From: Thiobacillus sp.
GTDB lineage: Bacteria > Pseudomonadota > Gammaproteobacteria > Burkholderiales > Thiobacillaceae
NCBI GenBank assembly: GCA_016124745.1
Contig: WGNC01000001.1
Coordinates: 1-64,000, forward strand
Direction of reading: 5' to 3'
Length of the DNA stretch: 64,000 bases
Every line of letters begins with the position of its first letter. Positions within the stretch are counted from its first letter, which is position 1. The translations under genes were made by a program, and so were the position numbers. The notes beneath the pieces are model-generated. The model had not been told where the DNA came from. It did no database searches and was given only the letters and a program-made list of their open reading frames with translations. Shown one piece after another: positions 1 through 64,000 of this stretch.

Positions 1-2
1 CT

Positions 3-137
3 CCGGTGAAAGCAAAGCCGGAAGACTGCCTTATCGGCAATCCGCCGTTCAAATCGGAGACACCAGAAAAACCTCCGAATGCCGCTCCAGTTGTTGGTTT
101 TAAGCTCATGGGCATCGTTTTAACCGGACACTACTGA
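3..137 (+). CDS. Possible 3' end of a CDS running in from the left edge
   Basis: A frame open from the window edge reads 44 codons, ending in ...KLMGIVLTGHY before a TGA at 135-137. The residues look protein-like (proline and lysine rich, LIGNPPF, PEKPPNAAP), but third positions are not strongly GC-rich and no start or domain is visible. The stop coincides with the first base of a 94-bp direct repeat, so the true gene end may have been altered by repeat insertion. I do not recognise a family; it may be spurious. Confidence 0.25.
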   Translation, partial: PVKAKPEDCLIGNPPFKSETPEKPPNAAPVVGFKLMGIVLTGHY

Positions 138-429
138 TGTCAGCATAACTTGCATGTGGTTCGACGAGCTCACCACGAACGAATCGACGGGCCCGTCCCG
201 AGTCGAACGAGGGGCTCGCCACGAACGATCGCCACCGCTCGTCCTGAGCCCGTCGGCTCCGCTCAGGACAGGCTTGTCGAAGGGCCACTCCGCCAGGTCC
301 GTTCGCCCTGAGCCCGTCGAAGGGCTGCCTGGCAATGATGTCGGCATGACTCGCATGGGGTTCGACGAGCTCACCACGAACGAATCGACGGGCCCGTCCC
401 GAGTCGAACGAGGGGCTCGCCACGAACGA
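135..429. repeat. Two direct copies of a ~94-bp repeat with REP-type motifs
   Basis: Positions 135-228 and 336-429 are direct copies at an offset of 201 bases. Their last 71 bases (158-228 and 359-429) are identical, starting GGTTCGACGAGCTCACCACG. Between them (about 240-325) lie further pieces of the same vocabulary, such as CCTGAGCCCGTCGAAGGG. The block fills the space between the left edge and the end of dapD; I see no gene in it. Confidence 0.85.
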
Positions 430-471
430 CACAAACATGTGCTCACCGCGACGGAACATGCTGGCGTCGCC

Positions 472-1296
<825 letters not shown>

Positions 1297-1341
1297 GGTT
1301 CGGGTTCCTTGGTTGAGATGATTGAAATCGAGTGAAGTGGA

Positions 1342-1629
1342 TTAACGGATCAGGCAGAAATCGGTGTCGACGTGGGCGTGGGTCACGCCCTTGACCGCGG
1401 GTTCCTGCGCCAGCTTTTTCAGCACGGCGTCGATCTGCCATGGGGCCACCTGGCTGCCGAACAGCAGCGTCAGGCGGCCTTCGTCGTTGGTCGTGAGGTA
1501 GACGCTCAGCACGTTTTCCTCGACGAGCACCTTCATGGCCGCATTTTCCGCATCGGCGGCGGCATCGGCCCATGCCAGCGAGGGCGCGAGCAGCAGGCCC
1601 GCGGCAAGGTTCCTCACGGTTCGGTTCAT
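1342..1629 (-). CDS. Small exported hypothetical protein between dapC and dapD
   Basis: A 95-residue protein with a signal peptide (basic MNRTVR, hydrophobic LAAGLLLAPSLAWA, likely cleavage after AWA). The mature part is acidic to neutral and ends HAHVDTDFCLIR with a single cysteine; no family is recognised. Its ATG overlaps the dapC stop as ATGA, indicating translational coupling. Periplasmic location is inferred from the leader only. Its place inside a biosynthetic operon makes a real gene likely, although a link to diaminopimelate synthesis is not implied by sequence. Confidence 0.7.
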   Translation of the reverse strand: MNRTVRNLAAGLLLAPSLAWADAAADAENAAMKVLVEENVLSVYLTTNDEGRLTLLFGSQVAPWQIDAVLKKLAQEPAVKGVTHAHVDTDFCLIR

Positions 1630-2822
1630 GCGGCTTCTCCGATGAAGCGGGCCATGCGCCTGGCCGCCTCGATGCAGGCGGGCAGGGTGTCGACCAGCGC
1701 GATGCGGACGAAGCCCTTGCCCGGGTTGGTGCCGGCGGCATCGCGCGCGAGAAAGCTGCCGGGCAGTACGGTCACATGCTGTTTTTCATACAGGCCGCGT
1801 GCAAACGCTGCGTCGTCGCCACCCGGCACGCGCGCCCACAGATAGAAGGCGGCATCGGGCGTCTCGAACTGCAGTACGTCATTGAGCAGCGGCATCACGG
1901 CAGCGAATTTTTCGGCGTACTGACGGCGGTTTTCGATCACGTGCGCCTCGTCGTTCCAGGCGGCGACGCTGGCGGCCTGCACCGCCGGGCTCATCGCGCT
2001 GCCGTGATAGGTGCGGTAGAGCAGGAAAGCCTTCATCAGTTCGGCGTCGCCAGCAACCATGCCGGAGCGCAGGCCGGGCACGTTGGAGCGCTTGGACAAC
2101 GAGTTGAACACGATGAGGTTCCCGAGGCCACGGCCGAGCTGCTGCGCAGCGGTCAGCGCGCCGAGCGGCGGCTTGGCTTCGTGGAGATAGATTTCCGAAT
2201 AGCACTCGTCGGCGGCGATGACGAAGCCGTGCGCATCGGACAGCGCGAACAGCTCTTTCCAGTCGTCCAGCGACATCACCTTGCCGGTGGGGTTGCCGGG
2301 CGAGCAGACGTAGACGAGGTTGACCTGTTCCCACAGGTCTTCCGGCACCTTGGCCCAATCCATGCGGAAGCCGTTTTCGGGCAGCGTGTTGAGAAAGAAC
2401 GGGCGGGCGCCGGCGAGCAGGGCGGCGCCCTCGTAGATCTGGTAGAACGGGTTGGGCGAGATGACCACGCGGCGACCGTGGCGGCTGGAATCGACGCTGG
2501 CCTGGGCGAACGCGAACAGCGCTTCGCGAGAACCGTTGACCGGCAGCACCTCGGTCGCAAAGTCGAGCTTCACGCCAAAGCGCCGCTCCACCCACCAGGC
2601 GATGGCTTTTCGCAGCGCATCCGAGCCCTGGGTGATGGGATAATTCGACAGTCCCGGAAGCCCGGTGATCAGCGCATCCTTGATGAACTGCGGCGTCGCA
2701 TGCCTGGGTTCGCCGATCGACAGGTTGACCGGCTCGAGGTCGGGATTCGGCGTCACCCCCGCGAATAGCTCGCGCAGTTTCTGGAACGGGTAGGGGTGAA
2801 GCTGTTCTAAACGCGGGTTCAT
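1626..2822 (-). CDS. dapC: N-succinyldiaminopimelate aminotransferase
   Basis: A PLP-dependent fold-type I aminotransferase that makes N-succinyl-LL-2,6-diaminopimelate, the step after DapD. The N-terminus MNPRLEQLHPYPFQKLRELF is the family start. The frame opens 14 codons earlier (2864), but those residues are atypical, so 2822 is preferred. PLP features include SPGNPTGKV, the aspartate in IAADECYSEIY and the Schiff-base lysine in FNSLSKRSNVPGLRSG; GKGFVRIALV follows near the C-terminus. Length is 398 residues. It is first of three minus-strand genes leading to dapD, and its stop overlaps the next start by 4 bases. Confidence 0.93.
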   Translation of the reverse strand: MNPRLEQLHPYPFQKLRELFAGVTPNPDLEPVNLSIGEPRHATPQFIKDALITGLPGLSNYPITQGSDALRKAIAWWVERRFGVKLDFATEVLPVNGSREALFAFAQASVDSSRHGRRVVISPNPFYQIYEGAALLAGARPFFLNTLPENGFRMDWAKVPEDLWEQVNLVYVCSPGNPTGKVMSLDDWKELFALSDAHGFVIAADECYSEIYLHEAKPPLGALTAAQQLGRGLGNLIVFNSLSKRSNVPGLRSGMVAGDAELMKAFLLYRTYHGSAMSPAVQAASVAAWNDEAHVIENRRQYAEKFAAVMPLLNDVLQFETPDAAFYLWARVPGGDDAAFARGLYEKQHVTVLPGSFLARDAAGTNPGKGFVRIALVDTLPACIEAARRMARFIGEAA

Positions 2823-2886
2823 TGCGGTGTCAGGTTTGATAAAGTCGGCCAGGTTGTCCGCCATTCCATGCGCCCAACTCAGTCAC

Positions 2887-2956
2887 CCGTTCGCCCTGAG
2901 CCTGTCGAAGGGCACCATGAGGTGCGCGGGGGTCTCGACAGGCTCAGCCCGAACGG
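2887..2956. repeat. REP-like inverted repeat between dapC and a permease gene
   Basis: Arms CCGTTCGCCCTGAGCCTGTC (from 2887) and the near-complement GACAGGCTCAGCCCGAACGG (ending 2956) are separated by about 24 bases. This is the commonest dispersed palindrome in the window. It lies in the region between the divergent dapC and DMT permease genes. Confidence 0.75.
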
Positions 2957-3026
2957 TTTCCGGACTGTCGTGGTTCTGGAAAGCGCGATAAGCAAGTTTT
3001 GAACAAGTTGGACATTATAAAGCCCC

Positions 3027-3929
3027 ATGCCCTCACTCCGCCTGCAACGCACCTTCGCCATCGGCAGCCTGTTCTACGCCGCTTCCCTGTGGGGGCTGGT
3101 GTGGTATCCCTATCGCCTGCTGGAGGAAGCCGGGGTGGGCGGCATCGCATCGGGCTTCTTCTCCTATGCGACGCCGCTGCTGCTGATCGGCTGGTTGCAC
3201 GTCCGCGCCCTGCGCGACGCGCGTGGCCACGGACTGTGGCTCGCCGCGCTGGCGCTGGCGGCGGGCTGGACCAATCTGGCCTACGTGCTGGCGGTGCTGG
3301 AAGGCGAGGTGATGCGCGTGTTGCTGCTGTTCTATCTGTCGCCGCTGTGGACGGTGCTGTTCTCGCGCTTCCTGCTGCACGAAAAGCTCAACCTCGCCGG
3401 CTGGGCGGTGATGACGCTGGCGGCGGGCGGCGCACTCGCGATGCTGTGGCAACCGGGCGACTGGCCGCTGCCGGCCAATCACGCCGAATGGCTGGCCCTG
3501 TCGGCGGGCGTGATGTTCGCGGCGAGCAACGTCATCAGCCGCCATCTGGAGGGGGTGGCCGAAGTCGCCAAGGCCGTGGCGGTGTGGGCCGGCGTCGCGG
3601 TACTGACGCTGATCGGATTGGCACTGCGGCCGACCGAGCTCGATTTCATGGCCGACTCCGGGGCGGTCATCTGGTTGCTGCTGATCGGTGTCGGCATCGC
3701 CATCGGCAGCATGACCTATGCCGTGCAGTATGGCCTCGCCCGCGTGCCGGCCAACCAGGCCATCGTTATTTTCCTGTTCGAACTCGTGGTCGCGGCTATC
3801 GCCGCCTATTTCCTGTCGAATGAACGCATGGGCATGCAGGAATGGGTCGGCGCCGCCATGATCATCACGGCCAGCCTGTTTTCCGGCCATATGGAAAACG
3901 AGCAAACGAAGGAGAAGTTCGATGCCTGA
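3027..3929 (+). CDS. EamA/DMT-superfamily permease
   Basis: A 300-residue inner-membrane protein with about ten hydrophobic helices forming two EamA-like halves (about 10-145 and 155-290), typical of drug/metabolite transporters that export small metabolites. Recognisable stretches include SLFYAASLWGLVWYPYR near the start, FYLSPLWTVLFSRFLLHEKL closing the first half, and ANQAIVIFLFELVVAAIAAYF in the second. The substrate cannot be read from sequence. The 3' end overlaps the following VOC gene by 8 bases, so the two are probably co-translated. Confidence 0.85.
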   Translation: MPSLRLQRTFAIGSLFYAASLWGLVWYPYRLLEEAGVGGIASGFFSYATPLLLIGWLHVRALRDARGHGLWLAALALAAGWTNLAYVLAVLEGEVMRVLLLFYLSPLWTVLFSRFLLHEKLNLAGWAVMTLAAGGALAMLWQPGDWPLPANHAEWLALSAGVMFAASNVISRHLEGVAEVAKAVAVWAGVAVLTLIGLALRPTELDFMADSGAVIWLLLIGVGIAIGSMTYAVQYGLARVPANQAIVIFLFELVVAAIAAYFLSNERMGMQEWVGAAMIITASLFSGHMENEQTKEKFDA

Positions 3930-4296
3930 AGTCGCTTCCTTGCTGCACGCCGGCCTGCTCGTGTCCGACCTGGAGCGGGCCAGGGCTTTCTACGAGTCGG
4001 TGCTGGGGCTGCAGCGCCATCCAAGGCCCGAACTGCCTTATCCGGGTGCGTGGTACGACCTCGGCGGCGGCCAGCAGCTGCACCTGATGGCCTTGCCCAA
4101 TCCCGATGCCGGCGCGGCCCGTCCCGAGCATGGCGGCCGGGATCGACATGTCGCCCTCGGCGTGCGGGACCTGGCCGCGCTGAAACGCCGACTCGACGCG
4201 GCCGGCGTGAAATACACCGCGAGCCAGTCCGGCCGCGCGGCGCTGTTCTGCCGTGACCCGGATGCCAACGCGCTTGAGTTTGTTGAAATCAATTAG
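3922..4296 (+). CDS. VOC-family (glyoxalase/dioxygenase-like) protein
   Basis: A 124-residue single-domain vicinal-oxygen-chelate protein. The two beta-alpha-beta-beta-beta modules are visible: LLHAGLLVSDLERARAFYES opens the first and DRHVALGVRDLAALKRRLDA the second, which ends DPDANALEFVEIN. Candidate metal ligands are His in LLHAGL, His in DRHVAL and Glu in ALEFVE. It may be a lyase, isomerase or resistance protein; the reaction is not deducible. It starts inside the end of the permease gene. A divergent copy of its last codons lies immediately downstream. Confidence 0.85.
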   Translation: MPEVASLLHAGLLVSDLERARAFYESVLGLQRHPRPELPYPGAWYDLGGGQQLHLMALPNPDAGAARPEHGGRDRHVALGVRDLAALKRRLDAAGVKYTASQSGRAALFCRDPDANALEFVEIN

Positions 4297-4321
4297 CCGG
4301 GTCAGGCCTCGCGCTCCCGCT

Positions 4322-4465
4322 CCCGGTGCTGCGCACCCGCCGAGTCGCTGCTCGCACCCGGATTCAAATACCCTGGAGTTCGTCGAAGTCAGCTAGCCGG
4401 GTCACAGGCTTCGCGCGCCCGCCCCCGGTGCTGCGCACCCGCCGAGTCGCTGCTCGCACCCGGAT
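4322..4465. repeat. 102-bp tandem repeat carrying a remnant VOC C-terminus
   Basis: The string CCCGGTGCTGCGCACCCGCC and its continuation occur at 4322 and again at 4424, an offset of 102. Between the copies, 4358-4396 reads PDSNTLEFVEVS then TAG, clearly paralogous to the end of the upstream VOC gene (PDANALEFVEIN) but diverged at DNA level, with the same GCCGGGTCA after each stop. This suggests decay or recombination of a second VOC gene. No intact gene lies between 4297 and 4620. Confidence 0.75.
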
Positions 4466-4526
4466 CTCGATGCGACTGGCCTCGCGCAGGTCGAATAACC
4501 TTAACCTAATATTAACCGCAACGTGG

Positions 4527-4554
4527 TTGACCGACGATAAGAAGCTGGTAGGGT
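4527..4554 (+). promoter_or_regulatory. Possible sigma-70 promoter of the sulfatase gene
   Basis: TTGACC (4527-4532) and TAGGGT (4549-4554) are separated by 16 bases, about 66 bases before the ATG at 4621, in an AT-richer stretch than the surroundings. The -10 match is weak. A Shine-Dalgarno AGGAG lies at 4609-4613, seven bases before the start. Confidence 0.35.
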
Positions 4555-4620
4555 GACATGTAGCGTCATAGCCTTGGGCTGTCCCGTGACTAATCACAAA
4601 ATGGATATAGGAGACGATGT

Positions 4621-6234
4621 ATGAAATTCATCATTAGGATCTGTTCCCCTTTGTTGGCATGTCTGGCCTTGCTGACCTTCGTGAGCGCGCCGGCATTGGC
4701 TGCACCGAAGCAACCCAACATCCTGGTCATCTGGGGCGATGATATCGGCACCTGGAATATCAGCCACAACAGTCGCGGCATGATGGGCTACCAGACCCCG
4801 AACATCGACCGCATCGCCACCGAAGGGGTTGCCTTTACCGATTACTACGGCCAGCAGAGCTGCACGGCAGGCCGCGCCGCATTCATCAGCGGCTCGGTGC
4901 CGGTGCGTTCGGGCATGACCAAGGTCGGCCTGCCGGGCGCAGCACAGGGCTGGCAGAAGACCGACGTGACGATGGCCACGGTGCTCAAGGGCCAGGGTTA
5001 CGCCACCGGCCAGTTCGGCAAGAACCATGAGGGCGATCGAAACGAACACCTGCCGACCGTCCACGGCTTCGATGAGTTCCTCGGCAATCTCTACCACCTC
5101 AACGCCGAGGAGGAGCCTGAGAACGAGGACTACCCCCGCGACAAGGTGCTGGCCAACGGGCAGACTTTCCTGAAGACCTTCGGTCCGCGCGGCGTGCTCC
5201 ACTGCTATGCGACGGACAAGGACGACCCGACCGAGGATGCCCGCTTCGGCAAGGTCGGCAAGCAGAAGTGCGAAGACACGGGCCCACTGACCAGGAAGCG
5301 CATGGAAACCATCGACGATGAGACCGTGGCCGCAGCCAAGGACTTCATCACCCGGCAGGTCAAGGAGGGCAAGCCCTTCTTCACCTGGTGGAACGGCACC
5401 CGCATGCACTTCCGTACCCATGTGCGGCCCGAACACCGTCATCCAGGCAACGATGAATACACCGACGGCATGATCGAGCACGACTTGCAGGTGGGCGAAC
5501 TGCTGAAGCTGCTCGACGACCTCGGCATCGCCAAGGACACCATCGTGATGTACTCGACGGATAACGGCCCGCACTACAACACCTGGCCGGACGCCGGCAC
5601 CACGCCGTTCCGCAGCGAGAAGAACTCGAACTGGGAAGGCGCTTATCGCGTGCCGGCGTTCGCCCGGTGGCCCGGCCACTTCCCGGCCAATACCACGCTC
5701 AACGGCATCGTTGCCCACGAGGACTGGCTGCCGACCTTTGCCGCCGCTGCCGGCAATCCCGACATCAAGGAACAGCTGCGCAAGGGAACGGACATCAACG
5801 GTCGCCACTACCGCAACTACATCGACGGCTACGACATGCTCGATTACCTGAGCGGAAAGTCCAAGGAGTCACCCCGCCACGAGTTCTGGTATGTCAACGA
5901 CGACGGCCAGATCGTTGCCGCGCGTTACGACGACTGGAAGGTGGTGTTCCTGGAAAACCGCGGCGAAGCCTTCGGCGTCTGGCGCGAGCCATTCGTCGAG
6001 CTGCGCGTGCCACTGCTGTTCAATCTGCGTCGCGATCCGTTCGAGAAGGCCCAGCATAATTCGAACACCTACAACGACTGGTTCCTCGACCGTCCGTTCG
6101 TGATCGTGCCGATTCAGGGCCTGGCTGCGAAGTTCCTGCAGACCATGAAGGATTATCCGCCGAGCCAGTCCCCCGGATCCTTCAACCTCAGCAAGATCGA
6201 GGAACAGCTGAAGAACGCGGGTGCTTCCCAGTAG
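4621..6234 (+). CDS. Exported arylsulfatase (type I sulfatase family)
   Basis: A 537-residue hydrolase of the alkaline phosphatase superfamily predicted to cleave sulfate (possibly phosphate) esters in the periplasm. A signal peptide (1 to about 28, ending APALAA) precedes NILVIWGDDIG, whose Asp40-Asp41 are metal ligands. The formylglycine motif is C81-T-A-G-R, i.e. CxAxR rather than the commoner CxPxR. STDNGPHYNTWPDAG supplies the second metal Asp-Asn pair. No sulfatase-maturating enzyme is in the window. A terminator follows and the next gene is another exported hydrolase, which suggests a joint role in ester scavenging. Confidence 0.88.
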   Translation: MKFIIRICSPLLACLALLTFVSAPALAAPKQPNILVIWGDDIGTWNISHNSRGMMGYQTPNIDRIATEGVAFTDYYGQQSCTAGRAAFISGSVPVRSGMTKVGLPGAAQGWQKTDVTMATVLKGQGYATGQFGKNHEGDRNEHLPTVHGFDEFLGNLYHLNAEEEPENEDYPRDKVLANGQTFLKTFGPRGVLHCYATDKDDPTEDARFGKVGKQKCEDTGPLTRKRMETIDDETVAAAKDFITRQVKEGKPFFTWWNGTRMHFRTHVRPEHRHPGNDEYTDGMIEHDLQVGELLKLLDDLGIAKDTIVMYSTDNGPHYNTWPDAGTTPFRSEKNSNWEGAYRVPAFARWPGHFPANTTLNGIVAHEDWLPTFAAAAGNPDIKEQLRKGTDINGRHYRNYIDGYDMLDYLSGKSKESPRHEFWYVNDDGQIVAARYDDWKVVFLENRGEAFGVWREPFVELRVPLLFNLRRDPFEKAQHNSNTYNDWFLDRPFVIVPIQGLAAKFLQTMKDYPPSQSPGSFNLSKIEEQLKNAGASQ

Positions 6235-6278
6235 GCTGCGCTCTGTCAATGCTGATATGAATCGGCGGTAAACCATGC

Positions 6279-6308
6279 GGGCTGCCCTCCGGGGCGGCCC
6301 TTTTTTTT
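6279..6308 (+). terminator. Rho-independent terminator after the sulfatase gene
   Basis: GGGCTGCCC (6279-6287) pairs with GGGCGGCCC (6292-6300) with one G-T wobble, followed directly by eight T. It sits 45 bases after the sulfatase stop, so the HAD gene at 6345 is either read through or separately started. Confidence 0.88.
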
Positions 6309-6344
6309 GAACAATCGATTCATTCTGACTGGAGGAACCATTCA

Positions 6345-7331
6345 ATGAAGAATCTCTTGCTTAAGGGAATGCTGGCACTGCTGCTGCTGGCGCATGCAGC
6401 TTTCGCCGCTGACGTACTGCCTTCGTGGAACGACGTCGCGTCGAAGCGATCCATCATCGCGTTCGTCGATGCGGTGACCACGCCCGGCAGCAAGGATTTC
6501 GTGCCCGTGCCCGAGCGCATCGCGGTGTTCGACAACGACGGCACGCTCTGGGCCGAGCAGCCGATGTATTTCCAGGCATTCTTCGTCTTCGACCGGATCA
6601 AGGCCCTGGCGCCGCAGCATCCCGAGTGGAAGACCCGGGAGCCGTTCGCCTCGGTCCTCAAGGGCGATCTGAAAGCGGCACTCGCGGGCGGTGAACATGC
6701 GCTGGTCGAAATGGTCATGGCCACGCACGCCGGCATGACCACCGACGAGTTCGACCAGATCGTTCGCGACTGGATCGCCACTGCCAGGCATCCCGACACG
6801 GGGCATCTTTTCACCGCGATGGTCTACCAGCCTATGCTGGAACTGCTCGACTACCTGCGGGCCAACGGCTTCAAGACCTTCATCGTTTCCGGCGGGGGCA
6901 TCGAGTTCATGCGCCCCTGGTCGGAGCGGGTCTATGGCATTCCGCCGGAACAGGTAATTGGCAGCAGCGGCGGGCTCAAGTACGAAGTGCGCGATGGCAC
7001 GCCGGTGATCGTCAAGCTGCCGGAAATCGACTTTGTCGATGACAAGGCCGGCAAGCCCGCCGGCATCCAGCGTCACATCGGCCGTCGTCCGATTGCAGCA
7101 TTCGGCAACTCCGACGGCGACCTGCAGATGCTGCAATGGACCACAGCGGGCAAGGGCGCGCGATTCGCGCTTTACGTTCACCACACCGACGCCGAGCGCG
7201 AGTATGCCTATGACCGCACATCCTCGATTGGCCGACTCGACAAGGGTCTCGACGAAGCCGCAGAGAAAGGCTGGACGGTGGTGGACATGAAGAATGATTG
7301 GACTGTCATCTACCTGCCCGACGGGAAATAA
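6345..7331 (+). CDS. Exported HAD-superfamily phosphatase
   Basis: A 328-residue haloacid-dehalogenase-superfamily protein with a signal peptide (KNLLLKGMLALLLLAHAAFA, cleavage near residue 21). HAD motif I is FDNDGT with nucleophile Asp63 and Asp65; motif II is FIVSGGG; motif IV is FGNSDGDLQML. The layout resembles SerB-like phosphoserine phosphatases, but the leader places it in the periplasm, so a scavenging phosphomonoesterase is more likely. Shine-Dalgarno GGAGG lies just before the ATG. It follows the sulfatase gene in the same direction. Confidence 0.82.
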   Translation: MKNLLLKGMLALLLLAHAAFAADVLPSWNDVASKRSIIAFVDAVTTPGSKDFVPVPERIAVFDNDGTLWAEQPMYFQAFFVFDRIKALAPQHPEWKTREPFASVLKGDLKAALAGGEHALVEMVMATHAGMTTDEFDQIVRDWIATARHPDTGHLFTAMVYQPMLELLDYLRANGFKTFIVSGGGIEFMRPWSERVYGIPPEQVIGSSGGLKYEVRDGTPVIVKLPEIDFVDDKAGKPAGIQRHIGRRPIAAFGNSDGDLQMLQWTTAGKGARFALYVHHTDAEREYAYDRTSSIGRLDKGLDEAAEKGWTVVDMKNDWTVIYLPDGK

Positions 7332-7414
7332 CAGAGGGTGACGCGGGATTTGCGGCTGGCGCTGTCCGGCTGCCGAGCCTGCCTATCGATAGGCGGTCCG
7401 GCAGGCAACGCCTG

Positions 7415-8686
7415 TCACGGCGTATTTGCGGCAAAGCGCTGCTGACCGTCGCGCGCCAGCAGCGCGGCACCGTATGCGGCCTGGGTGTGGGCGGCGCGCG
7501 TGACCGGAACGCCGAGCAGACGCTGGCGGATCGACGTCCACACCGGGTTTTTTGCGCCGCCGCCGGCCGTTTCGACGCGGCGCACGGCCGTGGCGCCGAG
7601 TTCGGCCAGCAGGCCGTAACCGCGGGCTTCGATGCGGGCCAGGCTTTCCAGCAGGCCGTGCAGGAATTCGGCGTCGTCGGCCGGTCGCGGGGAGAGCCGG
7701 GGTGCCAGTTGCGGGTCGTTGACCGGGAAGCGTTCGCCGGCGCGCGGCAGCGGTAGGTAGTCGAGCGGGCTGGCGATGCCCGGGTCGAACTTCTCGCTCA
7801 ACGCAGCCAGTTGGCGGTCGTCGAAAAACTGCCGCAGCACCGCCCCGCCTGCATTGGAGGCGCCGCCGGCCAGCCAGCGGTCGCCGAACCAGTGGCTGTA
7901 AACACCGTGTTCGCTCGATTCGACCCGGACGTCAGACAGCAGCTTCAGTACCAGCGTGCTGCCGAGCGAGGTGACGGCGTCGCCGCTCTGCGTGACGCCC
8001 GCGGCCAGGAAGGCGGCGATCGAATCGGTGGTGCCCGCATGCACCATGCAGGCGGTGTTCACGCCGAGGTAGCGGGCGCGCGGGCGCGACACGGCGGCGA
8101 GGCGGGCGCCGGGCGCCACCGGCACGGGAAGATAGTCGACGTCGGCCAGGTATTCGACCCAGTTGGGCCACTTCAGCTCGTCGAGGTCGAGGCCCATTTT
8201 CAGGGCGTTGTGGTAGTCGGTCATGCCGACGCGGCCGGTCAGCAGGCCGGACAGCCAGTCGGCCTGGTTGAGGTAGAGCCGCGCGCCGGTGAGGCCGAGC
8301 CGCTTTTTCAGCCACAGCACCTTGGCCAGCCCCGAGGTGACGGCAGCGGCGGGGTGGCCGGGCGTGGCGGTCCGGGCGATCAGCGCGGCCTCGTCGACCG
8401 CGCGATCGTCGTTGTACAGGAGGGGCGGATGGCGCGGGCTCAGTTCCTCGTCGCAGGCCAGCACGGTGCCGGAGGTGCCGTCGAGGGCGATATCGGACAA
8501 TTGCGAGCGGATTGCAGGCGGCAGTGCCGCGACCAGGTCCCACAGCGCCTCGCGCCAGATGCTGGCGCGCTCGTATTCGTCCAGGTTGCCGAAGTCCCGT
8601 GCGTCCTCGGCAACGACCGCGCCTTCTGTATCGATGACACAGCCGCGTGCGCCCGAAGTGCCGAAATCAATACCTAAAAAATACAA
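7415..8686 (-). CDS. FGGY-family sugar kinase (xylulokinase/ribulokinase-like)
   Basis: A 423-residue FGGY carbohydrate kinase. The N-terminal phosphate-binding loop is LGIDFGTSGARG; a second domain begins near residue 230 with VHAGTTDSIAAFLAAG and SLGSTLVLKLL; the C-terminal adenosine site includes ETAGGGAKNPVW. Its short length resembles the cyanobacterial/plant D-ribulose kinase branch more than the 480-500-residue xylulokinases; that subassignment is inference. It begins 4 bases after the queF stop, so the two genes are probably one transcript. Confidence 0.82.
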   Translation of the reverse strand: MYFLGIDFGTSGARGCVIDTEGAVVAEDARDFGNLDEYERASIWREALWDLVAALPPAIRSQLSDIALDGTSGTVLACDEELSPRHPPLLYNDDRAVDEAALIARTATPGHPAAAVTSGLAKVLWLKKRLGLTGARLYLNQADWLSGLLTGRVGMTDYHNALKMGLDLDELKWPNWVEYLADVDYLPVPVAPGARLAAVSRPRARYLGVNTACMVHAGTTDSIAAFLAAGVTQSGDAVTSLGSTLVLKLLSDVRVESSEHGVYSHWFGDRWLAGGASNAGGAVLRQFFDDRQLAALSEKFDPGIASPLDYLPLPRAGERFPVNDPQLAPRLSPRPADDAEFLHGLLESLARIEARGYGLLAELGATAVRRVETAGGGAKNPVWTSIRQRLLGVPVTRAAHTQAAYGAALLARDGQQRFAANTP

Positions 8687-8690
8687 TGCC

Positions 8691-9110
8691 TTATCCGCGA
8701 ATGTTCGACTGATGCTCGAACTGCATGAGGTCGACGCGCGGCGCCGGCTGCCAAGCTTTCTTGCGGTGCTCGGCCACCACGTTGGTGAAGATGCCGCCGC
8801 GCACGTAGAACTTGGCGGTGAGTCGCATGAAGCGCGGTCTCGTTGCCTTGACCAGGTCGTCGAGGATGCGGTTGGTCACGTCCTCGTGAAAATGGCCTTC
8901 CTCGCGGAAGCTCCACATGTAGAGCTTGAGGCTTTTCAGTTCGACACAGGTCTTGTCGGGGATGTAGTCGAGGATCAGGGTGGCGAAATCGGGCTGCCCG
9001 GTCTTGGGGCAAAGGCATGTGAATTCAGGGATTTCCATATGAATGTGAAAGTCACGATCCACTTTTGGATTGGCAAAGGTTTCGAGGGACTTGGCGGGCG
9101 TGGAGGGCAT
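8691..9110 (-). CDS. queF: NADPH-dependent preQ0 reductase QueF
   Basis: QueF reduces 7-cyano-7-deazaguanine to preQ1 in queuosine biosynthesis. The short (YkvM-type) form is seen: [16 protein letters not shown] holds the nucleophilic cysteine, and [20 protein letters not shown] matches the family's E(S/L)KS-FHE substrate and cofactor motifs. I place the start at ATG 9110 (139 residues). A GTG at 9137 would add nine residues, and neither start has a strong Shine-Dalgarno. It is divergent from smc. Together with queG at 55 kb, it shows the organism makes queuosine. Confidence 0.95.
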
Positions 9111-9195
9111 AAAAGGCTCGGTGTAGAATGGCGGCACAAAAACGTCCCGGCGGGGCGTTTGGAGACATCATTATAAAAGCCAAGGTTCCGATCTC

Positions 9196-12100
9196 TTGCG
9201 TCTAACTCACATCAAACTTGCCGGATTCAAGAGTTTCGTCGACCCCACCGTGATACCCGTGCCCGCCCAGCTGACCGGGGTGGTCGGCCCGAACGGCTGC
9301 GGCAAATCGAACGTGATCGACGCGGTGCGCTGGGTGCTCGGCGAATCGTCGGCCAAGCACCTGCGCGGCGAGTCGATGCAGGACGTGATCTTCAATGGCT
9401 CCGGCACCCGCAAGCCGGCCTCGCGCGCATCGGTCGAACTGGCGTTCAACAACGAACTCGGCCGTGCCGCCGGCCAGTGGTCGCAATATGCCGAGATCTC
9501 GGTCAAGCGCGTGCTCGACCGCAGCGGCGACTCCACCTATTACATCAACAACATGCGCGTGCGGCGGCGCGATGTCGCCGACCTGTTCCTCGGCACCGGG
9601 GTCGGCGCGCGCGCCTACGCGATCATCGAGCAGGGCATGATCTCGCGCCTGATCGAGGCCAAGCCCGAGGAACTGCGCGGCTACCTGGAAGAGGCAGCGG
9701 GCGTGTCGAAGTACAAGGAACGCCGCAAGGAAACCGAGTCGCGGCTCAAGGACGCGCGCGACAACCTCAACCGCGTCGAGGACATCCAGCGCGAACTCAA
9801 GGCGCAGGTCGAGAAGCTCACCGCGCAGGCCGAAGTCGCGCAGAATTACCGCAGCCTGCAGGCCGATCTGACGTTTTCGCAGCACCGCCTGTGGTTTGCG
9901 AAAAAGCACGACGCCGCCCAGCAGCGCGCGCGCATCGACAAGGACCTGGTCGAGGCGCAGAACCGGCTCGAAGCGGAAACCGCGCGGCTGCGTCATATCG
10001 AATCCGGGCTGGAAGCCGCGCGCCAGACCCAGTTCGCCGGGCAGGACACGCTGAACACCGCACAGGCCGCGTATTACCAGGCGCAGTCGGAAGTCGCCCG
10101 GATCGAGCAAAGCATGGCGCACCAGAACGCCACCCGCGAGCGCCTGTACCGCCAGGTGCAGGAACTGGCCGCACGCGTGGAAGGCCAGCAGACCCGCCGC
10201 GCCGCCACGCGCGAAGCGCTCGATGAGGTCAACGCCCAGCAGCCCGGCCTGGAAGCCGTGCTGATGGAAGCCGAGGCGGCAGCGCGCGAAGCCACCGACA
10301 GCACGCTGCCGCAGAAGGAGGCCGCCTTGCGCGACGCGCAGCAGGCGGTGGGCGACGCGCAGCGCGTCGTGACGCAGGGCGAACAGGCACGCCAGGTCGA
10401 CGAGAACAGTCTCGGCCACACCAGACGCCAGCTGGAACAACTGGATGGGCGGCGCCGCCGACTGGAACAGGAACAGGCGCAACTGCCGCGACCGGATGCG
10501 GCCGGGCTGTCTGGCAAGCAGGTCGAAGTCGAGGCGCTGGCGCAAAATTTGGCCACCGCGCAGGCCGGCCTCAAGGCCGCCGAAACCGCGTTGCCCGAAC
10601 TCGACGCCGCGCGCGGCGAGCATCAGCGCGCACTGGAAGCCGCGCGCAAGGCGCTGCACCAGACCGAGGCCGAACTCGCCGCCCTGAAAAAGCTGCAGGA
10701 AAGCCTGAAGGCCGACGAAAAGCTCGGCGGCTGGCTGGCCCAGCGCAATCTCGAACACGCGCCGCGCCTGTGGGAAAAACTGCGCGTCGCCCCCGGCTGG
10801 GAAGCTGCCGTCGAAGCCGTCCTGCGCGAACGCCTGCAGTCGGTGGCGGCCGACGCCCAGTCGAACTGGTTCGCCGACGCGCCGCCCGCGCGGCTGACCG
10901 TGTGGATCGGGCAGGGCGCGGCTGCGGCCCAATCGCCGGACACCTGGCTGGCCAGCAAGATCGTCAGCGACGATCTCGCCGCCGACGCCGCGCTCGGCGA
11001 CTGGCTGGCCGGCGTGTACTGGGCCGACGACGCGGAGTCGGCCCGTTCGCGTGCCGCCCGCCTCGTCGCCGGCGAATGCGTGGTGACGCCGCAGGGCCAT
11101 GTGTTTACCCCGCACAGCGTCACCTTCCATGGTCCGCACACCGCGGTCGAGGGCATTCTTGCGCGCGGGCGCGAACTCGAACGGCTGACGGCCGACGCCG
11201 TCCGGTTGCACGACGACGTCGCGCAACTCGAAGCGGCGCACGCCGAAGCCCAGCAAAGCTACATGGAGCGCCAGCGTGAGATCCAGGCGCTGCGCGCGCA
11301 GACCGGCCAGACGCAAAGCCGTCACCACACCGCGCAAATGGAACTGCTGCGCCTGCAGCAGGCGGTGGATCGCGTGCAGAGCCGGGCGGCGCAGATCACC
11401 GAGGAACTGGAAGAAGTCAGCCGTCAGTCGGCCAACGAGCGCGCCATGCTGGAAACGCTGGAGACGCGTCTCAAGGAATACCGCGTGCAGGCCGACGTCG
11501 CGCGCGACGCCTTGTATGCCGCGCGCCAGAAGCGCGACCAGGCCGACCGCGCCGTATTCGAGGCACGCGAGTTGCAGCGCGCGGCCGAGCGCCGACATCA
11601 GGAAGCCGGTTTTGCGCTCACCACCTGCACCAACAAGCTCAGGGAATTGAGCGAAACGCTGGCGCGCATCGATCAGGAGATCGCGGCTGACGAATCGCGG
11701 CTGGCGCAGGCCCGCGGCGAACTGGCCCAACTGCCGGCCGACGCCCTCGACGCGGAACTGCAGCAGGCACTGGAGACGCGTACCGGGTGCGAAACGGCGC
11801 TCGCTGCCGCGCGCGATGTGCTGGAGGGGCTGACTGCCCAGCTGCGCGGTCAGGACGAAACGCGGCTGGCATGCGAGCAGGGCCTCGACCCCTTGCGCCA
11901 CACCATCGAGCAACTGAAGCTCAAGGACCAGGAAGCGATGTTGATGCAGTCGCAGTTCGAACTGCAGCTGCGCGAAGCCGCGGCTGACGAGGCCGTGCTC
12001 GAATCCGGCCTCGCCGAGAGCCCGAGGCCGGCCCAGTTGCAGGCGCAGATCACCCGCCTGCAGAACGAGATTGCGGCGCTGGGTGCGGTCAACCTTGCGG

Positions 12101-12696
12101 CGCTGGACGAACTGACCCAGGCACAGGAACGCGCCGAATATCTCGCCGCGCAATGTGCCGACCTGCTGGAAGCCGTCAGCACGCTCGAAGATGCCATCCA
12201 TCGCATCGACCAGGAATCGCGCGCGCGGCTCAAGGAAACCTTCGACACCGTCAACCAGCACATGGGCGAGCTGTTCCCGCAACTGTTCGGCGGCGGCCAG
12301 GCACGGCTCATCCTCACCGGCGAGGAACTGCTCGATTCCGGCGTGCAGGTGTTTGCGCAGCCGCCCGGCAAGAAGAACGCCTCGATCCACCTGCTGTCGG
12401 GCGGCGAGAAGACGCTGACCGCGCTGTCGCTCGTGTTCGCCATGTTCAAGCTGAATCCGGCGCCGTTCTGCCTGCTCGACGAGGTCGACGCGCCGCTCGA
12501 CGACGCCAACACCGAGCGCTACTGCAACCTGGTCAAGGCGATGTCCGACCAGACCCAGTTCCTCTTCATCACCCACAACCGCGTCACCATGGAAGTGGCG
12601 CAGCATCTGGCCGGCGTCACCATGCAGGAGCCGGGCGTGTCGCGCGTCGTCGCGGTGGACGTGGACGAGGCGGTGGGAATGGTCGAGGCGGCGTGA
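9196..12696 (+). CDS. smc: Chromosome segregation protein SMC
   Basis: A 1166-residue condensin ATPase that organises and segregates the chromosome. The start is TTG, preceded by AAGG about ten bases upstream. The head is split: Walker A GPNGCGKSN (about 31-40) at the N-terminus, signature LLSGGEKTLTALSL and Walker B FCLLDEVDAPLDD at the C-terminus. Long coiled coils flank a hinge at about 500-660 (KLRVAPGWEAAVEAVL onward). Genes for kleisin ScpA and ScpB are not adjacent. A long antisense frame across the gene is a GC-codon artefact. Confidence 0.97.
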   Translation: MRLTHIKLAGFKSFVDPTVIPVPAQLTGVVGPNGCGKSNVIDAVRWVLGESSAKHLRGESMQDVIFNGSGTRKPASRASVELAFNNELGRAAGQWSQYAEISVKRVLDRSGDSTYYINNMRVRRRDVADLFLGTGVGARAYAIIEQGMISRLIEAKPEELRGYLEEAAGVSKYKERRKETESRLKDARDNLNRVEDIQRELKAQVEKLTAQAEVAQNYRSLQADLTFSQHRLWFAKKHDAAQQRARIDKDLVEAQNRLEAETARLRHIESGLEAARQTQFAGQDTLNTAQAAYYQAQSEVARIEQSMAHQNATRERLYRQVQELAARVEGQQTRRAATREALDEVNAQQPGLEAVLMEAEAAAREATDSTLPQKEAALRDAQQAVGDAQRVVTQGEQARQVDENSLGHTRRQLEQLDGRRRRLEQEQAQLPRPDAAGLSGKQVEVEALAQNLATAQAGLKAAETALPELDAARGEHQRALEAARKALHQTEAELAALKKLQESLKADEKLGGWLAQRNLEHAPRLWEKLRVAPGWEAAVEAVLRERLQSVAADAQSNWFADAPPARLTVWIGQGAAAAQSPDTWLASKIVSDDLAADAALGDWLAGVYWADDAESARSRAARLVAGECVVTPQGHVFTPHSVTFHGPHTAVEGILARGRELERLTADAVRLHDDVAQLEAAHAEAQQSYMERQREIQALRAQTGQTQSRHHTAQMELLRLQQAVDRVQSRAAQITEELEEVSRQSANERAMLETLETRLKEYRVQADVARDALYAARQKRDQADRAVFEARELQRAAERRHQEAGFALTTCTNKLRELSETLARIDQEIAADESRLAQARGELAQLPADALDAELQQALETRTGCETALAAARDVLEGLTAQLRGQDETRLACEQGLDPLRHTIEQLKLKDQEAMLMQSQFELQLREAAADEAVLESGLAESPRPAQLQAQITRLQNEIAALGAVNLAALDELTQAQERAEYLAAQCADLLEAVSTLEDAIHRIDQESRARLKETFDTVNQHMGELFPQLFGGGQARLILTGEELLDSGVQVFAQPPGKKNASIHLLSGGEKTLTALSLVFAMFKLNPAPFCLLDEVDAPLDDANTERYCNLVKAMSDQTQFLFITHNRVTMEVAQHLAGVTMQEPGVSRVVAVDVDEAVGMVEAA

Positions 12697-12739
12697 GCCG
12701 CTTCTTGCCAAAATTTGCCAAACTGCCTAGCATCAAGCC

Positions 12740-12976
12740 ATGAGCACGATGAACATTTCCCTGCCCGACTCGCTCAAGACCTTCGTCGACGAACAGGTCA
12801 CGCAGCGCGGTTATGGCACCAGCAGCGAGTACGTGCGCGAACTGATCCGCAAGGATCAGGAGCGCCAGCACTTGCGCAGCCTACTGCTGGAGGGCGCAGC
12901 CTCCGCGCCGGCAGGCCCGGCGGATGCTTCGTACTTCGAGAATTTGCGCCGCCGCGTCAGCGGACACGGAGGGTGA
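12740..12976 (+). CDS. ParD-type antitoxin (ribbon-helix-helix)
   Basis: A 78-residue type II antitoxin. The N-terminus MNISLPDSLKTFVDEQV and the helix pair ending SSEYVRELIRKDQERQ are the CopG/ParD ribbon-helix-helix fold that binds the operon's own promoter. The C-terminal half (AGPADASYFENLRRRVSGHGG) would wrap the toxin. Its stop overlaps the toxin's GTG as GTGA, so the pair is translationally coupled, and the antitoxin probably represses its own operon. Confidence 0.9.
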   Translation: MSTMNISLPDSLKTFVDEQVTQRGYGTSSEYVRELIRKDQERQHLRSLLLEGAASAPAGPADASYFENLRRRVSGHGG

Positions 12977-13314
12977 AGGCAAAGCCCGTCATCCCGCGTG
13001 CACTCGCCAACCGGGATGTGGACCAGGCCATTGCCTGGTATCTGAATGAGGACGCTGCGCAGGCGGCACAGGGCCTGATTGACTCGCTCGAACGCGCGTA
13101 TGCCCACATCGCCCGTTATCCAGCCACGGGCTCGGCGCGATACGCGCAGGAGTTGAATCTCCCCGGGCTGCGAAGCTGGCCGCTGAAAAATTACCCGTAT
13201 CTGGTTTTCTATGTCGAGCGTGCCGACCATGTCGACGTCTGGCGCGTGCTGCATGGGCAGCGGGACGTTCCGGCGTGGTTGCTGGACGAATCGATCGACG
13301 TCGCAGGCCTTTGA
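12973..13314 (+). CDS. ParE/RelE-superfamily toxin
   Basis: A 113-residue toxin starting at GTG 12973, behind ACGGAGG and overlapping the antitoxin stop. The fold motifs are those of ParE: DVDQAIAWYLNEDAAQAA in helix 1, RYPATGSARY in the loop, GLRSWPLKNYPYLVFYVE in the central strands and VDVWRVLHGQRDVPAWL near the end. ParE members usually poison DNA gyrase and RelE members cut mRNA at the ribosome; the ParE-like partner favours the first. It sits between smc and serS. Confidence 0.88.
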   Translation: MKAKPVIPRALANRDVDQAIAWYLNEDAAQAAQGLIDSLERAYAHIARYPATGSARYAQELNLPGLRSWPLKNYPYLVFYVERADHVDVWRVLHGQRDVPAWLLDESIDVAGL

Positions 13315-13368
13315 TGGCATTGCCCGGCGCGATCATGGACAATTCTATTTTTTACGTAACGCGTGTGA

Positions 13369-14739
<1,371 letters not shown>

Positions 14740-14755
14740 ATTTTCGAATCCCCTT

Positions 14756-16168
14756 TCAACCCGGCAGGGGCTTCCCTTCAAAGCTGCGTCCCAGGTTGAA
14801 CAACGGGTTGTACTCCGGCTCCAGTCGCAGCAGGATGTCGTAGTAGTTGCGGATGTTTTCGGCAAACTGCAATGCCTCGGCGCCGCGTGCGTATCCGTAT
14901 TTCATGACACTGGCATACCTGCCTCGACCCAGATGGGGCAGGGCTTCCTTGACGTCGGCCCAACTGTCCGGATTGCCCCCCATTGCCTGTGCGATGCGGC
15001 GTGCATCCTCCATATGCCCCTGTCCCTGGTTGTAGGCGGCCAGTGCCAGCCAGGTGCGGTCGGGTTCGGGGATGCGATCGGGAAGGGTCTCTTTCAGCAT
15101 TGCCAGATAACGCGCACCCCCCAGAATGCTCTGGCGCGCATCGAGCCGGTCTTTCACGCCCAGGCGGTCGGCCGTCTCGCCGGTCAGCATCATCAAGCCG
15201 CGCACGCCCGTCGGCGAGGTGGCGAGCGGGTCCCACTGCGACTCCTGATAGCCGATCGCCGCCAGCAGTCGCCAGTCGATGCCGGTCAGCGTCTGCGCCT
15301 CGCGGAAATACCGGCGCAAATCGGGCAGCCGTTGCGGGCGGCGCTGCTGCATGCCGAGGATGTCCGTGCTGTCCAGCTGCTGAACATGGCCAAAATAGCG
15401 CTCGTAAATGCGCTTGAGCGTGCCGTCCATTTGCGCCTGCTTCACGAAACGCGCCAGCGTGGCGCGGAAGACCGTCGAGATCTGTTTCGGCATGGCCCAG
15501 ACAATTTTCTGCTTGTCGGGAAGGTCGAATGCCACCCTCAGTTCCGGAAAGAAATTGCGCATCGGGTCGAAGTCCATGCCGCTGATGACCACGGCGTCGT
15601 ATTTGCCCTCCTGCAGCTGTGCCAGCATCTCTTCCGGCCAGATGTTTTCCAGCGCGGCCCATGACAAGCCGGGATTCTTGCGCTTCAGTCGCATCAGCAT
15701 GGGAGTGTGGCCGGAGCCGATGATCAGCGCCAGCTTCTTGCCGGACAGATCCTTGATGTTGCGCGGCGCCTTGTCCGTCGTGCGATACACGATGTGTACC
15801 GGGGTTTCGAACAGCACCGGGCTGGCAACCAGATGGCGGTCCTTGACCACCGCCAGCGGCAGGGTCGCCGATGCCAGATGGATCTGCTGCATGTCGAGCA
15901 GTTCCAGCAGCGCCTCGGGACGCGACTTTTCCGTCCACCGAAGCGTCCAGTCGTTCGCCCTGCTGAATGCCACCATCAGATCGTGCTCGAATCCCGCGGC
16001 TTCGCCGTTGTGATCAATGAAGAACGTGGCCGGGCTATTGCGCGTTCCCACCCGTAATTCGCCACTGAGTTCCGGCGGCGGAACGGGACGGCTGCAGGCG
16101 GTCAATGCCAGGGCCAACGCCAGCATGGCCAGGCGACCGATTGATCCCGACAGGTTCTTGATGCGCAT
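14756..16168 (-). CDS. mltF: Membrane-bound lytic murein transglycosylase F
   Basis: A 470-residue outer-membrane lipoprotein that cleaves peptidoglycan glycan strands to anhydromuropeptides. The start at 16168 gives MRIKNLSGS plus a lipobox ALTAC with Cys25. Residues 45-265 form a solute-binding-protein-like regulatory domain (ELRVGTRNSPATFF), and residues 285-440 form the SLT domain with catalytic Glu in AIGYQESQWDP, SPTGVRGLMML and AAYNQGQGHMEDA. The frame opens 13 codons earlier without a leader, so the later ATG is preferred. It is convergent with serS. Confidence 0.94.
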   Translation of the reverse strand: MRIKNLSGSIGRLAMLALALALTACSRPVPPPELSGELRVGTRNSPATFFIDHNGEAAGFEHDLMVAFSRANDWTLRWTEKSRPEALLELLDMQQIHLASATLPLAVVKDRHLVASPVLFETPVHIVYRTTDKAPRNIKDLSGKKLALIIGSGHTPMLMRLKRKNPGLSWAALENIWPEEMLAQLQEGKYDAVVISGMDFDPMRNFFPELRVAFDLPDKQKIVWAMPKQISTVFRATLARFVKQAQMDGTLKRIYERYFGHVQQLDSTDILGMQQRRPQRLPDLRRYFREAQTLTGIDWRLLAAIGYQESQWDPLATSPTGVRGLMMLTGETADRLGVKDRLDARQSILGGARYLAMLKETLPDRIPEPDRTWLALAAYNQGQGHMEDARRIAQAMGGNPDSWADVKEALPHLGRGRYASVMKYGYARGAEALQFAENIRNYYDILLRLEPEYNPLFNLGRSFEGKPLPG

Positions 16169-16238
16169 GGCTGGAGTCTGACGGAGTGTTAAATTTTCGT
16201 CCAGCAAACTGCTCGACTCGGTTACAATACCCGCCGCC

Positions 16239-16328
<90 letters not shown>

Positions 16329-16355
16329 ATAACCTAACGACCACACGAACGCGCA

Positions 16356-17105
16356 ATGCCGAAACATGCCTACCACGGCAGGCTATCCGTGGTTGTTCCC
16401 GTCAAGAACGAGCAGGACAACGTCGAGCCGCTGGTGCGTGAAATCGCGGCCGCCTTGTCCGGCAACACGACGTTCGAAATCCTCTATATCAACGATGGCA
16501 GCGCTGACGCCACGCAGGCACGGCTCGATGCGCTCAAGGCCGAATTCCCGATGCTCAGGGTGATCCGCCACCGCACTTCCTGCGGGCAGAGCAGGGCGGT
16601 GACGACGGGCGTGAATGCGGCGCGGTACGAATGGATCGCCACGCTGGACGGCGACGGCCAGAACGATCCGGCCGACATCCCCGCGCTGCTGGCCAGGCTG
16701 GCCGACCCGGCACAGCCGTCGAACCTGGAGTTGCTTGCGGGCTGGCGTGCACGCCGCAACGATACCTTTCTGCGCCGCCTGTCGTCGAAAGTCGCCAACG
16801 GCGTGCGCTCGCGCATGTTGAAGGACAACACGCCGGATACGGGCTGCGGCCTCAAGGTGTTCGCCCGCGAGACTTTCCTGCAGTTGCCCAACTTCGATCA
16901 TATGCACCGCTTTCTGCCGGCGCTGGTGATGCGTGACGGCGGCGCCGTGGTATCGGTTCCGGTCCATCATCGCGCGCGCGAACGCGGCACTTCCAAATAT
17001 GGCGTCCACAACCGGCTGTGGGTGGGCATCGTCGATCTGTTCGGTGTCGCCTGGCTGCAGCGGCGCGTGCGCCTGCCGGTGATCGAGCCGGATTCCGATC
17101 TCTGA
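16356..17105 (+). CDS. Family 2 glycosyltransferase (DPM1/ArnC-like)
   Basis: A 249-residue GT-A enzyme likely to attach a sugar to polyprenyl phosphate on the cytoplasmic face. LSVVVPVKNEQDNVEPLV is the nucleotide-sugar-binding N-terminus, YINDGSAD follows, and TLDGDGQNDP carries the DxD-type metal site. It lacks the two C-terminal membrane helices of ArnC, so it is closer to soluble dolichol-phosphate-mannose synthase types. It leads a set with a VTT protein, PAP2 phosphatase and ArnT-like transferase, which suggests a lipid-linked sugar pathway for envelope modification. Confidence 0.86.
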   Translation: MPKHAYHGRLSVVVPVKNEQDNVEPLVREIAAALSGNTTFEILYINDGSADATQARLDALKAEFPMLRVIRHRTSCGQSRAVTTGVNAARYEWIATLDGDGQNDPADIPALLARLADPAQPSNLELLAGWRARRNDTFLRRLSSKVANGVRSRMLKDNTPDTGCGLKVFARETFLQLPNFDHMHRFLPALVMRDGGAVVSVPVHHRARERGTSKYGVHNRLWVGIVDLFGVAWLQRRVRLPVIEPDSDL

Positions 17106-17120
17106 ACGAATGCGGCGAGC

Positions 17121-17813
17121 ATGAAAGCCCGCGTCATCTTCAAGGGCCTGGCGCTCATTTTCAGCCTGGCGCTGTTGGGATATTTGTTCAAGACCAGCGA
17201 TCTGGGCAGCAGTGTCAACGAGGCCTGGATCGATGCGCGGGTGCGCGGCCATGGCATCAACGGTGCACTGCTGTTCCTGCTGATGGGCGCGGTCTTTACT
17301 GCCATTGGCCTGCCGCGCCAGATCATTGCCTTCCTCGGCGGTTATGCGTTCAACCTGTGGCTGGGTACGCTGCTCGGTGCGCTGGCCGCCTTGCTGGGGT
17401 GCATGCTGAGCTTTGGCTATGCAAGATTCTTTGGCAAGGGCCTGTTGCGCGCCCGCCTCGGCGAGCGCGCCGGGCGCTTCGATCGCTTCATTCACGACCA
17501 TCCGTTTTCGATGACGGTGCTGATCCGTCTGCTGCCTGTGGGCAGCAATCTGCTGACCAATCTCGCTGCGGGGATTACAAGCATCCGGTCGCTGTATTTC
17601 TTTGCCGGGTCGCTGATCGGATATCTGCCGCAAACACTCGTGTTCGCATTGGTCGGCAGCGGGGTGCATATCGCCCCTATGCTGAAGCTCACGCTGGCGA
17701 TCGCGCTTTTCCTCGTTTCCGTGGCGCTAGGCATGTATCTGTACCGCCGCACCCGGGGCGTCGAGGCACTGGACGAGACGTTCGAACAGGAATTGGGCAA
17801 GGACGCCGAGTAG
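17121..17813 (+). CDS. VTT-domain (TVP38/DedA-like) membrane protein
   Basis: A 230-residue inner-membrane protein of the TVP38/TMEM64/DedA superfamily. The conserved core includes AIGLPRQIIAFLGGYAFNLWLGTLLGALAALLG, followed by the re-entrant RLLPVGSNLLTNLAAGIT and ALVGSGVHIA near the C-terminus. Some DedA proteins translocate undecaprenyl phosphate, which would fit its neighbours, but the TVP38 branch has no settled substrate. It starts 15 bases after the glycosyltransferase and is probably in the same operon. Confidence 0.85.
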   Translation: MKARVIFKGLALIFSLALLGYLFKTSDLGSSVNEAWIDARVRGHGINGALLFLLMGAVFTAIGLPRQIIAFLGGYAFNLWLGTLLGALAALLGCMLSFGYARFFGKGLLRARLGERAGRFDRFIHDHPFSMTVLIRLLPVGSNLLTNLAAGITSIRSLYFFAGSLIGYLPQTLVFALVGSGVHIAPMLKLTLAIALFLVSVALGMYLYRRTRGVEALDETFEQELGKDAE

Positions 17814-17831
17814 CGTCCAAGGGCCTGCCAA

Positions 17832-18497
17832 TTATTGGGCCGGAACGGTTTCGAGCTCCCGCCAGCGCGGAAGCAGGTAAACGTGCATGACGATGCCTGC
17901 GATCGCCACCCCCATTGCCAAGCCAGCCATCACGTCCGAAAGGTAATGCTGGCCGAGGGCGATGCGTGCCAGCGCCATGAACAGCGCTGCGGTCAGCGCG
18001 AGCAACGCGGCCACGCGTGAGCGCAGCAGCAGCAGGGCGAACATTGCGCCCACCGCTACATCGACGGCATGTTCGGATGGAAACGAATTGAAGCTATGTT
18101 CAAGGCTGGGAGCAGGGCAAAGGACGTCGTGCGTGGAAATGGCATATGGGCGCGGCCGCCCACAGCCAATCTTGAGTATTTCTACCAGCAGCAGCGTTCC
18201 GAAAATCTGTGCATACAGATAGGCGAGCCCGACCAGTCTGAACAATGGATGCTTTGAGTAGATGCCGTACACGAGCAGCGCGATGAAGGGGACATAAAAA
18301 AAGAACAATCCAACGCGCGAATAGAGTTCGAAAACCGGACGCAGGCAGGTGAATATGCCGATGGTGCTGAATGATTGAAGCACTGCGGTATCGGCCCGCA
18401 TCTGCCACGCCATCCATGCGCCAAGCCAAAGCAGGATGGAAGCGAGCAGGGCAATGCGCGTCCGCCAGGCGGCTTTTGCGGAAGAAAGTATCAGCAC
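17832..18497 (-). CDS. PAP2-family membrane phosphatase
   Basis: A 221-residue phosphatidic acid phosphatase type 2 protein with about six transmembrane helices. The three active-site blocks are present: KIGCGRPRP, SFPSEHAVD (usually PSGH, here PSEH) and RIALGQHYLSDV. Likely substrates are undecaprenyl diphosphate or lipid A phosphate on the periplasmic side. It is convergent with the VTT gene and divergent from the ArnT-like gene, so not in the same transcript, but the theme of lipid carrier chemistry is shared. Confidence 0.87.
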   Translation of the reverse strand: MLILSSAKAAWRTRIALLASILLWLGAWMAWQMRADTAVLQSFSTIGIFTCLRPVFELYSRVGLFFFYVPFIALLVYGIYSKHPLFRLVGLAYLYAQIFGTLLLVEILKIGCGRPRPYAISTHDVLCPAPSLEHSFNSFPSEHAVDVAVGAMFALLLLRSRVAALLALTAALFMALARIALGQHYLSDVMAGLAMGVAIAGIVMHVYLLPRWRELETVPAQ

Positions 18498-18775
18498 TTT
18501 GATTGTCGAGGCACGCAGTGTCGCCTCGTAACATCCGGAAAGTCGGTTCGGGTCTCATTTGACGCGTTCTTTATTAAGGCAGTCTTAAGCTGAGGCAAAC
18601 AAGCTTCGCCGGATTGAAGTGGACATCTGGTCGCCATGAGCTTTCGAGTTGGTCTTCCGTGTGATCATGATGCCCGCTTTATAATTCGAATTCAGGCTTC
18701 GCCTATTCCGTCGAGACGGGCAATGCAGTCAGACGGTCGTTGTGGCGAGGTCACTCCACTGTTTCCAGGACCATG
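18498..18775. promoter_or_regulatory. Divergent intergenic region with a -10-like TATAAT
   Basis: The 278 bases between the divergent PAP2 and ArnT-like genes hold no ORF. TATAAT at 18680-18685 points towards the ArnT-like gene about 90 bases downstream, but no -35 sits at the right distance (TTGGTC at 18649 is too far), so an activator-dependent promoter is possible. AT content is higher than in the neighbouring genes. Confidence 0.3.
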
Positions 18776-20380
18776 ATGACGACCTTCCGAACCCTAAACC
18801 TGAACGGGCGCACTGCGCTATTCGGCAGTCTGGTCCTGCTTGCGATGCTGGCCATTGTCGGCATCGCTACGCGACCGCTCACGCCGATCGATGAAACTCG
18901 CTATGTCAGTGCGGCCTGGGAAATGTGGCTGCGGGGAGATTTTCTGGTGCCGTTCAAGAACGGCGAACCGTACAGCCACAAGCCGCCTTTCATGTTCTGG
19001 ATGTTCCAGGCCGGATGGGCCGTGTTCGGCGTCAACGACTGGTGGCCGCGCCTGATTCAGCCCTTGTTCTCGGCAGGGGCGTTGCTTCTCACTTATCTGC
19101 TGGCCCGCCGCTTGTGGCCACAGCAGGCCGATCTTGGCGGCCAGGCCGCGCTGGTGCTGGTGAGTGCATTGCTATGGATCCTGTTCTCAACCACGCTCAT
19201 GTTCGACGTGATTCTGGCGTTCTGGGTTCTGCTCGGCATCCACGGCGTGCTCGCTGCTGCCGACGGCAGAAGGCGTGGCTTTGTCATGCTGGGCATCGCG
19301 ATCGGCATGGGCGTGTTGACCAAGGGGCCGGTCATCCTGCTCAACCTCCTGCCGGTCACGGTGCTGGCGCCGTGGTGGCGTCCCGGACTGCGGTGGGGTC
19401 GCTGGTACGGCGGGGTGGTCCTGGCGGTACTGCTCGGTGCTGCCATCGCATTGGCATGGGCGTTGCCGGCCGGAATGTCGGGCGGCGAAGCCTATCGCAA
19501 TGCCATTTTCTGGGGGCAGACGGCCGACCGCATGGTCGATTCCTTCGCGCACCGGCGGCCATTCTGGTGGTATCTGCCCTTGCTGCCCGTGCTGCTGTTT
19601 CCGTGGTTTGTCTGGCCGGGACTGTGGAAGGCGCTGGCGCATCATCGGCGCAGCGGACTTGATTGGGGATCACGATTTTGCCTGGCATGGATGCTGCCGG
19701 TTTTCATCGCATTCTGTTTCATCAGCGGCAAGCAGCCTCACTATCTGGTGCCGCTGTTTCCAGCCTTCGCACTACTGACCGCTCGGGTGCTGGCCGATCG
19801 AACGGAGTCCAGGGTGGGCCTGCCCGCATTGCTGGCCGCAGCGCTGGGCGGGGCGTTGATCCTGGCTGCCAGCGGGCAGATTGCTGCAGTGAGCAGGCAG
19901 GTCGAGGCCTTGCCGCCGGCATGGCCAGGCGTTCTGCTCATGGTGTTGGCGCTGGTGTTCTACTGGGCAGGTCGCCGTGGCGTGTCAGCGGTGACTAACC
20001 TGGCCTTGCTGGGGGTTGCCACGATGGCGCTGACGCAAGTCGCGGCCATGCACTCGCTGGGCCCGCTATATGACATCAAACCGATGGCTCTGGCGATCAA
20101 AGGCGTTCAGGATGAAGGGCGGCTGGTTGCGAATACCGCGGCCTACCATGCGCAATATCAGTTTCTCGGTCGGCTGAAGGCCCCGCTGGTCGAGTTGCGT
20201 GGAGACGATGCCGCCGCGTGGCTGGACGGGCACCCGGATGCTTATGCGGTAGTTTATCTGAAGGACACGCAAGGCTTGCCCACCATTGCGGCGCGCCACA
20301 AGCAGGCGTATCGGGGTGGGGCGGTCGTCCTGGTCGATGCCCGGACAGCGGCCAGCTTGCTGGCCGCTCGCGTCGACTAG
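18776..20380 (+). CDS. ArnT-like glycosyltransferase (GT83 family)
   Basis: A 534-residue polytopic membrane enzyme. The first periplasmic loop has RPLTPIDETRYVSAAWEMW, the ArnT/PMT-type catalytic region, and FKNGEPYSHKPPFMFWMFQ. About a dozen hydrophobic helices follow, ending with a small soluble C-terminal domain. GT83 enzymes move a sugar from undecaprenyl phosphate to lipid A or other acceptors; the sugar is unknown here, and arnABC-type genes are not visible. ATG 18776 follows AGGA by 5 bases; ATG 18773 is the alternative. A MITE-like element abuts its stop codon. Confidence 0.85.
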   Translation: MTTFRTLNLNGRTALFGSLVLLAMLAIVGIATRPLTPIDETRYVSAAWEMWLRGDFLVPFKNGEPYSHKPPFMFWMFQAGWAVFGVNDWWPRLIQPLFSAGALLLTYLLARRLWPQQADLGGQAALVLVSALLWILFSTTLMFDVILAFWVLLGIHGVLAAADGRRRGFVMLGIAIGMGVLTKGPVILLNLLPVTVLAPWWRPGLRWGRWYGGVVLAVLLGAAIALAWALPAGMSGGEAYRNAIFWGQTADRMVDSFAHRRPFWWYLPLLPVLLFPWFVWPGLWKALAHHRRSGLDWGSRFCLAWMLPVFIAFCFISGKQPHYLVPLFPAFALLTARVLADRTESRVGLPALLAAALGGALILAASGQIAAVSRQVEALPPAWPGVLLMVLALVFYWAGRRGVSAVTNLALLGVATMALTQVAAMHSLGPLYDIKPMALAIKGVQDEGRLVANTAAYHAQYQFLGRLKAPLVELRGDDAAAWLDGHPDAYAVVYLKDTQGLPTIAARHKQAYRGGAVVLVDARTAASLLAARVD

Positions 20381-20384
20381 TAAG

Positions 20385-20570
20385 GGAATCCCTGAACAAG
20401 TCGGTTTGCTGTGTGCCCTTCGACTGCGCTCAGGAGATGGTTCGACTGGCTCACCATGAACGGAACCAATACGTTGCCGTTCGTCCGTTCGACGGGCTAA
20501 CGACGCAGCCTGAGCTTGTCGAAGGAAGCCTGTCGAGGGGAGCCTGTCGAAGGACTTGTTCAGCATTTCC
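20385..20570. mobile_element. MITE-like element with terminal inverted repeats and TAAG flanks
   Basis: The left end GGAATCCCTGAACAAGTC (20385-20402) and the complement of the right end (20553-20570, GACTTGTTCAGCATTTCC) match at 15 of 18 positions. TAAG occurs just outside both ends (20381-20384 and 20571-20574), as expected of a target duplication. The interior carries REP motifs (CCTGAGCTTGTCGAAGG) and no transposase. It lies between the ArnT-like gene and the end of hfq. Confidence 0.7.
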
Positions 20571-20579
20571 TAAGGGGGC

Positions 20580-20825
20580 TCAAGCCTCGGCCTCGCGCTG
20601 CGGCAGCACCACTTCGCGCGAGGGCGAAATCGTCGAGATGGCGTGCTTGAAAATCATCTGCGCCGCCTGATCCTGACCTTTGAGCAGCACCACGAACTGA
20701 TCGAACGACTCGATTCGCCCCATCAGCTTGATGCCGTTGACGAGGAACACCGACACCGGAATGCGCTCCTTGCGGAGGGTGTTGAGGAAAACATCCTGCA
20801 GTTGGTTATGTTCTTTGCTGGCCAT
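20580..20825 (-). CDS. hfq: RNA chaperone Hfq
   Basis: An 81-residue hexameric Sm-like protein that pairs sRNAs with mRNAs. Sm1 is seen in [42 protein letters not shown] and Sm2 in [13 protein letters not shown]. The short C-tail [12 protein letters not shown] is typical of betaproteobacteria. It lies downstream of ppiC on the same strand, past a hairpin, unlike the enterobacterial miaA-hfq-hflX order. A MITE-like element ends ten bases after its stop. Confidence 0.97.
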
Positions 20826-20849
20826 GATTGGCTCCCTGTCAGAAGTTAG

Positions 20850-20868
20850 GCGGGGCGCGATGCCCCGC
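20850..20868 (-). terminator. Hairpin between ppiC and hfq
   Basis: GCGGGGC (20850-20856) and GCCCCGC (20862-20868) form a 7-bp stem with a 5-base loop in the 60-base gap between ppiC and hfq. There is no T-run on the minus strand, so it is more likely an attenuator or mRNA end-protecting hairpin than an efficient terminator. Confidence 0.5.
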
Positions 20869-20885
20869 TTGGTATTATTAGACGA

Positions 20886-21701
20886 TTACTCGATTTTTGC
20901 GCCGGCGCGCACTTCTTCAATGGCTTGGCGCACGCGCTGCTGCTGCAGTTGCTTGACGATTTCACCGCGCACGGCATCCAGCGGCGGCAGTTTCGGCATG
21001 CGGGTATCGTCGAGGCGGATGACGTGGTAGCCGAATTGGGTTTTCACCGGCTTCTGGGTGGTCTCGCCTTTCTTCAGCGCGACCATGGCGTCGGAAAACT
21101 CCTTCACGTAAGCGCCGCGGTCTGCCCAATCGAGCGCGCCGCCGTTCTTGGCCGAGCCCGGATCCTGTGAATACTTCTTGGCCTGGTCTTCGAATTTGAT
21201 ATTTTTTTTGTTCAGGTTGGCGATGATCTTGTTGGCCTCGGCTTCGGTCTTCACCAGAATGTGGTGCACGAGATATTCCTCTTCAACCGCCGTTGCAGCG
21301 GCCTTGTCGTAGGCTGCCTGGATTTCGGCATCGGTGACCGGGTGGGTCTTGACGTAGTGTTCCAGATAGGCCTTGGCCAGTTGATCCTCGCGGCGGATGT
21401 TCAGCGCGGCGGCAATTCGCGGATCGTTTTCGAGCCCTTCCTTGATCGCAGCCTGCGACAGCAGTTCCAGGTTGATGAGCGAATCACGTACCCGGGCGTC
21501 GAGTTGCGGTGAATCCGGCTGGCCCTGGGCCATGTCACGCTTGACCATTTCGCCGTACAGGGCAGGGATTTCCCTGCCATTGACCACGGCAAGCGGCTTG
21601 GAGGCTTCTGATTCGGAGACCGGGGTAGGCGCAGGGGTTTGTGCCTGTGCCAACGGGGAAAGCGCCAGCAGCATCAGGGCAGGGATAAGGGCGACACGCA
21701 T
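20886..21701 (-). CDS. Periplasmic peptidyl-prolyl isomerase (PpiC/SurA-type parvulin)
   Basis: A 271-residue foldase with signal peptide (MRVALIPALMLLALSPLAQA), an N-terminal SurA-like helical chaperone region (about 35-135) and a parvulin domain (about 140-240: YLVHHILVKTEAEANKIIANL, AKKYSQDPGSAKNGGALDW, VKTQFGYHVIRLDD). It assists outer-membrane protein folding. It follows bolA by 10 bases at the end of the yciB-yciI-bolA run and probably shares that transcript. It is similar to the CBF2/PEB4-like family. Confidence 0.93.
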   Translation of the reverse strand: MRVALIPALMLLALSPLAQAQTPAPTPVSESEASKPLAVVNGREIPALYGEMVKRDMAQGQPDSPQLDARVRDSLINLELLSQAAIKEGLENDPRIAAALNIRREDQLAKAYLEHYVKTHPVTDAEIQAAYDKAAATAVEEEYLVHHILVKTEAEANKIIANLNKKNIKFEDQAKKYSQDPGSAKNGGALDWADRGAYVKEFSDAMVALKKGETTQKPVKTQFGYHVIRLDDTRMPKLPPLDAVRGEIVKQLQQQRVRQAIEEVRAGAKIE

Positions 21702-21711
21702 TTGATTCCTT

Positions 21712-21975
21712 TCAGAGTTCTTCGGGGGTTAAGGCGGTAATAGACAGCGCGTGGATTTCGCGCTGCATCAGTTCACCCATGGCTTCGTACACCAGTCGGT
21801 GGCGGGCCAGAGTGGAGAGATTGCGGAATTTGGGTGACACCAGGGTGAGGCGGAAATGCCCACCGCCGGAAGCGGCACCGGCATGGCCCTTGTGCTGGGC
21901 GCTCTCGTCTTCCAGAGTGTAAGTCTCGGGTTCCAGCGCAGCGAGATGCTGGCGGATCAGGTCGGTAGTGCTCAT
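21712..21975 (-). CDS. bolA: BolA-family protein
   Basis: An 87-residue BolA-like protein, probably a partner of monothiol glutaredoxin in iron-sulfur handling or a morphogene-type regulator. The fold is visible as [24 protein letters not shown], then [34 protein letters not shown] and [13 protein letters not shown]. The conserved histidine after the glycine-rich loop (GGGHF) is present. Its ATG overlaps the YciI stop by 4 bases. A longer upstream frame overlaps yciI and is not used. Confidence 0.92.
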
Positions 21976-22274
21976 GCGGGCAGAACCTTCTTGAACGGCT
22001 TGACACTGACGCGGGCATACACGCCGGCTGCCACATAGGGATCGGCATCGGCCCATGCCTGCGCGGTGGCCAGCGTATCGAATTCCGCGACGATCAGGCT
22101 GCCCGTAAAGCCCGCGGCTCCGGGATCGCTGCTGTCGATGGCGGGAAATGGTCCGGCCAGCAACAGGCGCCCTGCCTGCTGCATCGCGTGCAAGCGCTCC
22201 AGATGGGCAGGACGGGCAGCAAGCCGTCTTTCGAGGCTGTCGGGCACATCCTGTCCGACGATGGCATAGAACAT
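21972..22274 (-). CDS. yciI: YciI-family protein
   Basis: A 100-residue YciI-like (YCII-related) dimeric alpha-beta-barrel protein. The N-terminus [18 protein letters not shown] and [20 protein letters not shown] hold the conserved Asp-His type residues (ARPAHLERL); [22 protein letters not shown] is the second half. Function is unknown, possibly a small hydrolase or heme-independent enzyme. Its ATG shares one base with the yciB stop and its stop overlaps bolA, so the three are translationally coupled. Confidence 0.93.
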
Positions 22275-22906
22275 TATTGCTTTTCTTCCTTTTCCAGATC
22301 GGCCTTGTCCAGATACTTCGTCAGCATCATGCTCTGGCCGACCACGAACACCAGCATGAGTCCCAGACTGCCGAACAGCTTGAAGTTGACCCAGGCATCG
22401 GTCGAGAAGTTGAAGGCGACAATCAGATTTGCAACCCCCATGAAGGCAAAAAAACCACCCCAACTCGCGTTCAGTCGACTCCACGCGATGTCAGGAAGTT
22501 CCATTTGTGCATTCATGAGGCTTTTGATGACGTTGCGGCCGAACACGGCACTGCCGAAAATGATGCCGGCAAAAATCCAGTAGAGCACGGTCGGCTTCCA
22601 TTTGATGAAGCTTTCGTCGTGCAGCCACAGGGTGGCGCCGCCGAACACCGCGATGATGCCCATGCTGACCCACATCATGGTTTCGACCTTGTGGCCGCGC
22701 AGCTTGACCCAGCCGATCTGGCCAAAGCTGGCAACGATGGCGACCAGGGTGGCGAGGTAAATGCCGGGCTTTTCACCCACGCCAGCCGGTTGCGGCAGGC
22801 CCAGGCCGGCCATGAAGACGCGGGTGGCCTCGGCGTTCGCATCGCCAATCTTATAGGCGACGAAAAACACAATGATCGGAAACAGATCAAACAGCAGTTT
22901 TCTCAT
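22274..22906 (-). CDS. yciB: Inner-membrane septation protein A (YciB/IspZ)
   Basis: A 210-residue protein with five to six transmembrane helices involved in cell-envelope synthesis and septation. Typical sequences are [42 protein letters not shown] and [12 protein letters not shown]-like [17 protein letters not shown], and it ends in a charged tail [10 protein letters not shown]. It is first of the run yciB-yciI-bolA-ppiC, an arrangement common in betaproteobacteria, and is divergent from the PHP phosphoesterase. Confidence 0.95.
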
Positions 22907-23022
22907 TTTTTCTCGTTATGGACGGGACCGGTTGCCGCTGTAATTCGGAGGACGGCGTATTTTGCTATGATTCCCCCTCTTGACCAAGTGCTTTTGCCTT
23001 GGTGGCCCGACCCGATTCATCG

Positions 23023-23886
23023 ATGCTCAATATCGATCTGCATTGCCATTCCAACGTATCTGACGGCGTGCTGCCACCCGCAGACGTGGTCGCGCGCGCG
23101 GCGGCCAATGGTGTGCACGCGCTTGCGCTGACCGATCACGACGATGTGTCGGGGCTGGCTGCGGCACAGCTGGCCGCCGGCGAAGCCGGGCTCGCCCTGA
23201 TTCCCGGCGTCGAAATCTCGGTGAGCTGGGGTGGCCAGACCGTCCACATCGTCGGCCTCCGCATCGATCCGCTGAATCCTGAACTGGCGGCGGGGCTGCA
23301 CGGGATCCGCCTTGGGCGTATCGAGCGCGCCCATCGCATGAGCGAGGATCTGGCGCGAAGCGGCATCAGCGGCGCCTACGAAGGCGCCCACGGCTACGCC
23401 GCCAACAAGCAGATGGTGGGACGTACCCATTTTGCGCGCTGGCTGGTGGCACAGGGTCACGCTCCCGACATGCGCAGCGCTTTCCGGCGCTATCTGACAC
23501 GCGGCAATCCCGGCTATGTCGATCACGAGTGGGCCAGCCTCGAAAACGCTGTCCGCTGGATCCGCGCCAGCGGGGGGACGGCGGTGGTCGCGCATCCGGG
23601 ACGCTATGCGTTCAATGCACGCGAGCTGCATCTGTTGCTGGACGCCTTCCGCGCGCTGGGCGGCGAGGGCATCGAGGTCATCACCGGCAGTCACCATCCC
23701 TCCGAGTACGGCAAGTTTGCCGACCTGGCGCGCGCCTTCGGCCTCAAGGCATCGCGCGGGGCGGACTTCCATGCGCCAGGCGAAGGCGTCGATATCGGTC
23801 GCCTGCCTGCGCTGCCGCATTACTGCAAGCCCGTCTGGCAAGGCTGGCCCGAACTCGAGCTTCAATATTCCGTTTCCATGACCTGA
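23023..23886 (+). CDS. PHP-domain phosphoesterase (YciV/TrpH, RNase AM-like)
   Basis: A 287-residue PHP enzyme. The metal site is built by DLHCHSNVSDG, LTDHDDVSGL, PGVEISVSW, VAHPGRY and GADFHAPGE. Members act on 3',5'-nucleoside bisphosphates or as 5'-3' exoribonucleases that mature rRNA 5' ends (E. coli Rnm). ATG 23023 gives the family N-terminus MLNIDLHCHS; an upstream ATG at 22999 adds eight unrelated residues. It lies directly before yciO, the same neighbour as in E. coli. Confidence 0.92.
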   Translation: MLNIDLHCHSNVSDGVLPPADVVARAAANGVHALALTDHDDVSGLAAAQLAAGEAGLALIPGVEISVSWGGQTVHIVGLRIDPLNPELAAGLHGIRLGRIERAHRMSEDLARSGISGAYEGAHGYAANKQMVGRTHFARWLVAQGHAPDMRSAFRRYLTRGNPGYVDHEWASLENAVRWIRASGGTAVVAHPGRYAFNARELHLLLDAFRALGGEGIEVITGSHHPSEYGKFADLARAFGLKASRGADFHAPGEGVDIGRLPALPHYCKPVWQGWPELELQYSVSMT

Positions 23887-23887
23887 G

Positions 23888-24517
23888 ATGTCGATGTCGC
23901 AATTCTTCAATATTCACGCGGACAACCCGCAGCCTCGTCTGATCCAGCAGGCAGTCGAGATACTCAAGCGCGGCGGCGTCATCGTTTACCCGACCGACTC
24001 GTGCTACGCGCTGGGCTGTCATATCGGCGACAAGGAAGCGGCGATGCGGCTGCTGTCGGTGCGCGGGCTCGACAGCGGACACGACCTCACGCTGATCTGT
24101 CGCGACCTGTCCGAACTCGGGCGCTACGCCCAGGTCGACAACACCCAGTTCCGCTATCTGAAGGCGCATACGCCGGGCGCCTACACCTTCATCCTGCGCG
24201 GTACGCGCGAGGTCCCCAAACGGCTGCTGCACAAGAAGCACGACACGATCGGCTTGCGCGTCCCCGCGCATCCCGTCGTACAGGCGCTGCTGGCCGAACT
24301 GGGCGAGCCCATCCTGTCGTCCACGCTGCTGTTGTCCGGTGAAGATGTCCCGCTGACCGAGCCGTGGGAAATCCGTGAGCGTCTGGAGCACCAGGTCGAC
24401 CTGGTGATCGACGGCGGCGCCTGCGGACTCACGGCGACCACGGTGGTCGACCTGACCACCGATACCCCGGTGGTCCTGCGCTACGGCAAGGGTGACACTT
24501 CGGAATTCGAGGCCTGA
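23888..24517 (+). CDS. yciO: YciO/Sua5-family protein
   Basis: A 209-residue YrdC-fold protein of the YciO branch, related to threonylcarbamoyl-AMP synthases but of less certain activity. The nucleotide- and RNA-binding features are KRGGVIVYPTDSCYALGC, SGHDLTLICRDLSELGRYA, TPGAYTFILRGTREVPKRLL, TIGLRVPAHPVVQALL and STLLLSGEDVPLTEP. Length fits YciO (about 207). It starts one base after the PHP gene stop. Confidence 0.92.
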   Translation: MSMSQFFNIHADNPQPRLIQQAVEILKRGGVIVYPTDSCYALGCHIGDKEAAMRLLSVRGLDSGHDLTLICRDLSELGRYAQVDNTQFRYLKAHTPGAYTFILRGTREVPKRLLHKKHDTIGLRVPAHPVVQALLAELGEPILSSTLLLSGEDVPLTEPWEIRERLEHQVDLVIDGGACGLTATTVVDLTTDTPVVLRYGKGDTSEFEA

Positions 24518-24524
24518 TCGCGAC

Positions 24525-25229
24525 ATGGAACTGACCCTGATCCAGAAGATCGCCATCTTTGCGCTGCCGGTGATCTTCGCCATCACGCTGCATGAAGCCG
24601 CGCACGGCTACGTCGCGCGCTACTTCGGCGACATGACGGCGGCCGCGGCTGGGCGCATTACCGCCAACCCGCTCAAGCACATCGATCCGGTTGGCACCAT
24701 CCTGGTGCCGCTGGTGATCCTGCTGACCAGCAAGCTGCTGGGCGGCGGGGCGATCCTGTTCGGCTGGGCCAAGCCGGTTCCGGTCAATTTCGCGCGCTTG
24801 CGCCGGCCCAAGCAGGACATGCTGTGGGTTGCCGCCGCCGGTCCCGGCATGAATTTCGTCATGGCCCTGTTCTGGGCGCTGATGATCCAGTTCGGCCACG
24901 CCCTGGGCAGCGGGTTTGCCAGCGCGCCGCTGATGCTGATGGGCGCGGCCGGGGTGTTCATCAACGTCATCCTGATGGCGCTCAACCTGATTCCGTTGCC
25001 GCCGCTCGATGGCGGACGCATCGCCGTCAGCCTGCTGCCCTATCAGGCCGCGCTCAAATATTCCCGCATCGAGCCGTATGGGCTGTTCATTCTGCTCGGC
25101 CTCATGTTCACCGGCATCCTCGGCATCATCCTGTGGCCACTGATCAGCGTGTTCATCAACCTCATCGCCCTCGTCACAGGCCTGGCACCCGCGCAGCTGG
25201 TTGGCCTGATCCAGATCGTGCTGTCCTGA
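24525..25229 (+). CDS. Site-2 protease family (M50) membrane metalloprotease
   Basis: A 234-residue YwhC-like intramembrane zinc protease. HEAAH in ITLHEAAHGYVARYFGD is the HExxH zinc motif, and NLIPLPPLDGGRI supplies the third ligand (NxxPxxxLDG). Five to six hydrophobic helices surround it. Its target is unknown. The ATG at 24525 follows yciO by seven bases, and the gene is followed by trpS, a common betaproteobacterial neighbour. Confidence 0.92.
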   Translation: MELTLIQKIAIFALPVIFAITLHEAAHGYVARYFGDMTAAAAGRITANPLKHIDPVGTILVPLVILLTSKLLGGGAILFGWAKPVPVNFARLRRPKQDMLWVAAAGPGMNFVMALFWALMIQFGHALGSGFASAPLMLMGAAGVFINVILMALNLIPLPPLDGGRIAVSLLPYQAALKYSRIEPYGLFILLGLMFTGILGIILWPLISVFINLIALVTGLAPAQLVGLIQIVLS

Positions 25230-25236
25230 CGCCACC

Positions 25237-25270
25237 CCCTAATTCCTAGTCCCTAGCCCCTAATCCCTGA
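25237..25270. repeat. CCCTAATCCCTAGTCCC-type simple repeat before trpS
   Basis: The spacer between the M50 gene and trpS consists almost wholly of near-tandem CCCTAAT/CCTAGTCCC units ending two bases before the trpS ATG, replacing any usual Shine-Dalgarno. A very similar stretch in inverse orientation occurs inside mutL at 59466-59504. Confidence 0.75.
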
Positions 25271-25271
25271 C

Positions 25272-26474
25272 ATGTATTCCGATCGTGTTCTATCCGGCAT
25301 GCGTCCCACCGGGCGCCTCCATCTCGGCCATTATCACGGCGTGCTCAAGAACTGGCTGCGTCTGCAGAACGAGTATCAGTGCCTGTTTTTCGTCGCCGAC
25401 TGGCACGCGCTGACCACGCATTACGACACGCCCCAGATGATCGAGGAGAACGTGCGCGACATGACGATCGACTGGCTCGCGGCCGGCGTCGACCCGGCGC
25501 AGGCAACGCTGTTCGTGCAGTCGCGCGTGATCGAGCACGCCGAACTGCACCTGCTGCTGTCGATGATGACGCCGCTGGGCTGGCTGGAACGCGTGCCGAC
25601 CTACAAGGACCAGCAGGAAAAGCTCAGCGAAAAGGATCTCTCGACCTATGGTTTCCTCGGCTATCCGTTGCTGCAAAGCGCCGACATCCTGATCTACCGC
25701 GCCAATCTGGTGCCGGTAGGCGAGGACCAGGTGCCGCATATCGAGTTCACGCGCGAAATCTGCCGCCGCTTCAATCACCTGTATGGTCGGGAGCCCGGAT
25801 TCGAGGACAAGGCACGCGCCGCGGTCAAGAAACTCGGCACCAAGAAGGCCAGGCTGTACGAGGAATGCCGCACCGCCTATCAGGAAAAGGGCGACGACGA
25901 GGCGCTGGAATCTGCCAAGGCGCTGCTGAACGACGCGCAGAACCTGTCGCTCAACGATCGCGAGCGTCTGTTCGGCTATCTCGAGGGCTCCGGCAAGATG
26001 ATCCTCGCCGAACCCGAGGCGCTGCTCACTGAAGCCTCGAAAATGCCCGGGCTGGACGGGCAGAAGATGTCGAAGTCCTACAACAACACGATCGCGCTGC
26101 GCGAAGACCCGGATGCGGTGGCGAAGAAGATCCGCACCATGCCGACCGACCCGGCGCGCGTGCGCCGCACCGACCCCGGCAATCCGGCCAATTGTCCGGT
26201 GTGGCAGTTCCATCAGGTGTATTCCGACGACGCCACCCGCCAGTGGGTGACCGCAGGTTGCATCAGCGCCGGCATCGGCTGCCTCGAATGCAAGCAGCCG
26301 GTGATCGACGCCGTGCTCGCCGAGCTCGCGCCGATCCGCGAGCGCGCGCAGTACTACGAAGAGAATCCCGACCAGGTGCGCAACATCCTCGCCGACGGCT
26401 GCGAGAAGGCGCAGGAACTGGCGCGCGACACGATGCGCGACGTGCGCGAGGCGATGGGGCTGACGGTCGGGTAA
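25272..26474 (+). CDS. trpS: Tryptophanyl-tRNA synthetase
   Basis: Class I aaRS of 400 residues. The HIGH equivalent is PTGRLHLGHYHG and the KMSKS loop is DGQKMSKSYNN. Relative to the roughly 330-residue bacterial form, there is an inserted segment of about 60 residues at 185-255 (GREPGFEDKARAAVKKL onward), typical of betaproteobacterial enzymes. ISAGIGCLECKQ near the C-terminus is part of the usual anticodon-binding helix region. The start has no clear ribosome-binding site because a repeat abuts it. Confidence 0.96.
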   Translation: MYSDRVLSGMRPTGRLHLGHYHGVLKNWLRLQNEYQCLFFVADWHALTTHYDTPQMIEENVRDMTIDWLAAGVDPAQATLFVQSRVIEHAELHLLLSMMTPLGWLERVPTYKDQQEKLSEKDLSTYGFLGYPLLQSADILIYRANLVPVGEDQVPHIEFTREICRRFNHLYGREPGFEDKARAAVKKLGTKKARLYEECRTAYQEKGDDEALESAKALLNDAQNLSLNDRERLFGYLEGSGKMILAEPEALLTEASKMPGLDGQKMSKSYNNTIALREDPDAVAKKIRTMPTDPARVRRTDPGNPANCPVWQFHQVYSDDATRQWVTAGCISAGIGCLECKQPVIDAVLAELAPIRERAQYYEENPDQVRNILADGCEKAQELARDTMRDVREAMGLTVG

Positions 26475-26564
26475 TGCCGGACGCAGCCCCCTGGCTGCAA
26501 TCGATTCATCCGGCCGGCTACCTCGGGATCCATCGAGGTCTCCATTACGCATGAGCAATCCATC

Positions 26565-26600
26565 GTTCGCCCTGAGATTCGAAGGGCTCACCACGAACGG
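26565..26600. repeat. REP-type palindrome fragment
   Basis: GTTCGCCCTGAGATTCGAAG followed by GGCTCACCACGAACGG is a compact copy of the dispersed repeat in the convergent gap between trpS and the deacetylase gene. The rest of this 176-base gap shows no gene. Confidence 0.65.
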
Positions 26601-26650
26601 AATGAATCAGCGCTTCCTCAGCGAAGCCTCAATAGTCTGGACAGCCCGGC

Positions 26651-27574
26651 TTACAAATCCGCCAGCGCCTTGATGTGCGCCGCCGCGCTGCGTCCCAAGG
26701 AGCCGAGGTCGTAGCCGCCTTCCAGCACCGAGACGATGCGCCCTTCGGCATGGCGCGCCGCCACACCCATTACCTGCTCAGTGATCCAGACATAGTCGGC
26801 TTCCACCAGTCCGAATTGCGCCATGTCGTCGTCGCGATGCCCGTCGAAGCCGGCCGAGAAGAACAGCATTTGCGGACGGAAGGCTTCCAGGCGCGGCAGG
26901 ATTCGGGTGCTGAAGGCTTCGCGGTAGGCCGGGCCACTGGTGCCGGCCGGCAGGGGCAGGTTGACGATATGGTCGCTGGAAGCGTCGGCACCGCAGAATG
27001 GGTAGAACGGGTGCTGGAAGGTGGAGCAGAGCATCACGCGCCGATCGTCGCGAAAAATGTCCTCGGTGCCGTTGCCGTGGTGGACGTCGAAATCGACGAT
27101 CGCCACGCGTGTCAGGCCGTACGCGTCCAGCGCATGTGCGGCCGCCACCGCAACGTTGTTGAAGATGCAGAAGCCCATGGCCTGGTTGCGGGTGGCGTGG
27201 TGCCCGGGCGGGCGGCAGGCGACGAAGGCATTGTCGACTTCGCCGCGCATGACCCGGTCCACTCCCATCACTGCGCCGCCGGCCGCATGATAGGCGGCGT
27301 CCAGCGTATGCGGGTTCATGCTGGTATCGGGATCCAGCGCGTGCAGGCCTTCGGCGGGTGAAGCGGCCTCGATCAGGTCGATATAGGCGACGTCGTGAAC
27401 GCGCAGCAACTGGCTGCGATGGACCAGCAGGGCTTCGTGATGCGCCAGATAGTCGAAGAGGCGGGCGGCGTGCAGCTGGTCGTCGATGGCGGAGAGTCGC
27501 AGCGGACTTTCCGGATGCCAGTCGCCCATATTGTGCTTGAGGCAGGCGGGGTGGGTGATGTAGGCGGTGTGCAT
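26651..27574 (-). CDS. Histone deacetylase-family protein (AcuC-like)
   Basis: A 307-residue class II-like zinc deacetylase. Active-site sequences are VACRPPGHHATRNQAMGFC (tandem histidines), VDFDVHHGNGTEDIF (zinc Asp and His), FFSAGFDGHRDDDMAQ (zinc Asp) and VLEGGYDLGSL (with the transition-state tyrosine position). Possible substrates are acetyl-lysine proteins or acetylated small molecules. It is divergent, with 132 bases between, from a PatZ-like gene with an acetyltransferase domain, which favours a role in reversible lysine acetylation. Confidence 0.92.
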   Translation of the reverse strand: MHTAYITHPACLKHNMGDWHPESPLRLSAIDDQLHAARLFDYLAHHEALLVHRSQLLRVHDVAYIDLIEAASPAEGLHALDPDTSMNPHTLDAAYHAAGGAVMGVDRVMRGEVDNAFVACRPPGHHATRNQAMGFCIFNNVAVAAAHALDAYGLTRVAIVDFDVHHGNGTEDIFRDDRRVMLCSTFQHPFYPFCGADASSDHIVNLPLPAGTSGPAYREAFSTRILPRLEAFRPQMLFFSAGFDGHRDDDMAQFGLVEADYVWITEQVMGVAARHAEGRIVSVLEGGYDLGSLGRSAAAHIKALADL

Positions 27575-27706
27575 GGCGCGGCAAGGGCATGGGATGAGTG
27601 ACTATACTGCCGGCAGGATAGCGCTGTAACAAGGTCTGGCTTAGGATTTGCTTCAAACTGATCTGATGATCACTTCGAGCTCTCCAGGCAACCCGTCCTC
27701 CCGACC

Positions 27707-30385
27707 ATGACCCAACATACTCTGCATCCCCTGTTCAATGCCCGCTCGGTGGCGGTGTTCGGTGCCAGCGAGCGCGAGGATTCGGTCGCCGGCATTCTGT
27801 TCAGGAATCTGCGCACAGCCGGCTTCGACGGCCAGGTCTATCCCGTCAATCCCAAGCACGACAGGATTTTTGGCGAGCGCTGCTACGCGCATGCCGGTGA
27901 ACTGCCGGAAACGCCGGAACTCGCTTTGATCGCCACCCCGGCACGAACCGTGGCGCAGATCATCGAGGAATGTGGCCAGCGCGGCATTCGCCACGCCATC
28001 GTGCATTCGGCCGGCTTCCGCGAGATTGGCGCCCCGGGCGCGGCGATGGAAGAAGCGCTTATGACCGCGGCGAAGCAGCACGGCATCCGCTTCATCGGCC
28101 CCAACTGTCTGGGCATCCAGCGTCCCGCCATCGGTCTCAACGCCACCTTCAGCCAGGGCGCCACGCTGGCCGGTGACCTGGCGCTGGTGTCGCAATCCGG
28201 TGCGCTGTGCACCGCCATGCTGGACTGGGCGGAAACCAACGGCGTCGGCTTCTCCAGCGTGATCTCGACCGGCGCCGCGGCCGACCTCGATTTCGGCGAG
28301 ATCCTCGATTACCTGGCCACCGACAACAAGACCAAGGGCATCCTGCTCTACATCGAAGGCATTCGCGATGCCCGCCGTTTCATGAGCGCGCTGCGCGCTA
28401 CCTCGCGCTTCAAGCCCATCGTGCTGGTGAAGGTCGGTCGTCATGCGGCCGGGTCGAAGGCCGTGCAGTCGCACACCGGCGCCCTCGTTGGTTCCGATGC
28501 GGTGTTCGACGCGCTGGTGCGCCGAGCCGGCGTGGTGCGGGTGAACACGATCCTGCAGCTTTTTGCATCGGCGCGGGCGTTGGCCGCGCACATCCAGCCC
28601 AGCGGCAACCGGCTCGCCATCGTCACCAACGGCGGCGGTCCCGGTGTCATGGCCACCGACCGCGCGGTGGACCTGGGCGTGCGCCTCGCCGAACTGGCGC
28701 CGGCGACCGTCGAAAAGCTCAATGCCGTGTTGCCGGCCACCTGGTCGCACGGCAACCCGCTCGACATCATCGGCGACGCCGCTGCCGACCGTTACCGCGC
28801 GGCGGTGCAGGGCTGCCTGGAAGATGAAAACGTCGACGGCGTTCTCGTGATGCTGACACCGCAGGCCATGACCAAGCCGACCGAAGCGGCCATGGCGGTG
28901 ATCGAGGTGGCGAAAAGCTCGCGCAAGCCGGTGCTCGGTTGCTGGATGGGCGAGGCGCAGGTGCACGAGGGCCGCGGGTTGTTCAAGCAGGCCGGCATTC
29001 CCTACTTCACGACGCCGGAACCGGCAGTGGAGGTGTTCTCCTACCTGTCAGCGTTCTACGAGAACCAGCGCCAGTTGATGCAAACCCCGGGACCGCTGTC
29101 ACATCTGACCGAGCCCGACGTGGAAGGCGCTCGCCTGATCATCGAAAGCGCACTGGCGCACGGCCGCCATCTGTTGAACGAGGTCGAGTCGAAGGCCCTG
29201 CTGGCAGCCTTCCACATCCCGGTCGCGCAGACTCTGATCGCGCGCAGTCCCATGGAGGCGATGCTGATGGCGCAGCAGATGGGCTTCCCGGTGGCGATGA
29301 AGATCAATTCGCCGGACATCACCCACAAATCCGACGTGCACGGCGTGCGCCTGAACCTCGCCAGCGGCCAGGCGGTGCGTTCGGCGTACGGCGAGATGCT
29401 GGCCGAGGTGAAGCGCACGCTGCCCGAGGCCACACTGGATGGTGTCGTGATCGAGCCGATGGTGAGCCGGCCGCATGCGCGCGAAGTGCTGCTGGGCATG
29501 ACGTCCGACCCGGTGCTCGGGCCGGTGATCGTGTTCGGCGCTGGCGGCGTCGATGTCGAAGCGTTCCAGGATCGCGCGGTCACGCTGCCGCCCCTGAACC
29601 ACTACCTGGCGCGCGACCTGATCGGCCGCACCCGCGTCGCCATCTTGCTGGGCGCATTCCGCAACCGCCCGCCGGTCGACATGGCTGCGCTGGAAAACGT
29701 GCTGCTGCGCCTGTCTGAAATGGTCTGCGAGTTGCCCTGGCTGGCCGAGCTGGACATCAACCCCTTGCTGGTCGACGAACACGGCGCGCTGGCGCTGGAT
29801 GCGCGTGTCGTCATCGCGCCGCGCGTGCCATCCGCCGACCGCTACGGTCATATGGCGATCCATCCCTATCCGGCGCATCTGGTGACGCACTGGCAGTTGC
29901 CCGACGGCAACAACGTGCTGATCCGCCCGATCCGACCGGAAGATGCCGAGCTGACCCAGGCCTTCGTGCGCAGCCTGTCCGAGGAAACCAAGTATTTCCG
30001 TTTCATGGATGCGGTACGCGAACTCTCGCCCGCCATGCTGGCACGCCTGACGCAGATCGACTACACGCGTGAAATGGCGCTGCTGGCCGTCGCCGAAATC
30101 GATGGCAAGGAAATGGAACTTGGGGTCGCGCGCTATGCCATCAATCTCGACGGCGAATCCTGCGAATTTGCGCTGGTGGTGGACGATCACTGGCACAAGC
30201 AGGGCATCGGCCACAAGCTCATGGACGTGCTGATGGATGTGGCGCGCAGCAAGGGGCTGAAAGTCATCGAGGGCGAAGTGCTGAAAACCAACCGCACCAT
30301 GCTGAAGCTGGTCGAAGGCCTGGGTTTCCGTATCGAAGCGCATCCGGAAGATGACACGGTACGCAGGATTTCACGCGCGTTGTGA
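27707..30385 (+). CDS. PatZ-like protein: NDP-forming acyl-CoA synthetase fused to GNAT acetyltransferase
   Basis: An 892-residue protein. Residues 10-140 are a CoA-binding Rossmann domain (NARSVAVFGASEREDSVAG), 150-460 the succinyl-CoA ligase-like domains with VQSHTGALVGSD, 490-705 an ATP-grasp-like domain (LPWLAELDINPLLVDEHGAL), and 735-890 a GNAT domain (VLIRPIRPEDAELTQAFV, DHWHKQGIGHKLMDVLM). PatZ/Pat enzymes acetylate lysines, for example in acetyl-CoA synthetase. The SHTG histidine that acts in true ADP-forming ligases is present, so residual ligase activity cannot be excluded. It faces the deacetylase gene. Confidence 0.93.
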   Translation: MTQHTLHPLFNARSVAVFGASEREDSVAGILFRNLRTAGFDGQVYPVNPKHDRIFGERCYAHAGELPETPELALIATPARTVAQIIEECGQRGIRHAIVHSAGFREIGAPGAAMEEALMTAAKQHGIRFIGPNCLGIQRPAIGLNATFSQGATLAGDLALVSQSGALCTAMLDWAETNGVGFSSVISTGAAADLDFGEILDYLATDNKTKGILLYIEGIRDARRFMSALRATSRFKPIVLVKVGRHAAGSKAVQSHTGALVGSDAVFDALVRRAGVVRVNTILQLFASARALAAHIQPSGNRLAIVTNGGGPGVMATDRAVDLGVRLAELAPATVEKLNAVLPATWSHGNPLDIIGDAAADRYRAAVQGCLEDENVDGVLVMLTPQAMTKPTEAAMAVIEVAKSSRKPVLGCWMGEAQVHEGRGLFKQAGIPYFTTPEPAVEVFSYLSAFYENQRQLMQTPGPLSHLTEPDVEGARLIIESALAHGRHLLNEVESKALLAAFHIPVAQTLIARSPMEAMLMAQQMGFPVAMKINSPDITHKSDVHGVRLNLASGQAVRSAYGEMLAEVKRTLPEATLDGVVIEPMVSRPHAREVLLGMTSDPVLGPVIVFGAGGVDVEAFQDRAVTLPPLNHYLARDLIGRTRVAILLGAFRNRPPVDMAALENVLLRLSEMVCELPWLAELDINPLLVDEHGALALDARVVIAPRVPSADRYGHMAIHPYPAHLVTHWQLPDGNNVLIRPIRPEDAELTQAFVRSLSEETKYFRFMDAVRELSPAMLARLTQIDYTREMALLAVAEIDGKEMELGVARYAINLDGESCEFALVVDDHWHKQGIGHKLMDVLMDVARSKGLKVIEGEVLKTNRTMLKLVEGLGFRIEAHPEDDTVRRISRAL

Positions 30386-30390
30386 CAGGC

Positions 30391-30412
30391 GACCCGATGG
30401 AACCGCCGGGTC
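30391..30412. terminator. Hairpin between convergent patZ-like gene and gpmA
   Basis: GACCCG (30391-30396) and CGGGTC (30407-30412) can pair across a 10-base loop in the 25-base convergent gap. No T-run follows on either strand, so it is only a weak bidirectional terminator candidate. Confidence 0.3.
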
Positions 30413-31127
30413 AGGCCGCTACGCGATGCTCGTCTTCCCCGGATAGATAGTAGCGGGCCAGGACGCGCAATTCGTCGTCGAATTCGTACACCAGCGGAAC
30501 GCCGGTGGGAATGACCCGATCGGCGATGTCGGTGTCCGAGATGTTGTCGAGATACTTCACCAGGGCGCGCAGGCTGTTGCCATGCGCTGCAATGAGCAGG
30601 GTTTTGCCGGCCTGCAGGTCAGGCAGGATGGCCTCGTGCCAAAGTTCAAGTACACGCACCAGGGTATCGGCAAGGGATTCCGTGGCCGGCAGTCGATCGG
30701 CGGGCAGCTTGCAGTAGCGCCGGTCGTGGCGCGGATGGCGCGGGTCGGATGCGTTGAGTTCGGGCGGACGGATGTCGAAACTGCGGCGCCAGAGGTGCAC
30801 CTGCTCGTCGCCGTAATGCTCGGCCACCTCGGCCTTGTTCAGGCCTTGCAAGGCGCCATAGTGCCTTTCGTTGAGCCGCCAGTCCTTGATCTCCGGCAGC
30901 CAGACCTGGTCCATGGCTTCCTTGGCGAGGAACAGCGTGCGAATTGCGCGCTTGAGGACCGAGGAATAGGCGCCATCGAACACGATCCCGTTCTCGCGCA
31001 GCAGACGGCCCGCTTTCGTGGCTTCCATGCGTCCGGTGTCGGAAAGCTCGGCATCGGTCCACCCGGTAAAGCGGTTTTCGAGGTTCCACAGGCTTTCGCC
31101 ATGACGCAGCAATACGAGTTTGAGCAT
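30411..31127 (-). CDS. gpmA: 2,3-bisphosphoglycerate-dependent phosphoglycerate mutase
   Basis: A 238-residue glycolytic/gluconeogenic enzyme interconverting 2- and 3-phosphoglycerate. The histidine phosphatase motif is [12 protein letters not shown], with phospho-His in RHG; the second His is in [16 protein letters not shown], and [14 protein letters not shown] is the dPGM signature. ATG 31127 follows AGGA by seven bases; the frame runs much further upstream without protein-like sequence. Convergent with the patZ-like gene and divergent from glgP, it sits in a central carbohydrate neighbourhood. Confidence 0.96.
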
Positions 31128-31408
31128 GTTGTTCCTGTCCCTATGGGGTCGGTATTCATTGGAGGGTTGAAGCAAACGGCAAGCCAGCTTGCACATGGCA
31201 ACACGCGGCTGGTGCAGCGGGATTAACGGAGATTTGCCGCAACAGATTAGTGCGCGGCGCACCCGCTTGGTGCAACCGTTGCGGCAGAAGCGGATGTCGA
31301 CCCTGACGGAGCCGGGACGGATGAACGGTTCGCACGATGAATTGAAGCGGCTGCGGAGCTGGCACCCTGCTTGCAAGGTATAAGGCTGTCTTTATCGATC
31401 GCAACGCC

Positions 31409-33937
31409 ATGAACCCACCGCTGGAACTTGAAAACCGCCCCCTGGTCGAGACCAGTCGCACGGGCCTGTCCAAGGCCTGCCTGCAGCGTGCCTTTCTGGA
31501 CAATCTGTTCTTCGTGCTGGGCAAGTTTCCCGGTCTGGCGAGCCAGCACGACTACTACATGGCGCTGGCCTACACGGTGCGCGACCGCCTGCTCGCGCGC
31601 TGGGCCGATACGGCCGAAACCTACATGCAGCAGGGTTCTCGCACCGTGGTCTACCTCTCGGCCGAATATCTGCTCGGCCCCCACCTGGCCAACAACATTC
31701 TCAACCTCGATATCGAGAAGCCCCTGCGCCAGGCCGTCGCGGAGCTGGGCCTCAACTACGATGCGCTGATCGAACAGGAAGTGGAACCGGGCCTCGGCAA
31801 TGGCGGCCTCGGGCGGCTTGCGGCCTGCTTCCTGGATTCGCTGGCGACGCTCGAGATTCCCACGCTGGGCTACGGTATCCGCTACGAGCACGGCATCTTC
31901 GCCCAGGACATCGTCGATGGCTGGCAGGTCGAGAAGACCGACACCTGGCTGCGCAGCGGCAACCCGTGGGAAATTGTGCGTCCGGAATGGTCAGTGGAAG
32001 TGAAGCTCGGCGGACATACCGAGCGAGTCGACGATCTGCACGGGCGTACCCATGTGCGCTGGGTGCCCGGCCGCAGCGTGCTGGGCGTGCCCTATGACAC
32101 CCCCATCCTCGGCTATCACAACCACACCGCCAACACGCTGCGCCTCTGGTGTGCCAAGGCGGTGGAATCGTTCGATCTTTCCACCTTCAACCGCGGCGAC
32201 TACTGGGGGGCGGTGCATCGCAAGATCGAGTCGGAAAACCTCACCAAGGTGCTGTACCCGAACGACGAGAAAATCGAGGGCAAGGAACTGCGACTCGCGC
32301 AGCAGTACTTCTTCGTCTCCTGCTCGCTACAGGACATGCTGCGCATCATGCATGTGCAGGGCATCCCGCTGCGGCGCTTCCACGAGAAGTTCGCCGTGCA
32401 ACTCAACGACACGCATCCGGCCATCGGCGTCGCCGAACTGATGCGGCTGCTGGTCGACGAGCACGACATGGCGTGGACGACGGCCTGGGAGGTCACACGT
32501 CGCACCTTTTCCTATACCAACCACACGCTGCTGCCGGAGGCGCTGGAGCAATGGCCAGCAAGCCTGCTGGCCCGGCTGCTGCCGCGCCATCTGGAAATCA
32601 TCTACGAGATCAACGCCAATTTCCTCGATGGCATCCGCTGGGCCTGCCTGGGCGATACCGAAACGGTCGCGCGGCTGTCGCTGATCAACGAAAGTGGCGA
32701 ACGCTATGTGCGCATGGCGCACCTGGCGTGCGTGGGCAGTCACGCGATCAACGGCGTCGCCGTGCTGCACACCGAGCTGCTGAAGCAGGACGTGCTGACC
32801 GATTTCCATGCGTTCATGCCGGAGAAATTCTCCAACAAGACCAATGGCGTGACGCCGCGACGCTGGCTTGCGCTGGCCAATCCGCGCCTTGCCTCCCTGC
32901 TCGGGCGGCACCTCGGCGAGGGGTGGCTGACCGACCTGAAGCGGCTGCGCGAACTGGAGCCGCTGGCAGACGATGCGGACTTCCGTGCCGAATGGCGCGA
33001 TATCAAGCGTGCCAACAAGGTCCGCTATGCAGCCTACGTCCGTCGCGTCACCGGCATCGCGCTCGATCCCGATACGCTGTTCGACGTCCAGGTCAAGCGC
33101 ATCCATGAGTACAAACGCCAGCACCTCAACCTGCTGCATATCGTGGCACGTTATCATCGGATACGATCCGACCCCGGCATCGATCTGGCGCCGCGCACCT
33201 TCATCTTCGGCGGCAAGGCGGCGCCAAGCTACACCATTGCCAAGCTGATGATTCGCCTGGTGACTGCGGTGGCGGAGGTGGTCAACCGCGATCCGGTGGT
33301 GAACGGCCGCATGAAGGTCGCGTTCGTTCCCGACTTCAACGTCCGAACCGGTCAGGCACTTTATGCGGCCGCCGAACTGTCGGAACAGATTTCGACCGCC
33401 GGCAAGGAAGCCTCCGGCACCGGCAACATGAAGTTCATGATGAACGGCGCGCTGACGATCGGCACGCTGGATGGCGCGAATATCGAGATCCGCGAAGAGG
33501 CGGGCGCGGAGAACTTCTTCCTGTTCGGGCTGACCGCCGAGGAAGTGGCGCAGCGCAAGCGCGCAGGCTATGATCCGATGCATTATTACCACGCCAATCC
33601 CGACCTGCGCGCCGCGATCGACCTGATCCGGGACGGTTATTTCTCGCGTGGCGATGGCGCACTGTTCCGGCCTCTGGTCGAGAACCTCCTGCATCACGAC
33701 CCCTACATGCTGTGCGCCGATTTCCAGAGCTATGTCGACTGCCAGATGGCGGTGGACGAGGCCTATCTCGATCCCGAGCACTGGACGCGCATGAGTATCC
33801 TCAACACCGCGCGCAGCGGCAAGTTTTCCTCGGATCGCTGCATCCGTGAATACTGCGACGAGATCTGGCGGGTGGAGCCGGTGCCCATCGGACGCGATGT
33901 CCGGCCCTTGCTGGTCAGCAGCACCTGCGTGGGGTGA
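31409..33937 (+). CDS. glgP: Glycogen/starch alpha-glucan phosphorylase
   Basis: An 842-residue PLP-dependent GT35 enzyme releasing glucose 1-phosphate from glycogen. Recognisable sequences are NGGLGRLAACFLDSLATLE, the active-site loop FAVQLNDTHPAIGVAEL, VFLADFN-equivalent VAFVPDFNVRTGQ and the PLP site EASGTGNMKFMMNGALTIG with the Schiff-base Lys in NMK. Length is standard. It is divergent from gpmA across a 280-base region without ORFs. A MITE-like element begins 18 bases after its stop. Confidence 0.96.
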   Translation: MNPPLELENRPLVETSRTGLSKACLQRAFLDNLFFVLGKFPGLASQHDYYMALAYTVRDRLLARWADTAETYMQQGSRTVVYLSAEYLLGPHLANNILNLDIEKPLRQAVAELGLNYDALIEQEVEPGLGNGGLGRLAACFLDSLATLEIPTLGYGIRYEHGIFAQDIVDGWQVEKTDTWLRSGNPWEIVRPEWSVEVKLGGHTERVDDLHGRTHVRWVPGRSVLGVPYDTPILGYHNHTANTLRLWCAKAVESFDLSTFNRGDYWGAVHRKIESENLTKVLYPNDEKIEGKELRLAQQYFFVSCSLQDMLRIMHVQGIPLRRFHEKFAVQLNDTHPAIGVAELMRLLVDEHDMAWTTAWEVTRRTFSYTNHTLLPEALEQWPASLLARLLPRHLEIIYEINANFLDGIRWACLGDTETVARLSLINESGERYVRMAHLACVGSHAINGVAVLHTELLKQDVLTDFHAFMPEKFSNKTNGVTPRRWLALANPRLASLLGRHLGEGWLTDLKRLRELEPLADDADFRAEWRDIKRANKVRYAAYVRRVTGIALDPDTLFDVQVKRIHEYKRQHLNLLHIVARYHRIRSDPGIDLAPRTFIFGGKAAPSYTIAKLMIRLVTAVAEVVNRDPVVNGRMKVAFVPDFNVRTGQALYAAAELSEQISTAGKEASGTGNMKFMMNGALTIGTLDGANIEIREEAGAENFFLFGLTAEEVAQRKRAGYDPMHYYHANPDLRAAIDLIRDGYFSRGDGALFRPLVENLLHHDPYMLCADFQSYVDCQMAVDEAYLDPEHWTRMSILNTARSGKFSSDRCIREYCDEIWRVEPVPIGRDVRPLLVSSTCVG

Positions 33938-33955
33938 TGATCCCTGCATGATCCT

Positions 33956-34129
33956 ATTGACCGAGCCAGATCTATTCTCGAGTTCGTTCGTGCTGATCGT
34001 GAGCCTGTCGAACGATCGAAGCACAGCCCCCATTCGGCCCGCTCAGGACAGGCTTCGACAGGGCTCTCCTGAGCGAAGTCGAAGGGCTCAGGGCGAACGG
34101 TAATCATGTTTAAATTGTGCTGGATCAAT
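33956..34129. mobile_element. MITE/REPIN-like element, copy A
   Basis: Ends are ATTGACCGAGCCA (33956) and TGCTGGATCAAT (34118-34129), imperfect relatives of ATTGATCCGGCA and its complement at the other copies. The inside holds GTTCGTGCTGATCGTGAGCC and further REP palindromes. It shares end sequences and most of its core with copies at 50569-50716 and 63848-63959. Confidence 0.65.
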
Positions 34130-34195
34130 AGATGGGATAGCGGTTCGAGATTTGATGAAACCGAACACAGTGCGCCCGACAAACAGGAAACAGCC

Positions 34196-34336
34196 ATGAA
34201 CAGGCTCGACGCGTTGAGAGATCCCGGGTCATGGCGTCTGCCAGGTGGAAAAGCTGGCGCCGCCCCGCTGGCAGCGATCGTGGAACGTCTCGTCGATGCC
34301 TTCGATGCACTCGCGCCCCTGTATGCAGAAGGTTGA
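34196..34336 (+). CDS. Small hypothetical ORF upstream of the DUF2126 gene
   Basis: A 46-codon ORF, MNRLDALRDPGSWRLPGG onward, ending VDAFDALAPLYAEG. AGGAAA lies eight bases before its ATG, the best ribosome-binding site in this stretch. No family is recognised. It ends 71 bases before the DUF2126 start and may be a leader peptide or a small independent protein. Confidence 0.35.
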   Translation: MNRLDALRDPGSWRLPGGKAGAAPLAAIVERLVDAFDALAPLYAEG

Positions 34337-34407
34337 ACCACGCGAGGGCAGCGTATCCATGCCTTGCGACACGCCCCGTCAAGCAATGCAAATCGAGGTT
34401 CGCGTCG

Positions 34408-36540
34408 ATGGGGTCGCATGACGAATTCGATGCGGCCGTGCGTCGTCACGACGCCCGGGTCGCTGCGCTGGGGCTCACGATCTGGGCGGGTTCTGAGCCC
34501 ACCTTCACCGACCGCAGCGCGCAGACGCCGGAGTGGCTGAGCCAGGCCCTGGGCGGCGACAAGGCCCCGCGTGCCGAGGACGTGCTGGGCGGGATATGTC
34601 GACGCTTTCCCGGCAGCATGGTGATGCGAAGTGTCGGACGGCAATACCCGGGCGAGGAACGGCCGCGCTGGAACTTCGGCATTTACCGTCATCGCGACGA
34701 GACGGCCGCCTGGCATGGACCGCCGGACCCGCTCCTGGCCCAGTTCCCACCCGAAACCGATCCGGCCGCCAGCCTGGATGCCTGGGCGGCCGCCTTGGGA
34801 ACGGAACTCGAAGCACGCGGTTATCCGGTCTCCCCGGTGGCGACCGACGATGCCCCGATGCGGCGCCTGTTGATGCGCGCCAACGCCGATGTTGCCTTGC
34901 CGGATCCCCGTGACGCGTGTCTGACCCGTTCCTCGGTGCACGACCGTGCCACGCCCCCAGGCGGCCTGTGCGACGAACTGGCGGAAGCCGGTGCCTACCT
35001 GTTCATGCTCGGCATGCAGGCGTTCGACGGGCAGTCGACAGCGCGCATCGAGCTGCCGATGTTCAACCAGGTGCCGATGTTCCTGGACGTGCTGGGATGC
35101 GTGGCGCAGGCTGCCCGCACCTGCCATCTGCCCAGCCTGGTGCTGGCGGGCTATCCGCCGCCGGTGGATGACACCGTGGAGTGGACCACCGTGACGCCGG
35201 ATCCGGCCGTGATCGAAATCAATTCCGCTCCGAGCGTCGATGCCGAGCACTTCCTGCGATGCAGTCGCGAGATCTATGCGGCAGCCGAAGCGCAGGGCCT
35301 GGCCCCTTACCGCCTCTATTTCAATGGCGCGGTGGCGGATTCGGGCGGTGGCGGCCAGATTACCCTCGGCGGCCCGTCGCCGGAGGCCAGCCCGTTCCTG
35401 CACGAGGCGCGACTGTTGCCTCGCCTGGTGCGCTTTTTCAATCGCCATCCTGCACTGTCCTATCTGTATTGCCACGACTTCGTCGGGGGCAGCGGGCAAT
35501 CGGTGCGGGCCGATGAGCGCGGAACCGACGCCTTCGATGAACTCGAACTGGCGCTGGCCCTGCTGGACCGTCAGGCCGAGCTGTCGCCGGAACTGCTGTG
35601 GCACAGCCTGGCCTCGTTCCTGTGCGATACGTCCGGCAACAGTCATCGCGCCGAAATGAATATCGAAAAGCTGTGGAACCCCTTCCTGGCCGGGCGGGGC
35701 AAGCTGGGGCTGGTGGAATTCCGGGCCCTGCGCATGCAGCACACGCCGGAACGGGCCACCGCCCTGGTCTGCCTGCTGCGCGGCATCACGGCCATGCTGG
35801 CGCGCGGGCATTACACCCTGCCGCTCATGGATTGGGGGCGCGAACTGCACGAGCGCTTTGCGCTGCCTTTTTACCTGGAGCAGGATCTGGACGCCGTGCT
35901 GAAGACGCTCGACTCGACGGGTCTGGGGCTGGGTGAAGCGATCCATGCAGTGCTGCATCGCGAGGAATTCCGCCAATGGGGACAATTGGCTCTGCCCGGC
36001 TGCAGGCTCGAGGTGCGGCGCGCCCTGGAGTTCTGGCCACTGCTGGGCGACGCTGCCAGCCCCGAGCAGCGCGGCAGTTCGCGCCTGGTGGACGCCAGCA
36101 CCGCGCGGGTCGAATTGCGGCTGCGGCCGCAACAGGGCAGGGAGTCAGACTGGCACGGCTGGCAGGTTCTTGTCGCGGGCATCGATCTGCCGATGCGGCA
36201 GGAGCGTGACAGCGAGGGTGCGCTCAAGGTGTTCGGCCTGCGTTACCGCAGCTTCGTTCCTGGCTGGGGCCTGCACCCCGCGCTCGGCGCCCAGGCACCG
36301 GTGCAGCTGCTGCTGCGCCATCGCGCCCACTCGGCCGACTATCTCGTCACCCTGCATGAATGGCGTCCCGACGGCGAAGCCTACCCGGGCATGCCAGACA
36401 ATCTGGCCGACGCCAGCCGGCGACGTGCCGAGCGGATCACGCTGGACATTCTGCCGCGCGACCCGGACCTGATTCCCCGGTCGGCACCGGCACACGGACT
36501 CGATCCCTTCTGTCTGGATCTGCGCGCCTTGTCCTGTTGA
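34408..36540 (+). CDS. DUF2126-domain protein lacking the transglutaminase half
   Basis: A 710-residue protein matching the C-terminal part of large transglutaminase-like/DUF2126 proteins: GLTIWAGSEPTFTD at the start, YPGEERPRWNFGIYR, EINSAPSVDAEHFLRCSREIY, GGGGQITLGGPSP, HPALSYLYCHDFVGGSGQS and RHRAHSADYLVTLHEWRPDG. Family members usually run to about 1100 residues with an N-terminal transglutaminase domain, absent here. Function is unknown. ATG 34408 follows a weak TCGAGG; upstream codons in frame are arginine-rich and look non-coding. Confidence 0.82.
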   Translation: MGSHDEFDAAVRRHDARVAALGLTIWAGSEPTFTDRSAQTPEWLSQALGGDKAPRAEDVLGGICRRFPGSMVMRSVGRQYPGEERPRWNFGIYRHRDETAAWHGPPDPLLAQFPPETDPAASLDAWAAALGTELEARGYPVSPVATDDAPMRRLLMRANADVALPDPRDACLTRSSVHDRATPPGGLCDELAEAGAYLFMLGMQAFDGQSTARIELPMFNQVPMFLDVLGCVAQAARTCHLPSLVLAGYPPPVDDTVEWTTVTPDPAVIEINSAPSVDAEHFLRCSREIYAAAEAQGLAPYRLYFNGAVADSGGGGQITLGGPSPEASPFLHEARLLPRLVRFFNRHPALSYLYCHDFVGGSGQSVRADERGTDAFDELELALALLDRQAELSPELLWHSLASFLCDTSGNSHRAEMNIEKLWNPFLAGRGKLGLVEFRALRMQHTPERATALVCLLRGITAMLARGHYTLPLMDWGRELHERFALPFYLEQDLDAVLKTLDSTGLGLGEAIHAVLHREEFRQWGQLALPGCRLEVRRALEFWPLLGDAASPEQRGSSRLVDASTARVELRLRPQQGRESDWHGWQVLVAGIDLPMRQERDSEGALKVFGLRYRSFVPGWGLHPALGAQAPVQLLLRHRAHSADYLVTLHEWRPDGEAYPGMPDNLADASRRRAERITLDILPRDPDLIPRSAPAHGLDPFCLDLRALSC

Positions 36541-36613
36541 GGGTCAAGGGGGTGGGGCTGCGCACAGGCTCGCCATTGTCGAAGGCGTCGGCTGAAACGC
36601 GGCATGAGATCGA

Positions 36614-36642
36614 AGTATTGCAGCTGGAGCGGCTGCAATACT
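36614..36642. repeat. 11-bp perfect hairpin
   Basis: AGTATTGCAGC (36614-36624) and its complement GCTGCAATACT (36632-36642) enclose a 7-base loop. It is the nearer of two hairpins downstream of the DUF2126 gene; no T-run follows. Confidence 0.7.
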
Positions 36643-36710
36643 GCGTGTGGAAACGGTAGGGGACGGGCTGAACACGACCAGAGGCGACCGGTGGGCGAGG
36701 AAGTTGCGGG

Positions 36711-36762
36711 CGGCTGGAGTTCGGCCTTATGTAGTGCTCCACATAAGGCCGAACTCCAGCCG
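36711..36762. repeat. 22-bp perfect inverted repeat with 8-base loop
   Basis: The arm at 36711-36732 (starting CGGCTGGAGTTCGG) is exactly complementary to 36741-36762, with loop AGTGCTCC. Such a long perfect stem between two convergent transcription units could stop or stabilise both transcripts, or be a remnant of a palindromic element. No T-run follows on either strand. Confidence 0.85.
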
Positions 36763-36909
36763 TCCAAATTATGTTTACAGCCGCCCGCTTCGGGCCTTGT
36801 CCTGTGGTCGGGCGATCTGTTTTGCTCGTCTTAAGACCGGTTCAGCCTGCTTGCGAGACAGCGATGCCTCGACCATAGCCGTCGGGAATCACTGCTCCTG
36901 AACCGCAGA

Positions 36910-38217
36910 TCAGGAAAAAGCCGGGAAGAACAGGGCAAACACCGCGCTGGCCACACTGAGGCTGCCGAGCATGACGGGAAGCCCGGTCTTCAGCCATCGG
37001 CTCGGCGAGATGCGCGCTTGCGGCAGGCCGACTCGCTCGGCTTCGGCGATGCAGATGACGTTGGCGGTGGCGCCGATGTGGGTGCCGTTGCCGCCGAGTC
37101 CTACGCCCAGCGCCAGGGCCCACCACAGGGGGGTGGCGTTGACGCCTTGTTGTTCCAGCGCGGCGACGATGGGAATCATGGTCACGGTGAACGGAATGTT
37201 GTCGATCACGGCGCTGAGGATGGCGGCCACCCACATGAGCAGAATGGCGGTGGCCAGCAGGTGGCCGGGTTCGCCCGCATAACTGGCCAGCAGGCTACCG
37301 ATCAGGTCCAGCAGACCGGAAGCGTCCACGCCGCCGACCATTATGAACAGGGCGGCGAAGAACAGCAGCACTGTCCATTCCACTTTGTTCATCAGCATCT
37401 CCGGGTCGGGGCGCAGCCAGACCAGGGCCACGGCCAGGCCGATCAGGCTGACGAAAGCGGGATACCAGTGCAGCGTGTGGTGGACGAAGAACAGCAGCAC
37501 CACGCCCAGCATGACGGTGACGATGCGTTTCATGGCGGGCCGGTCATTGATGGCATTGTCCTCGTCGAGGTCCACCACGGCCGCCGTGTCCACCGGCCGC
37601 AGATCCCGTCGAAACAGCATCAGCATCAGCGTGATGGTGATCAGCCATACGGGCAGGATGATGGGGCCCATGTGCAGCAGGAAGCGAACGAAATCGATGC
37701 CACCGGCGCTGCCGATCATGATGTTGGGCGGATCGCCTACCAGGGTAGCGGCGCCGCCTATATTCGACATCATGGCCTCGGCGATGAGATAGGGCGCTGG
37801 ATTGAGGTTGAGGATGCGCGTCACCAGTACGGTGAGCGGGGCGAAGATGATCACCGTCGTGACATTGTCCAGAAACATGCTTAGCACGCTGACCGCGGCG
37901 CACAGGTAGACCAGCAACCGGCGCGGGTCGCCCGCCGCCAGTTTGGCGAGGCGGATGCCCAGGTATTCGAAAGCCCCCGTGGGGCGCAGCATGGCGACCA
38001 GCAGCATCATGGCCATGAGCAGGTGCATGGTGTTGCCGTCGACCGCCCCCAGGGCGGCTTCCTGGCTGTAGAAACCGGCCCACCCCCCTATCATCACCAT
38101 GGCCACAGCACCCAGCAGGGCTGCATAGGCCCGGTGTATCACCTCGGTGAAGATCAACGCGTAGGACACCAGCAGGATGCCCAGGGCCACGCCCATGTCG
38201 GAGGTAAACGATGTCAT
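36910..38217 (-). CDS. ArsB/NhaD-type ion transporter (probable Na+/H+ antiporter)
   Basis: A 435-residue membrane protein of the ion transporter superfamily with about eleven helices. SNIGGAATLVGDPPNIMIGS and the symmetric GLGGNGTHIGATANVICI are the paired signature loops; FLDNVTTVIIFAPL and VIDNIPFTVTMIPIV are the paired Asp-Asn helices of NhaD/P-protein members. Sodium/proton exchange is favoured by its position, two bases after the CBS gene at the end of the MBX-like operon, where it could recycle pumped sodium. An earlier in-frame start (38250) would overlap the CBS gene. Confidence 0.85.
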   Translation of the reverse strand: MTSFTSDMGVALGILLVSYALIFTEVIHRAYAALLGAVAMVMIGGWAGFYSQEAALGAVDGNTMHLLMAMMLLVAMLRPTGAFEYLGIRLAKLAAGDPRRLLVYLCAAVSVLSMFLDNVTTVIIFAPLTVLVTRILNLNPAPYLIAEAMMSNIGGAATLVGDPPNIMIGSAGGIDFVRFLLHMGPIILPVWLITITLMLMLFRRDLRPVDTAAVVDLDEDNAINDRPAMKRIVTVMLGVVLLFFVHHTLHWYPAFVSLIGLAVALVWLRPDPEMLMNKVEWTVLLFFAALFIMVGGVDASGLLDLIGSLLASYAGEPGHLLATAILLMWVAAILSAVIDNIPFTVTMIPIVAALEQQGVNATPLWWALALGVGLGGNGTHIGATANVICIAEAERVGLPQARISPSRWLKTGLPVMLGSLSVASAVFALFFPAFS

Positions 38218-38219
38218 GC

Positions 38220-38675
38220 CTAATTGCACCCCACATGAGTCAACAGGCATTGGGCCAGGCTCATGATGCTGACCACCCCGTGGTATTCGTCCCCATCGAG
38301 AATGAAGATGTAGGTCGTTTTCTCCATTTCCATCATGGCCAGGGCCTTGCTGACCGGCGCGCTGGAATTGATTTTCGGCAGATTGGGAAGAATGAGGTCG
38401 TCAATGGTCCGGTTGAGGACTTCCTGGCCATGGATTTCGGGCAGGCGCAGGTGCTCGATGCTGTCGCCCAGCATGTACGCGTACTTGGTCAGGTAGTCCG
38501 GCAAGCAAGTCATTTTGAGGATGTGCCGGATTGAGGCCTTACCGGTGATTCGACCGTCTGCATCTCGATAGGGAATGCCCGGCATCTGAACCCGGATGCA
38601 TTCCCGGAACAGATCGGAAACCAGCATGCCGGGCTCGGCAACGGCGGTGGGGGTGGCGAGTTCGCGCAGACTCAT
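38220..38675 (-). CDS. Tandem CBS-domain protein
   Basis: A 151-residue soluble protein with two CBS motifs (about 5-58, MLVSDLFRECIRVQMPGIPYRDADGRITGKAS, and about 90-148, ISMSAPVSKALAM-like INSSAPVSKALAMMEMEKTTYIFILDGDEYHGVVS). CBS pairs bind adenine nucleotides and gate transporters or enzymes. It lies between the rubrerythrin-like gene and the antiporter gene, which starts two bases later, so it may be a nucleotide-sensing regulator of the antiporter or complex. Confidence 0.87.
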   Translation of the reverse strand: MSLRELATPTAVAEPGMLVSDLFRECIRVQMPGIPYRDADGRITGKASIRHILKMTCLPDYLTKYAYMLGDSIEHLRLPEIHGQEVLNRTIDDLILPNLPKINSSAPVSKALAMMEMEKTTYIFILDGDEYHGVVSIMSLAQCLLTHVGCN

Positions 38676-38747
38676 TGGCTTGTCTCCGAAGCTATCAAAG
38701 CCGGCAGTGTAACGGGCCGGCTCACGCCGTTTCCAAAGCCTGCTGGC

Positions 38748-39257
38748 TCACACGCCACCGCTGTGCACCACTTCGTAATACAGCTGCTCCAGTTCGTTCT
38801 TGTGCTTGGTTTCCTCGTTGGCCAGGTAGACGAACAAATCATGGATCGGGCCGGGCTCCGTGCTGTCGGCCAGCGACTGGTACTGCTCCATGGCGGTGTG
38901 CTCGCGCCCCAGCGCATAGCGCAGCAGGGCCTGGTCGTCGGGATGCTCGCCGAGGTCGGGCAGCAGCACGGCATCGGAAAACTTGCGGTCGCTCGCCGGC
39001 GTCATCACCTCGGCAGTGACCTGCTCGGCAATGTCAGGCCGGGCGGCGAGCTCGGTAAACATCCGGTAGTGTCCGGCCTCTTCCTCGGCCAGTTCTTCAA
39101 CCAGCCAGCGCATCTTCTTGCTGACCTTGGGCACCAGGGACGCATAGAAATCCCGCGCCGTGGCCTCGAACGAAGTGGCCACTTCGAGGATCTCCTTCAG
39201 GGTTTTCTTGGAACGGATGCGCTCGTAGCCGTGCGCCGTGCCTTCATGCTGGCTCAT
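38748..39257 (-). CDS. Rubrerythrin-like ferritin-fold diiron protein
   Basis: A 169-residue four-helix protein: ILEVATSFEATARDFYASL, LVEELAEEEAGHYRMFTELA, YALGREHTAMEQYQSLAD and FVYLANEETKHKNELEQLYYEV carry the paired E and ExxH ligands of a diiron site. The C-terminal rubredoxin domain of classical rubrerythrin is absent. Peroxide or oxygen scavenging is likely. ATG 39257 overlaps the end of the fused oxidoreductase gene by 14 bases, tying it to the complex; it may protect the iron-sulfur clusters or accept electrons from them. Confidence 0.85.
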   Translation of the reverse strand: MSQHEGTAHGYERIRSKKTLKEILEVATSFEATARDFYASLVPKVSKKMRWLVEELAEEEAGHYRMFTELAARPDIAEQVTAEVMTPASDRKFSDAVLLPDLGEHPDDQALLRYALGREHTAMEQYQSLADSTEPGPIHDLFVYLANEETKHKNELEQLYYEVVHSGGV

Positions 39258-41097
39258 ATGCTTTGCCTGCTTCATTGACGGTTTCATTGAGATGGCGGTC
39301 GATGCTGGCGGCCACGCGGTGGCCGTCGGCGACGGCATGCACGACATCGGGGCCGTTGACGATGTCGCCGGCTGCCCACAGCCAAGGCAGCGAACTGCGC
39401 CCCTCGGCGTCGAGCTTGAGGCGGCCGCGCATCCATTCAAGCTGTTCGGTGAGTTCCGTTCCGAGGATGGCGTCGGCATCGCCCATCTGGCCGATGGCCT
39501 CGACCATCCACTCGCCGGCATGAACCTGCGTGTCCTGCAGATCGTAGGTCGGTGCGAAACGCCCCTGCTCGTCGAGCAGGGAAATCACCCGGGCGGTTTC
39601 CAGGCCGCTGACGCGGCCGTTTTCCAGCACCACCGATTGCGGCCCGCGTGCCGGCAGGATCTCGATGCCTTCTTCCAGAGACTCCTTGATCTCCTCCGGG
39701 TCGGCCGGGAAGTGGCCTTCCGGCTGCAGCGCCGTGAGGGTGATGCCGACCTGACCATGGCGGATCTTCTGCAGGCGGGCCAGCGAGCGGGCGATGTCCA
39801 TCGCCACGTTGCCGCCGCCGACGACCACGGCGCGGGCGGGCACCTCGATCGGCTTGCCGAGCACGATGTCGCGCAGCAGGTCGACCGCACGGTACACGCC
39901 GGGCTGATCGCTGCCCGGGATGCGGGTGGAACGGCCGAACTGCAGGCCGATCGCCATCAGGACCGCGTCGTATTCGTCGCGCAGGGCCGCCATGCCGATG
40001 TCGCGGCCGACACGGGTGTCGTAGCGGATCTGCACGCCGAGCTGGGTGATGATCTCGACATCGTGATCGAGGCTGGCGCCCGGCAGGCGATAGTCGGGGA
40101 TGCCGTAGCGCGTCATGCCGCCCGCCTTGGGCAGGGCTTCGAACACGGTGACCTGGTGCCCCGCGCGAGCCAGGTCGAAGGCGGCGGTCAGCCCTGCCGG
40201 GCCGGCGCCGACGATGGCGACGCGGCGGCCACTTTTGTCGCTGGGCATTCCCTCGCTGACGATGGCCTTGACTCGTTCCGGTGCCACGTTGTCCATGGCA
40301 TAGCGCTTGAGCCAGCGGATCGCGATCGGTTCGCCGCGATGGCCGACCGAACACGCGTCCTCGCAGCGATGGGTGCAGACGCGGCTGCAGGTATGGGCGA
40401 ATGGATTGGTGCGGTAGATCTGGCGCACCGCTTCTTCCAGGTCGTCCTGCCAGATCGCGCGAATGTATTCCGGCGCGTTCATGTGGGTAGGGCAGGCATC
40501 GTGGCACATGCCGCATTGCACGCAGCGCGAGGCCTCGATGATGGCCTGTTGCCGCGTGTAGCCGGACACCATTTCGGCGAAGCCGCCGATGCGCGTGGAC
40601 GGTTCGAGCTCGGCCATGGGCTGGCGCTGGTGGTCGACCAGGTCGTTGTCCGTTTCCTTGGACCAGCCTTTCGGGAAATGCTGCTTGTGGATGCCGTTGG
40701 GGTCGGGCAGCACGAAGTAGCTGTCGAGCTCGGGGTCGGTGCAGGTGTGCACGTATTCCTGCGACAGGCTGATCGAACCGGTGGGGCACAGGTCGACGCA
40801 CAGCGCGCACCAGCAGCAGCGGCCGTAGTCGATCGCGGGGCGCAGGTCGCGCACGCCTTTGACCGGATCGTTGGGCAAACCCGGCACCTGCACCATGGTG
40901 ATGGCGGCGTTGTCGCACACCTTCTGGCAGGTCGAGCAGCCGACGCACTTTTCCCAGTCGTTGAGATGAAAGCCGCGGTAGCGCTCCGATGCCTTGCGCG
41001 GCGCCAGCTTCTCGGTGACGGGTTTGCGGCCAAAGAAGGCGAGCGCGCGCAGCGGGTTGAGGATGCTGCCCTTGTCCTTGTAGTCGATGTCACTCAT
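39244..41097 (-). CDS. NuoI-like ferredoxin fused to GltD/NfnB-type FAD-NAD(P)H oxidoreductase (MBX N-like)
   Basis: A 617-residue soluble fusion. Residues 45-110 hold two [4Fe-4S] motifs (C51VGCSTCQKVC61 and C94-x2-C97-x2-C100-x3-C104P), as in NuoI/MbhN. A third CxxCxxCxxxCP lies at 192-202 and a GltD-type CSRVCTHRCEDAC near 238-250. FAD binding is at VAIVGAGPAGLTAAF, NAD(P)H at VVVGGGNVAMDIARSLARL, and FAD again at LWAAGDIVNGPD. It should pass electrons between pyridine nucleotide (or ferredoxin) and the NuoB-like cluster. Its ATG shares one base with the NuoD-like stop (TGATG). Confidence 0.92.
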   Translation of the reverse strand: MSDIDYKDKGSILNPLRALAFFGRKPVTEKLAPRKASERYRGFHLNDWEKCVGCSTCQKVCDNAAITMVQVPGLPNDPVKGVRDLRPAIDYGRCCWCALCVDLCPTGSISLSQEYVHTCTDPELDSYFVLPDPNGIHKQHFPKGWSKETDNDLVDHQRQPMAELEPSTRIGGFAEMVSGYTRQQAIIEASRCVQCGMCHDACPTHMNAPEYIRAIWQDDLEEAVRQIYRTNPFAHTCSRVCTHRCEDACSVGHRGEPIAIRWLKRYAMDNVAPERVKAIVSEGMPSDKSGRRVAIVGAGPAGLTAAFDLARAGHQVTVFEALPKAGGMTRYGIPDYRLPGASLDHDVEIITQLGVQIRYDTRVGRDIGMAALRDEYDAVLMAIGLQFGRSTRIPGSDQPGVYRAVDLLRDIVLGKPIEVPARAVVVGGGNVAMDIARSLARLQKIRHGQVGITLTALQPEGHFPADPEEIKESLEEGIEILPARGPQSVVLENGRVSGLETARVISLLDEQGRFAPTYDLQDTQVHAGEWMVEAIGQMGDADAILGTELTEQLEWMRGRLKLDAEGRSSLPWLWAAGDIVNGPDVVHAVADGHRVAASIDRHLNETVNEAGKAYEPA

Positions 41098-42239
41098 CAG
41101 CGGTCGACCTCCGGCGGGCAGGCGTCGAGCGAGAACATGATCTGCGCCACGTCTTCCAGGCGCGCGCCCTTGCACAGGGTTTCCAGCACCTGCACCGCGT
41201 GCATGGAGGAGGGACCGCGGATGTGGGTGCGGTAAGGCTTGGCGCCGCCGTTGGAAACCACGTACCAGGACAGTTCGCCCTTGGACGATTCCACCCGCGC
41301 GTAGTACTCGCCGGCCGGCACGTTCCAGGCCAGCGGGTTGGGGATCGGTGCGCGGATCGGTCCGGGCATGGCCGGCAGGCGTTCGAGCACCTGGCGCACG
41401 ATGCGGATGCTCTCCTTGAGTTCCGCACGCCGCACCAGCGTGCGCGCCCAGGCATCCCCGGCGTGTTCGATGGGAATGTCGAACTCGAGCTGGTCGTAGA
41501 CGAGATAGGGATCGTCGCGGCGCACGTCGAAGGCGAGACCGCAAGCACGCAGGTTGGGGCCGGTCACGCCGAGTTCCAGCGCCTGCTGCTGCGACAGCGT
41601 GCCGACATTCTTGGATCGGGTAACGAACACCTGGTTGGTGAAGAACAGGTTGTCGTAATCCGGCAGGCGCGATTCCAGATAGTCGAGCGTGCTGGCGACG
41701 CGCCCCAGAAAGCCTTCCGGCACATCCTTGCGGACGCCACCCGGGATGTTGTAGATATGGTAGACGCGGCCGCCGGTGAGTTCCTCGAACAGGTCGAGCA
41801 CCACGTCGCGGTCTGCCACGCCCCAGTACATCGGGTTGTACATGCCCGTGGTGGCGGCGTGGCCACCGAAGGTGAACAGGTGCGCGGCGATGCGAGAGAG
41901 TTCCATCTGCAGCACGCGCAGCCATTGCGCCCGCGCCGGCACGTCGAGGCCGCACAGGTTTTCCACCGCGGTGGAATAGGCAAGCTCCATCGGCGCCGGG
42001 TCCGGCACGCAGATGCGCGGCACCAGCGCGAGGTTCTGGATCCACAGGCGCTGCTCCATGAGCTTCTCGAAGCCGCGATGCAGATAACCGCCGTCGGCCT
42101 TGGCCTCGATCACGGTGTCGCCATGCAGCCGCACCTTGAGCGCATAGTTGCCTTCGATTCCGGGGTGGTTGGGACCGAAGTTCAACTCGTATTCGTGGCT
42201 GGGCGGCTGGTGCCGTGCCTGATAGTTTTCAGCTCTCAT
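41097..42239 (-). CDS. NuoD/MbxL-like 49-kDa subunit with half-retained NiFe motifs
   Basis: A 380-residue homologue of complex I NuoD and [NiFe]-hydrogenase large subunits. FGPNHPGIEGNYAL and DGGYLHRGFEKLMEQR are family landmarks. The N-terminal CxxC site reads RIC77VPD80 and the C-terminal site DAC374PPE377VDR: the first cysteine of each pair remains and the second is acidic. Complex I lost all four and hydrogenases keep all four, so this is an intermediate, probably metal-free site. It starts three bases after the NuoC-like stop. Confidence 0.93.
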   Translation of the reverse strand: MRAENYQARHQPPSHEYELNFGPNHPGIEGNYALKVRLHGDTVIEAKADGGYLHRGFEKLMEQRLWIQNLALVPRICVPDPAPMELAYSTAVENLCGLDVPARAQWLRVLQMELSRIAAHLFTFGGHAATTGMYNPMYWGVADRDVVLDLFEELTGGRVYHIYNIPGGVRKDVPEGFLGRVASTLDYLESRLPDYDNLFFTNQVFVTRSKNVGTLSQQQALELGVTGPNLRACGLAFDVRRDDPYLVYDQLEFDIPIEHAGDAWARTLVRRAELKESIRIVRQVLERLPAMPGPIRAPIPNPLAWNVPAGEYYARVESSKGELSWYVVSNGGAKPYRTHIRGPSSMHAVQVLETLCKGARLEDVAQIMFSLDACPPEVDR

Positions 42240-42242
42240 CGC

Positions 42243-42848
42243 TTAACACTCGTCCTTGGCCTTGCGGCTGAAGCGCTGCTCGTCCGGCCGGATGGCGATG
42301 CCGCCGCCCTGCGCCTCGATGTCCTTGAGCCAGTCGGGGTGGTAGTCCTGCCAGTCGAAGTGCTCGCCGACCCAGGCCTCGGAATCGAATTCCTTGCGCA
42401 TCGGTGGCGGACCGTCCCATTCGGTCAGGATGAATTTCTCCATCCACGGGCTGCCCTCGAAATAGACGCCGTACATCTCGAAGATGTCGCGTTCGAAGAA
42501 GCCGGCCGGCTTGTAGATGTCGTACACGGAGAGGTAGCGCCCCGGCGCGCGCGGAATGCGGATGTGGGCCGAGACCATGACCTTCATCTCGTACGACCAC
42601 ACGTGATAGACGAGTTCGAATTCGTTTTCCTTGATCCAGTCGACGCAGGAAATGGCGGACAGGTGGACGAAGGAGCCCTTGCCCTGCAGCAGCGTGAGCA
42701 GCGCGGGCAGCGCGTCGGACTCGACATCGAGGCGCTGGCGCCGGTCGAAGCGGTTGTTGTGGGTGACGCCGTCGACTTCCCTGAGCAGGTGGCACAGCCA
42801 CTGGCTGATGTCGGGACAGACAAGCTCGGTGCTGATCTCGTTGCTCAT
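42243..42848 (-). CDS. NuoC/MbxK-like 30-kDa subunit
   Basis: A 201-residue peripheral-arm subunit. The signature FFERDIFEMYGVYFEGSPWM corresponds to the ERDxxDMxGxxFxGHP motif of complex I subunit C, and ILTEWDGPPPMRKEF follows as usual. No cofactor is expected; it bridges the NuoB- and NuoD-like subunits. The gene overlaps the NuoB-like stop by four bases and is followed by the NuoD-like gene, as in MBX and MBH clusters. Confidence 0.92.
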   Translation of the reverse strand: MSNEISTELVCPDISQWLCHLLREVDGVTHNNRFDRRQRLDVESDALPALLTLLQGKGSFVHLSAISCVDWIKENEFELVYHVWSYEMKVMVSAHIRIPRAPGRYLSVYDIYKPAGFFERDIFEMYGVYFEGSPWMEKFILTEWDGPPPMRKEFDSEAWVGEHFDWQDYHPDWLKDIEAQGGGIAIRPDEQRFSRKAKDEC

Positions 42849-43573
42849 TCCATGCGCTCCAGCTTGCCGGCGTTGAGCGTCATGCGCAGCGGTTCCAGCG
42901 GGGCCTTGTGCAGCCCCAGCAGGCGCGTGTGCTCGCCTTCGGTTTCGGGGCCGATCACGCCGTAGCGCTTCGCCTCGCCGATCACGTCGGTCGGAGTCTG
43001 CCAGGTCTCGCCGAACAGGCGCTGCTGGTTGGCGAGGTAGTGGTCGTAGCGCTGGTAATAGTCCTTCCAGTTGTCGGACGTGCCGGCCGCGATATTGGCC
43101 TGCAGCTTGCGCAGGCCTTCGATGACGGCTTCCGGGCGCGGCATGCAGCCGGCGATGTAGACGTCCACCGGCAGGTAGTCGTTGAGCTTCTTGGCGGTGG
43201 CGTAGCTCTGCCAGTACATGCCGCCGTTGACGGTGCAGGAGCAGATGCCGATGACGTACTTGGGCGAGGCCATCTGCTCGTAGGTCAGGATCACGCGCTT
43301 CAGCGTCTTCACCGACACATAGCCGGTGACCAGCAGGATGTCCGCCTGGCGCGGCGTCACCATCGGCTGGATGCCGAGGCGTTCCATGTCGAAGCGCGAG
43401 GTCATGGCCGGCGGCAGTTCGATGGCGCCGCAGCCGGTGCAGTAGTGCAGCATGAACAGCGAGCGCGAGCGGCAGAAGTTCATGAATTCGTCGAACACGT
43501 TGGCCAGCGGATTGCCGCGCGCCGGGGCTTGCTGGGTTTCGTAACGAACGGGGATGTCTTTAAGTGTGCTCAT
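42845..43573 (-). CDS. NuoB/MbxJ-like iron-sulfur subunit
   Basis: A 242-residue small subunit carrying the proximal [4Fe-4S] cluster. Cysteines are spaced C45TGC48, then GIC111SC113TVNGG and GC143MPRPEA. The CxxC start resembles hydrogenase and MBH small subunits, not the adjacent CC of complex I NuoB. The C-terminus (160-242) is extended. It starts 13 bases after the NuoH-like stop, the order seen in archaeal MBX (M-J-K-L-N). Confidence 0.92.
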   Translation of the reverse strand: MSTLKDIPVRYETQQAPARGNPLANVFDEFMNFCRSRSLFMLHYCTGCGAIELPPAMTSRFDMERLGIQPMVTPRQADILLVTGYVSVKTLKRVILTYEQMASPKYVIGICSCTVNGGMYWQSYATAKKLNDYLPVDVYIAGCMPRPEAVIEGLRKLQANIAAGTSDNWKDYYQRYDHYLANQQRLFGETWQTPTDVIGEAKRYGVIGPETEGEHTRLLGLHKAPLEPLRMTLNAGKLERME

Positions 43574-43586
43574 GTCCGTCTCCTTT

Positions 43587-44486
43587 TCAGCGCATGACGA
43601 AGGCCAGCCCGATCAGCCCGATCATCACCGGCCATTTCCAGAACAGCCGCACCAGGTCCTCGGTGCGGTAGCGCGGGAACAGAAAGGCCAGGCTGACCGG
43701 GATGGCCAGCACGGCGAAGCACTTGACGATGAAGAAGAGCCAGTTCTCGCCGCCGCCGAGGAAGAGCGTCACGTACAGGGCCGATGCGGTATAGAGCTGG
43801 AAGCTCTGCATCACGAACAGCCCACCCATGAACTTCCCGCTCATCTCCACCATCGGTCCGGTGGCGATCTCGGCCGGCGCGATATAGATCTCGAAGGGCT
43901 GCTTGCCCAGCATGCCGTGCAGGGCGAACAGGCCGGCGATGGCCAAGAGCGGCATCTGCGCCGCGCCCCAGCCGGTGATGCCGGCAGCCTGCTGGATCTC
44001 GATGATCGACATGAGGTTGGTGGAACCGAAATGGAAGGCGACGCCGAACACGACGATGACGAAGGGCACGTCGTAGGCCAGCATCGCGGTCAGTGCGCGG
44101 CCGATGCCGATCGAACCGTTGGGATTGGCGCACTGGCCGACGCCGAGCGCCATGCCCAGCGACGGCACCATCATCAGGTAGACCAGCGTGATCAGGCCGC
44201 CCTTTGCGGCGATGCCGTTCATGCCCGGCATCGGCAGCAGCGTCTCCGCAGCGACATAGCCGCCCACCGCCATGACGATGCCGATGTCGTGGATCAGGCC
44301 GTGCGAGGTCTGGGTGCGCTTGCCGTAGAGCTTGACGATGTCGTAGAGCGGCTGGAAGAAGGGCGGGCCGACGCGGCGCTGCAGGCGCGCGCCGATGCGC
44401 CGCATCATGAGCACCATGCCGAGGCCGATGACGAAGGCCAGCAGCGGCATCAACAGCAGTTCGAGGAGCAGTTCGATCAGGCTCAT
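43587..44486 (-). CDS. NuoH/MbxM-like membrane subunit
   Basis: A 299-residue protein with about eight transmembrane helices, linking peripheral and membrane arms. RIGARLQRRVGPPFFQPLYDIVKLYGKR is the conserved cytoplasmic loop (NuoH RxGPxxxGxxGxxQPxADxxKL equivalent), and PFEIYIAPAEIATGPMVEMSGK corresponds to the acidic FDLxEAExELVxGxxxEY loop. GPP rather than GPN and loss of some quinone-loop residues fit the MBH/MBX branch. The start overlaps the preceding antiporter stop by four bases. Confidence 0.92.
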   Translation of the reverse strand: MSLIELLLELLLMPLLAFVIGLGMVLMMRRIGARLQRRVGPPFFQPLYDIVKLYGKRTQTSHGLIHDIGIVMAVGGYVAAETLLPMPGMNGIAAKGGLITLVYLMMVPSLGMALGVGQCANPNGSIGIGRALTAMLAYDVPFVIVVFGVAFHFGSTNLMSIIEIQQAAGITGWGAAQMPLLAIAGLFALHGMLGKQPFEIYIAPAEIATGPMVEMSGKFMGGLFVMQSFQLYTASALYVTLFLGGGENWLFFIVKCFAVLAIPVSLAFLFPRYRTEDLVRLFWKWPVMIGLIGLAFVMR

Positions 44487-46336
44487 AGCAGCACCCATGC
44501 AAGCAGCAGCGTCGTGCCCGCCAGCAGATAGAAGCCCGGGCTCACCGCCCGGTACCAGCCGCCTGCTGCCGTCGCCACGAGTCTGACGCCGGAAGAAATC
44601 GCGCTTTCGAGCCAGGCGAAGCTGCCCCGGTACCAGCCGCCGATCAGATGCATCAGGCCGGCGTAGAAATTGTCGCTGTAGTGGTAGCGCATCTCGGTGG
44701 TGAGGAAATGGCCGCCCGCGTAGTTGTCGAGCTGATTGATGCGCTGGGTCTTGCCGCCGAAACCGTAGAACAGTATCGCGCCGACACCGAAGCCGGCGAA
44801 CAGAACGCCCACCACCCACAGCATGTCGAGGCTGGCCTGCGGACTATCCACGCCACCGAGCGTGTAGGCGAGTACCGGCAGACCAAGCGCGCCCTGGGCC
44901 GCCGCCACCCAGCCCAGCACCAGGCCGGGCGCCGCGCCGGTGACGAAGGCGAGCGTGGCGCAGGCGAGCATGGGGATCAGCATCGACAGCGGCGCCTCGT
45001 CGATCTTCTCGTGCTCGACGCGCAGCTGGCCGAGGAACAGGTTGTGGATCAGCTTGTAGACCGAGAGGATGGTGCCCAGCGTGCCGATGACGCTGGCCAC
45101 GAACAGCAGTGGGCGTCCGTCCTGCAACAGCGCCGTGTACACCATCCACTTGGAGACGAAGCCGCTCATCGGCGGCAGACCGGCCAGGCTGATGATGCCC
45201 ATCAGCAGGGCCAGGAACGACAGCGGCATGCGCGCCACCAGGCCGCCGAGCCGGTTGAGGTCGGTGTGGCCGATGCGGTGCTGCACGGCGAACACCGCCA
45301 TCAGCAGCGTGGCCTGGGTGGCGGCATAGTTGATCATGTGCAGAAGCCCGCCCGCCGAACCGAGCGCGGTGCCCAGTGCCAGACCCAGCAGCATGTAGCC
45401 GCCCTGGCCGATGCCGTGCCAGGCCAGCAGGTAGCGCGCGTCGTTTTGCTTCAGTGCGGTGTAGGTGGGCAGGATGATGGTCAAGGCCGCTATCCAGGCG
45501 ATCAGGTCCTGCGCGCTGAGGAAGCTGAACGGGATCGCCAGCGCCTTGAGCTGCGCGATGCCGATCAGCTTGACCAGCACCACGGCCAGCGCGAACAGGC
45601 CCATGCGGCCGACGATGGCGCCGAGGAATACCGCGCCCGGCGCCGGCGTTTCGGAATAGGCCGGCGCCTGCCACAGGTGGAAGGGCAACAGGGCCAGCTT
45701 GGCGCCGAATGCGATCAGGAACAGCAGGATCAGCCCCCACAGCGGTGCGTTGCCCATGACAGCCAGGCTCGCCGCTGCCGCTGCAAAACCGAACGAGCCA
45801 CTGGCCTGGAACAGCACGACGAGCGCGGCAAGCAGGGCCATTGCCCCGACAATGGCGTAGACCAGATACTTCAGCGCCGCCTCGCGCGCCATCCCGCCGG
45901 CCAGCGCCATGAGCAGGAAGCCCGCCCACGACGTGGCTTCCCAGCCGACAAACAGCGTCAGCAAATCGCCGCTGCCGAGCAACAGCAGCATCGCCAGCAC
46001 GTTGGCAGCGAGGGCGCTGAGCAGCAGGCGCCGGCTGCCCGCATAGCGGCGCAGCCATTCGCCGGAGCCGTACCAGCTTGCGAACAGGGCAGATGCCACG
46101 GTGATGACGGCGAACAGCCAGGACAGTGCATCGAAGCGCCAGCCAAGGTTGAAGCCGAAACCGGAGAAGATGAAGCTGGCCGTTGTCGTCTCGCCCATCT
46201 GCGACAGGATCAGCAATTGCACGCCATACAGCACCGTCGCCAGGATGCCGGCGCCGCGCCAGCTGCCGGCGAGCAGCATCGCCAGCAGGTTGAAAGCGGC
46301 AACCAGGAACAGCAGGTCGAGCGGATTCAGACTCAT
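44483..46336 (-). CDS. NuoL/MrpA-type antiporter-like subunit (MbxH'-like)
   Basis: A 617-residue polytopic subunit with about 14-16 helices. LFVGWEATSWAGFLLMAL holds the channel Glu on TM5, and LLFLIAFGAKLALLPFHLWQAPAYSETP the broken-helix TM7 with Lys. The C-terminal 100 residues resemble the NuoL/MrpA tail (RYHYSDNFYAGLMHLIGGWYRG). It is the second antiporter module after the MrpD-like gene, matching H' of archaeal MBX. The start overlaps the upstream stop as ATGA. Confidence 0.92.
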   Translation of the reverse strand: MSLNPLDLLFLVAAFNLLAMLLAGSWRGAGILATVLYGVQLLILSQMGETTTASFIFSGFGFNLGWRFDALSWLFAVITVASALFASWYGSGEWLRRYAGSRRLLLSALAANVLAMLLLLGSGDLLTLFVGWEATSWAGFLLMALAGGMAREAALKYLVYAIVGAMALLAALVVLFQASGSFGFAAAAASLAVMGNAPLWGLILLFLIAFGAKLALLPFHLWQAPAYSETPAPGAVFLGAIVGRMGLFALAVVLVKLIGIAQLKALAIPFSFLSAQDLIAWIAALTIILPTYTALKQNDARYLLAWHGIGQGGYMLLGLALGTALGSAGGLLHMINYAATQATLLMAVFAVQHRIGHTDLNRLGGLVARMPLSFLALLMGIISLAGLPPMSGFVSKWMVYTALLQDGRPLLFVASVIGTLGTILSVYKLIHNLFLGQLRVEHEKIDEAPLSMLIPMLACATLAFVTGAAPGLVLGWVAAAQGALGLPVLAYTLGGVDSPQASLDMLWVVGVLFAGFGVGAILFYGFGGKTQRINQLDNYAGGHFLTTEMRYHYSDNFYAGLMHLIGGWYRGSFAWLESAISSGVRLVATAAGGWYRAVSPGFYLLAGTTLLLAWVLL

Positions 46337-47796
46337 GGTGCGACCCCCGGAATCGTGCTGCCGAGGGTCACGGCGCGGTAGGCTGCGACGTCCGATGCCT
46401 GATGGGCCATCCAGCCGAGGCCTTGGGCCAGCGCCGGCAACAAGGGCATGCTGGCGACAAGAATTGCACCGAGCAGGCTGGCCACAGCCAGATCGCCCAT
46501 GCGGTGCGGCGGCGCGCCGTGCGCCGTTTTGGCATACAACAGCCCTACCAGGCGGAACAGATAATGTGCCTCGACCACGGCCATCAGCAGCACACCAAAG
46601 ATCGCAGCCTGTGCAAGAACAGCATCCTGCTGGCCTAGCCCCAGCAGCAGCACAAGCTTGGCCCAGAAGCCGGGCAGCGGCGGCACGCCCAGCAGCGACA
46701 GCGCGAACAGCGTGAACAGCCCCGCGGCCAGCGGCGCCTTGCGTCCGGCGCCGGCGAGATTTTCGAGGCCGCCGCTCCAGCGTTCCGCCAGCAGGAACAG
46801 CGCAGGTTTCATCAGCAGATGATGCAGTGCGACGGCCAGCGCCGCGATGAGACCGAGTACGCCCGGGATTGACACGGCCATGAACAGCAGGCCGAGCTGG
46901 CCAATCGACGAGAAGGCCAGCATGCGCGGCAGGTCGCGCGCGCGCCAGGCTGCCAGTTCGCCGCTGACCAGGCCAATGAGGCCGAGAACCAGCAGCGACT
47001 GGCGTGCCTCCGGCAGGTCGAACACCAGCAGGATCAGACGCAGCACCACCAGGATCGCCAGCTTCGACACCACGCCCGCAAGCAGGGCTGAGACCCGCTT
47101 CGGTGCGGTAGCGTAGACCTCGGGCACCCAGGCGTTGACCGGGAACAGTTCCGCCTTTACCCCGAAGCCGATCAGCAGACACGCGAAGGCAGCGAGGCCG
47201 AGCGGGTTGGCGAGACGCTCGGGGGCGAACTCGGACAGTTGGGCGAGATTGAGGGTGCCGGTCTGCGCGTAGATCAGCGCCACGCCGACGAGGGCGAGCA
47301 CGGAGCCGAAGCCGCTGATCAGCAGGTAGCGCACGGTGGCGGCCCAGGCACGTGCGCTGCCGCTTGAAGCGACCAGCCCGAAGGAAGCAACTGCCAGCAA
47401 TTCATAAAAGACATAGAGGTTGAACAGGTCGCCGGAGAGCGCCATGCCGGTGCCGGACCCCACCAGTAGCAGCATCAGCGCGCTGATGCGATCGCCGCCC
47501 GCCTGCATCGCTTCGCGCGGCCACAGCAGCAGCGCGAAAGCCGGCACTGCGATGGCGAACAGCAGCGCCAGCGAGTCGGCATAGAACACGATGCCCAGCG
47601 GTGGCGCGAAACCACCGATATTGGCGCTGACCGGCTGGCCGTGGGTAAGCAGGGCGGTATCGACCAGCATGCCTGCACACAGGAGCAGAACCAGCGGGCC
47701 GAACCAGCGTGCCAAACTGCCCGACGCGAGGCCAGCCGGCCTCACCAGAAACGCGGCGAGCAAGGGCAGGACGACTGGCAGCGCGAGCGCGTTCAT
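46333..47796 (-). CDS. MrpD/NuoN-like antiporter subunit (MbxH-like)
   Basis: A 487-residue proton/sodium antiporter-type subunit with about 14 helices. DLFNLYVFYELLAVASFGLVA has the TM5 Glu; GFGVKAELFPVNAWVPEVYATAPKRVSALLAG is the TM7-TM8 signature with the essential lysine. HHLLMKPALFLLAERW supplies the TM12-equivalent Lys. In Mrp antiporters this is MnhD; here it is an ion-pumping module of a redox complex. Both ends overlap neighbouring genes by four bases. Confidence 0.92.
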   Translation of the reverse strand: MNALALPVVLPLLAAFLVRPAGLASGSLARWFGPLVLLLCAGMLVDTALLTHGQPVSANIGGFAPPLGIVFYADSLALLFAIAVPAFALLLWPREAMQAGGDRISALMLLLVGSGTGMALSGDLFNLYVFYELLAVASFGLVASSGSARAWAATVRYLLISGFGSVLALVGVALIYAQTGTLNLAQLSEFAPERLANPLGLAAFACLLIGFGVKAELFPVNAWVPEVYATAPKRVSALLAGVVSKLAILVVLRLILLVFDLPEARQSLLVLGLIGLVSGELAAWRARDLPRMLAFSSIGQLGLLFMAVSIPGVLGLIAALAVALHHLLMKPALFLLAERWSGGLENLAGAGRKAPLAAGLFTLFALSLLGVPPLPGFWAKLVLLLGLGQQDAVLAQAAIFGVLLMAVVEAHYLFRLVGLLYAKTAHGAPPHRMGDLAVASLLGAILVASMPLLPALAQGLGWMAHQASDVAAYRAVTLGSTIPGVAP

Positions 47797-48263
47797 GCGG
47801 ACTCCCTCGAAGTTGTCACCGGCACGGGGTAGGGTTGGCCACCCCCCGGCTTGTTTGCGCTTTCGGGCGGCGCGATGCCGGCCGCACCACAGATTTCCTG
47901 TTCGACGCGGGTCTTCAGTTCACGGATATCGAGCGTGCCGTAGGCTTCCTTGACGCGAATGAGCAGCGCCACGGCCAGCGCCTGCACCCCGACGCCGATG
48001 ACGATGGCGGTCAGCACCAGCGCCTGCGGCACCGGATCGACCATGGGCCGGGTCACGGTTGCGCCGGTCAGGATCGGTGCCACCGCATCCCAGCGATAGC
48101 CGGCCAACACCAGCAGCAGATTGGCGCCGGCTTCGGCGATGGCCAGCGCCAGCACCAGGCGAAGCAGGTGGCGCGATACCGCCATGCCGACCGCGCCGAT
48201 GGCGACGAGTCCGATGCCGCCGGAGATCAGGATGGTGATCAGATCGGGTGGGTTCATGGTCAT
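47793..48263 (-). CDS. mrpC: MrpC/NuoK-like subunit (MbxG-like)
   Basis: A 156-residue protein with three transmembrane helices equivalent to NuoK: LISGGIGLVAIGAVGMAVSRHLLRLVLALAIAEAGANLLLVLAG contains the conserved TM2 glutamate, and DPVPQALVLTAIVIGVGVQALAVALLIR is the classic MrpC helix. The soluble C-tail of about 45 residues (EAYGTLDIRELKTRVEQEI onward) is longer than usual. ATG 48263 overlaps the previous stop; ATG 48257 is possible. Confidence 0.92.
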   Translation of the reverse strand: MTMNPPDLITILISGGIGLVAIGAVGMAVSRHLLRLVLALAIAEAGANLLLVLAGYRWDAVAPILTGATVTRPMVDPVPQALVLTAIVIGVGVQALAVALLIRVKEAYGTLDIRELKTRVEQEICGAAGIAPPESANKPGGGQPYPVPVTTSRESA

Positions 48264-48946
48264 TCCGCCAGGTGCGCGAGGAGGCCGGACAATTCGGCGC
48301 CAACCTTGAGGCCGACCGCCAGATAGAGCAGCGGCAGGCTGCCGGCCGAAACGAGCTGGCCGAGCGTGCCCTTGTCCAGCACGGGTTGCAGAAAGGCACC
48401 GCCGCCCAACAAGGCGGCCAGGCCGATGCCGATGAACGATGCGCCGGCCAGGGCTTCGATCAGGACGATGCCGACGTGGCTGGGTTGCCTGGCTGGCCGC
48501 GCCAGGAAGGAGACGAAGAAGGCGGCCGCCAGCACCACGCCGCCCTGGAAGCCGCCGCCGGGGGTGAGGTGGCCGTGCAGCACGATATAGAAACCCACGC
48601 TGAGCAGCAGCGGAAACAGCAGGTCGGAACCGGCGCGCAACACCAGCCCGGCATCGTGGCGCGGTTTGGCTCTGAGCCGGCTTTCTGCATGGATCGACGG
48701 CGCGAGCACCAGCCCGGCGACGGTAGCGGCGGCGAACAGGATGGCCAGTTCGCCCAGGGTGTCGATGCCGCGATAGGCCAGCACCACCGAAGTCACGATG
48801 TTGGCGGAGCCGGTTTCGCCCGGTGCCTGCTCGAGGATGGCCTGGCCGACGACCATCGGCGTCATCCCCAGCGGCAGTTGCGCCGCCAGCCCGATGAGCA
48901 GTGCGGCCAGGCCGATGGCGAACAGAAGCGAAGCCAGCTTATGCAT
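48260..48946 (-). CDS. MrpB-like membrane subunit (MbhE/F-like)
   Basis: A 228-residue protein that seems to join an MbhE-type N-terminus (about 1-75, VTSVVLAYRGIDTLGELAILFAAATVAGLVLA) with the MnhB domain (about 85-228, SVGFYIVLHGHLTPGGGFQGGVVLAAAFF). TPGGGFQGG is the MnhB hallmark. ATG 48946 overlaps the preceding small subunit by eight bases; the longer frame upstream is its shadow. In canonical Mrp the first part belongs to the MrpA C-terminus. Confidence 0.9.
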   Translation of the reverse strand: MHKLASLLFAIGLAALLIGLAAQLPLGMTPMVVGQAILEQAPGETGSANIVTSVVLAYRGIDTLGELAILFAAATVAGLVLAPSIHAESRLRAKPRHDAGLVLRAGSDLLFPLLLSVGFYIVLHGHLTPGGGFQGGVVLAAAFFVSFLARPARQPSHVGIVLIEALAGASFIGIGLAALLGGGAFLQPVLDKGTLGQLVSAGSLPLLYLAVGLKVGAELSGLLAHLAE

Positions 48947-49205
48947 CGGGATACTCCCGCTTGCCCAGGTCGATGAGGCCAAGCCGCCGCAGCCCCAGGG
49001 CCAGCACCGCCCCGGAAAGCCCGGCGCCGACTGCGGCTTCGGTCAAGGCCACGTCGGGCGCGGCGAGCAGCGCAAACAGCAGCGACAGCAGCAGCGACAC
49101 CACCGACGCAGCGGCAATGGCCGCAACCAGATTGTCCAGATACAGCACCAGCACGGCCGCACCCAGCATCAACCCCACCAGTACGAGTGCAATCCAGGCC
49201 GTCAT
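48939..49205 (-). CDS. MbhD-like small membrane subunit (MrpA C-terminal homologue)
   Basis: An 88-residue protein with three helices of the DUF4040 type: VLYLDNLVAAIAAASVVSLLLSLLFALLAAPDVALTEAAVGAGLS. The pattern APDVALTEAAVGAG is the family signature, with a conserved Asp and Glu. In Mrp it is a segment of MrpA; in MBH/MBX it is a separate subunit D. Start and stop both overlap neighbours. Confidence 0.9.
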   Translation of the reverse strand: MTAWIALVLVGLMLGAAVLVLYLDNLVAAIAAASVVSLLLSLLFALLAAPDVALTEAAVGAGLSGAVLALGLRRLGLIDLGKREYPDA

Positions 49206-49507
49206 CGCGAAGCCTCCTTGCCCGGCGGTTGCCAGACCTTTACCCCGGCGCGGTAGAAGGCACGCGCCAAGGTCGAGGAACCCACCGGGCTGGTGAACAG
49301 GATGAAGCCTGCAATGGCCACAAGCTTGGGCCACCACGCAGGCTGCAGCAGTCCGATCCCGGCAAGGATGCAGAGCACGCCCAGGGTCGAAGCCTTGGTA
49401 CCGGCCTGGATGCGGTTGTAGACGTCGGGCATGCGCAGGATGCCGAGCGCAGCGAGCAGGCAGAGCAGCGCACCCGCGAGGAGAAACAGGTCGGCAACCA
49501 GTCTCAT
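49202..49507 (-). CDS. mrpG: MrpG/MnhG-like subunit (MbxC-like)
   Basis: A 101-residue protein with three helices: LFLLAGALLCLLAALGILRMPDVYNRIQAGTKASTLGVLCILAG. LRxPDxYxRxxAGTKAxTLG is the MnhG signature. The start is at ATG 49507, overlapping the MrpF stop as ATGA; the longer reading upstream is in the shadow of mrpF. Confidence 0.93.
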   Translation of the reverse strand: MRLVADLFLLAGALLCLLAALGILRMPDVYNRIQAGTKASTLGVLCILAGIGLLQPAWWPKLVAIAGFILFTSPVGSSTLARAFYRAGVKVWQPPGKEASR

Positions 49508-49779
49508 GTCCGTTCTCCTTCGATGGCGCGTGCCAGGGCCACCACGCCGACGAAAGCCAGTACGCCGTATACGAGCGCCACGTCGAGATAGAGCGCGCTG
49601 CCGAGCAGCCAGGCAAGCAGGATCAGCCCTGCCGTGGCGATGACGCCGAGCGTGTCGGCCGCGACCAGACGATCGGGTGCTGCCGGACCGAGAATCAGAC
49701 GAAAAAGGCCCAACATCAGTGCGCAACCGAGCAATAACAGTGCAAAACCTTCGAGCAGATTGATGTCGGGGAGGATCAT
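49504..49779 (-). CDS. mrpF: MrpF/MnhF-like subunit (MbxB-like)
   Basis: A 91-residue three-helix protein: LFRLILGPAAPDRLVAADTLGVIATAGLILLAWLLGSALYLDVALVYGVLAFVGVVALAR. RxxxGPxxxDRxxAxDxxG and the Asp in YLDVALVYG are the MrpF hallmarks. ATG overlaps the mrpE stop and TGA overlaps the mrpG start, both by four bases. Confidence 0.94.
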   Translation of the reverse strand: MILPDINLLEGFALLLLGCALMLGLFRLILGPAAPDRLVAADTLGVIATAGLILLAWLLGSALYLDVALVYGVLAFVGVVALARAIEGERT

Positions 49780-50300
49780 TTGAGGAAGCCCGAAATGCGT
49801 TGTTCGAAACCCGCGGCGATGGCACGCGTGGCGCTTTCCAGATCGCTGCCCGGCGTGCTGTCGATCCAGTGGATCAGCAGGCGATCGTCTTCGGCCTCAA
49901 CGGTCAGTGTCCCCGGCGTCAGCGTGATGCTGTTGGCAAGCAGCATGCGGCCGAGATCGGAGGTGAGCCCGGTGCGCACCTCCACCAGTTCGGGATGAAT
50001 GGGCAGCGTTGGCGAGACCACGCGCCGCGCGACATCGAAGTTGGACAGTGCCAGCTGGCCGAAGAAATAGCCCAGGTAACGCAGCAGATGCAATGGGGCC
50101 AGGGGCGTCATCCGCAGGCCGGAAAGCAGGGCCAGGCGCTGCCCGGCGGCAAACATCACGACCAGCGACACTGCAATTCCCAGCACCACCTCGTCGGTGG
50201 CCAGGGAGCCGGTCAGCAGTACCCAGGTCAGCAAGCTGGCACAGAACCCCAGTACATAGGCGCCGGGTGAGGCGGAGGCGGGAGCAGGAGTTGAAAGCAT
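49776..50300 (-). CDS. mrpE: MrpE/MnhE-like subunit (MbxA-like), first gene of the operon
   Basis: A 174-residue protein with an N-terminal hydrophobic pair (GFCASLLTWVLLTGSLATDEVVLGIAVSLVV) and a soluble half with LLANSITLTPGTLTVEAEDDRLLIHWID, the MnhE signature. It starts the operon: upstream is a 412-base region with a sigma-54-type promoter and a MITE-like element, and the next gene overlaps its stop by four bases. Confidence 0.94.
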   Translation of the reverse strand: MLSTPAPASASPGAYVLGFCASLLTWVLLTGSLATDEVVLGIAVSLVVMFAAGQRLALLSGLRMTPLAPLHLLRYLGYFFGQLALSNFDVARRVVSPTLPIHPELVEVRTGLTSDLGRMLLANSITLTPGTLTVEAEDDRLLIHWIDSTPGSDLESATRAIAAGFEQRISGFLK

Positions 50301-50568
50301 GAGGTGTCGTCGCGGAACGGCGGGTCAGAATATCGGGGGAGGTTGCAGTATTACACAAGCAGGTAGCGTGCCATCTTGTTCAATCGGATTCGCAATGGTG
50401 CGATGCAGGTGTTACTGGATCATGACGCATCGCGTCGATCGGCACGCGCAGGGTGGTCAACCTCCCGCGGGTTTGAAAAGCCGGTGACAGGTGCCGGATG
50501 CGCTGGCCGGCCAGCGATGTTCTGACAATAGCGAGCAGACTGTAGGGAAGTGCTCGGCAGGAAACCCC
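50301..50568. promoter_or_regulatory. Upstream control region of the MBX-like operon
   Basis: Non-coding sequence between the mrpE-like start and the MITE-like copy B. It contains the sigma-54 motif annotated at 50358-50373. I could not identify an activator binding site by eye in the expected zone 80-200 bases upstream, and no ORF is credible here. Confidence 0.5.
50358..50373 (-). promoter_or_regulatory. Candidate sigma-54 (RpoN) -24/-12 promoter
   Basis: Read on the minus strand this is TGGCACG-CTAC-CTGCT, against the consensus TGGCACG-N4-TTGCA. GG and GC dinucleotides have the exact 10-base spacing required; only the first T of TTGC differs among strongly conserved positions. The predicted start of transcription is near 50347, leaving a leader of about 47 bases before the mrpE-like ATG. 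Confidence 0.6.
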
Positions 50569-50716
50569 ATTGATCCGGCACGAAGCAAACATGAGTACCG
50601 TTCGTGCTGATCGTGAGCCTGTCGAACGATCGAAGCACAACCCCGTTCGGCCCGCTCAGGAGAGGCTTCGGCAGGCTCGGGGCGAACGAACTCGCGACTG
50701 AATCTTGCCGGATCAA
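50569..50716. mobile_element. MITE/REPIN-like element, copy B
   Basis: Starts ATTGATCCGGCACGAA (50569) and ends TGCCGGATCAA (50706-50716), giving inverted ends. The interior has GTTCGTGCTGATCGTGAGCC and CAGGCTCGGGGCGAACG. The right end overlaps the arfB stop codon: TGA at 50715-50713 lies inside the terminal repeat. Confidence 0.7.
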
Positions 50717-51138
50717 CAATCCATTCCGGGTTTCGCGCCACGCAGCTTCTTGGTTTCGCCACGCCGTTGCTTGCTTTCCAGCCGCCGTTTCCTGGATGCG
50801 AGCGTCGGACGGGTGGGGTGGCGCGGCTTGTCCTCTTCGCAGGCCTCGCGAATCATCCCGACCAATCGCTCCATCGCGTCGTCGCGGTTGCGCCGCTGGC
50901 TGCGAAACCGCTCGGCTTCGATGATCAGCACGCCCTCCTGGGTGAGGCGACGGCCGGCCAGGTTCATGAGACGTTCGCGCACCGGCTCGGGCAGCGAGGG
51001 GGAATGGGCGACGTCGAAGCGCAGTTGCACTGCGGTCGATACCTTGTTGACGTTCTGTCCGCCGGGGCCTGAGGCGCGGACGAAGTCTTCCCGGATTTCA
51101 CGCTCGTCGAGTTCAATCCGGGGGGTGATCCGGATCAT
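50713..51138 (-). CDS. arfB: Alternative ribosome-rescue factor ArfB (YaeJ-like)
   Basis: A 141-residue peptidyl-tRNA hydrolase that frees stalled ribosomes. The catalytic GGQ lies in FVRASGPGGQNVNKVSTAVQLRFD and the basic C-terminal tail (ASRKRRLESKQRRGETKKL) inserts into the mRNA channel. Length is typical. The last codons and stop come from a MITE-like terminal repeat, so the final few residues (GMDC) may be acquired. Neighbouring pldA is on the same strand, 76 bases upstream. Confidence 0.94.
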   Translation of the reverse strand: MIRITPRIELDEREIREDFVRASGPGGQNVNKVSTAVQLRFDVAHSPSLPEPVRERLMNLAGRRLTQEGVLIIEAERFRSQRRNRDDAMERLVGMIREACEEDKPRHPTRPTLASRKRRLESKQRRGETKKLRGAKPGMDC

Positions 51139-51214
51139 GCAGACAGGCTTGCGATCACCACCTTGCGGATTGCATGCAGGTGAACGTCGAGACGCATCGA
51201 GCGGCGGCGCCGGG

Positions 51215-52303
51215 TCACATCCGATCCAGCGTGTCGTTGAGCGCCACGCCGAAGCCGATCGAGTTCTGGTGCCAGTTGTAGTCGATCATGCTCTCGCCAT
51301 AGCCCGAGAAGGCGGCAACATAGCCGCGCAGGGGACCGAGCAGCGGAGGGGTGGTCCAGGTGAGGCGGCCAGCGCCTTTGCCGGTGCTTACATTTCCGCG
51401 ACCCATGAGCGTGAAGCTGTGCTCGTGCCACTTGTAGACGGCAGTAATGTCGCCATGGCCCATGTAGTCGACGATGTCGGGGTTGTCGTCGCCGCCGTCA
51501 TCGGTGACGAACCAGGGGCGGACCAGGAGGGCGAAGTTGTCGCGTTCGATGCCGAACTCCGCGATCACGCGGTCCCACGATCTGGAAATGGGGTCGGTAC
51601 GGCCGTTGGACTGGTGGTTGTAGCCCAAATTAAACAAGGACCAGCGGAAGCTGCCCAAGCTGACATGCGGGTTGTAGCTGACCATAACCTCGGGCTGGTA
51701 GTTCGTCTCGCGGAAAGGGCGCGACAGGTCACTATTGTAGAGTTGCCACTGGCTTTGTTGGGTATAGGCGACCCAGACGCCGAGACGCCTGTCCTCTGTG
51801 GCCCAGACGCGGGCCTTGAAACTGATCTGGAATTCGGCCTCGGTGGAGTCCAGTCCCGCATCCGGATTGCTACTATTGTTGATGACATCGAACAGGGCGT
51901 CGAAAGGTGCTTCGTTGGGGTTGTCGGAGTAGTTCGCCACCAAGAGGTAGTTGGGGCGATAGACACTGATGGTGTAGCGTGAGGAGGCAGGGTCGAAGCC
52001 CCAGGCGTTCTCGATCATGGACACTGGAGGCGCCGCGCTCGCGGCGGATAGTGTCGGTGTGTCCGTTACCGTTGCGGCCATGGGGCGAGCGGCTGGCGCA
52101 TCGGAGGGCAGCGCGACCGGAACCGGTTCCCTGGCGTGGGCCGGTTCGGCGAGTCGGCCGCTGGCGCGGTCATAGCAGGCGAGCCGCTCCGTGTCGGCAA
52201 TAATGTTTGCGCACGCAGTGATGCCCTGCACGTCGGGTTGTGCCAGAGCCGGAGCGCTCCCGGCCAAGGCGAGCGCGAACAGGGCAAACAGGGAACGATT
52301 CAT
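51215..52303 (-). CDS. pldA: Outer-membrane phospholipase A
   Basis: A 362-residue OMPLA with signal peptide (MNRSLFALFALALAGSAPALA), an N-terminal linker and a 12-strand beta-barrel. The catalytic region is FNLGYNHQSNGRTDPISRSWDR, with His and Ser of the His-Ser-Asn triad, and GYGESMIDYNWHQN is the typical C-terminal pair of strands. It hydrolyses phospholipids misplaced in the outer leaflet. A run of nine C on the coding strand lies about 56-64 bases before the ATG. Confidence 0.95.
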   Translation of the reverse strand: MNRSLFALFALALAGSAPALAQPDVQGITACANIIADTERLACYDRASGRLAEPAHAREPVPVALPSDAPAARPMAATVTDTPTLSAASAAPPVSMIENAWGFDPASSRYTISVYRPNYLLVANYSDNPNEAPFDALFDVINNSSNPDAGLDSTEAEFQISFKARVWATEDRRLGVWVAYTQQSQWQLYNSDLSRPFRETNYQPEVMVSYNPHVSLGSFRWSLFNLGYNHQSNGRTDPISRSWDRVIAEFGIERDNFALLVRPWFVTDDGGDDNPDIVDYMGHGDITAVYKWHEHSFTLMGRGNVSTGKGAGRLTWTTPPLLGPLRGYVAAFSGYGESMIDYNWHQNSIGFGVALNDTLDRM

Positions 52304-52539
52304 GGAAATGTTACCGGGTTCAATCGATAAGGGCCGGAACGGGGCGAATCATGTGTCCGGGGGGGGGAATGGTGGTGGGGCGCAACACGACGTCAGATAC
52401 CCGAGAAAACAGGAAGCGGTGACAGTCTAGCATTTCGTAAAGAAGGAATGGCCGACTTGTCGCCGGTCAGGTCTTGGTTCGCAACAAGCACGATCCGGCC
52501 GCATCGTACGGCGTACAACCCTCGATGGACAGCGCGACC
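52304..52539. other. Intergenic region upstream of pldA
   Basis: With the terminator region it makes a 322-base gap between pldA and the lipoprotein gene. It holds the G9 run at 52359-52367 and presumably the pldA promoter; no sigma-70 boxes are convincing and no ORF is credible. Confidence 0.5.
52359..52367. repeat. G9 homopolymer (C9 on the pldA coding strand)
   Basis: Nine consecutive G bases lie about 56-64 bases upstream of the pldA ATG, where slippage would alter promoter spacing. Runs of this length are uncommon elsewhere in the window. Confidence 0.8.
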
Positions 52540-52573
52540 AAAAAAATGGGTGACCAAGCTGCGTCGGTCACCC
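52540..52573 (-). terminator. Rho-independent terminator of the YSC84-type gene
   Basis: On the minus strand GGGTGACC (52573-52566) and GGTCACCC (52555-52548) form a perfect 8-bp stem with a 10-base loop, followed by A and seven T. It lies about 50 bases past the lipoprotein stop. Confidence 0.9.
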
Positions 52574-52589
52574 GTCTTTGCCGCTTCAA

Positions 52590-52609
52590 CCGGCCAGCAT
52601 CCTGGCCGG
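52590..52609. repeat. Short perfect palindrome
   Basis: CCGGCCAG-CATC-CTGGCCGG forms an 8-bp stem with a 4-base loop just after the lipoprotein stop and just before the terminator. It may stabilise the transcript end. Confidence 0.6.
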
Positions 52610-52625
52610 CCGGACAGCGTCCTGC

Positions 52626-53210
52626 TCAAATGTTGAGGGGGGTTATGCGGCTGCCATTGACGCTCACATTCGCCATCAGGCCCGCATTCGTCAAGACGTA
52701 GCCGACGACCGGTTGCTGTGCGGTCTGGGTGCTGACCTGGGCGTTGGCACCCGCCGACAATATGGCGACCGAGCCGTCGACGCCGGCCGTCCATCCGTTG
52801 CTGGCCTGGAATCGTTTCAGGGATTCCTCAGTCATGAACAGGATGAACACCGCCTGCGATTGCGCGCCAGCGAGCCATCCGAAGGAACCCTCGGTCATGC
52901 TGAAGTAACCGGTGCTCTTGCCGCCTTCACGCATGACCCCGCGGCCATGTGCGCCACCGACGATGAAGCCGGCCGAAACGAACGTCGGAAATACCAGGAC
53001 GCCCTGTGCGGACTTCACGAGATCCTGGGAGCCCGGTACTTCCTTGAAGAGGCGATCCAACGCGCTGTCAGCGGCCGAATCGATGGCCTTGCGCTGTGCG
53101 GCCGGGTCGCCCATATTGCCGCTCGTGGTGGTGCAGCCGGTCGTTGTCAGGATCGTCAGGGCAACCATCGATGCGCCGGCGGCCATGAAATTGCGTTTGC
53201 TCTTGTCCAT
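52626..53210 (-). CDS. YSC84-family lipoprotein
   Basis: A 194-residue exported lipoprotein with basic start MDKSKRNFMAAG, hydrophobic core and a lipobox-like cysteine (TTTGCTTTS). The YSC84/SYLF lipid-binding core is visible: SAQGVLVFPTFVSAGFIVGGAHGRGVMREGGKSTGYFSMTEGSFGWLAGAQSQAVFILFMTEESLKRF. It is probably an envelope protein binding phosphoinositide-like or other lipids. It is monocistronic, with its own terminator. Confidence 0.88.
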   Translation of the reverse strand: MDKSKRNFMAAGASMVALTILTTTGCTTTSGNMGDPAAQRKAIDSAADSALDRLFKEVPGSQDLVKSAQGVLVFPTFVSAGFIVGGAHGRGVMREGGKSTGYFSMTEGSFGWLAGAQSQAVFILFMTEESLKRFQASNGWTAGVDGSVAILSAGANAQVSTQTAQQPVVGYVLTNAGLMANVSVNGSRITPLNI

Positions 53211-53424
53211 AATTCAGGTTTTCCTCGTAAGTTAAAAAGCTATTGCCCAGCCCCCGACTACGGGGCAGTTCGACCAAGCTGTCTGCTACTGCACGACCGC
53301 AGGTTATTTCGATTTATAGCATGGGATTGCCCAGAACTGTGGCCGATTTTTTTATGTGAATGCGTGTTGTTGTATTGAAGTGTGCGTACAAAAAGTTGCC
53401 CCAATCCTGCCTGCGCATCAGTGA

Positions 53425-54279
53425 TTACCACTTCACCACATGCACATTGCTCAGGGTGCGTCCCAGGAAGCGCTCGCCGATGGTCTGGAAGCGCAGCGGC
53501 ACGTCGGTGACATAGAAGTCGTAGCGTGGCTGGGCGGGGCCGGGGTTGGCCAGTTTCCTTTCTGCCAGGACCGCAGCGACCTGCTCGGCCATGGCTTCGG
53601 CGGAATCGACCAGCGCGACATCCTTGCCGACCACCTGGCGCAGCAGCGGCTTCAGCAGCGGGTAATGGGTACAGCCGAGGACCAGGGTGTCGATGTGTTC
53701 GGCCAGCAGCGGCTTCAGGTAATCCTCGGCGGTCAATCGCGTCACTTCGTGGTCGAGCCAGCCTTCTTCCACCAGCGGCACGAATAGCGCGCAGGCCTGC
53801 GAATGGATGCGCGAATCCGGCGCGTAGTCGTGGATGGCGCGCGCGTAGGCATTGCTGTTGATGGTGGTGGGGGTGCCGATGACGCCGACACGCTTGCCGC
53901 CGCGCGCCGATACCGCGCCGGCGTCGATTACATCGAGCACCGGTACCGGCGACAGGTCCTTGACGACCTGCGCCGCCACCGCCGCCATGGTGTTGCAGGC
54001 GATGACCAGTAGCTTGACGTCCTTTTCCAGCAGGAACTGCGCGATCTGGGTGGTGAAGTGGGTGATGGTGTCGACCGATTTCACGCCATAAGGCACGCGC
54101 GCGGTGTCGCCGAAGTAGACGATGTTCTCGTAGGGCAGGCGCTCCATCAGCGCGCGCACCACGGTCAGCCCGCCGATGCCGGAATCGAAGACGCCAATGG
54201 GTCGCCTTGGGCCCAGCGTTTGCGCCCTCTCCCCTGCGCGGGGGAGGGTTGGGGAGGGGGGCTGGTCGCTGGTGGACAT
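53425..54279 (-). CDS. murI: Glutamate racemase
   Basis: A 284-residue cofactor-independent racemase supplying D-glutamate for peptidoglycan. Catalytic cysteines are in LLVIACNTMAAVA and LVLGCTHYPLLKPLL, and RPIGVFDSGIGGLTVVRALME is the N-terminal signature. The preceding ~20 residues (PPSPTLPRAGERAQTLG) are encoded by a CCCTCTCCCC-type palindromic repeat (54225-54261), so they are an acquired extension. No other start codon lies between the repeat and the conserved region. Confidence 0.95.
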   Translation of the reverse strand: MSTSDQPPSPTLPRAGERAQTLGPRRPIGVFDSGIGGLTVVRALMERLPYENIVYFGDTARVPYGVKSVDTITHFTTQIAQFLLEKDVKLLVIACNTMAAVAAQVVKDLSPVPVLDVIDAGAVSARGGKRVGVIGTPTTINSNAYARAIHDYAPDSRIHSQACALFVPLVEEGWLDHEVTRLTAEDYLKPLLAEHIDTLVLGCTHYPLLKPLLRQVVGKDVALVDSAEAMAEQVAAVLAERKLANPGPAQPRYDFYVTDVPLRFQTIGERFLGRTLSNVHVVKW

Positions 54280-54362
54280 GGGTGGCAAGATGGCGCGATG
54301 GGAAAGCGCACATTTTACCTGCTGGGCCAGCGGGCATCGCATTCTTCATGTCGGCGCCGATC

Positions 54363-54983
54363 ATGAGCGGCTGCGGTTGCGATTCCGTTTGCAATTCGGC
54401 GGCGCCCGGTCCGGGCTACCGGCGCGCGCTGTGGATTGCGCTGGTGCTGAACGCGCTGATGTTCGGCGTCGAACTGGTTGCGAGCTTCGCGGCGCAGTCG
54501 GTGTCGCTGCTGGCCGATGCGGTCGACTTTCTGGGCGACGCCGGCAATTACAGTGTCGCCCTGTTCGTGCTTGGGCTGGCGCCCGTGTGGCGTTCGCGCA
54601 CGGCGTTGTGGAAAGGCTGGACGATGCTGGCGTATGGCGTGTTCGTGCTCGGCAAGTCGGCCTGGCAATGGTCGGCCGGCGTGGTGCCGGAGCCTTTTAT
54701 CATGGGCTGGGTGAGCCTCCTGGCACTGGCGGTGAATGTCGGCGTGGCGGGGCTGCTGTATGCGCACCGGCAGGGCGACGCGCAGGCGCGCTCGGTGTGG
54801 CTGTGCTCGCGCAACGATGCGCTGGGCAATCTGGCGGTCATGGGCGCGGCGGGCGGGGTGTGGGTGACTGCGCATGGCTGGCCGGATATCGCGGTGGCGC
54901 TGGTGCTGGCGGGACTGGCGCTGACCTCGGGGGCGTCGGTGATCCGGCATGCGCGCGAGGAATTGCGGATCAATGGCCAGTAG
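54363..54983 (+). CDS. CDF-like cation transporter
   Basis: A 206-residue membrane protein resembling the transmembrane half of cation diffusion facilitators (zinc/cobalt exporters): LNALMFGVELVASFAAQSVSLLADAVDFLGDAGNYSVALFVL carries Asp residues for metal binding on TM2, and LCSRNDALGNLAVMGAAGGVW the matching TM5 site. The cysteine-rich N-terminus MSGCGCDSVC may bind metal. No cytoplasmic C-terminal domain is present. ATG 54348 would add five residues. Its stop lies inside a 26-bp inverted repeat. Confidence 0.85.
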   Translation: MSGCGCDSVCNSAAPGPGYRRALWIALVLNALMFGVELVASFAAQSVSLLADAVDFLGDAGNYSVALFVLGLAPVWRSRTALWKGWTMLAYGVFVLGKSAWQWSAGVVPEPFIMGWVSLLALAVNVGVAGLLYAHRQGDAQARSVWLCSRNDALGNLAVMGAAGGVWVTAHGWPDIAVALVLAGLALTSGASVIRHAREELRINGQ

Positions 54984-55056
54984 GAGGGGCGCCCTCGCCC
55001 CGATTGCTGTGGTTATGGCGTCGGCACGAAAATCGGGGCGAGGGCGCCCCTCCTAC
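54980..55056. repeat. 26-bp perfect inverted repeat between convergent genes
   Basis: The arm 54980-55005 (GTAGGAGGGGCGCCCTCGCC and onward) is exactly complementary to 55031-55056, with a 25-base loop. It overlaps the CDF-like stop and lies 24 bases from the queG end. The GTAGGAG...CGATT type of sequence recalls pseudomonad and xanthomonad REP/REPIN elements; it may also end both transcripts. Confidence 0.85.
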
Positions 55057-55080
55057 AAAGTTTGACGGAGAGCCCTCTGT

Positions 55081-56142
55081 TTACGGCGCTGTCTGCTGCT
55101 GTTCCAGCGCCCACGCCACGTGCTCGCGCACCAGTGCGGACGGATGTTCGAGGCGTGAACCGAGCGCGGAAACGATTTCTGGCGAGCGGGATGCGTTGCC
55201 CAGCGCGACGGCAATATTGCGCAGCCATCGCTCGTGCCCGATGCGGCGAATCGGCGACCCCGCCAGCCGTTCGTTGAAGTCTGCTTCGCTCCAGAAAAAC
55301 AGGTCTGCCAGGCGCGCGCTGTCGAGCCCGTTGCGCACACCGAAGTCAGGCAGTGTCGCCGTCTGCGCGAAACGATTCCACGGACACACCAGCTGACAAT
55401 CGTCGCAGCCGTAAATGCGGTTGCCCAAGAGGGGACGCAACTCGAGCGGGATGCTGCCCTTGAGCTCGATGGTCAGATACGAGATGCAGCGCCGGGCATC
55501 GAGATGGTAGGGGGCGACGATGGCCTGCGTGGGACAGATGTCGAGGCAGGCCTCGCAGCTGCCGCAGTGTCCGGCTTCGGGCGCGTCGACCGGCAGCGGA
55601 AGGTCGGTATAGATTTCTCCGAGAAAGAACCACGAGCCGTGCTGTCGATTCAACAGCAGCGTGTGCTTGCCGCGCCACCCCAGTCCCGACTTCGTGGCGA
55701 GTTCGACTTCCAGTACCGGCGCGCTGTCGGTAAAGACGCGGAAATGATGCTCGCCGACTTCAGCGGTGATTTTTTCGGCCAGGGTTTGCAGACGGTTGCG
55801 CAGGACCTTGTGGTAATCGCGCCCCAGCGCGTAGCGGGAAACATAGGCGGCGTCGGCGTCGGACAGCATTGCGTGCGGGTCGGCGGCAGCGGGCGGAAAA
55901 TAGTCCAGCCGCGCACTGATGATGCGCAGCGTGCCCGGCACCAGCACGGCGGGTCGGCTGCGCTTCACGCCGTGCACCGCCATATAATCCATCTCGCCAT
56001 GAAATCCTTGCGCCAGCCATGCTATCAAGCCCGTCTCGGCAGAATTCAATTCGCAGTCGCCAATACCAACTGCGGCAAAGCCGAGCTCGTACCCCCATTG
56101 CTTGATTTGCTGCGCCAGACGGGTTAAATCATGCTCATGCAT
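55081..56142 (-). CDS. queG: Epoxyqueuosine reductase
   Basis: A 353-residue cobalamin-dependent iron-sulfur enzyme for the last step of queuosine synthesis. Two [4Fe-4S] motifs are CGSCEACLDICPTQAI and CDDCQLVCPWN; YVSRYALGRDYHKVLRNRLQ is the conserved cofactor-binding region, and the C-terminus has HEAT-like repeats (HERWLRNIAVALGNAS). Start ATG 56142 gives MHEHDLTRLAQQ. It is divergent from tsaE and their start regions overlap. Confidence 0.95.
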   Translation of the reverse strand: MHEHDLTRLAQQIKQWGYELGFAAVGIGDCELNSAETGLIAWLAQGFHGEMDYMAVHGVKRSRPAVLVPGTLRIISARLDYFPPAAADPHAMLSDADAAYVSRYALGRDYHKVLRNRLQTLAEKITAEVGEHHFRVFTDSAPVLEVELATKSGLGWRGKHTLLLNRQHGSWFFLGEIYTDLPLPVDAPEAGHCGSCEACLDICPTQAIVAPYHLDARRCISYLTIELKGSIPLELRPLLGNRIYGCDDCQLVCPWNRFAQTATLPDFGVRNGLDSARLADLFFWSEADFNERLAGSPIRRIGHERWLRNIAVALGNASRSPEIVSALGSRLEHPSALVREHVAWALEQQQTAP

Positions 56143-56622
56143 AAGGACGATGATACCGTGCGCTGCAGTTGCCATCTCGCCGACGAGGCCGCGACGCTGG
56201 CGTTCGGCGCGCGCCTGGCGAAGGCACTGCAGCCGGGGATGACGCTCTACCTCGAAGGCGACCTGGGTGCGGGAAAAACGACGCTGGTGCGTGGCGTGCT
56301 GCGGGCATTGGGCTATATTGGAAGAGTGAAGAGTCCGACCTATACTTTGGCTGAAACCTACAGCCTGCCGGCATTTGAGCTATATCATTACGATCTGTAT
56401 CGTATGCATGATCCGCGTGAATGGATGGACGCAGGGTTTCGTGATACAGACGACGGGCGAATTGTGAGTCTGATCGAGTGGCCGGAAAAGGCTGCGGGTT
56501 GGCTGCCGCCGCCGGATGTGGTGATCCACTTGCGGATCGACGATGACAGCCGCGAAGCCGAATGCGAGGCGAGAAGCCCGCGGGGCACTGAATATATGGA
56601 GACATGTTGCACGCTTTGCTGA
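56131..56622 (+). CDS. tsaE: tRNA threonylcarbamoyladenosine biosynthesis ATPase TsaE
   Basis: A 163-residue P-loop ATPase partner of TsaBD in t6A37 formation. Walker A is LEGDLGAGKTTLVRG, followed by VKSPTYTLAETY, YHYDLYRM and LIEWPEKA. ATG 56131 or 56137 both lie inside the first codons of divergent queG; GTG 56158 is a non-overlapping alternative. The 3' end overlaps amiC by 19 bases. Confidence 0.95.
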   Translation: MLMHKDDDTVRCSCHLADEAATLAFGARLAKALQPGMTLYLEGDLGAGKTTLVRGVLRALGYIGRVKSPTYTLAETYSLPAFELYHYDLYRMHDPREWMDAGFRDTDDGRIVSLIEWPEKAAGWLPPPDVVIHLRIDDDSREAECEARSPRGTEYMETCCTLC

Positions 56623-57794
56623 AGGCATTATTTCTGCTGTGTGGATTGCTGGTGTCGGGCTGGGGTCAGGCACTGGAACTCAGCGCCGTCCGCTTGTGGC
56701 CCTCGCCCGATTACACGCGAATCACCCTGGAAGCCAGGCAGCCGGTCAGCTACAAATATTTCACGCTGTCGAATCCGGAGCGACTGGTGATCGACCTCGA
56801 AGGCGTGGAAGCGGGCACCTTGCTCGATGCCATGATGAAGCAATTGTCCGCCGATGACCCCTTCATCGCGTCGATACGCGTGGCCATGAATCGCCCTGGC
56901 GTGATGCGTCTGGTGCTGGATCTTAAAATGCCGGTCAAGCCCTCGGTATTCCAGTTGCAGCCGCTCGAGCAATACGGCCACCGTCTCGTTGTCGATCTGT
57001 ATCCCGTTGTTACAGCCGACGTGGCGACGTCTGCCGAGTCGTCCCCCTCGGTCAAGCCTGAAGTTCCGCAATATGTGCGTCTGATCACGGTGGCCATCGA
57101 CGCCGGTCATGGCGGCGAGGACCCGGGCGCGCTCGGCGCCAGCGGTTCGCACGAAAAAGACATCACGCTGGCGCTGGCGAAGAAACTCAAGCAGAAAATC
57201 GACGCGCAGGAAAACATGCATGCCGTGCTGATCCGTGACGGCGATTACTTCGTGCCGCTGGCCCAGCGCGTCACCAAGGCGCGTGCCGTCAAGGCCGACC
57301 TGTTCATGTCGATCCATGCCGATGCCTTCATCAAGCCACATGCGCGCGGATCCTCGGTGTTTGCGTTGTCGGAAAATGGTGCGACCTCGGTGGCCGCGCG
57401 CTGGTTGGCGAAAAAGGAAAACGACGCTGACCTGGTGGGTGGCGTCAATATCGACGTCAAGGATCCTTTCCTCAAGCGCACCCTGATCGACCTGTCACAG
57501 ACGGCGACCATCAACGACAGCCTCAAGCTGGGGCATGCCGTTCTCAATGAAATCGGCGGCGTCAATACACTGCACAAATCCCATGTCGAGCAGGCGGGAT
57601 TTGCCGTGTTGAAGGCGCCGGATATTCCGTCGATCCTGATCGAGACCGCGTTCATTTCCAACCCGGAAGAAGAAAAACGCCTGAACGATCCCAAATACCA
57701 GGACAAACTGGTGGATGCCATTCTCGACGGCGTCCTCAAGTATTTCGACAAGCATCCTCTGACCGCGCCGGCGCGCTTGACGCGCAATCCATGA
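56604..57794 (+). CDS. amiC: N-acetylmuramoyl-L-alanine amidase (AmiC/AmiB type)
   Basis: A 396-residue periplasmic zinc amidase that splits septal peptidoglycan. A signal peptide (1-22) precedes an AMIN domain (about 25-130, targeting to peptidoglycan) and an Amidase_3 domain (about 155-385). Zinc and catalytic residues are in VAIDAGHGGEDPGALG, EKDITLALAK, SIHADAF and ILIETAFISNPEEE. GGAG lies before the ATG. It is placed between tsaE and mutL as in many proteobacteria. Confidence 0.94.
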   Translation: MLHALLKALFLLCGLLVSGWGQALELSAVRLWPSPDYTRITLEARQPVSYKYFTLSNPERLVIDLEGVEAGTLLDAMMKQLSADDPFIASIRVAMNRPGVMRLVLDLKMPVKPSVFQLQPLEQYGHRLVVDLYPVVTADVATSAESSPSVKPEVPQYVRLITVAIDAGHGGEDPGALGASGSHEKDITLALAKKLKQKIDAQENMHAVLIRDGDYFVPLAQRVTKARAVKADLFMSIHADAFIKPHARGSSVFALSENGATSVAARWLAKKENDADLVGGVNIDVKDPFLKRTLIDLSQTATINDSLKLGHAVLNEIGGVNTLHKSHVEQAGFAVLKAPDIPSILIETAFISNPEEEKRLNDPKYQDKLVDAILDGVLKYFDKHPLTAPARLTRNP

Positions 57795-58336
57795 CCCGCA
57801 GCTTGCTGGGCACGGCAGCGCCGGGCTTTGACCGCCCGCTGGAAGTCCTGGAAGCCTGCCACGATCGCATCGCCAGGCAGTGCGACACCCTGGAAAAGCT
57901 GCTGGCGCACCTGCCGTCTCACGGCTCCGACGATCAGGCAAGGCAAGCTGCGCGTGCAGTGATGACCTATTTCGATACCGCTGCAGTGCACCACCACGAT
58001 GATGAAGAACGCAACCTGTTTCCGTTGCTGGAACAGGCCGGTGCACCCGGTGCATGCGATCTGGTCGAAACACTGACGCTGGAACATGACGAGCTTGCAC
58101 TGTTGTGGCGGCAGCTGCGCCCGGACCTGCAACAGGTCGAGCAGGGCGTGGCGACGCTTCCGAATGAAGGACTTGTGCGCCGTTTTGTCGCCCTTTATCG
58201 CAGCCATCTCGAATTCGAAAATACCCGGGTGCTGCCGTTGGCGCGCCAGGTGCTTGGCCGTGCCGAGATCGAACGGCTGGGACGTGCGATGGCGGCGCGT
58301 CGCGCCCTTCGACCGGCTCAGGATGAGCGGACTTGA
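57791..58336 (+). CDS. Hemerythrin HHE-domain protein
   Basis: A 181-residue four-helix bundle with diiron ligands in LEACHDRIARQCD, AAVHHHDDEERNLFPLLE, LTLEHDELALLW and YRSHLEFENTRVLPLA. It may sense or store oxygen or nitric oxide. It overlaps the amiC stop by four bases and precedes mutL, an insertion into the otherwise standard tsaE-amiC-mutL run. The last codons (RPAQDERT) are encoded by a REP-like motif, CCCTTCGACCGGCTCAGG. Confidence 0.9.
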   Translation: MTRSLLGTAAPGFDRPLEVLEACHDRIARQCDTLEKLLAHLPSHGSDDQARQAARAVMTYFDTAAVHHHDDEERNLFPLLEQAGAPGACDLVETLTLEHDELALLWRQLRPDLQQVEQGVATLPNEGLVRRFVALYRSHLEFENTRVLPLARQVLGRAEIERLGRAMAARRALRPAQDERT

Positions 58337-58349
58337 TTCGGTGTTAGCC

Positions 58350-60137
58350 GTGGCTATCCGTGTCCTTCCCGATGTTCTGATTTCGCAGATCGCCGCTGGC
58401 GAGGTGGTCGAGCGACCTGCAGCCGCCTTGAAGGAAATCCTCGAAAACAGCCTCGACGCCGGCGCGACCGAGATCCGGATCGGACTCGAGCAAGGCGGCA
58501 TCAAGCGCATTCGGGTGAGCGACAACGGCGCGGGCATCCAGCGGGACGAACTGCTGCTGGCGCTGACCCGGCACGCGACCAGCAAAATCACCAGCCTGGC
58601 CGATTTGGAGCAGGTGGCGAGCCTGGGGTTCCGCGGCGAGGCGCTGGCTTCGATTGCCGCCATCGCGCGGGTCCAGCTCACCAGCCGTAGCGTGGAGGCC
58701 GAGCATGCCTGGCAGGTGCAGGCCGCAGGCGGTCATCTCGACGCACCCGCACCCGCGGCACGTGCAGCCGGTACCACGATCGATATTCAAGACCTGTTTT
58801 TCAATACCCCGGCGCGGCGCAAATTCCTCAAGACCGAAGCCACCGAATATGCGCACTGTGCAGAGACCGTGCGGCGGCTGGCGCTGGCGAACCCGGAAAC
58901 GGCTTTCACGCTGATTCACAACGGGCGGGTGCAGCTGCGTCTGAACGCCGAACCCGCCGCCAGCCGGGTTCGTCAGGTGCTGGGTGAGGCGTTCGAGCAA
59001 AACACGATTGCGGTCGATGCCGCCGCTGGGGCGTTGCGGGTGTCCGGCTGGGTGATCCGTCCCGGGGCTGCAACAGCTAGCAGGGATGGCCAACATGTGT
59101 TCGTGAACGGCCGCCACGTGCGCGACAAGTTGATCGTCCATGCGCTGAAGGAAGCCTATCGTGACGTGCTGCATCACCAGTTGAATCCGGCGTATTGCCT
59201 GTTCATCAGCCTGCCGCCCGAGGGAGTGGACGTCAACGTGCATCCGGCCAAGACCGAAATCCGCTTTCGCGACAGCCGTGGTGTGCACCAGTTCCTGTTC
59301 CATGCGGTCGAGCGCCTGTTGTCAGCACCGGCCGCGTCCGGCATTAGTCCTGCAGCCGATGGTGTGGGGGGGGCAGTCCCGACATTCGGCCGGGCTCATG
59401 TGTCCCCGCGGCAGGCTTCGATGCCCTTGCAGGTGAACGAAGCGATGGCGTCTTATGCGCCTCTGGATCAGGGACTAGGGGATAGGATTCAGGGGCTAGG
59501 GGAGCTTGTTGCGCCTGCGGCGCAGCCGTTTGCTGAAAATGGGGCGGGCGACGCGCCGCCGCTTGGCTATGCGCTGGCGCAACTTCACGGCATCTACGTG
59601 CTGGCGCAGAACGCGCAGGGGCTGGTGCTGGTCGACATGCACGCCGCGCACGAACGCGTCGTCTACGAGAAGCTCAAGACCGCGCTCGATGCGCGCGCCG
59701 TGCCGGCGCAATCCCTGCTGATTCCGGTCGCGCTTACGGTGGACGCACGCGATGTCGCGGAAATCAGCCCGCATCTCGATTCCTTGCGGGACATCGGCTT
59801 CGACCTCTCGATCACCTCGCCGACCTCGGTCGCGGTGCGCTCGGTGCCATGGTTGCTAAAGGATGCCGACCCGGTGGAACTGACGCGGGCCGTGTTGCGC
59901 GAAGTCGCGGAATTCGGGGCCGCCCGACTGCTGGCTGAACGCCGCAATGAACTGCTGGCGACCCTGGCCTGTCACGGCGCGGTGCGCGCCAACCGGCGGC
60001 TGACGCTGCCCGAAATGAACGCACTGCTGCGTGAAATGGAAACGACAGAACGGGCGGGGCAGTGCAACCACGGCCGCCCCACCTGGTTCCAGCTCGGCCT
60101 CAAGGAACTCGACGCCATGTTCATGCGCGGGCGCTGA
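58350..60137 (+). CDS. mutL: DNA mismatch repair protein MutL
   Basis: A GHKL ATPase coupling MutS to downstream repair. KEILENSLDAGA, DNGAGI and GFRGEALASIAAI are the ATP-site motifs; the C-terminal domain carries DMHAAHERVVYE and ACHGAVRANRRL plus CNHGRPTW, matching the endonuclease-type MutL motifs (DxHAx2Ex4E) rather than the E. coli type. GTG 58350 gives MAIRVLPDVLISQIAAGEVV; ATG 58323 is an overlapping alternative. The linker at about residue 373-385 is encoded by an inserted simple repeat. Confidence 0.95.
   Translation: MAIRVLPDVLISQIAAGEVVERPAAALKEILENSLDAGATEIRIGLEQGGIKRIRVSDNGAGIQRDELLLALTRHATSKITSLADLEQVASLGFRGEALASIAAIARVQLTSRSVEAEHAWQVQAAGGHLDAPAPAARAAGTTIDIQDLFFNTPARRKFLKTEATEYAHCAETVRRLALANPETAFTLIHNGRVQLRLNAEPAASRVRQVLGEAFEQNTIAVDAAAGALRVSGWVIRPGAATASRDGQHVFVNGRHVRDKLIVHALKEAYRDVLHHQLNPAYCLFISLPPEGVDVNVHPAKTEIRFRDSRGVHQFLFHAVERLLSAPAASGISPAADGVGGAVPTFGRAHVSPRQASMPLQVNEAMASYAPLDQGLGDRIQGLGELVAPAAQPFAENGAGDAPPLGYALAQLHGIYVLAQNAQGLVLVDMHAAHERVVYEKLKTALDARAVPAQSLLIPVALTVDARDVAEISPHLDSLRDIGFDLSITSPTSVAVRSVPWLLKDADPVELTRAVLREVAEFGAARLLAERRNELLATLACHGAVRANRRLTLPEMNALLREMETTERAGQCNHGRPTWFQLGLKELDAMFMRGR
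59466..59504. repeat. GGACTAGGGGATAGG-type repeat inside the mutL linker
   Basis: This stretch is made of units such as GGGACTAGGGGATAGG and AGGGGCTAGGGG, encoding DQGLGDRIQGLGE. It is the inverse of the CCTAGTCCCTAGCCCC repeat upstream of trpS. It keeps the reading frame and falls in the flexible linker between the ATPase and C-terminal domains. Confidence 0.75.
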
Positions 60138-60200
60138 TTTTGCGAGTCGGCGTTTTGACACTAAACTTGAGCTTATTTGTCAGGTATTAGCGAGACCCTC

Positions 60201-60563
60201 ATGAACGAACGCGCCGAACGCAAGACGATTCCCATCCAGGACATCAACGAGACCAGCAACTGCGCCAGTGCCGAGCCCTATGCGCTGATGGTGCTTGGCG
60301 ATTCCATGATGCCGGAATTCGAGGAAGGCGAGATCATCGTCGTCGAGCCTTCCGGTCTGGTCAAGGACGGTTCCTACGTCGTGGCCTACGTCAACGACGA
60401 ATACATATTCCGCCAAATCGTGAAACACCCAGACGGCTGGATGCTGAAACCCCTCAATCCCTTGTACGAGAACATTCCGGTTGCCGATGTGGACGTTGCC
60501 AAGGGGGTGGTCATCATGAAGAAGAGGCCGGGAAAGCGCAGCGAGCAGAAAAGCTACATATGA
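60201..60563 (+). CDS. LexA-like S24-fold protein without DNA-binding domain
   Basis: A 120-residue protein with the core of S24 peptidases: YALMVLGDSMMPEFEEGEIIVVEP includes the catalytic Ser in GDSM, DGSYVVAYVNDEYIFRQIV follows, and LKPLNPLYENI is the usual NPxY tail. Where LexA/UmuD have the catalytic lysine (VKR) this has FRQ, so autocleavage is doubtful. No helix-turn-helix is present. A TTG at 60177 would add eight residues. It precedes a strongly promoted small gene. Confidence 0.85.
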   Translation: MNERAERKTIPIQDINETSNCASAEPYALMVLGDSMMPEFEEGEIIVVEPSGLVKDGSYVVAYVNDEYIFRQIVKHPDGWMLKPLNPLYENIPVADVDVAKGVVIMKKRPGKRSEQKSYI

Positions 60564-60734
60564 TACGACATGAGAGAAAGTGCGTAAGATATTGAAAAAT
60601 AATAATCTATAATAATTGAAATCAATTCAATTAATTGATGGAGGCATTAGCCCATTAAATAAATTAGTTGACTAGAGTGATCAAGTATTTACAATGGGAG
60701 CCCTGTTTAACCCTTTTCTTACAGGAGCTGAACC
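60564..60734 (+). promoter_or_regulatory. AT-rich regulatory region upstream of the 151-residue gene
   Basis: Markedly AT-rich compared with all surroundings. It includes palindromes AATTGA-AA-TCAATT (60614-60627) and ATCAATT-CAATT-AATTGAT (60621-60639), possible operator sites, followed by the promoter boxes listed separately and AGGAG at 60723-60727, seven bases from the ATG. Confidence 0.7.
60668..60695 (+). promoter_or_regulatory. Strong sigma-70 promoter
   Basis: TTGACT (60668-60673), 16-base spacer, TACAAT (60690-60695): five of six matches in each box. It drives the gene starting at 60735 with a leader of about 33 bases. Confidence 0.75.
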
Positions 60735-61190
60735 ATGAGTGGACTGATCGCCAATTTCCCGACCGACGGTATCGTGACTATCAACCGGGTCATTCTGAAA
60801 CCCGAATACACGGTGGATGACTTGCAGGAGCGTGTTGCGTTTCTGTGCGAAAACGTCAAAACCTATCATTCCGACACCGGCTTCATCGGCGGCTTCGTTG
60901 CGCTGAACTCCGGAGCGGTGTCCAACGAAGGCTCGACCATCGGCCAGGCGGTCGAAAGCGAAATGAAGGGCAAGGAAGCGCTGATCGTGACCTTCTGGAA
61001 CACCTTCGAAAACCACGAGAAGTCGCACCGTTCCGACACCTTCCAGCCCCTGTTCCAGAAAGTGCTGGACCTGTGCGAAAACGGCAACGAGGAAATTGCC
61101 TACGAAATGCTGTGGTCCGGCAAGGCCTACGGCCCTCAGGAGATCGAGGCTGCCCGCAAGGCCAAGGAGCAGTACGCCAACGCGGCCTGA
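60735..61190 (+). CDS. Conserved-looking hypothetical protein, possible ABM-like fold
   Basis: A 151-residue soluble protein without leader. The pattern VTINRVILKPEYTVDDLQERVAFL, TGFIGGFVALNSG, EALIVTFWNTFENHEKSHRSDTFQPLF resembles dimeric alpha-beta-barrel (antibiotic monooxygenase-like) proteins, where a GF-x-G strand and an ALxVxxW strand precede a helix beginning with His. That assignment is inference. The promoter, ribosome site and high-quality codons suggest strong expression. It lies just before an inverted-repeat-bounded segment. Confidence 0.75.
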   Translation: MSGLIANFPTDGIVTINRVILKPEYTVDDLQERVAFLCENVKTYHSDTGFIGGFVALNSGAVSNEGSTIGQAVESEMKGKEALIVTFWNTFENHEKSHRSDTFQPLFQKVLDLCENGNEEIAYEMLWSGKAYGPQEIEAARKAKEQYANAA

Positions 61191-61219
61191 TCGCGCGCTG
61201 GGCGCAAGGTAAATTAAGC

Positions 61220-61258
61220 AACGGCGGGGAAACCCTAGCCGTTACGTTAAACTGTTGA
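61220..61258. repeat. Left inverted repeat bounding the alkylsulfatase-like gene
   Basis: AACGGCGGGG-AAACCC-TAG-CCGTT followed by ACGTTAAACTGTTGA is, apart from the hairpin loop, the complement of 63790-63830. The sequence also forms a small hairpin by itself. It begins 30 bases after the stop of the 151-residue gene. Confidence 0.7.
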
Positions 61259-61287
61259 TGGCTAGCCCCTAGGGGCCGCAGCTAGAA

Positions 61288-61323
61288 GACCCGCAAGCTG
61301 CAAGGCTTCGCGGGTCATTTTTC
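61288..61323 (+). terminator. Rho-independent terminator
   Basis: GACCCGC (61288-61294) pairs with GCGGGTC (61310-61316), with AAGC/GCTT extending the stem, followed by ATTTTT. It is oriented to end transcription from the 151-residue gene. The rest of 61191-61621 shows no credible ORF. Confidence 0.75.
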
Positions 61324-61621
61324 GCCCTCGGGGTGTGACTTCGCAGATGCCTGAAAACTGAGATTCCCCGCCGTTATTGGCGTTCCCAGGTGGCTTTACC
61401 GGGTTTACCCTCTCCCGATGGCTGCCGAAGTGCTCAAGACACCCGCCGACGACGCCCCGAACTTGAGTAGCAATTACCTACCCCAACTCAGATGCCAGAA
61501 CAGCTGAGTTGCCGTTCTGGATTCAGCACTACAATTTCCATTGCCCTCACTCGTCTACCGGCAGCAAACCGCCGGCTACCGGACTTGGCTTTGATCTGAT
61601 CAACGTGGTGAGAGACGACAC

Positions 61622-63508
61622 CTAGGGCGCCTCGAAGTCGTTGCTGGCCTTCATTCCCTTCAGCACGGACTCCACCGCGCCGGGCGGCATCAGGTGGCTT
61701 CGATCAAGCACGTGGTCGAGCTGGCTCAGCGCATCCGCGTCCGACGGCGAGCGCGTGCCGAGCACGAAGGCGGCGAGCTCCTCTCGCGTGAGTGCGAGGT
61801 GCGTCGGTGCCGCGGCGTCCGCGTCGGTGATCACGAGCACGCCGTTGCGCAGCTCGAGCCGCCGGATGCGCGAGTCGCCTTCGACGGCGAGCGTGAAAGT
61901 CTGGCGCAGCCCCTCGGCCTTTCGCGGATCGACGAGGTAGCGCACGAACTGCAGGTTCTCGTCCACGGATGCCGCGACGAGCGCCGGCGCGGTGGGCGTG
62001 CCGAGAAAGCGACGGATCGCGTCGACCGTCAGCGGCTGACCCTTGAACTGCATCCCGCCTTCGATCTGCAGCGCCTCCGTCAGGTACCAGCCGCGCGCGT
62101 TGGCCGATGAGGTGCGCTGACCGAGCTGGCGCGCCGCCGCTGCCCGGAGCTTGAGCGCCTCGGCGTCGGCCGGATCGAGTTCCAGCAGCAGGGACGTCAG
62201 CCTGAGGGTCCACCGCCAGTTGGCGAACCCGCCCTGAGCGTTGGCGCTAGCGGCGGCTTTCTGCACGGCGGCGGGGCCGCCCATCAATTGGACGGTGCGT
62301 ATCGCTTCCTCGCTCTCGGACAGTGGGTTGATGTCGTACACGTCGCCGCCGAACCAGCCGATCACGCCGTTGTAGACCTGCCGCACGTGGCTTTCGACCT
62401 GCCCATAGTTCTCCCAGTCCCCACGCAGATTGCGCGGCATGTACACCTGTTCGGCCGCCTGTCGTGCGTCCAGACCGTGCGCGATCTGGCGCAGCGTCTG
62501 GTCGTGAATCAGCTGCACCTGGTCGACGGCGCGCTGGGCGGCGTCGCGCACCGCGTCCTCGCCCTTGACGGTGGGGCCGTGGATGTCGAGCAGGATTTCC
62601 GCGTTCTTCGACTCGATCCAGCGCGCGTCCTGGATCACTACCGCCGGATTGCGATACGAACCGCCGCGCAGCGAATACACGTTGAAGATGCCCCCGGGCA
62701 CCATGAAGTTGGTCACGAGCATGCGCTTGCGCGGGAAATAGAAGCCGACGCTGTCGGTCGCGTCCGAGCGATTGGGAGCGACCTGCACCGGCTCGCCGGC
62801 GACGACGACGTCGACAATGCGCCCGTCCGGGAAGAGACGCGTGGGCGGCTGGTAGCTGGACCCGGCCAGCAGTTTCTCGGGCGTGAAGCCGAGCGTGTTC
62901 GGAAAGGCATCGGGACCGCTTTGCGGATGGAACACGCCGAACTGGGCGGCCGCTCGTGCCTGGTAGGTGCCGCTCAGGACACTGATGCCGGTCGAGAGTC
63001 TGAGGTTGCGGTCCAGGTGCTCGTGTCCCCAGACCTCCGCGCCCTCGTCGAGCCACGCACCGATACCGTTGCCATAGTGCCAGTGGGTCAGGAGGATCGC
63101 GGCCACCTTGACCTTGCGGCCGAGCGTTTCCTCGAGCTTGGCGCGCATCTCCGCGGCCGCCCGCGTAAAGTCGCCGGTGTCGATGATGATCCAGCCGTCC
63201 GGGGCTTCGATCGCGAAGTGGCTCGCGATGCCCCAGCCGCGCATCGCGTAGACGCCGTCGGTGACCCGCTCAACGCGCTTCGTGTCGCCGATGCCCCACT
63301 TGTCGTTGGCGAGCAGCGCGGCGCGCGTGGTCACGGCGCCGTTCGGTCCCGTGACGGTTTCGGTGGTCAGCGACGGGCTGTGCCAAGACGGATCCACCTG
63401 CGCCATCCGGGCTTCGCCGGATGCGCCTTCAGCGCGCGCGAAGGAGCATGTCCAGAGCGTCAGCGCGGCGACCACGCAAGCAATAGTCAGGCCCTGATGC
63501 TTCTTCAT
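61622..63508 (-). CDS. Alkylsulfatase-like metallo-beta-lactamase-fold protein with altered metal motif
   Basis: A 628-residue exported protein (signal peptide to SFARA about residue 26). The SDS-hydrolase architecture is clear: MBL domain (about 80-340), dimerisation domain with GWFGGDVYDINPLSESEEAIR, and C-terminal SCP2-like domain. The usual THxHxDH reads THWHYGNG, losing the Asp and second His, and the Glu in the MAEN segment is replaced (VTNFMVPGG). A one-metal or altered activity is likely. AAGGAG lies before ATG 63508. It is bounded by inverted repeats. Confidence 0.82.
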   Translation of the reverse strand: MKKHQGLTIACVVAALTLWTCSFARAEGASGEARMAQVDPSWHSPSLTTETVTGPNGAVTTRAALLANDKWGIGDTKRVERVTDGVYAMRGWGIASHFAIEAPDGWIIIDTGDFTRAAAEMRAKLEETLGRKVKVAAILLTHWHYGNGIGAWLDEGAEVWGHEHLDRNLRLSTGISVLSGTYQARAAAQFGVFHPQSGPDAFPNTLGFTPEKLLAGSSYQPPTRLFPDGRIVDVVVAGEPVQVAPNRSDATDSVGFYFPRKRMLVTNFMVPGGIFNVYSLRGGSYRNPAVVIQDARWIESKNAEILLDIHGPTVKGEDAVRDAAQRAVDQVQLIHDQTLRQIAHGLDARQAAEQVYMPRNLRGDWENYGQVESHVRQVYNGVIGWFGGDVYDINPLSESEEAIRTVQLMGGPAAVQKAAASANAQGGFANWRWTLRLTSLLLELDPADAEALKLRAAAARQLGQRTSSANARGWYLTEALQIEGGMQFKGQPLTVDAIRRFLGTPTAPALVAASVDENLQFVRYLVDPRKAEGLRQTFTLAVEGDSRIRRLELRNGVLVITDADAAAPTHLALTREELAAFVLGTRSPSDADALSQLDHVLDRSHLMPPGAVESVLKGMKASNDFEAP

Positions 63509-63749
63509 GCTTTTCTCCTTGGTGTCGGTTGCAATAGAAAACTATAAACCAAGAGTCGTTTCCGGAATGCCGGAAAAATATATTTCATATTTGGGCCTTT
63601 CGAGGCTGAGCGTTCTTTTTTCAGCAGATTAGTCACCTGCGTAGTGACGCCCCGCCCTCGCCGGCCGCTCACCAGGGCGATGGGATGAGCCTGATGGTGT
63701 CGGAGACTGGCCCCAGTAACCTGAAGAAAATTTCGTCTCAAAAGAAAGA

Positions 63750-63776
63750 GGCCGCGAACCCTGTGGGGACGCGGCC
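63750..63776. terminator. GC hairpin with flanking T-rich strand
   Basis: GGCCGCG (63750-63756) pairs with CGCGGCC (63770-63776). On the minus strand it is followed by CTCTTTCTTTT, a plausible terminator for minus-strand transcription from the right; on the plus strand the tail is weak. Confidence 0.5.
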
Positions 63777-63789
63777 TTCAATCAAAACG

Positions 63790-63834
63790 TCAACAGCTTA
63801 ACGTAACGGCTAGCGGGGAAACCCGCCGTTTTTT
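63790..63834. repeat. Right inverted repeat bounding the alkylsulfatase-like gene, with terminator form
   Basis: TCAACAGCTTAACGTAACGG then CTAG-CGGG-GAAA-CCCG-CCGTT and a run of six T. The first 23 bases are the complement of the left copy at 61236-61258 with one mismatch. On the plus strand the hairpin plus T-run would act as a terminator. Confidence 0.7.
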
Positions 63835-63847
63835 GTTTCAGAACGCG

Positions 63848-63959
63848 ATTGATCCGGCACGAATCAAGCATGAATATCGTTCGTGCTGAGCCTGTCGAAG
63901 CACTGCCCTTCGACAGGCTCAGGGCGAACGGACGCGCGAATAAACCTGGTCGGATCAAT
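63848..63959. mobile_element. MITE/REPIN-like element, copy C
   Basis: Starts ATTGATCCGGCACGAATC and ends GGTCGGATCAAT. The interior pair CGTTCGTGCTGAGCCTGTCG and CGACAGGCTCAGGGCGAACG makes a near-perfect palindrome. At 112 bases it is the most compact of the three copies. Confidence 0.72.
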
Positions 63960-64000
63960 AACGTGTCAGACCTGGCCCGGCCTGGCGCGTTGCAAATCCG

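Follow-up and report, generated by a model that had tools for sequence, protein, structure and literature searches.

Sulfur-breathing archaea are known to carry MBS/MBX-type machines, rare relatives of respiratory complex I. Which task could such a machine perform in a bacterium with sulfur-oxidation genes? This question is raised by a run of 13 genes in Thiobacillus sp. (GenBank assembly GCA_016124745.1), whose order appears to resemble that of the archaeal mbx operon of Pyrococcus. The genes lie within the first 64,000 nucleotides of contig WGNC01000001.1, the stretch of DNA that we analysed as a whole and refer to as the window.

Profile matches and open reading frames show that the 13 mbx genes are contiguous and intact on the minus strand, with none missing (Table 1). 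Their 12 junctions comprise eight overlaps of 4 bases, one of 1 base and one of 8 bases, as well as gaps of 13 and 3 bases. An earlier interpretation, made from the letters of the window and referred to here as the sequence-only reading, had proposed this order from MrpE to a NuoI-like subunit, and it is borne out for the genes at 39244-50300 (minus strand). The range given there for the operon, 36910-50300, does hold all 13 genes, but additionally spans a ferritin-like gene, which overlaps the last mbx gene by 14 bases, a CBS gene and a CitMHS/ArsB-type transporter gene. Similarly, the gene that had been named MrpB does encode an MnhB domain, but joined in one protein to an MbhE domain. No sigma-70-type promoter was found, at a chance expectation of 2.1.

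Table 1. Genes of the mbx operon and adjoining genes in the window, in operon order.
Feature	Length (aa)	Coordinates	Strand	Basis
MbsA/MrpE-like, first gene of the operon	174	49776..50300	-	PF01899 135 bits; NCBIfam MrpE models under their cut-offs
MbsB/MrpF-like	91	49504..49779	-	PF04066
MbsC/MrpG-like	101	49202..49507	-	PF03334
MbsD/MbhD-like	88	48939..49205	-	PF13244 MbhD 61.6 bits
MbsE-like, MbhE + MbhF(MnhB) domains	228	48260..48946	-	PF04039 78 bits; PF20501 26.4 bits, cut-off 27
MbsG/MrpC/NuoK-like	156	47793..48263	-	PF00420
MbsH, antiporter-like putative ion pump (MrpD/NuoN-like)	487	46333..47796	-	NCBIfam PRK08377 best, under cut-off; PDB 6u8y_H best, 204 bits
MbsH', second antiporter-like putative ion pump	617	44483..46336	-	NCBIfam PRK08668 369 bits, cut-off 617; PDB 6u8y_X best, 173 bits
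MbsM/NuoH-like membrane anchor	299	43587..44486	-	PDB 6u8y_M best, 179 bits; next 6cfw_M 61 bits
MbsJ/NuoB-like	242	42845..43573	-	PDB 6u8y_J best, 219 bits, next 122; residues; tree
MbsK/NuoC-like	201	42243..42848	-	PF00329
MbsL/NuoD-like chamber subunit	380	41097..42239	-	PDB 6u8y_L best, 390 bits, Nqo4 286; residues; tree
MbsN-NfnL (NuoI-GltD) fusion	617	39244..41097	-	PRK13984; PDB and Foldseek matches
Ferritin/rubrerythrin-like di-iron protein	169	38748..39257	-	PF02915 45 bits; two ExxH motifs
CBS gene		38220-38675		
CitMHS/ArsB-type transporter gene		36910-38250		

When genomes of the same class were searched for this gene order, it recurred in 13 of 16 loci, and the arrangement is therefore not a product of chance. 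Of the remaining loci, two run into contig ends and one carries two small genes in exchanged positions. The order is found again in relatives belonging to several other phyla, and it is largely retained even in a distant clade that has lost C25 of subunit J and one or both signature cysteines of subunit L. The ferritin-like gene follows the gene of the MbsN-NfnL fusion in 15 of the 16 class loci and is absent from the remaining one (L040), even though that locus continues for 1.4 kb beyond the fusion gene. The CBS and transporter genes have no counterparts in the relatives' loci that were searched. This recurrence also bears on the reading of the locus as a misassembly, or as an independent Mrp Na+/H+ antiporter whose redox genes have decayed. 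Mrp-like genes do make up over half of the operon; however, the redox genes are all open and retain their cluster cysteines, the same order occurs in many genomes, and the contig carries canonical nuo genes as well as genus-conserved genes on both sides of the operon, which makes such an explanation extremely improbable. A plain Mrp antiporter is rejected on the presence of the redox subunits.

The trees of two redox subunits place the complex. In the L tree (51 rows), the window and the MBS of Pyrococcus furiosus fall within a 33-row MBX clade with support 100/100, and Nuo, Fpo (two rows) and group 4 hydrogenases lie outside; a quick tree of 54 rows gives the same grouping. Nine duplicate loci (L133, L138, L139, L143, L147-L150, L154) and the truncated L134 had been removed before the 54-row version, and the long-branch rows L136, L145 and L152 additionally before the 51-row version. 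The J tree, from which the same nine duplicates and frames shorter than 110 aa were left out and in which the long rows L145 and L152 were kept, groups the window with 6u8y_J (support 99/89). Neither L nor J thus falls inside the clades of complex I or group 4 hydrogenases, a placement that the sequence-only reading had named as refuting its proposal. Chains of the MBS structure 6u8y are the best PDB matches for H, H', M, J and L, and 6u8y_N is the best complex-I-type match for the NuoI part of N. Fpo is rejected, L lying outside its clade of two rows. A group 4 [NiFe] hydrogenase (Mbh, Ech) is likewise rejected: L lacks the four NiFe cysteines and has one cysteine per motif (RICVPD, DACPPE).

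Signature residues point in the same direction as the trees. MBS is characterized by C25, C28, C93 and C123 in J and by C85 and C385 in L (excerpt of PMC7684303). The corresponding residues of the window are C45, C48, C113 and C143 in J, the last three at ligand positions of the proximal cluster and C45 at a non-ligand position, and C77 and C374 in L; these cysteines are kept in the window and in all 12 core relatives. Two quinone residues of Nqo4, H38 and Y87, are replaced by E and V in the window L, as they are in MBS. A quinone-reducing variant of complex I would accommodate the NCBIfam scores of J and L, which exceed the cut-offs of the NuoB and NuoD models, and the match of K to the 30-kDa subunit family. 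Such a variant is nevertheless very unlikely in view of the L and J trees, the loss of H38 and Y87, the absence from J of the tandem CC of complex I NuoB, and the absence of a NuoEFG NADH module from the operon genes; canonical complex I itself is rejected on trees, residues and gene content. With trees, structures and residues in agreement, the MBX/MBS-type assignment of the sequence-only reading is upheld: as judged by these comparisons, the operon encodes an MBS/MBX-type complex, a relative of respiratory complex I. Since C25 of J and C85 and C385 of L are dispensable for catalysis in P. furiosus (excerpt of PMC7684303), the signature cysteines mark the family and are no proof of sulfur chemistry.

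The genes of a putative ion-pumping arm are present. Of 15 MBS ion-path residues in M, H and H', nine are identical in the window, two conservatively replaced and four changed (M E104, M E193, H E219 and H H330); MbsH keeps three of five path residues and MbsH' four of five.

The most distinctive feature of the operon is its last gene. The N half of the encoded protein is a NuoI-like double [4Fe-4S] domain (about residues 1-125; 6u8y_N matches 6-123), and the C half (about 160-605) combines a Fer4_20 double cluster with FAD and NAD(H) domains. NfnL/GltD chains of the PDB match about residues 157-605, the best Foldseek hit is NfnL (5jca_L), and PRK13984 aligns over 10-606 with 795 bits, under its cut-off of 946; the N-terminal part of the AlphaFold model has low confidence. 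The nicotinamide module by which the complex had been suggested to be extended is therefore real and takes the form of a fusion onto the NuoI-like subunit. Its NADP motif YRR reads ALQ, and a change of similar kind is seen in the NAD(H)-type DsrL-1 (excerpt of PMC7596348). From this replacement, we infer that the fusion would use NADH rather than NADPH. MBX complexes have already been reported in bacteria (Thermotoga, Endoriftia), and it is the fusion of N to an NfnL-like NAD module that makes the window complex an MBX variant; we found no description of an NAD-linked fused subunit in bacterial MBX in the open-licence literature.

The same subunit bears on the substrate, for which the sequence-only reading had offered NAD(P)H:ferredoxin or sulfane-sulfur chemistry. 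The flavins of NfnL-type proteins bifurcate electrons in Nfn, and ferredoxin may for this reason remain a partner. The complex could then be an ion-gradient-driven NADH (or NADPH):ferredoxin oxidoreductase, or could couple sulfur reduction to ferredoxin reduction by bifurcation, as the C half is most similar to NfnL/Xfn, which handle ferredoxin, the N half is ferredoxin-like, and the Mbx of P. furiosus is cited as a ferredoxin:NADP+ oxidoreductase (excerpt of PMC6349859). However, an NfnS-like gene is absent among the operon genes, and ferredoxin chemistry is less supported, given the MBS-type residues of the J/L pocket and the loss of the NADP motif. We retain the nicotinamide side of the earlier proposal and consider the ferredoxin alternatives unlikely.

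In our preferred reading, which we regard as rather likely, this MBS/MBX-type complex with an NfnL-fused entry subunit is a near-reversible, ion-pumping NADH:sulfane-sulfur oxidoreductase, with substrate, pumping and direction predicted from sequence. NADH would donate its electrons to FAD on the C-terminal side of the fusion. They would then cross four clusters, first the two [4Fe-4S] clusters on this side and then the pair in the NuoI-like half, before arriving at the proximal [4Fe-4S] cluster of the NuoB-like subunit. The one iron of this cluster that lacks a cysteine ligand could cleave the S-S bonds of sulfane sulfur (polysulfide, persulfide) within a chamber that is occupied by quinone in complex I, and the NuoH-like anchor would relay the energy to both antiporter-like pumps and to the Mrp Na+/H+ module. 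The potential step between NADH and sulfur is small, and the enzyme should therefore work near equilibrium. At low sulfide and with ample stored sulfur, cells might conserve energy from NADH-driven sulfur reduction and so burn their reserves with stored sulfur under anoxia, while high sulfide and a strong ion gradient could drive the complex backward to yield NADH. Respiration of stored sulfur has been described for Beggiatoaceae (excerpt of PMC4959497).

Within the class sample, the distribution of the operon links it to the Dsr pathway. In a sample of 369 genomes of Gammaproteobacteria (in the wide sense, with betaproteobacteria included), where the count covered mbx in its fused form only, the fusion was found in 17. 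At E <= 1e-50, dsrA occurs in all 17 of these, one with only a fragment, compared to 118 of the 369 overall (p 1.7e-9); over the curated cut-off, the numbers are 16 of 17 and 112 of 369, and at the family level the link holds in 16 of 16 (p 8e-9, on the assumption of 175 families). This is an association within the class sample, in which kinship is not fully corrected for. The Thiobacillus genome itself encodes SoxB and RuBisCO and contains a run of dsr genes as well as a canonical nuo cluster apart from the operon.

These data also address the direction of the reaction. The complex might mainly run in reverse, oxidizing sulfide or persulfide to sulfane sulfur and drawing on the ion gradient to reduce NAD+, which would bypass the quinone pool and save ions compared to reversed complex I. 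The presence of dsrA in every mbx host of the class sample and of RuBisCO in 14 of the 17 agrees with this, as does the role assigned to the related, NAD-linked flavoprotein DsrL, which is to reduce NAD+ during sulfur oxidation (excerpt of PMC7596348). RuBisCO is, however, no commoner in mbx genomes than in those that have dsr but lack mbx (87 of 101; Fisher p 0.71), with none found in three of the 17, so that the idea that the complex makes reductant for autotrophy, put forward in the sequence-only reading, receives no specific support. Moreover, the host has canonical complex I as well. The potential of NADH lies about 50 mV below that of sulfur/sulfide, and standard conditions therefore favour the forward direction. 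A mainly reverse operation is thus possible but not probable, and the near-reversible NADH:sulfane-sulfur oxidoreductase remains our preferred reading.

In Thiobacillus, the operon occupies a variable slot and was probably gained recently, since all 24 sampled genomes of the same genus lack it. No conserved neighbour gene was found: ten flanking proteins (eight with matches, two without) of eight loci have no family in common, and the seven genes of the window's slot gave a single match among 31 mbx loci, in L034, to glycogen phosphorylase. Neither end of the slot, each searched separately, contains direct repeats of 14 bases or more.

To our knowledge, the enzymes for anoxic reduction of stored sulfur and for NADH formation from sulfide in sulfur oxidisers are poorly assigned. 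An MBS-type complex that is complete and has an NAD module of its own is a concrete candidate for both steps; through its fusion, a sulfur-oxidising bacterium might transfer electrons in either direction between NADH and sulfur and pump ions as it does so. We tentatively suggest, as a more speculative generalization, that an MBS linked to NADH by a fused NfnL-type module, together with a ferritin-like partner, may serve Gammaproteobacteria (in the wide sense) as a mobile add-on to the Dsr pathway. It would link NADH and sulfane sulfur directly, reversibly and with ion coupling, independent of quinones, enabling cells to breathe stored sulfur in anoxia and to form NADH from sulfide at a lower cost than reversed complex I would require. 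The fusion furthermore illustrates how complex-I-like machines may exchange their electron-input modules.

Several known systems share parts of this design. The NCBIfam model PRK13984, a 'putative oxidoreductase' to which no function is assigned, has the same NuoI plus GltD architecture over nearly the full length, but the window protein scores under its cut-off. NfnL/NfnB, GltD and DsrL resemble the C-terminal 450 residues of the fusion, with two extra [4Fe-4S] motifs and FAD and nicotinamide sites, and DsrL-1 shares the loss of YRR; unlike these, the window version is joined to a NuoI-like domain within an MBX operon. The putative Mrp-Mbx of Endoriftia is also bacterial, and its host is a sulfur-oxidising symbiont (excerpt of PMC11636981). 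Another bacterial MBX, that of Thermotoga maritima, whose mbxA is 4.36-fold up with sulfur, is assigned to ferredoxin, and the excerpt of the source (PMC9431562) mentions neither an NAD-linked fusion nor a ferritin partner. The closest counterpart is the MBS of P. furiosus, whose 13 subunits (A, B, C, D, E, G, H, H', M, J, K, L and N, with E = MbhE + MbhF; PMC8415708) correspond one for one to those of the window, including two antiporter subunits H and H', the joining of MbhE and MbhF in MbsE, and the signature residues of J and L. In contrast to the window, which has the ferritin-like extra gene, some changed ion-path residues and an N of 617 aa with a FAD/NAD module, its N is a short, ferredoxin-type protein of 208 aa that takes electrons from ferredoxin, and its host is a sulfur-reducing fermenter, whereas the host of the window complex carries genes for sulfur oxidation.

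The 13 genes of the mbx operon are all present and intact, as profile matches along the minus strand confirm in the order proposed by the sequence-only reading. Their products match, in succession, MrpE, MrpF, MrpG, MbhD, an MbhE-MnhB protein, MrpC, an MrpD/NuoN-like protein, a second antiporter-like subunit, NuoH, NuoB, NuoC, NuoD and a NuoI-like protein. Of the 12 junctions, ten are overlaps (4 bases at eight of them, 1 base and 8 bases at the other two), and the remaining two leave gaps of 13 and 3 bases. The gene previously called MrpB does have an MnhB part well above the cut-off, but it also carries an MbhE part (26.4 bits, just short of the cut-off of 27), as MbsE does. The 13 are followed by one more gene, which encodes a ferritin/rubrerythrin-like protein and overlaps that of the NuoI-NfnL-like fusion. 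The system had been drawn from 36910 to 50300; that range holds for the 13 genes, but its lower end took in a CBS-domain gene and a CitMHS/ArsB-type transporter gene, which we leave out because they have no match in the class loci or in a wider set of 31 loci. Both lie directly downstream of the ferritin-like gene.

Locations of features in the window, in the host genome (G000) and in relatives
Feature	Location	Strand
Aminoacyl-tRNA synthetase gene, slot edge	window 25272-26474	
Variable slot	window 26475-50712	
Deacetylase-family to glycogen phosphorylase genes	window 26651-33937	
DUF2126-matching open frame	window 34231-36540	
CBS-domain and CitMHS/ArsB-type transporter genes	window 36910-38675	minus
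Ferritin/rubrerythrin-like protein gene	window 38748-39257	minus
mbx operon, 13 genes	window 39244-50300	minus
Fusion gene, last of the operon	window 39244-41097	minus
arfB-like gene, start of block at other slot edge	window 50713	
Phospholipase A1-like and Ysc84-domain genes	window 51215-53210	
Joined H/H' frames	L038:6421-9309; L039:6455-9469; L040:962-3799	
dsrA copies	G403:C1, 1388079, 1449796, 2559720	
[NiFe] hydrogenase large subunit, full	G000:C16:144415-146013	
Open frame with hydrogenase-family matches	G000:C25:122512-123651	

Phylogeny places the operon in the MBX/MBS family. The L (NuoD-like) tree holds 51 sequences, three long-branch rows having been left out of an earlier 54-row tree, before which nine duplicates and one truncated row had been removed. 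Its 33-row MBX clade (100/100) contains both the window sequence and 6u8y_L, the L chain of the solved P. furiosus MBS structure. Nuo (100/97), Fpo (100/100, two rows) and the group 4 hydrogenases (100/100) form separate clades, with L outside all of them; the host's own canonical NuoD falls into the Nuo clade. The J (NuoB-like) tree, also of 51 sequences, unites the window with 6u8y_J (99/89). Among all PDB sequences, 6u8y chains are the best matches for L (390 bits; Thermus Nqo4 286, Mbh 130), J (219 bits vs 122 for the next), M (179 vs 61), H and H'. For the fusion, NfnL/GltD-type chains score highest overall, and 6u8y_N is the best complex-I-type chain (85 bits, residues 6-123). Against the MBS assignment counts that J and L exceed the cut-offs of the NCBIfam NuoB and NuoD models.

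Cysteines and quinone-site residues that distinguish MBS, as named in PMC7684303, point the same way. C45, C48, C113 and C143 of J correspond to MBS C25, C28, C93 and C123, and C77 and C374 of L to MBS C85 and C385; all six are kept in 12/12 core relatives. The complex I quinone positions H38 and Y87 read E and V, as in MBS. The ion path gives a mixed picture: among the 15 residues named for it in subunits M, H and H', nine are identical, two conservative and four changed. In the distant class relatives L038-L040, J C25 and L C385 are lost in 3/3 and L C85 in 2/3, although gene order is largely unchanged. Since J C25 and L C85/C385 are dispensable for catalysis in MBS according to PMC7684303, these three are family markers and no proof of the chemistry.

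The N subunit (617 aa) joins a NuoI-like double-cluster domain to a flavoprotein with two further cluster motifs and FAD and nicotinamide domains, which matches NfnL/GltD structures. Residues 10-606 match NCBIfam PRK13984 at 795 bits, under the cut-off of 946. An AlphaFold model (mean pLDDT 75.8, N-terminal part weak) retrieves NfnL 5jca_L as top Foldseek match. An NAD(P)H module extending the complex had been anticipated, and it is indeed present as this fusion, but the YRR motif, which holds the NADP phosphate in NfnB, reads ALQ in the window and ALE in most class relatives. Because loss of YRR is tied to NAD(H) use in DsrL-1 (PMC7596348), we infer that the window protein would use NADH. An older view, cited in PMC6349859, sees Mbx as a ferredoxin:NADP+ oxidoreductase. 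Five more distant sequences (class relatives L039 and L040, and L056, L058 and L059 from named genomes) keep YRR and, judged by this motif, should use NADPH, so that the fusion family seems split into NADH and NADPH types.

In the mechanism that we consider most likely, electrons would pass from NADH through FAD and the two clusters of the fusion to the NuoI-like cluster pair, and from there through the J cluster, in which one iron is open, to sulfane sulfur. The energy released would drive the two pumps together with the Mrp module. The standard potential of NADH is only about 50 mV below that of sulfur/sulfide; with so small a step, the direction should depend on sulfide level and ion gradient. 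NADH-driven sulfur reduction is an attractive possibility, as anoxic respiration of stored sulfur is described for Beggiatoaceae (PMC4959497). Running in reverse, the complex would instead supply NADH without the quinone pool.

Within the class sample, the genomic company of mbx is that of sulfur oxidizers with dsr genes. At E <= 1e-50, dsrA occurs in 118/369 class genomes and in 17/17 with mbx; above the curated cut-off the counts are 112/369 and 16/17 (G264 has a fragment), and control genomes have none (0/14). The co-occurrence is significant in the class sample (hypergeometric p 1.7e-9) and at family level (dsr in 16/16 mbx families, with 60 families having dsr; p 8e-9 if the number of families is taken as 175, the highest code seen), with kinship not fully corrected in either test. 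A role in making reductant for autotrophy, suggested earlier, finds no specific backing here: RuBisCO is present in 176/369 class genomes and 14/17 with mbx, and among dsr genomes is no commoner with mbx (14/17) than without (87/101; p 0.71). In the host's own dsr run, dsrA, B, E, F, C, K and O pass the cut-off and genes like M and P stay under it; its flavoprotein, named from place and family, is DsrL-like. SoxB, RuBisCO and a separate canonical nuo cluster are also present. Also encoded in the host are a complete [NiFe] hydrogenase large subunit (777 bits) and an open frame of 436 aa whose two ends match such subunits more weakly. The closed same-genus genome G403 has three dsrA copies.

The fusion protein occurs in 17/369 class genomes, the host included, at E <= 1e-100, a criterion that an unfused mbx would escape. 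A search for the same gene order, which the sequence-only reading had advised for betaproteobacterial genomes, was run on genomes of the class and found it in 13 of the 16 non-host loci; L039 has MbhD and MrpG swapped, and contig ends truncate L037 and L040. The ferritin-like gene follows the fusion gene in 15/16, L040 having none within 1.4 kb. Loci of the distant mbx type have their H and H' matches within a single reading frame, 945-1004 aa long. Among the best 80 matches in named genomes, at least 15 relatives (L045-L059) align over most of the length. The matches listed include Pseudomonadota (Sedimenticola, Candidatus Thiodiazotropha, a Ctena symbiont and others), Spirochaetes, Bacteroidetes, Fermentibacteraceae, Thermotogales, Sulfurovum, Cloacimonadota and Aminicenantes. 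Fourteen of these 15 loci extend upstream of the fusion and show operon genes as far as the sequence reaches, eight with all genes from MrpE on; the ferritin-like gene is found only in the six Pseudomonadota and, weakly, in the Thermotogales locus.

Within the genus, the fusion protein is absent from all 24 other genomes sampled, many of them incomplete drafts, and dsrA was found in 15/15 searched (in G395 and G400 only as fragments under cut-off). The synthetase gene lies about 1.4-2.9 kb from the arfB-like block in G403, G407, G408 and G416, the last without the arfB-like gene itself, as against a slot of about 24 kb in the window. Spacer genes are seemingly common to G408 and G416 and different in G403 and G407; G394 has no synthetase match within 30 kb beyond the block, and the G397 contig ends at the slot. 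From the absence of the fusion in sister genomes and the enlarged slot, we think it probable that mbx was gained recently, at a variable slot. The slot also holds a deacetylase-family gene, an ADP-forming CoA-ligase fused to a GNAT acetyltransferase, a histidine phosphatase and a glycogen phosphorylase, together, and a 769-aa frame, perhaps a shortened copy, whose match to DUF2126 (putative amidoligase) is confined to the C-terminal part of that family. Glycogen phosphorylase is also found near mbx in L034, and in L026 mbx is followed by genes for glucose-6-phosphate and 6-phosphogluconate dehydrogenases. In the window, the arfB-like and racemase genes are separated by genes for a phospholipase A1-like and a Ysc84-domain protein, which we read as a second small insertion; in G403, G407, G408, G394 and G397 about 20 bases separate the matches of the two flanking genes, and phospholipase relatives (45-48% identity) occur elsewhere in 8/9 sisters.

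Bacterial MBX is already in print: T. maritima MBX is described as responding to sulfur (PMC9431562), and a putative Mrp-Mbx is named for Endoriftia (PMC11636981). Neither the NAD-linked fusion nor the ferritin partner nor a link to dsr turned up in the accessible portions of the open-licence literature on bacterial MBX. The six-gene Hyf/Mbx-like cluster of Candidatus Symbiobacter and Comamonadaceae, as presented in PMC4053972, looks unlike the window operon. The closest parallel in composition is the sulfane sulfur reductase MBS (MBX) of P. furiosus, whose subunit table in PMC8415708 (MbsA-E, G, H, H', J-N, with MbsE joining MbhE and MbhF) is reproduced by the window operon, this joining included; the window complex differs in that its N subunit is joined to an NfnL/GltD-like flavoprotein.
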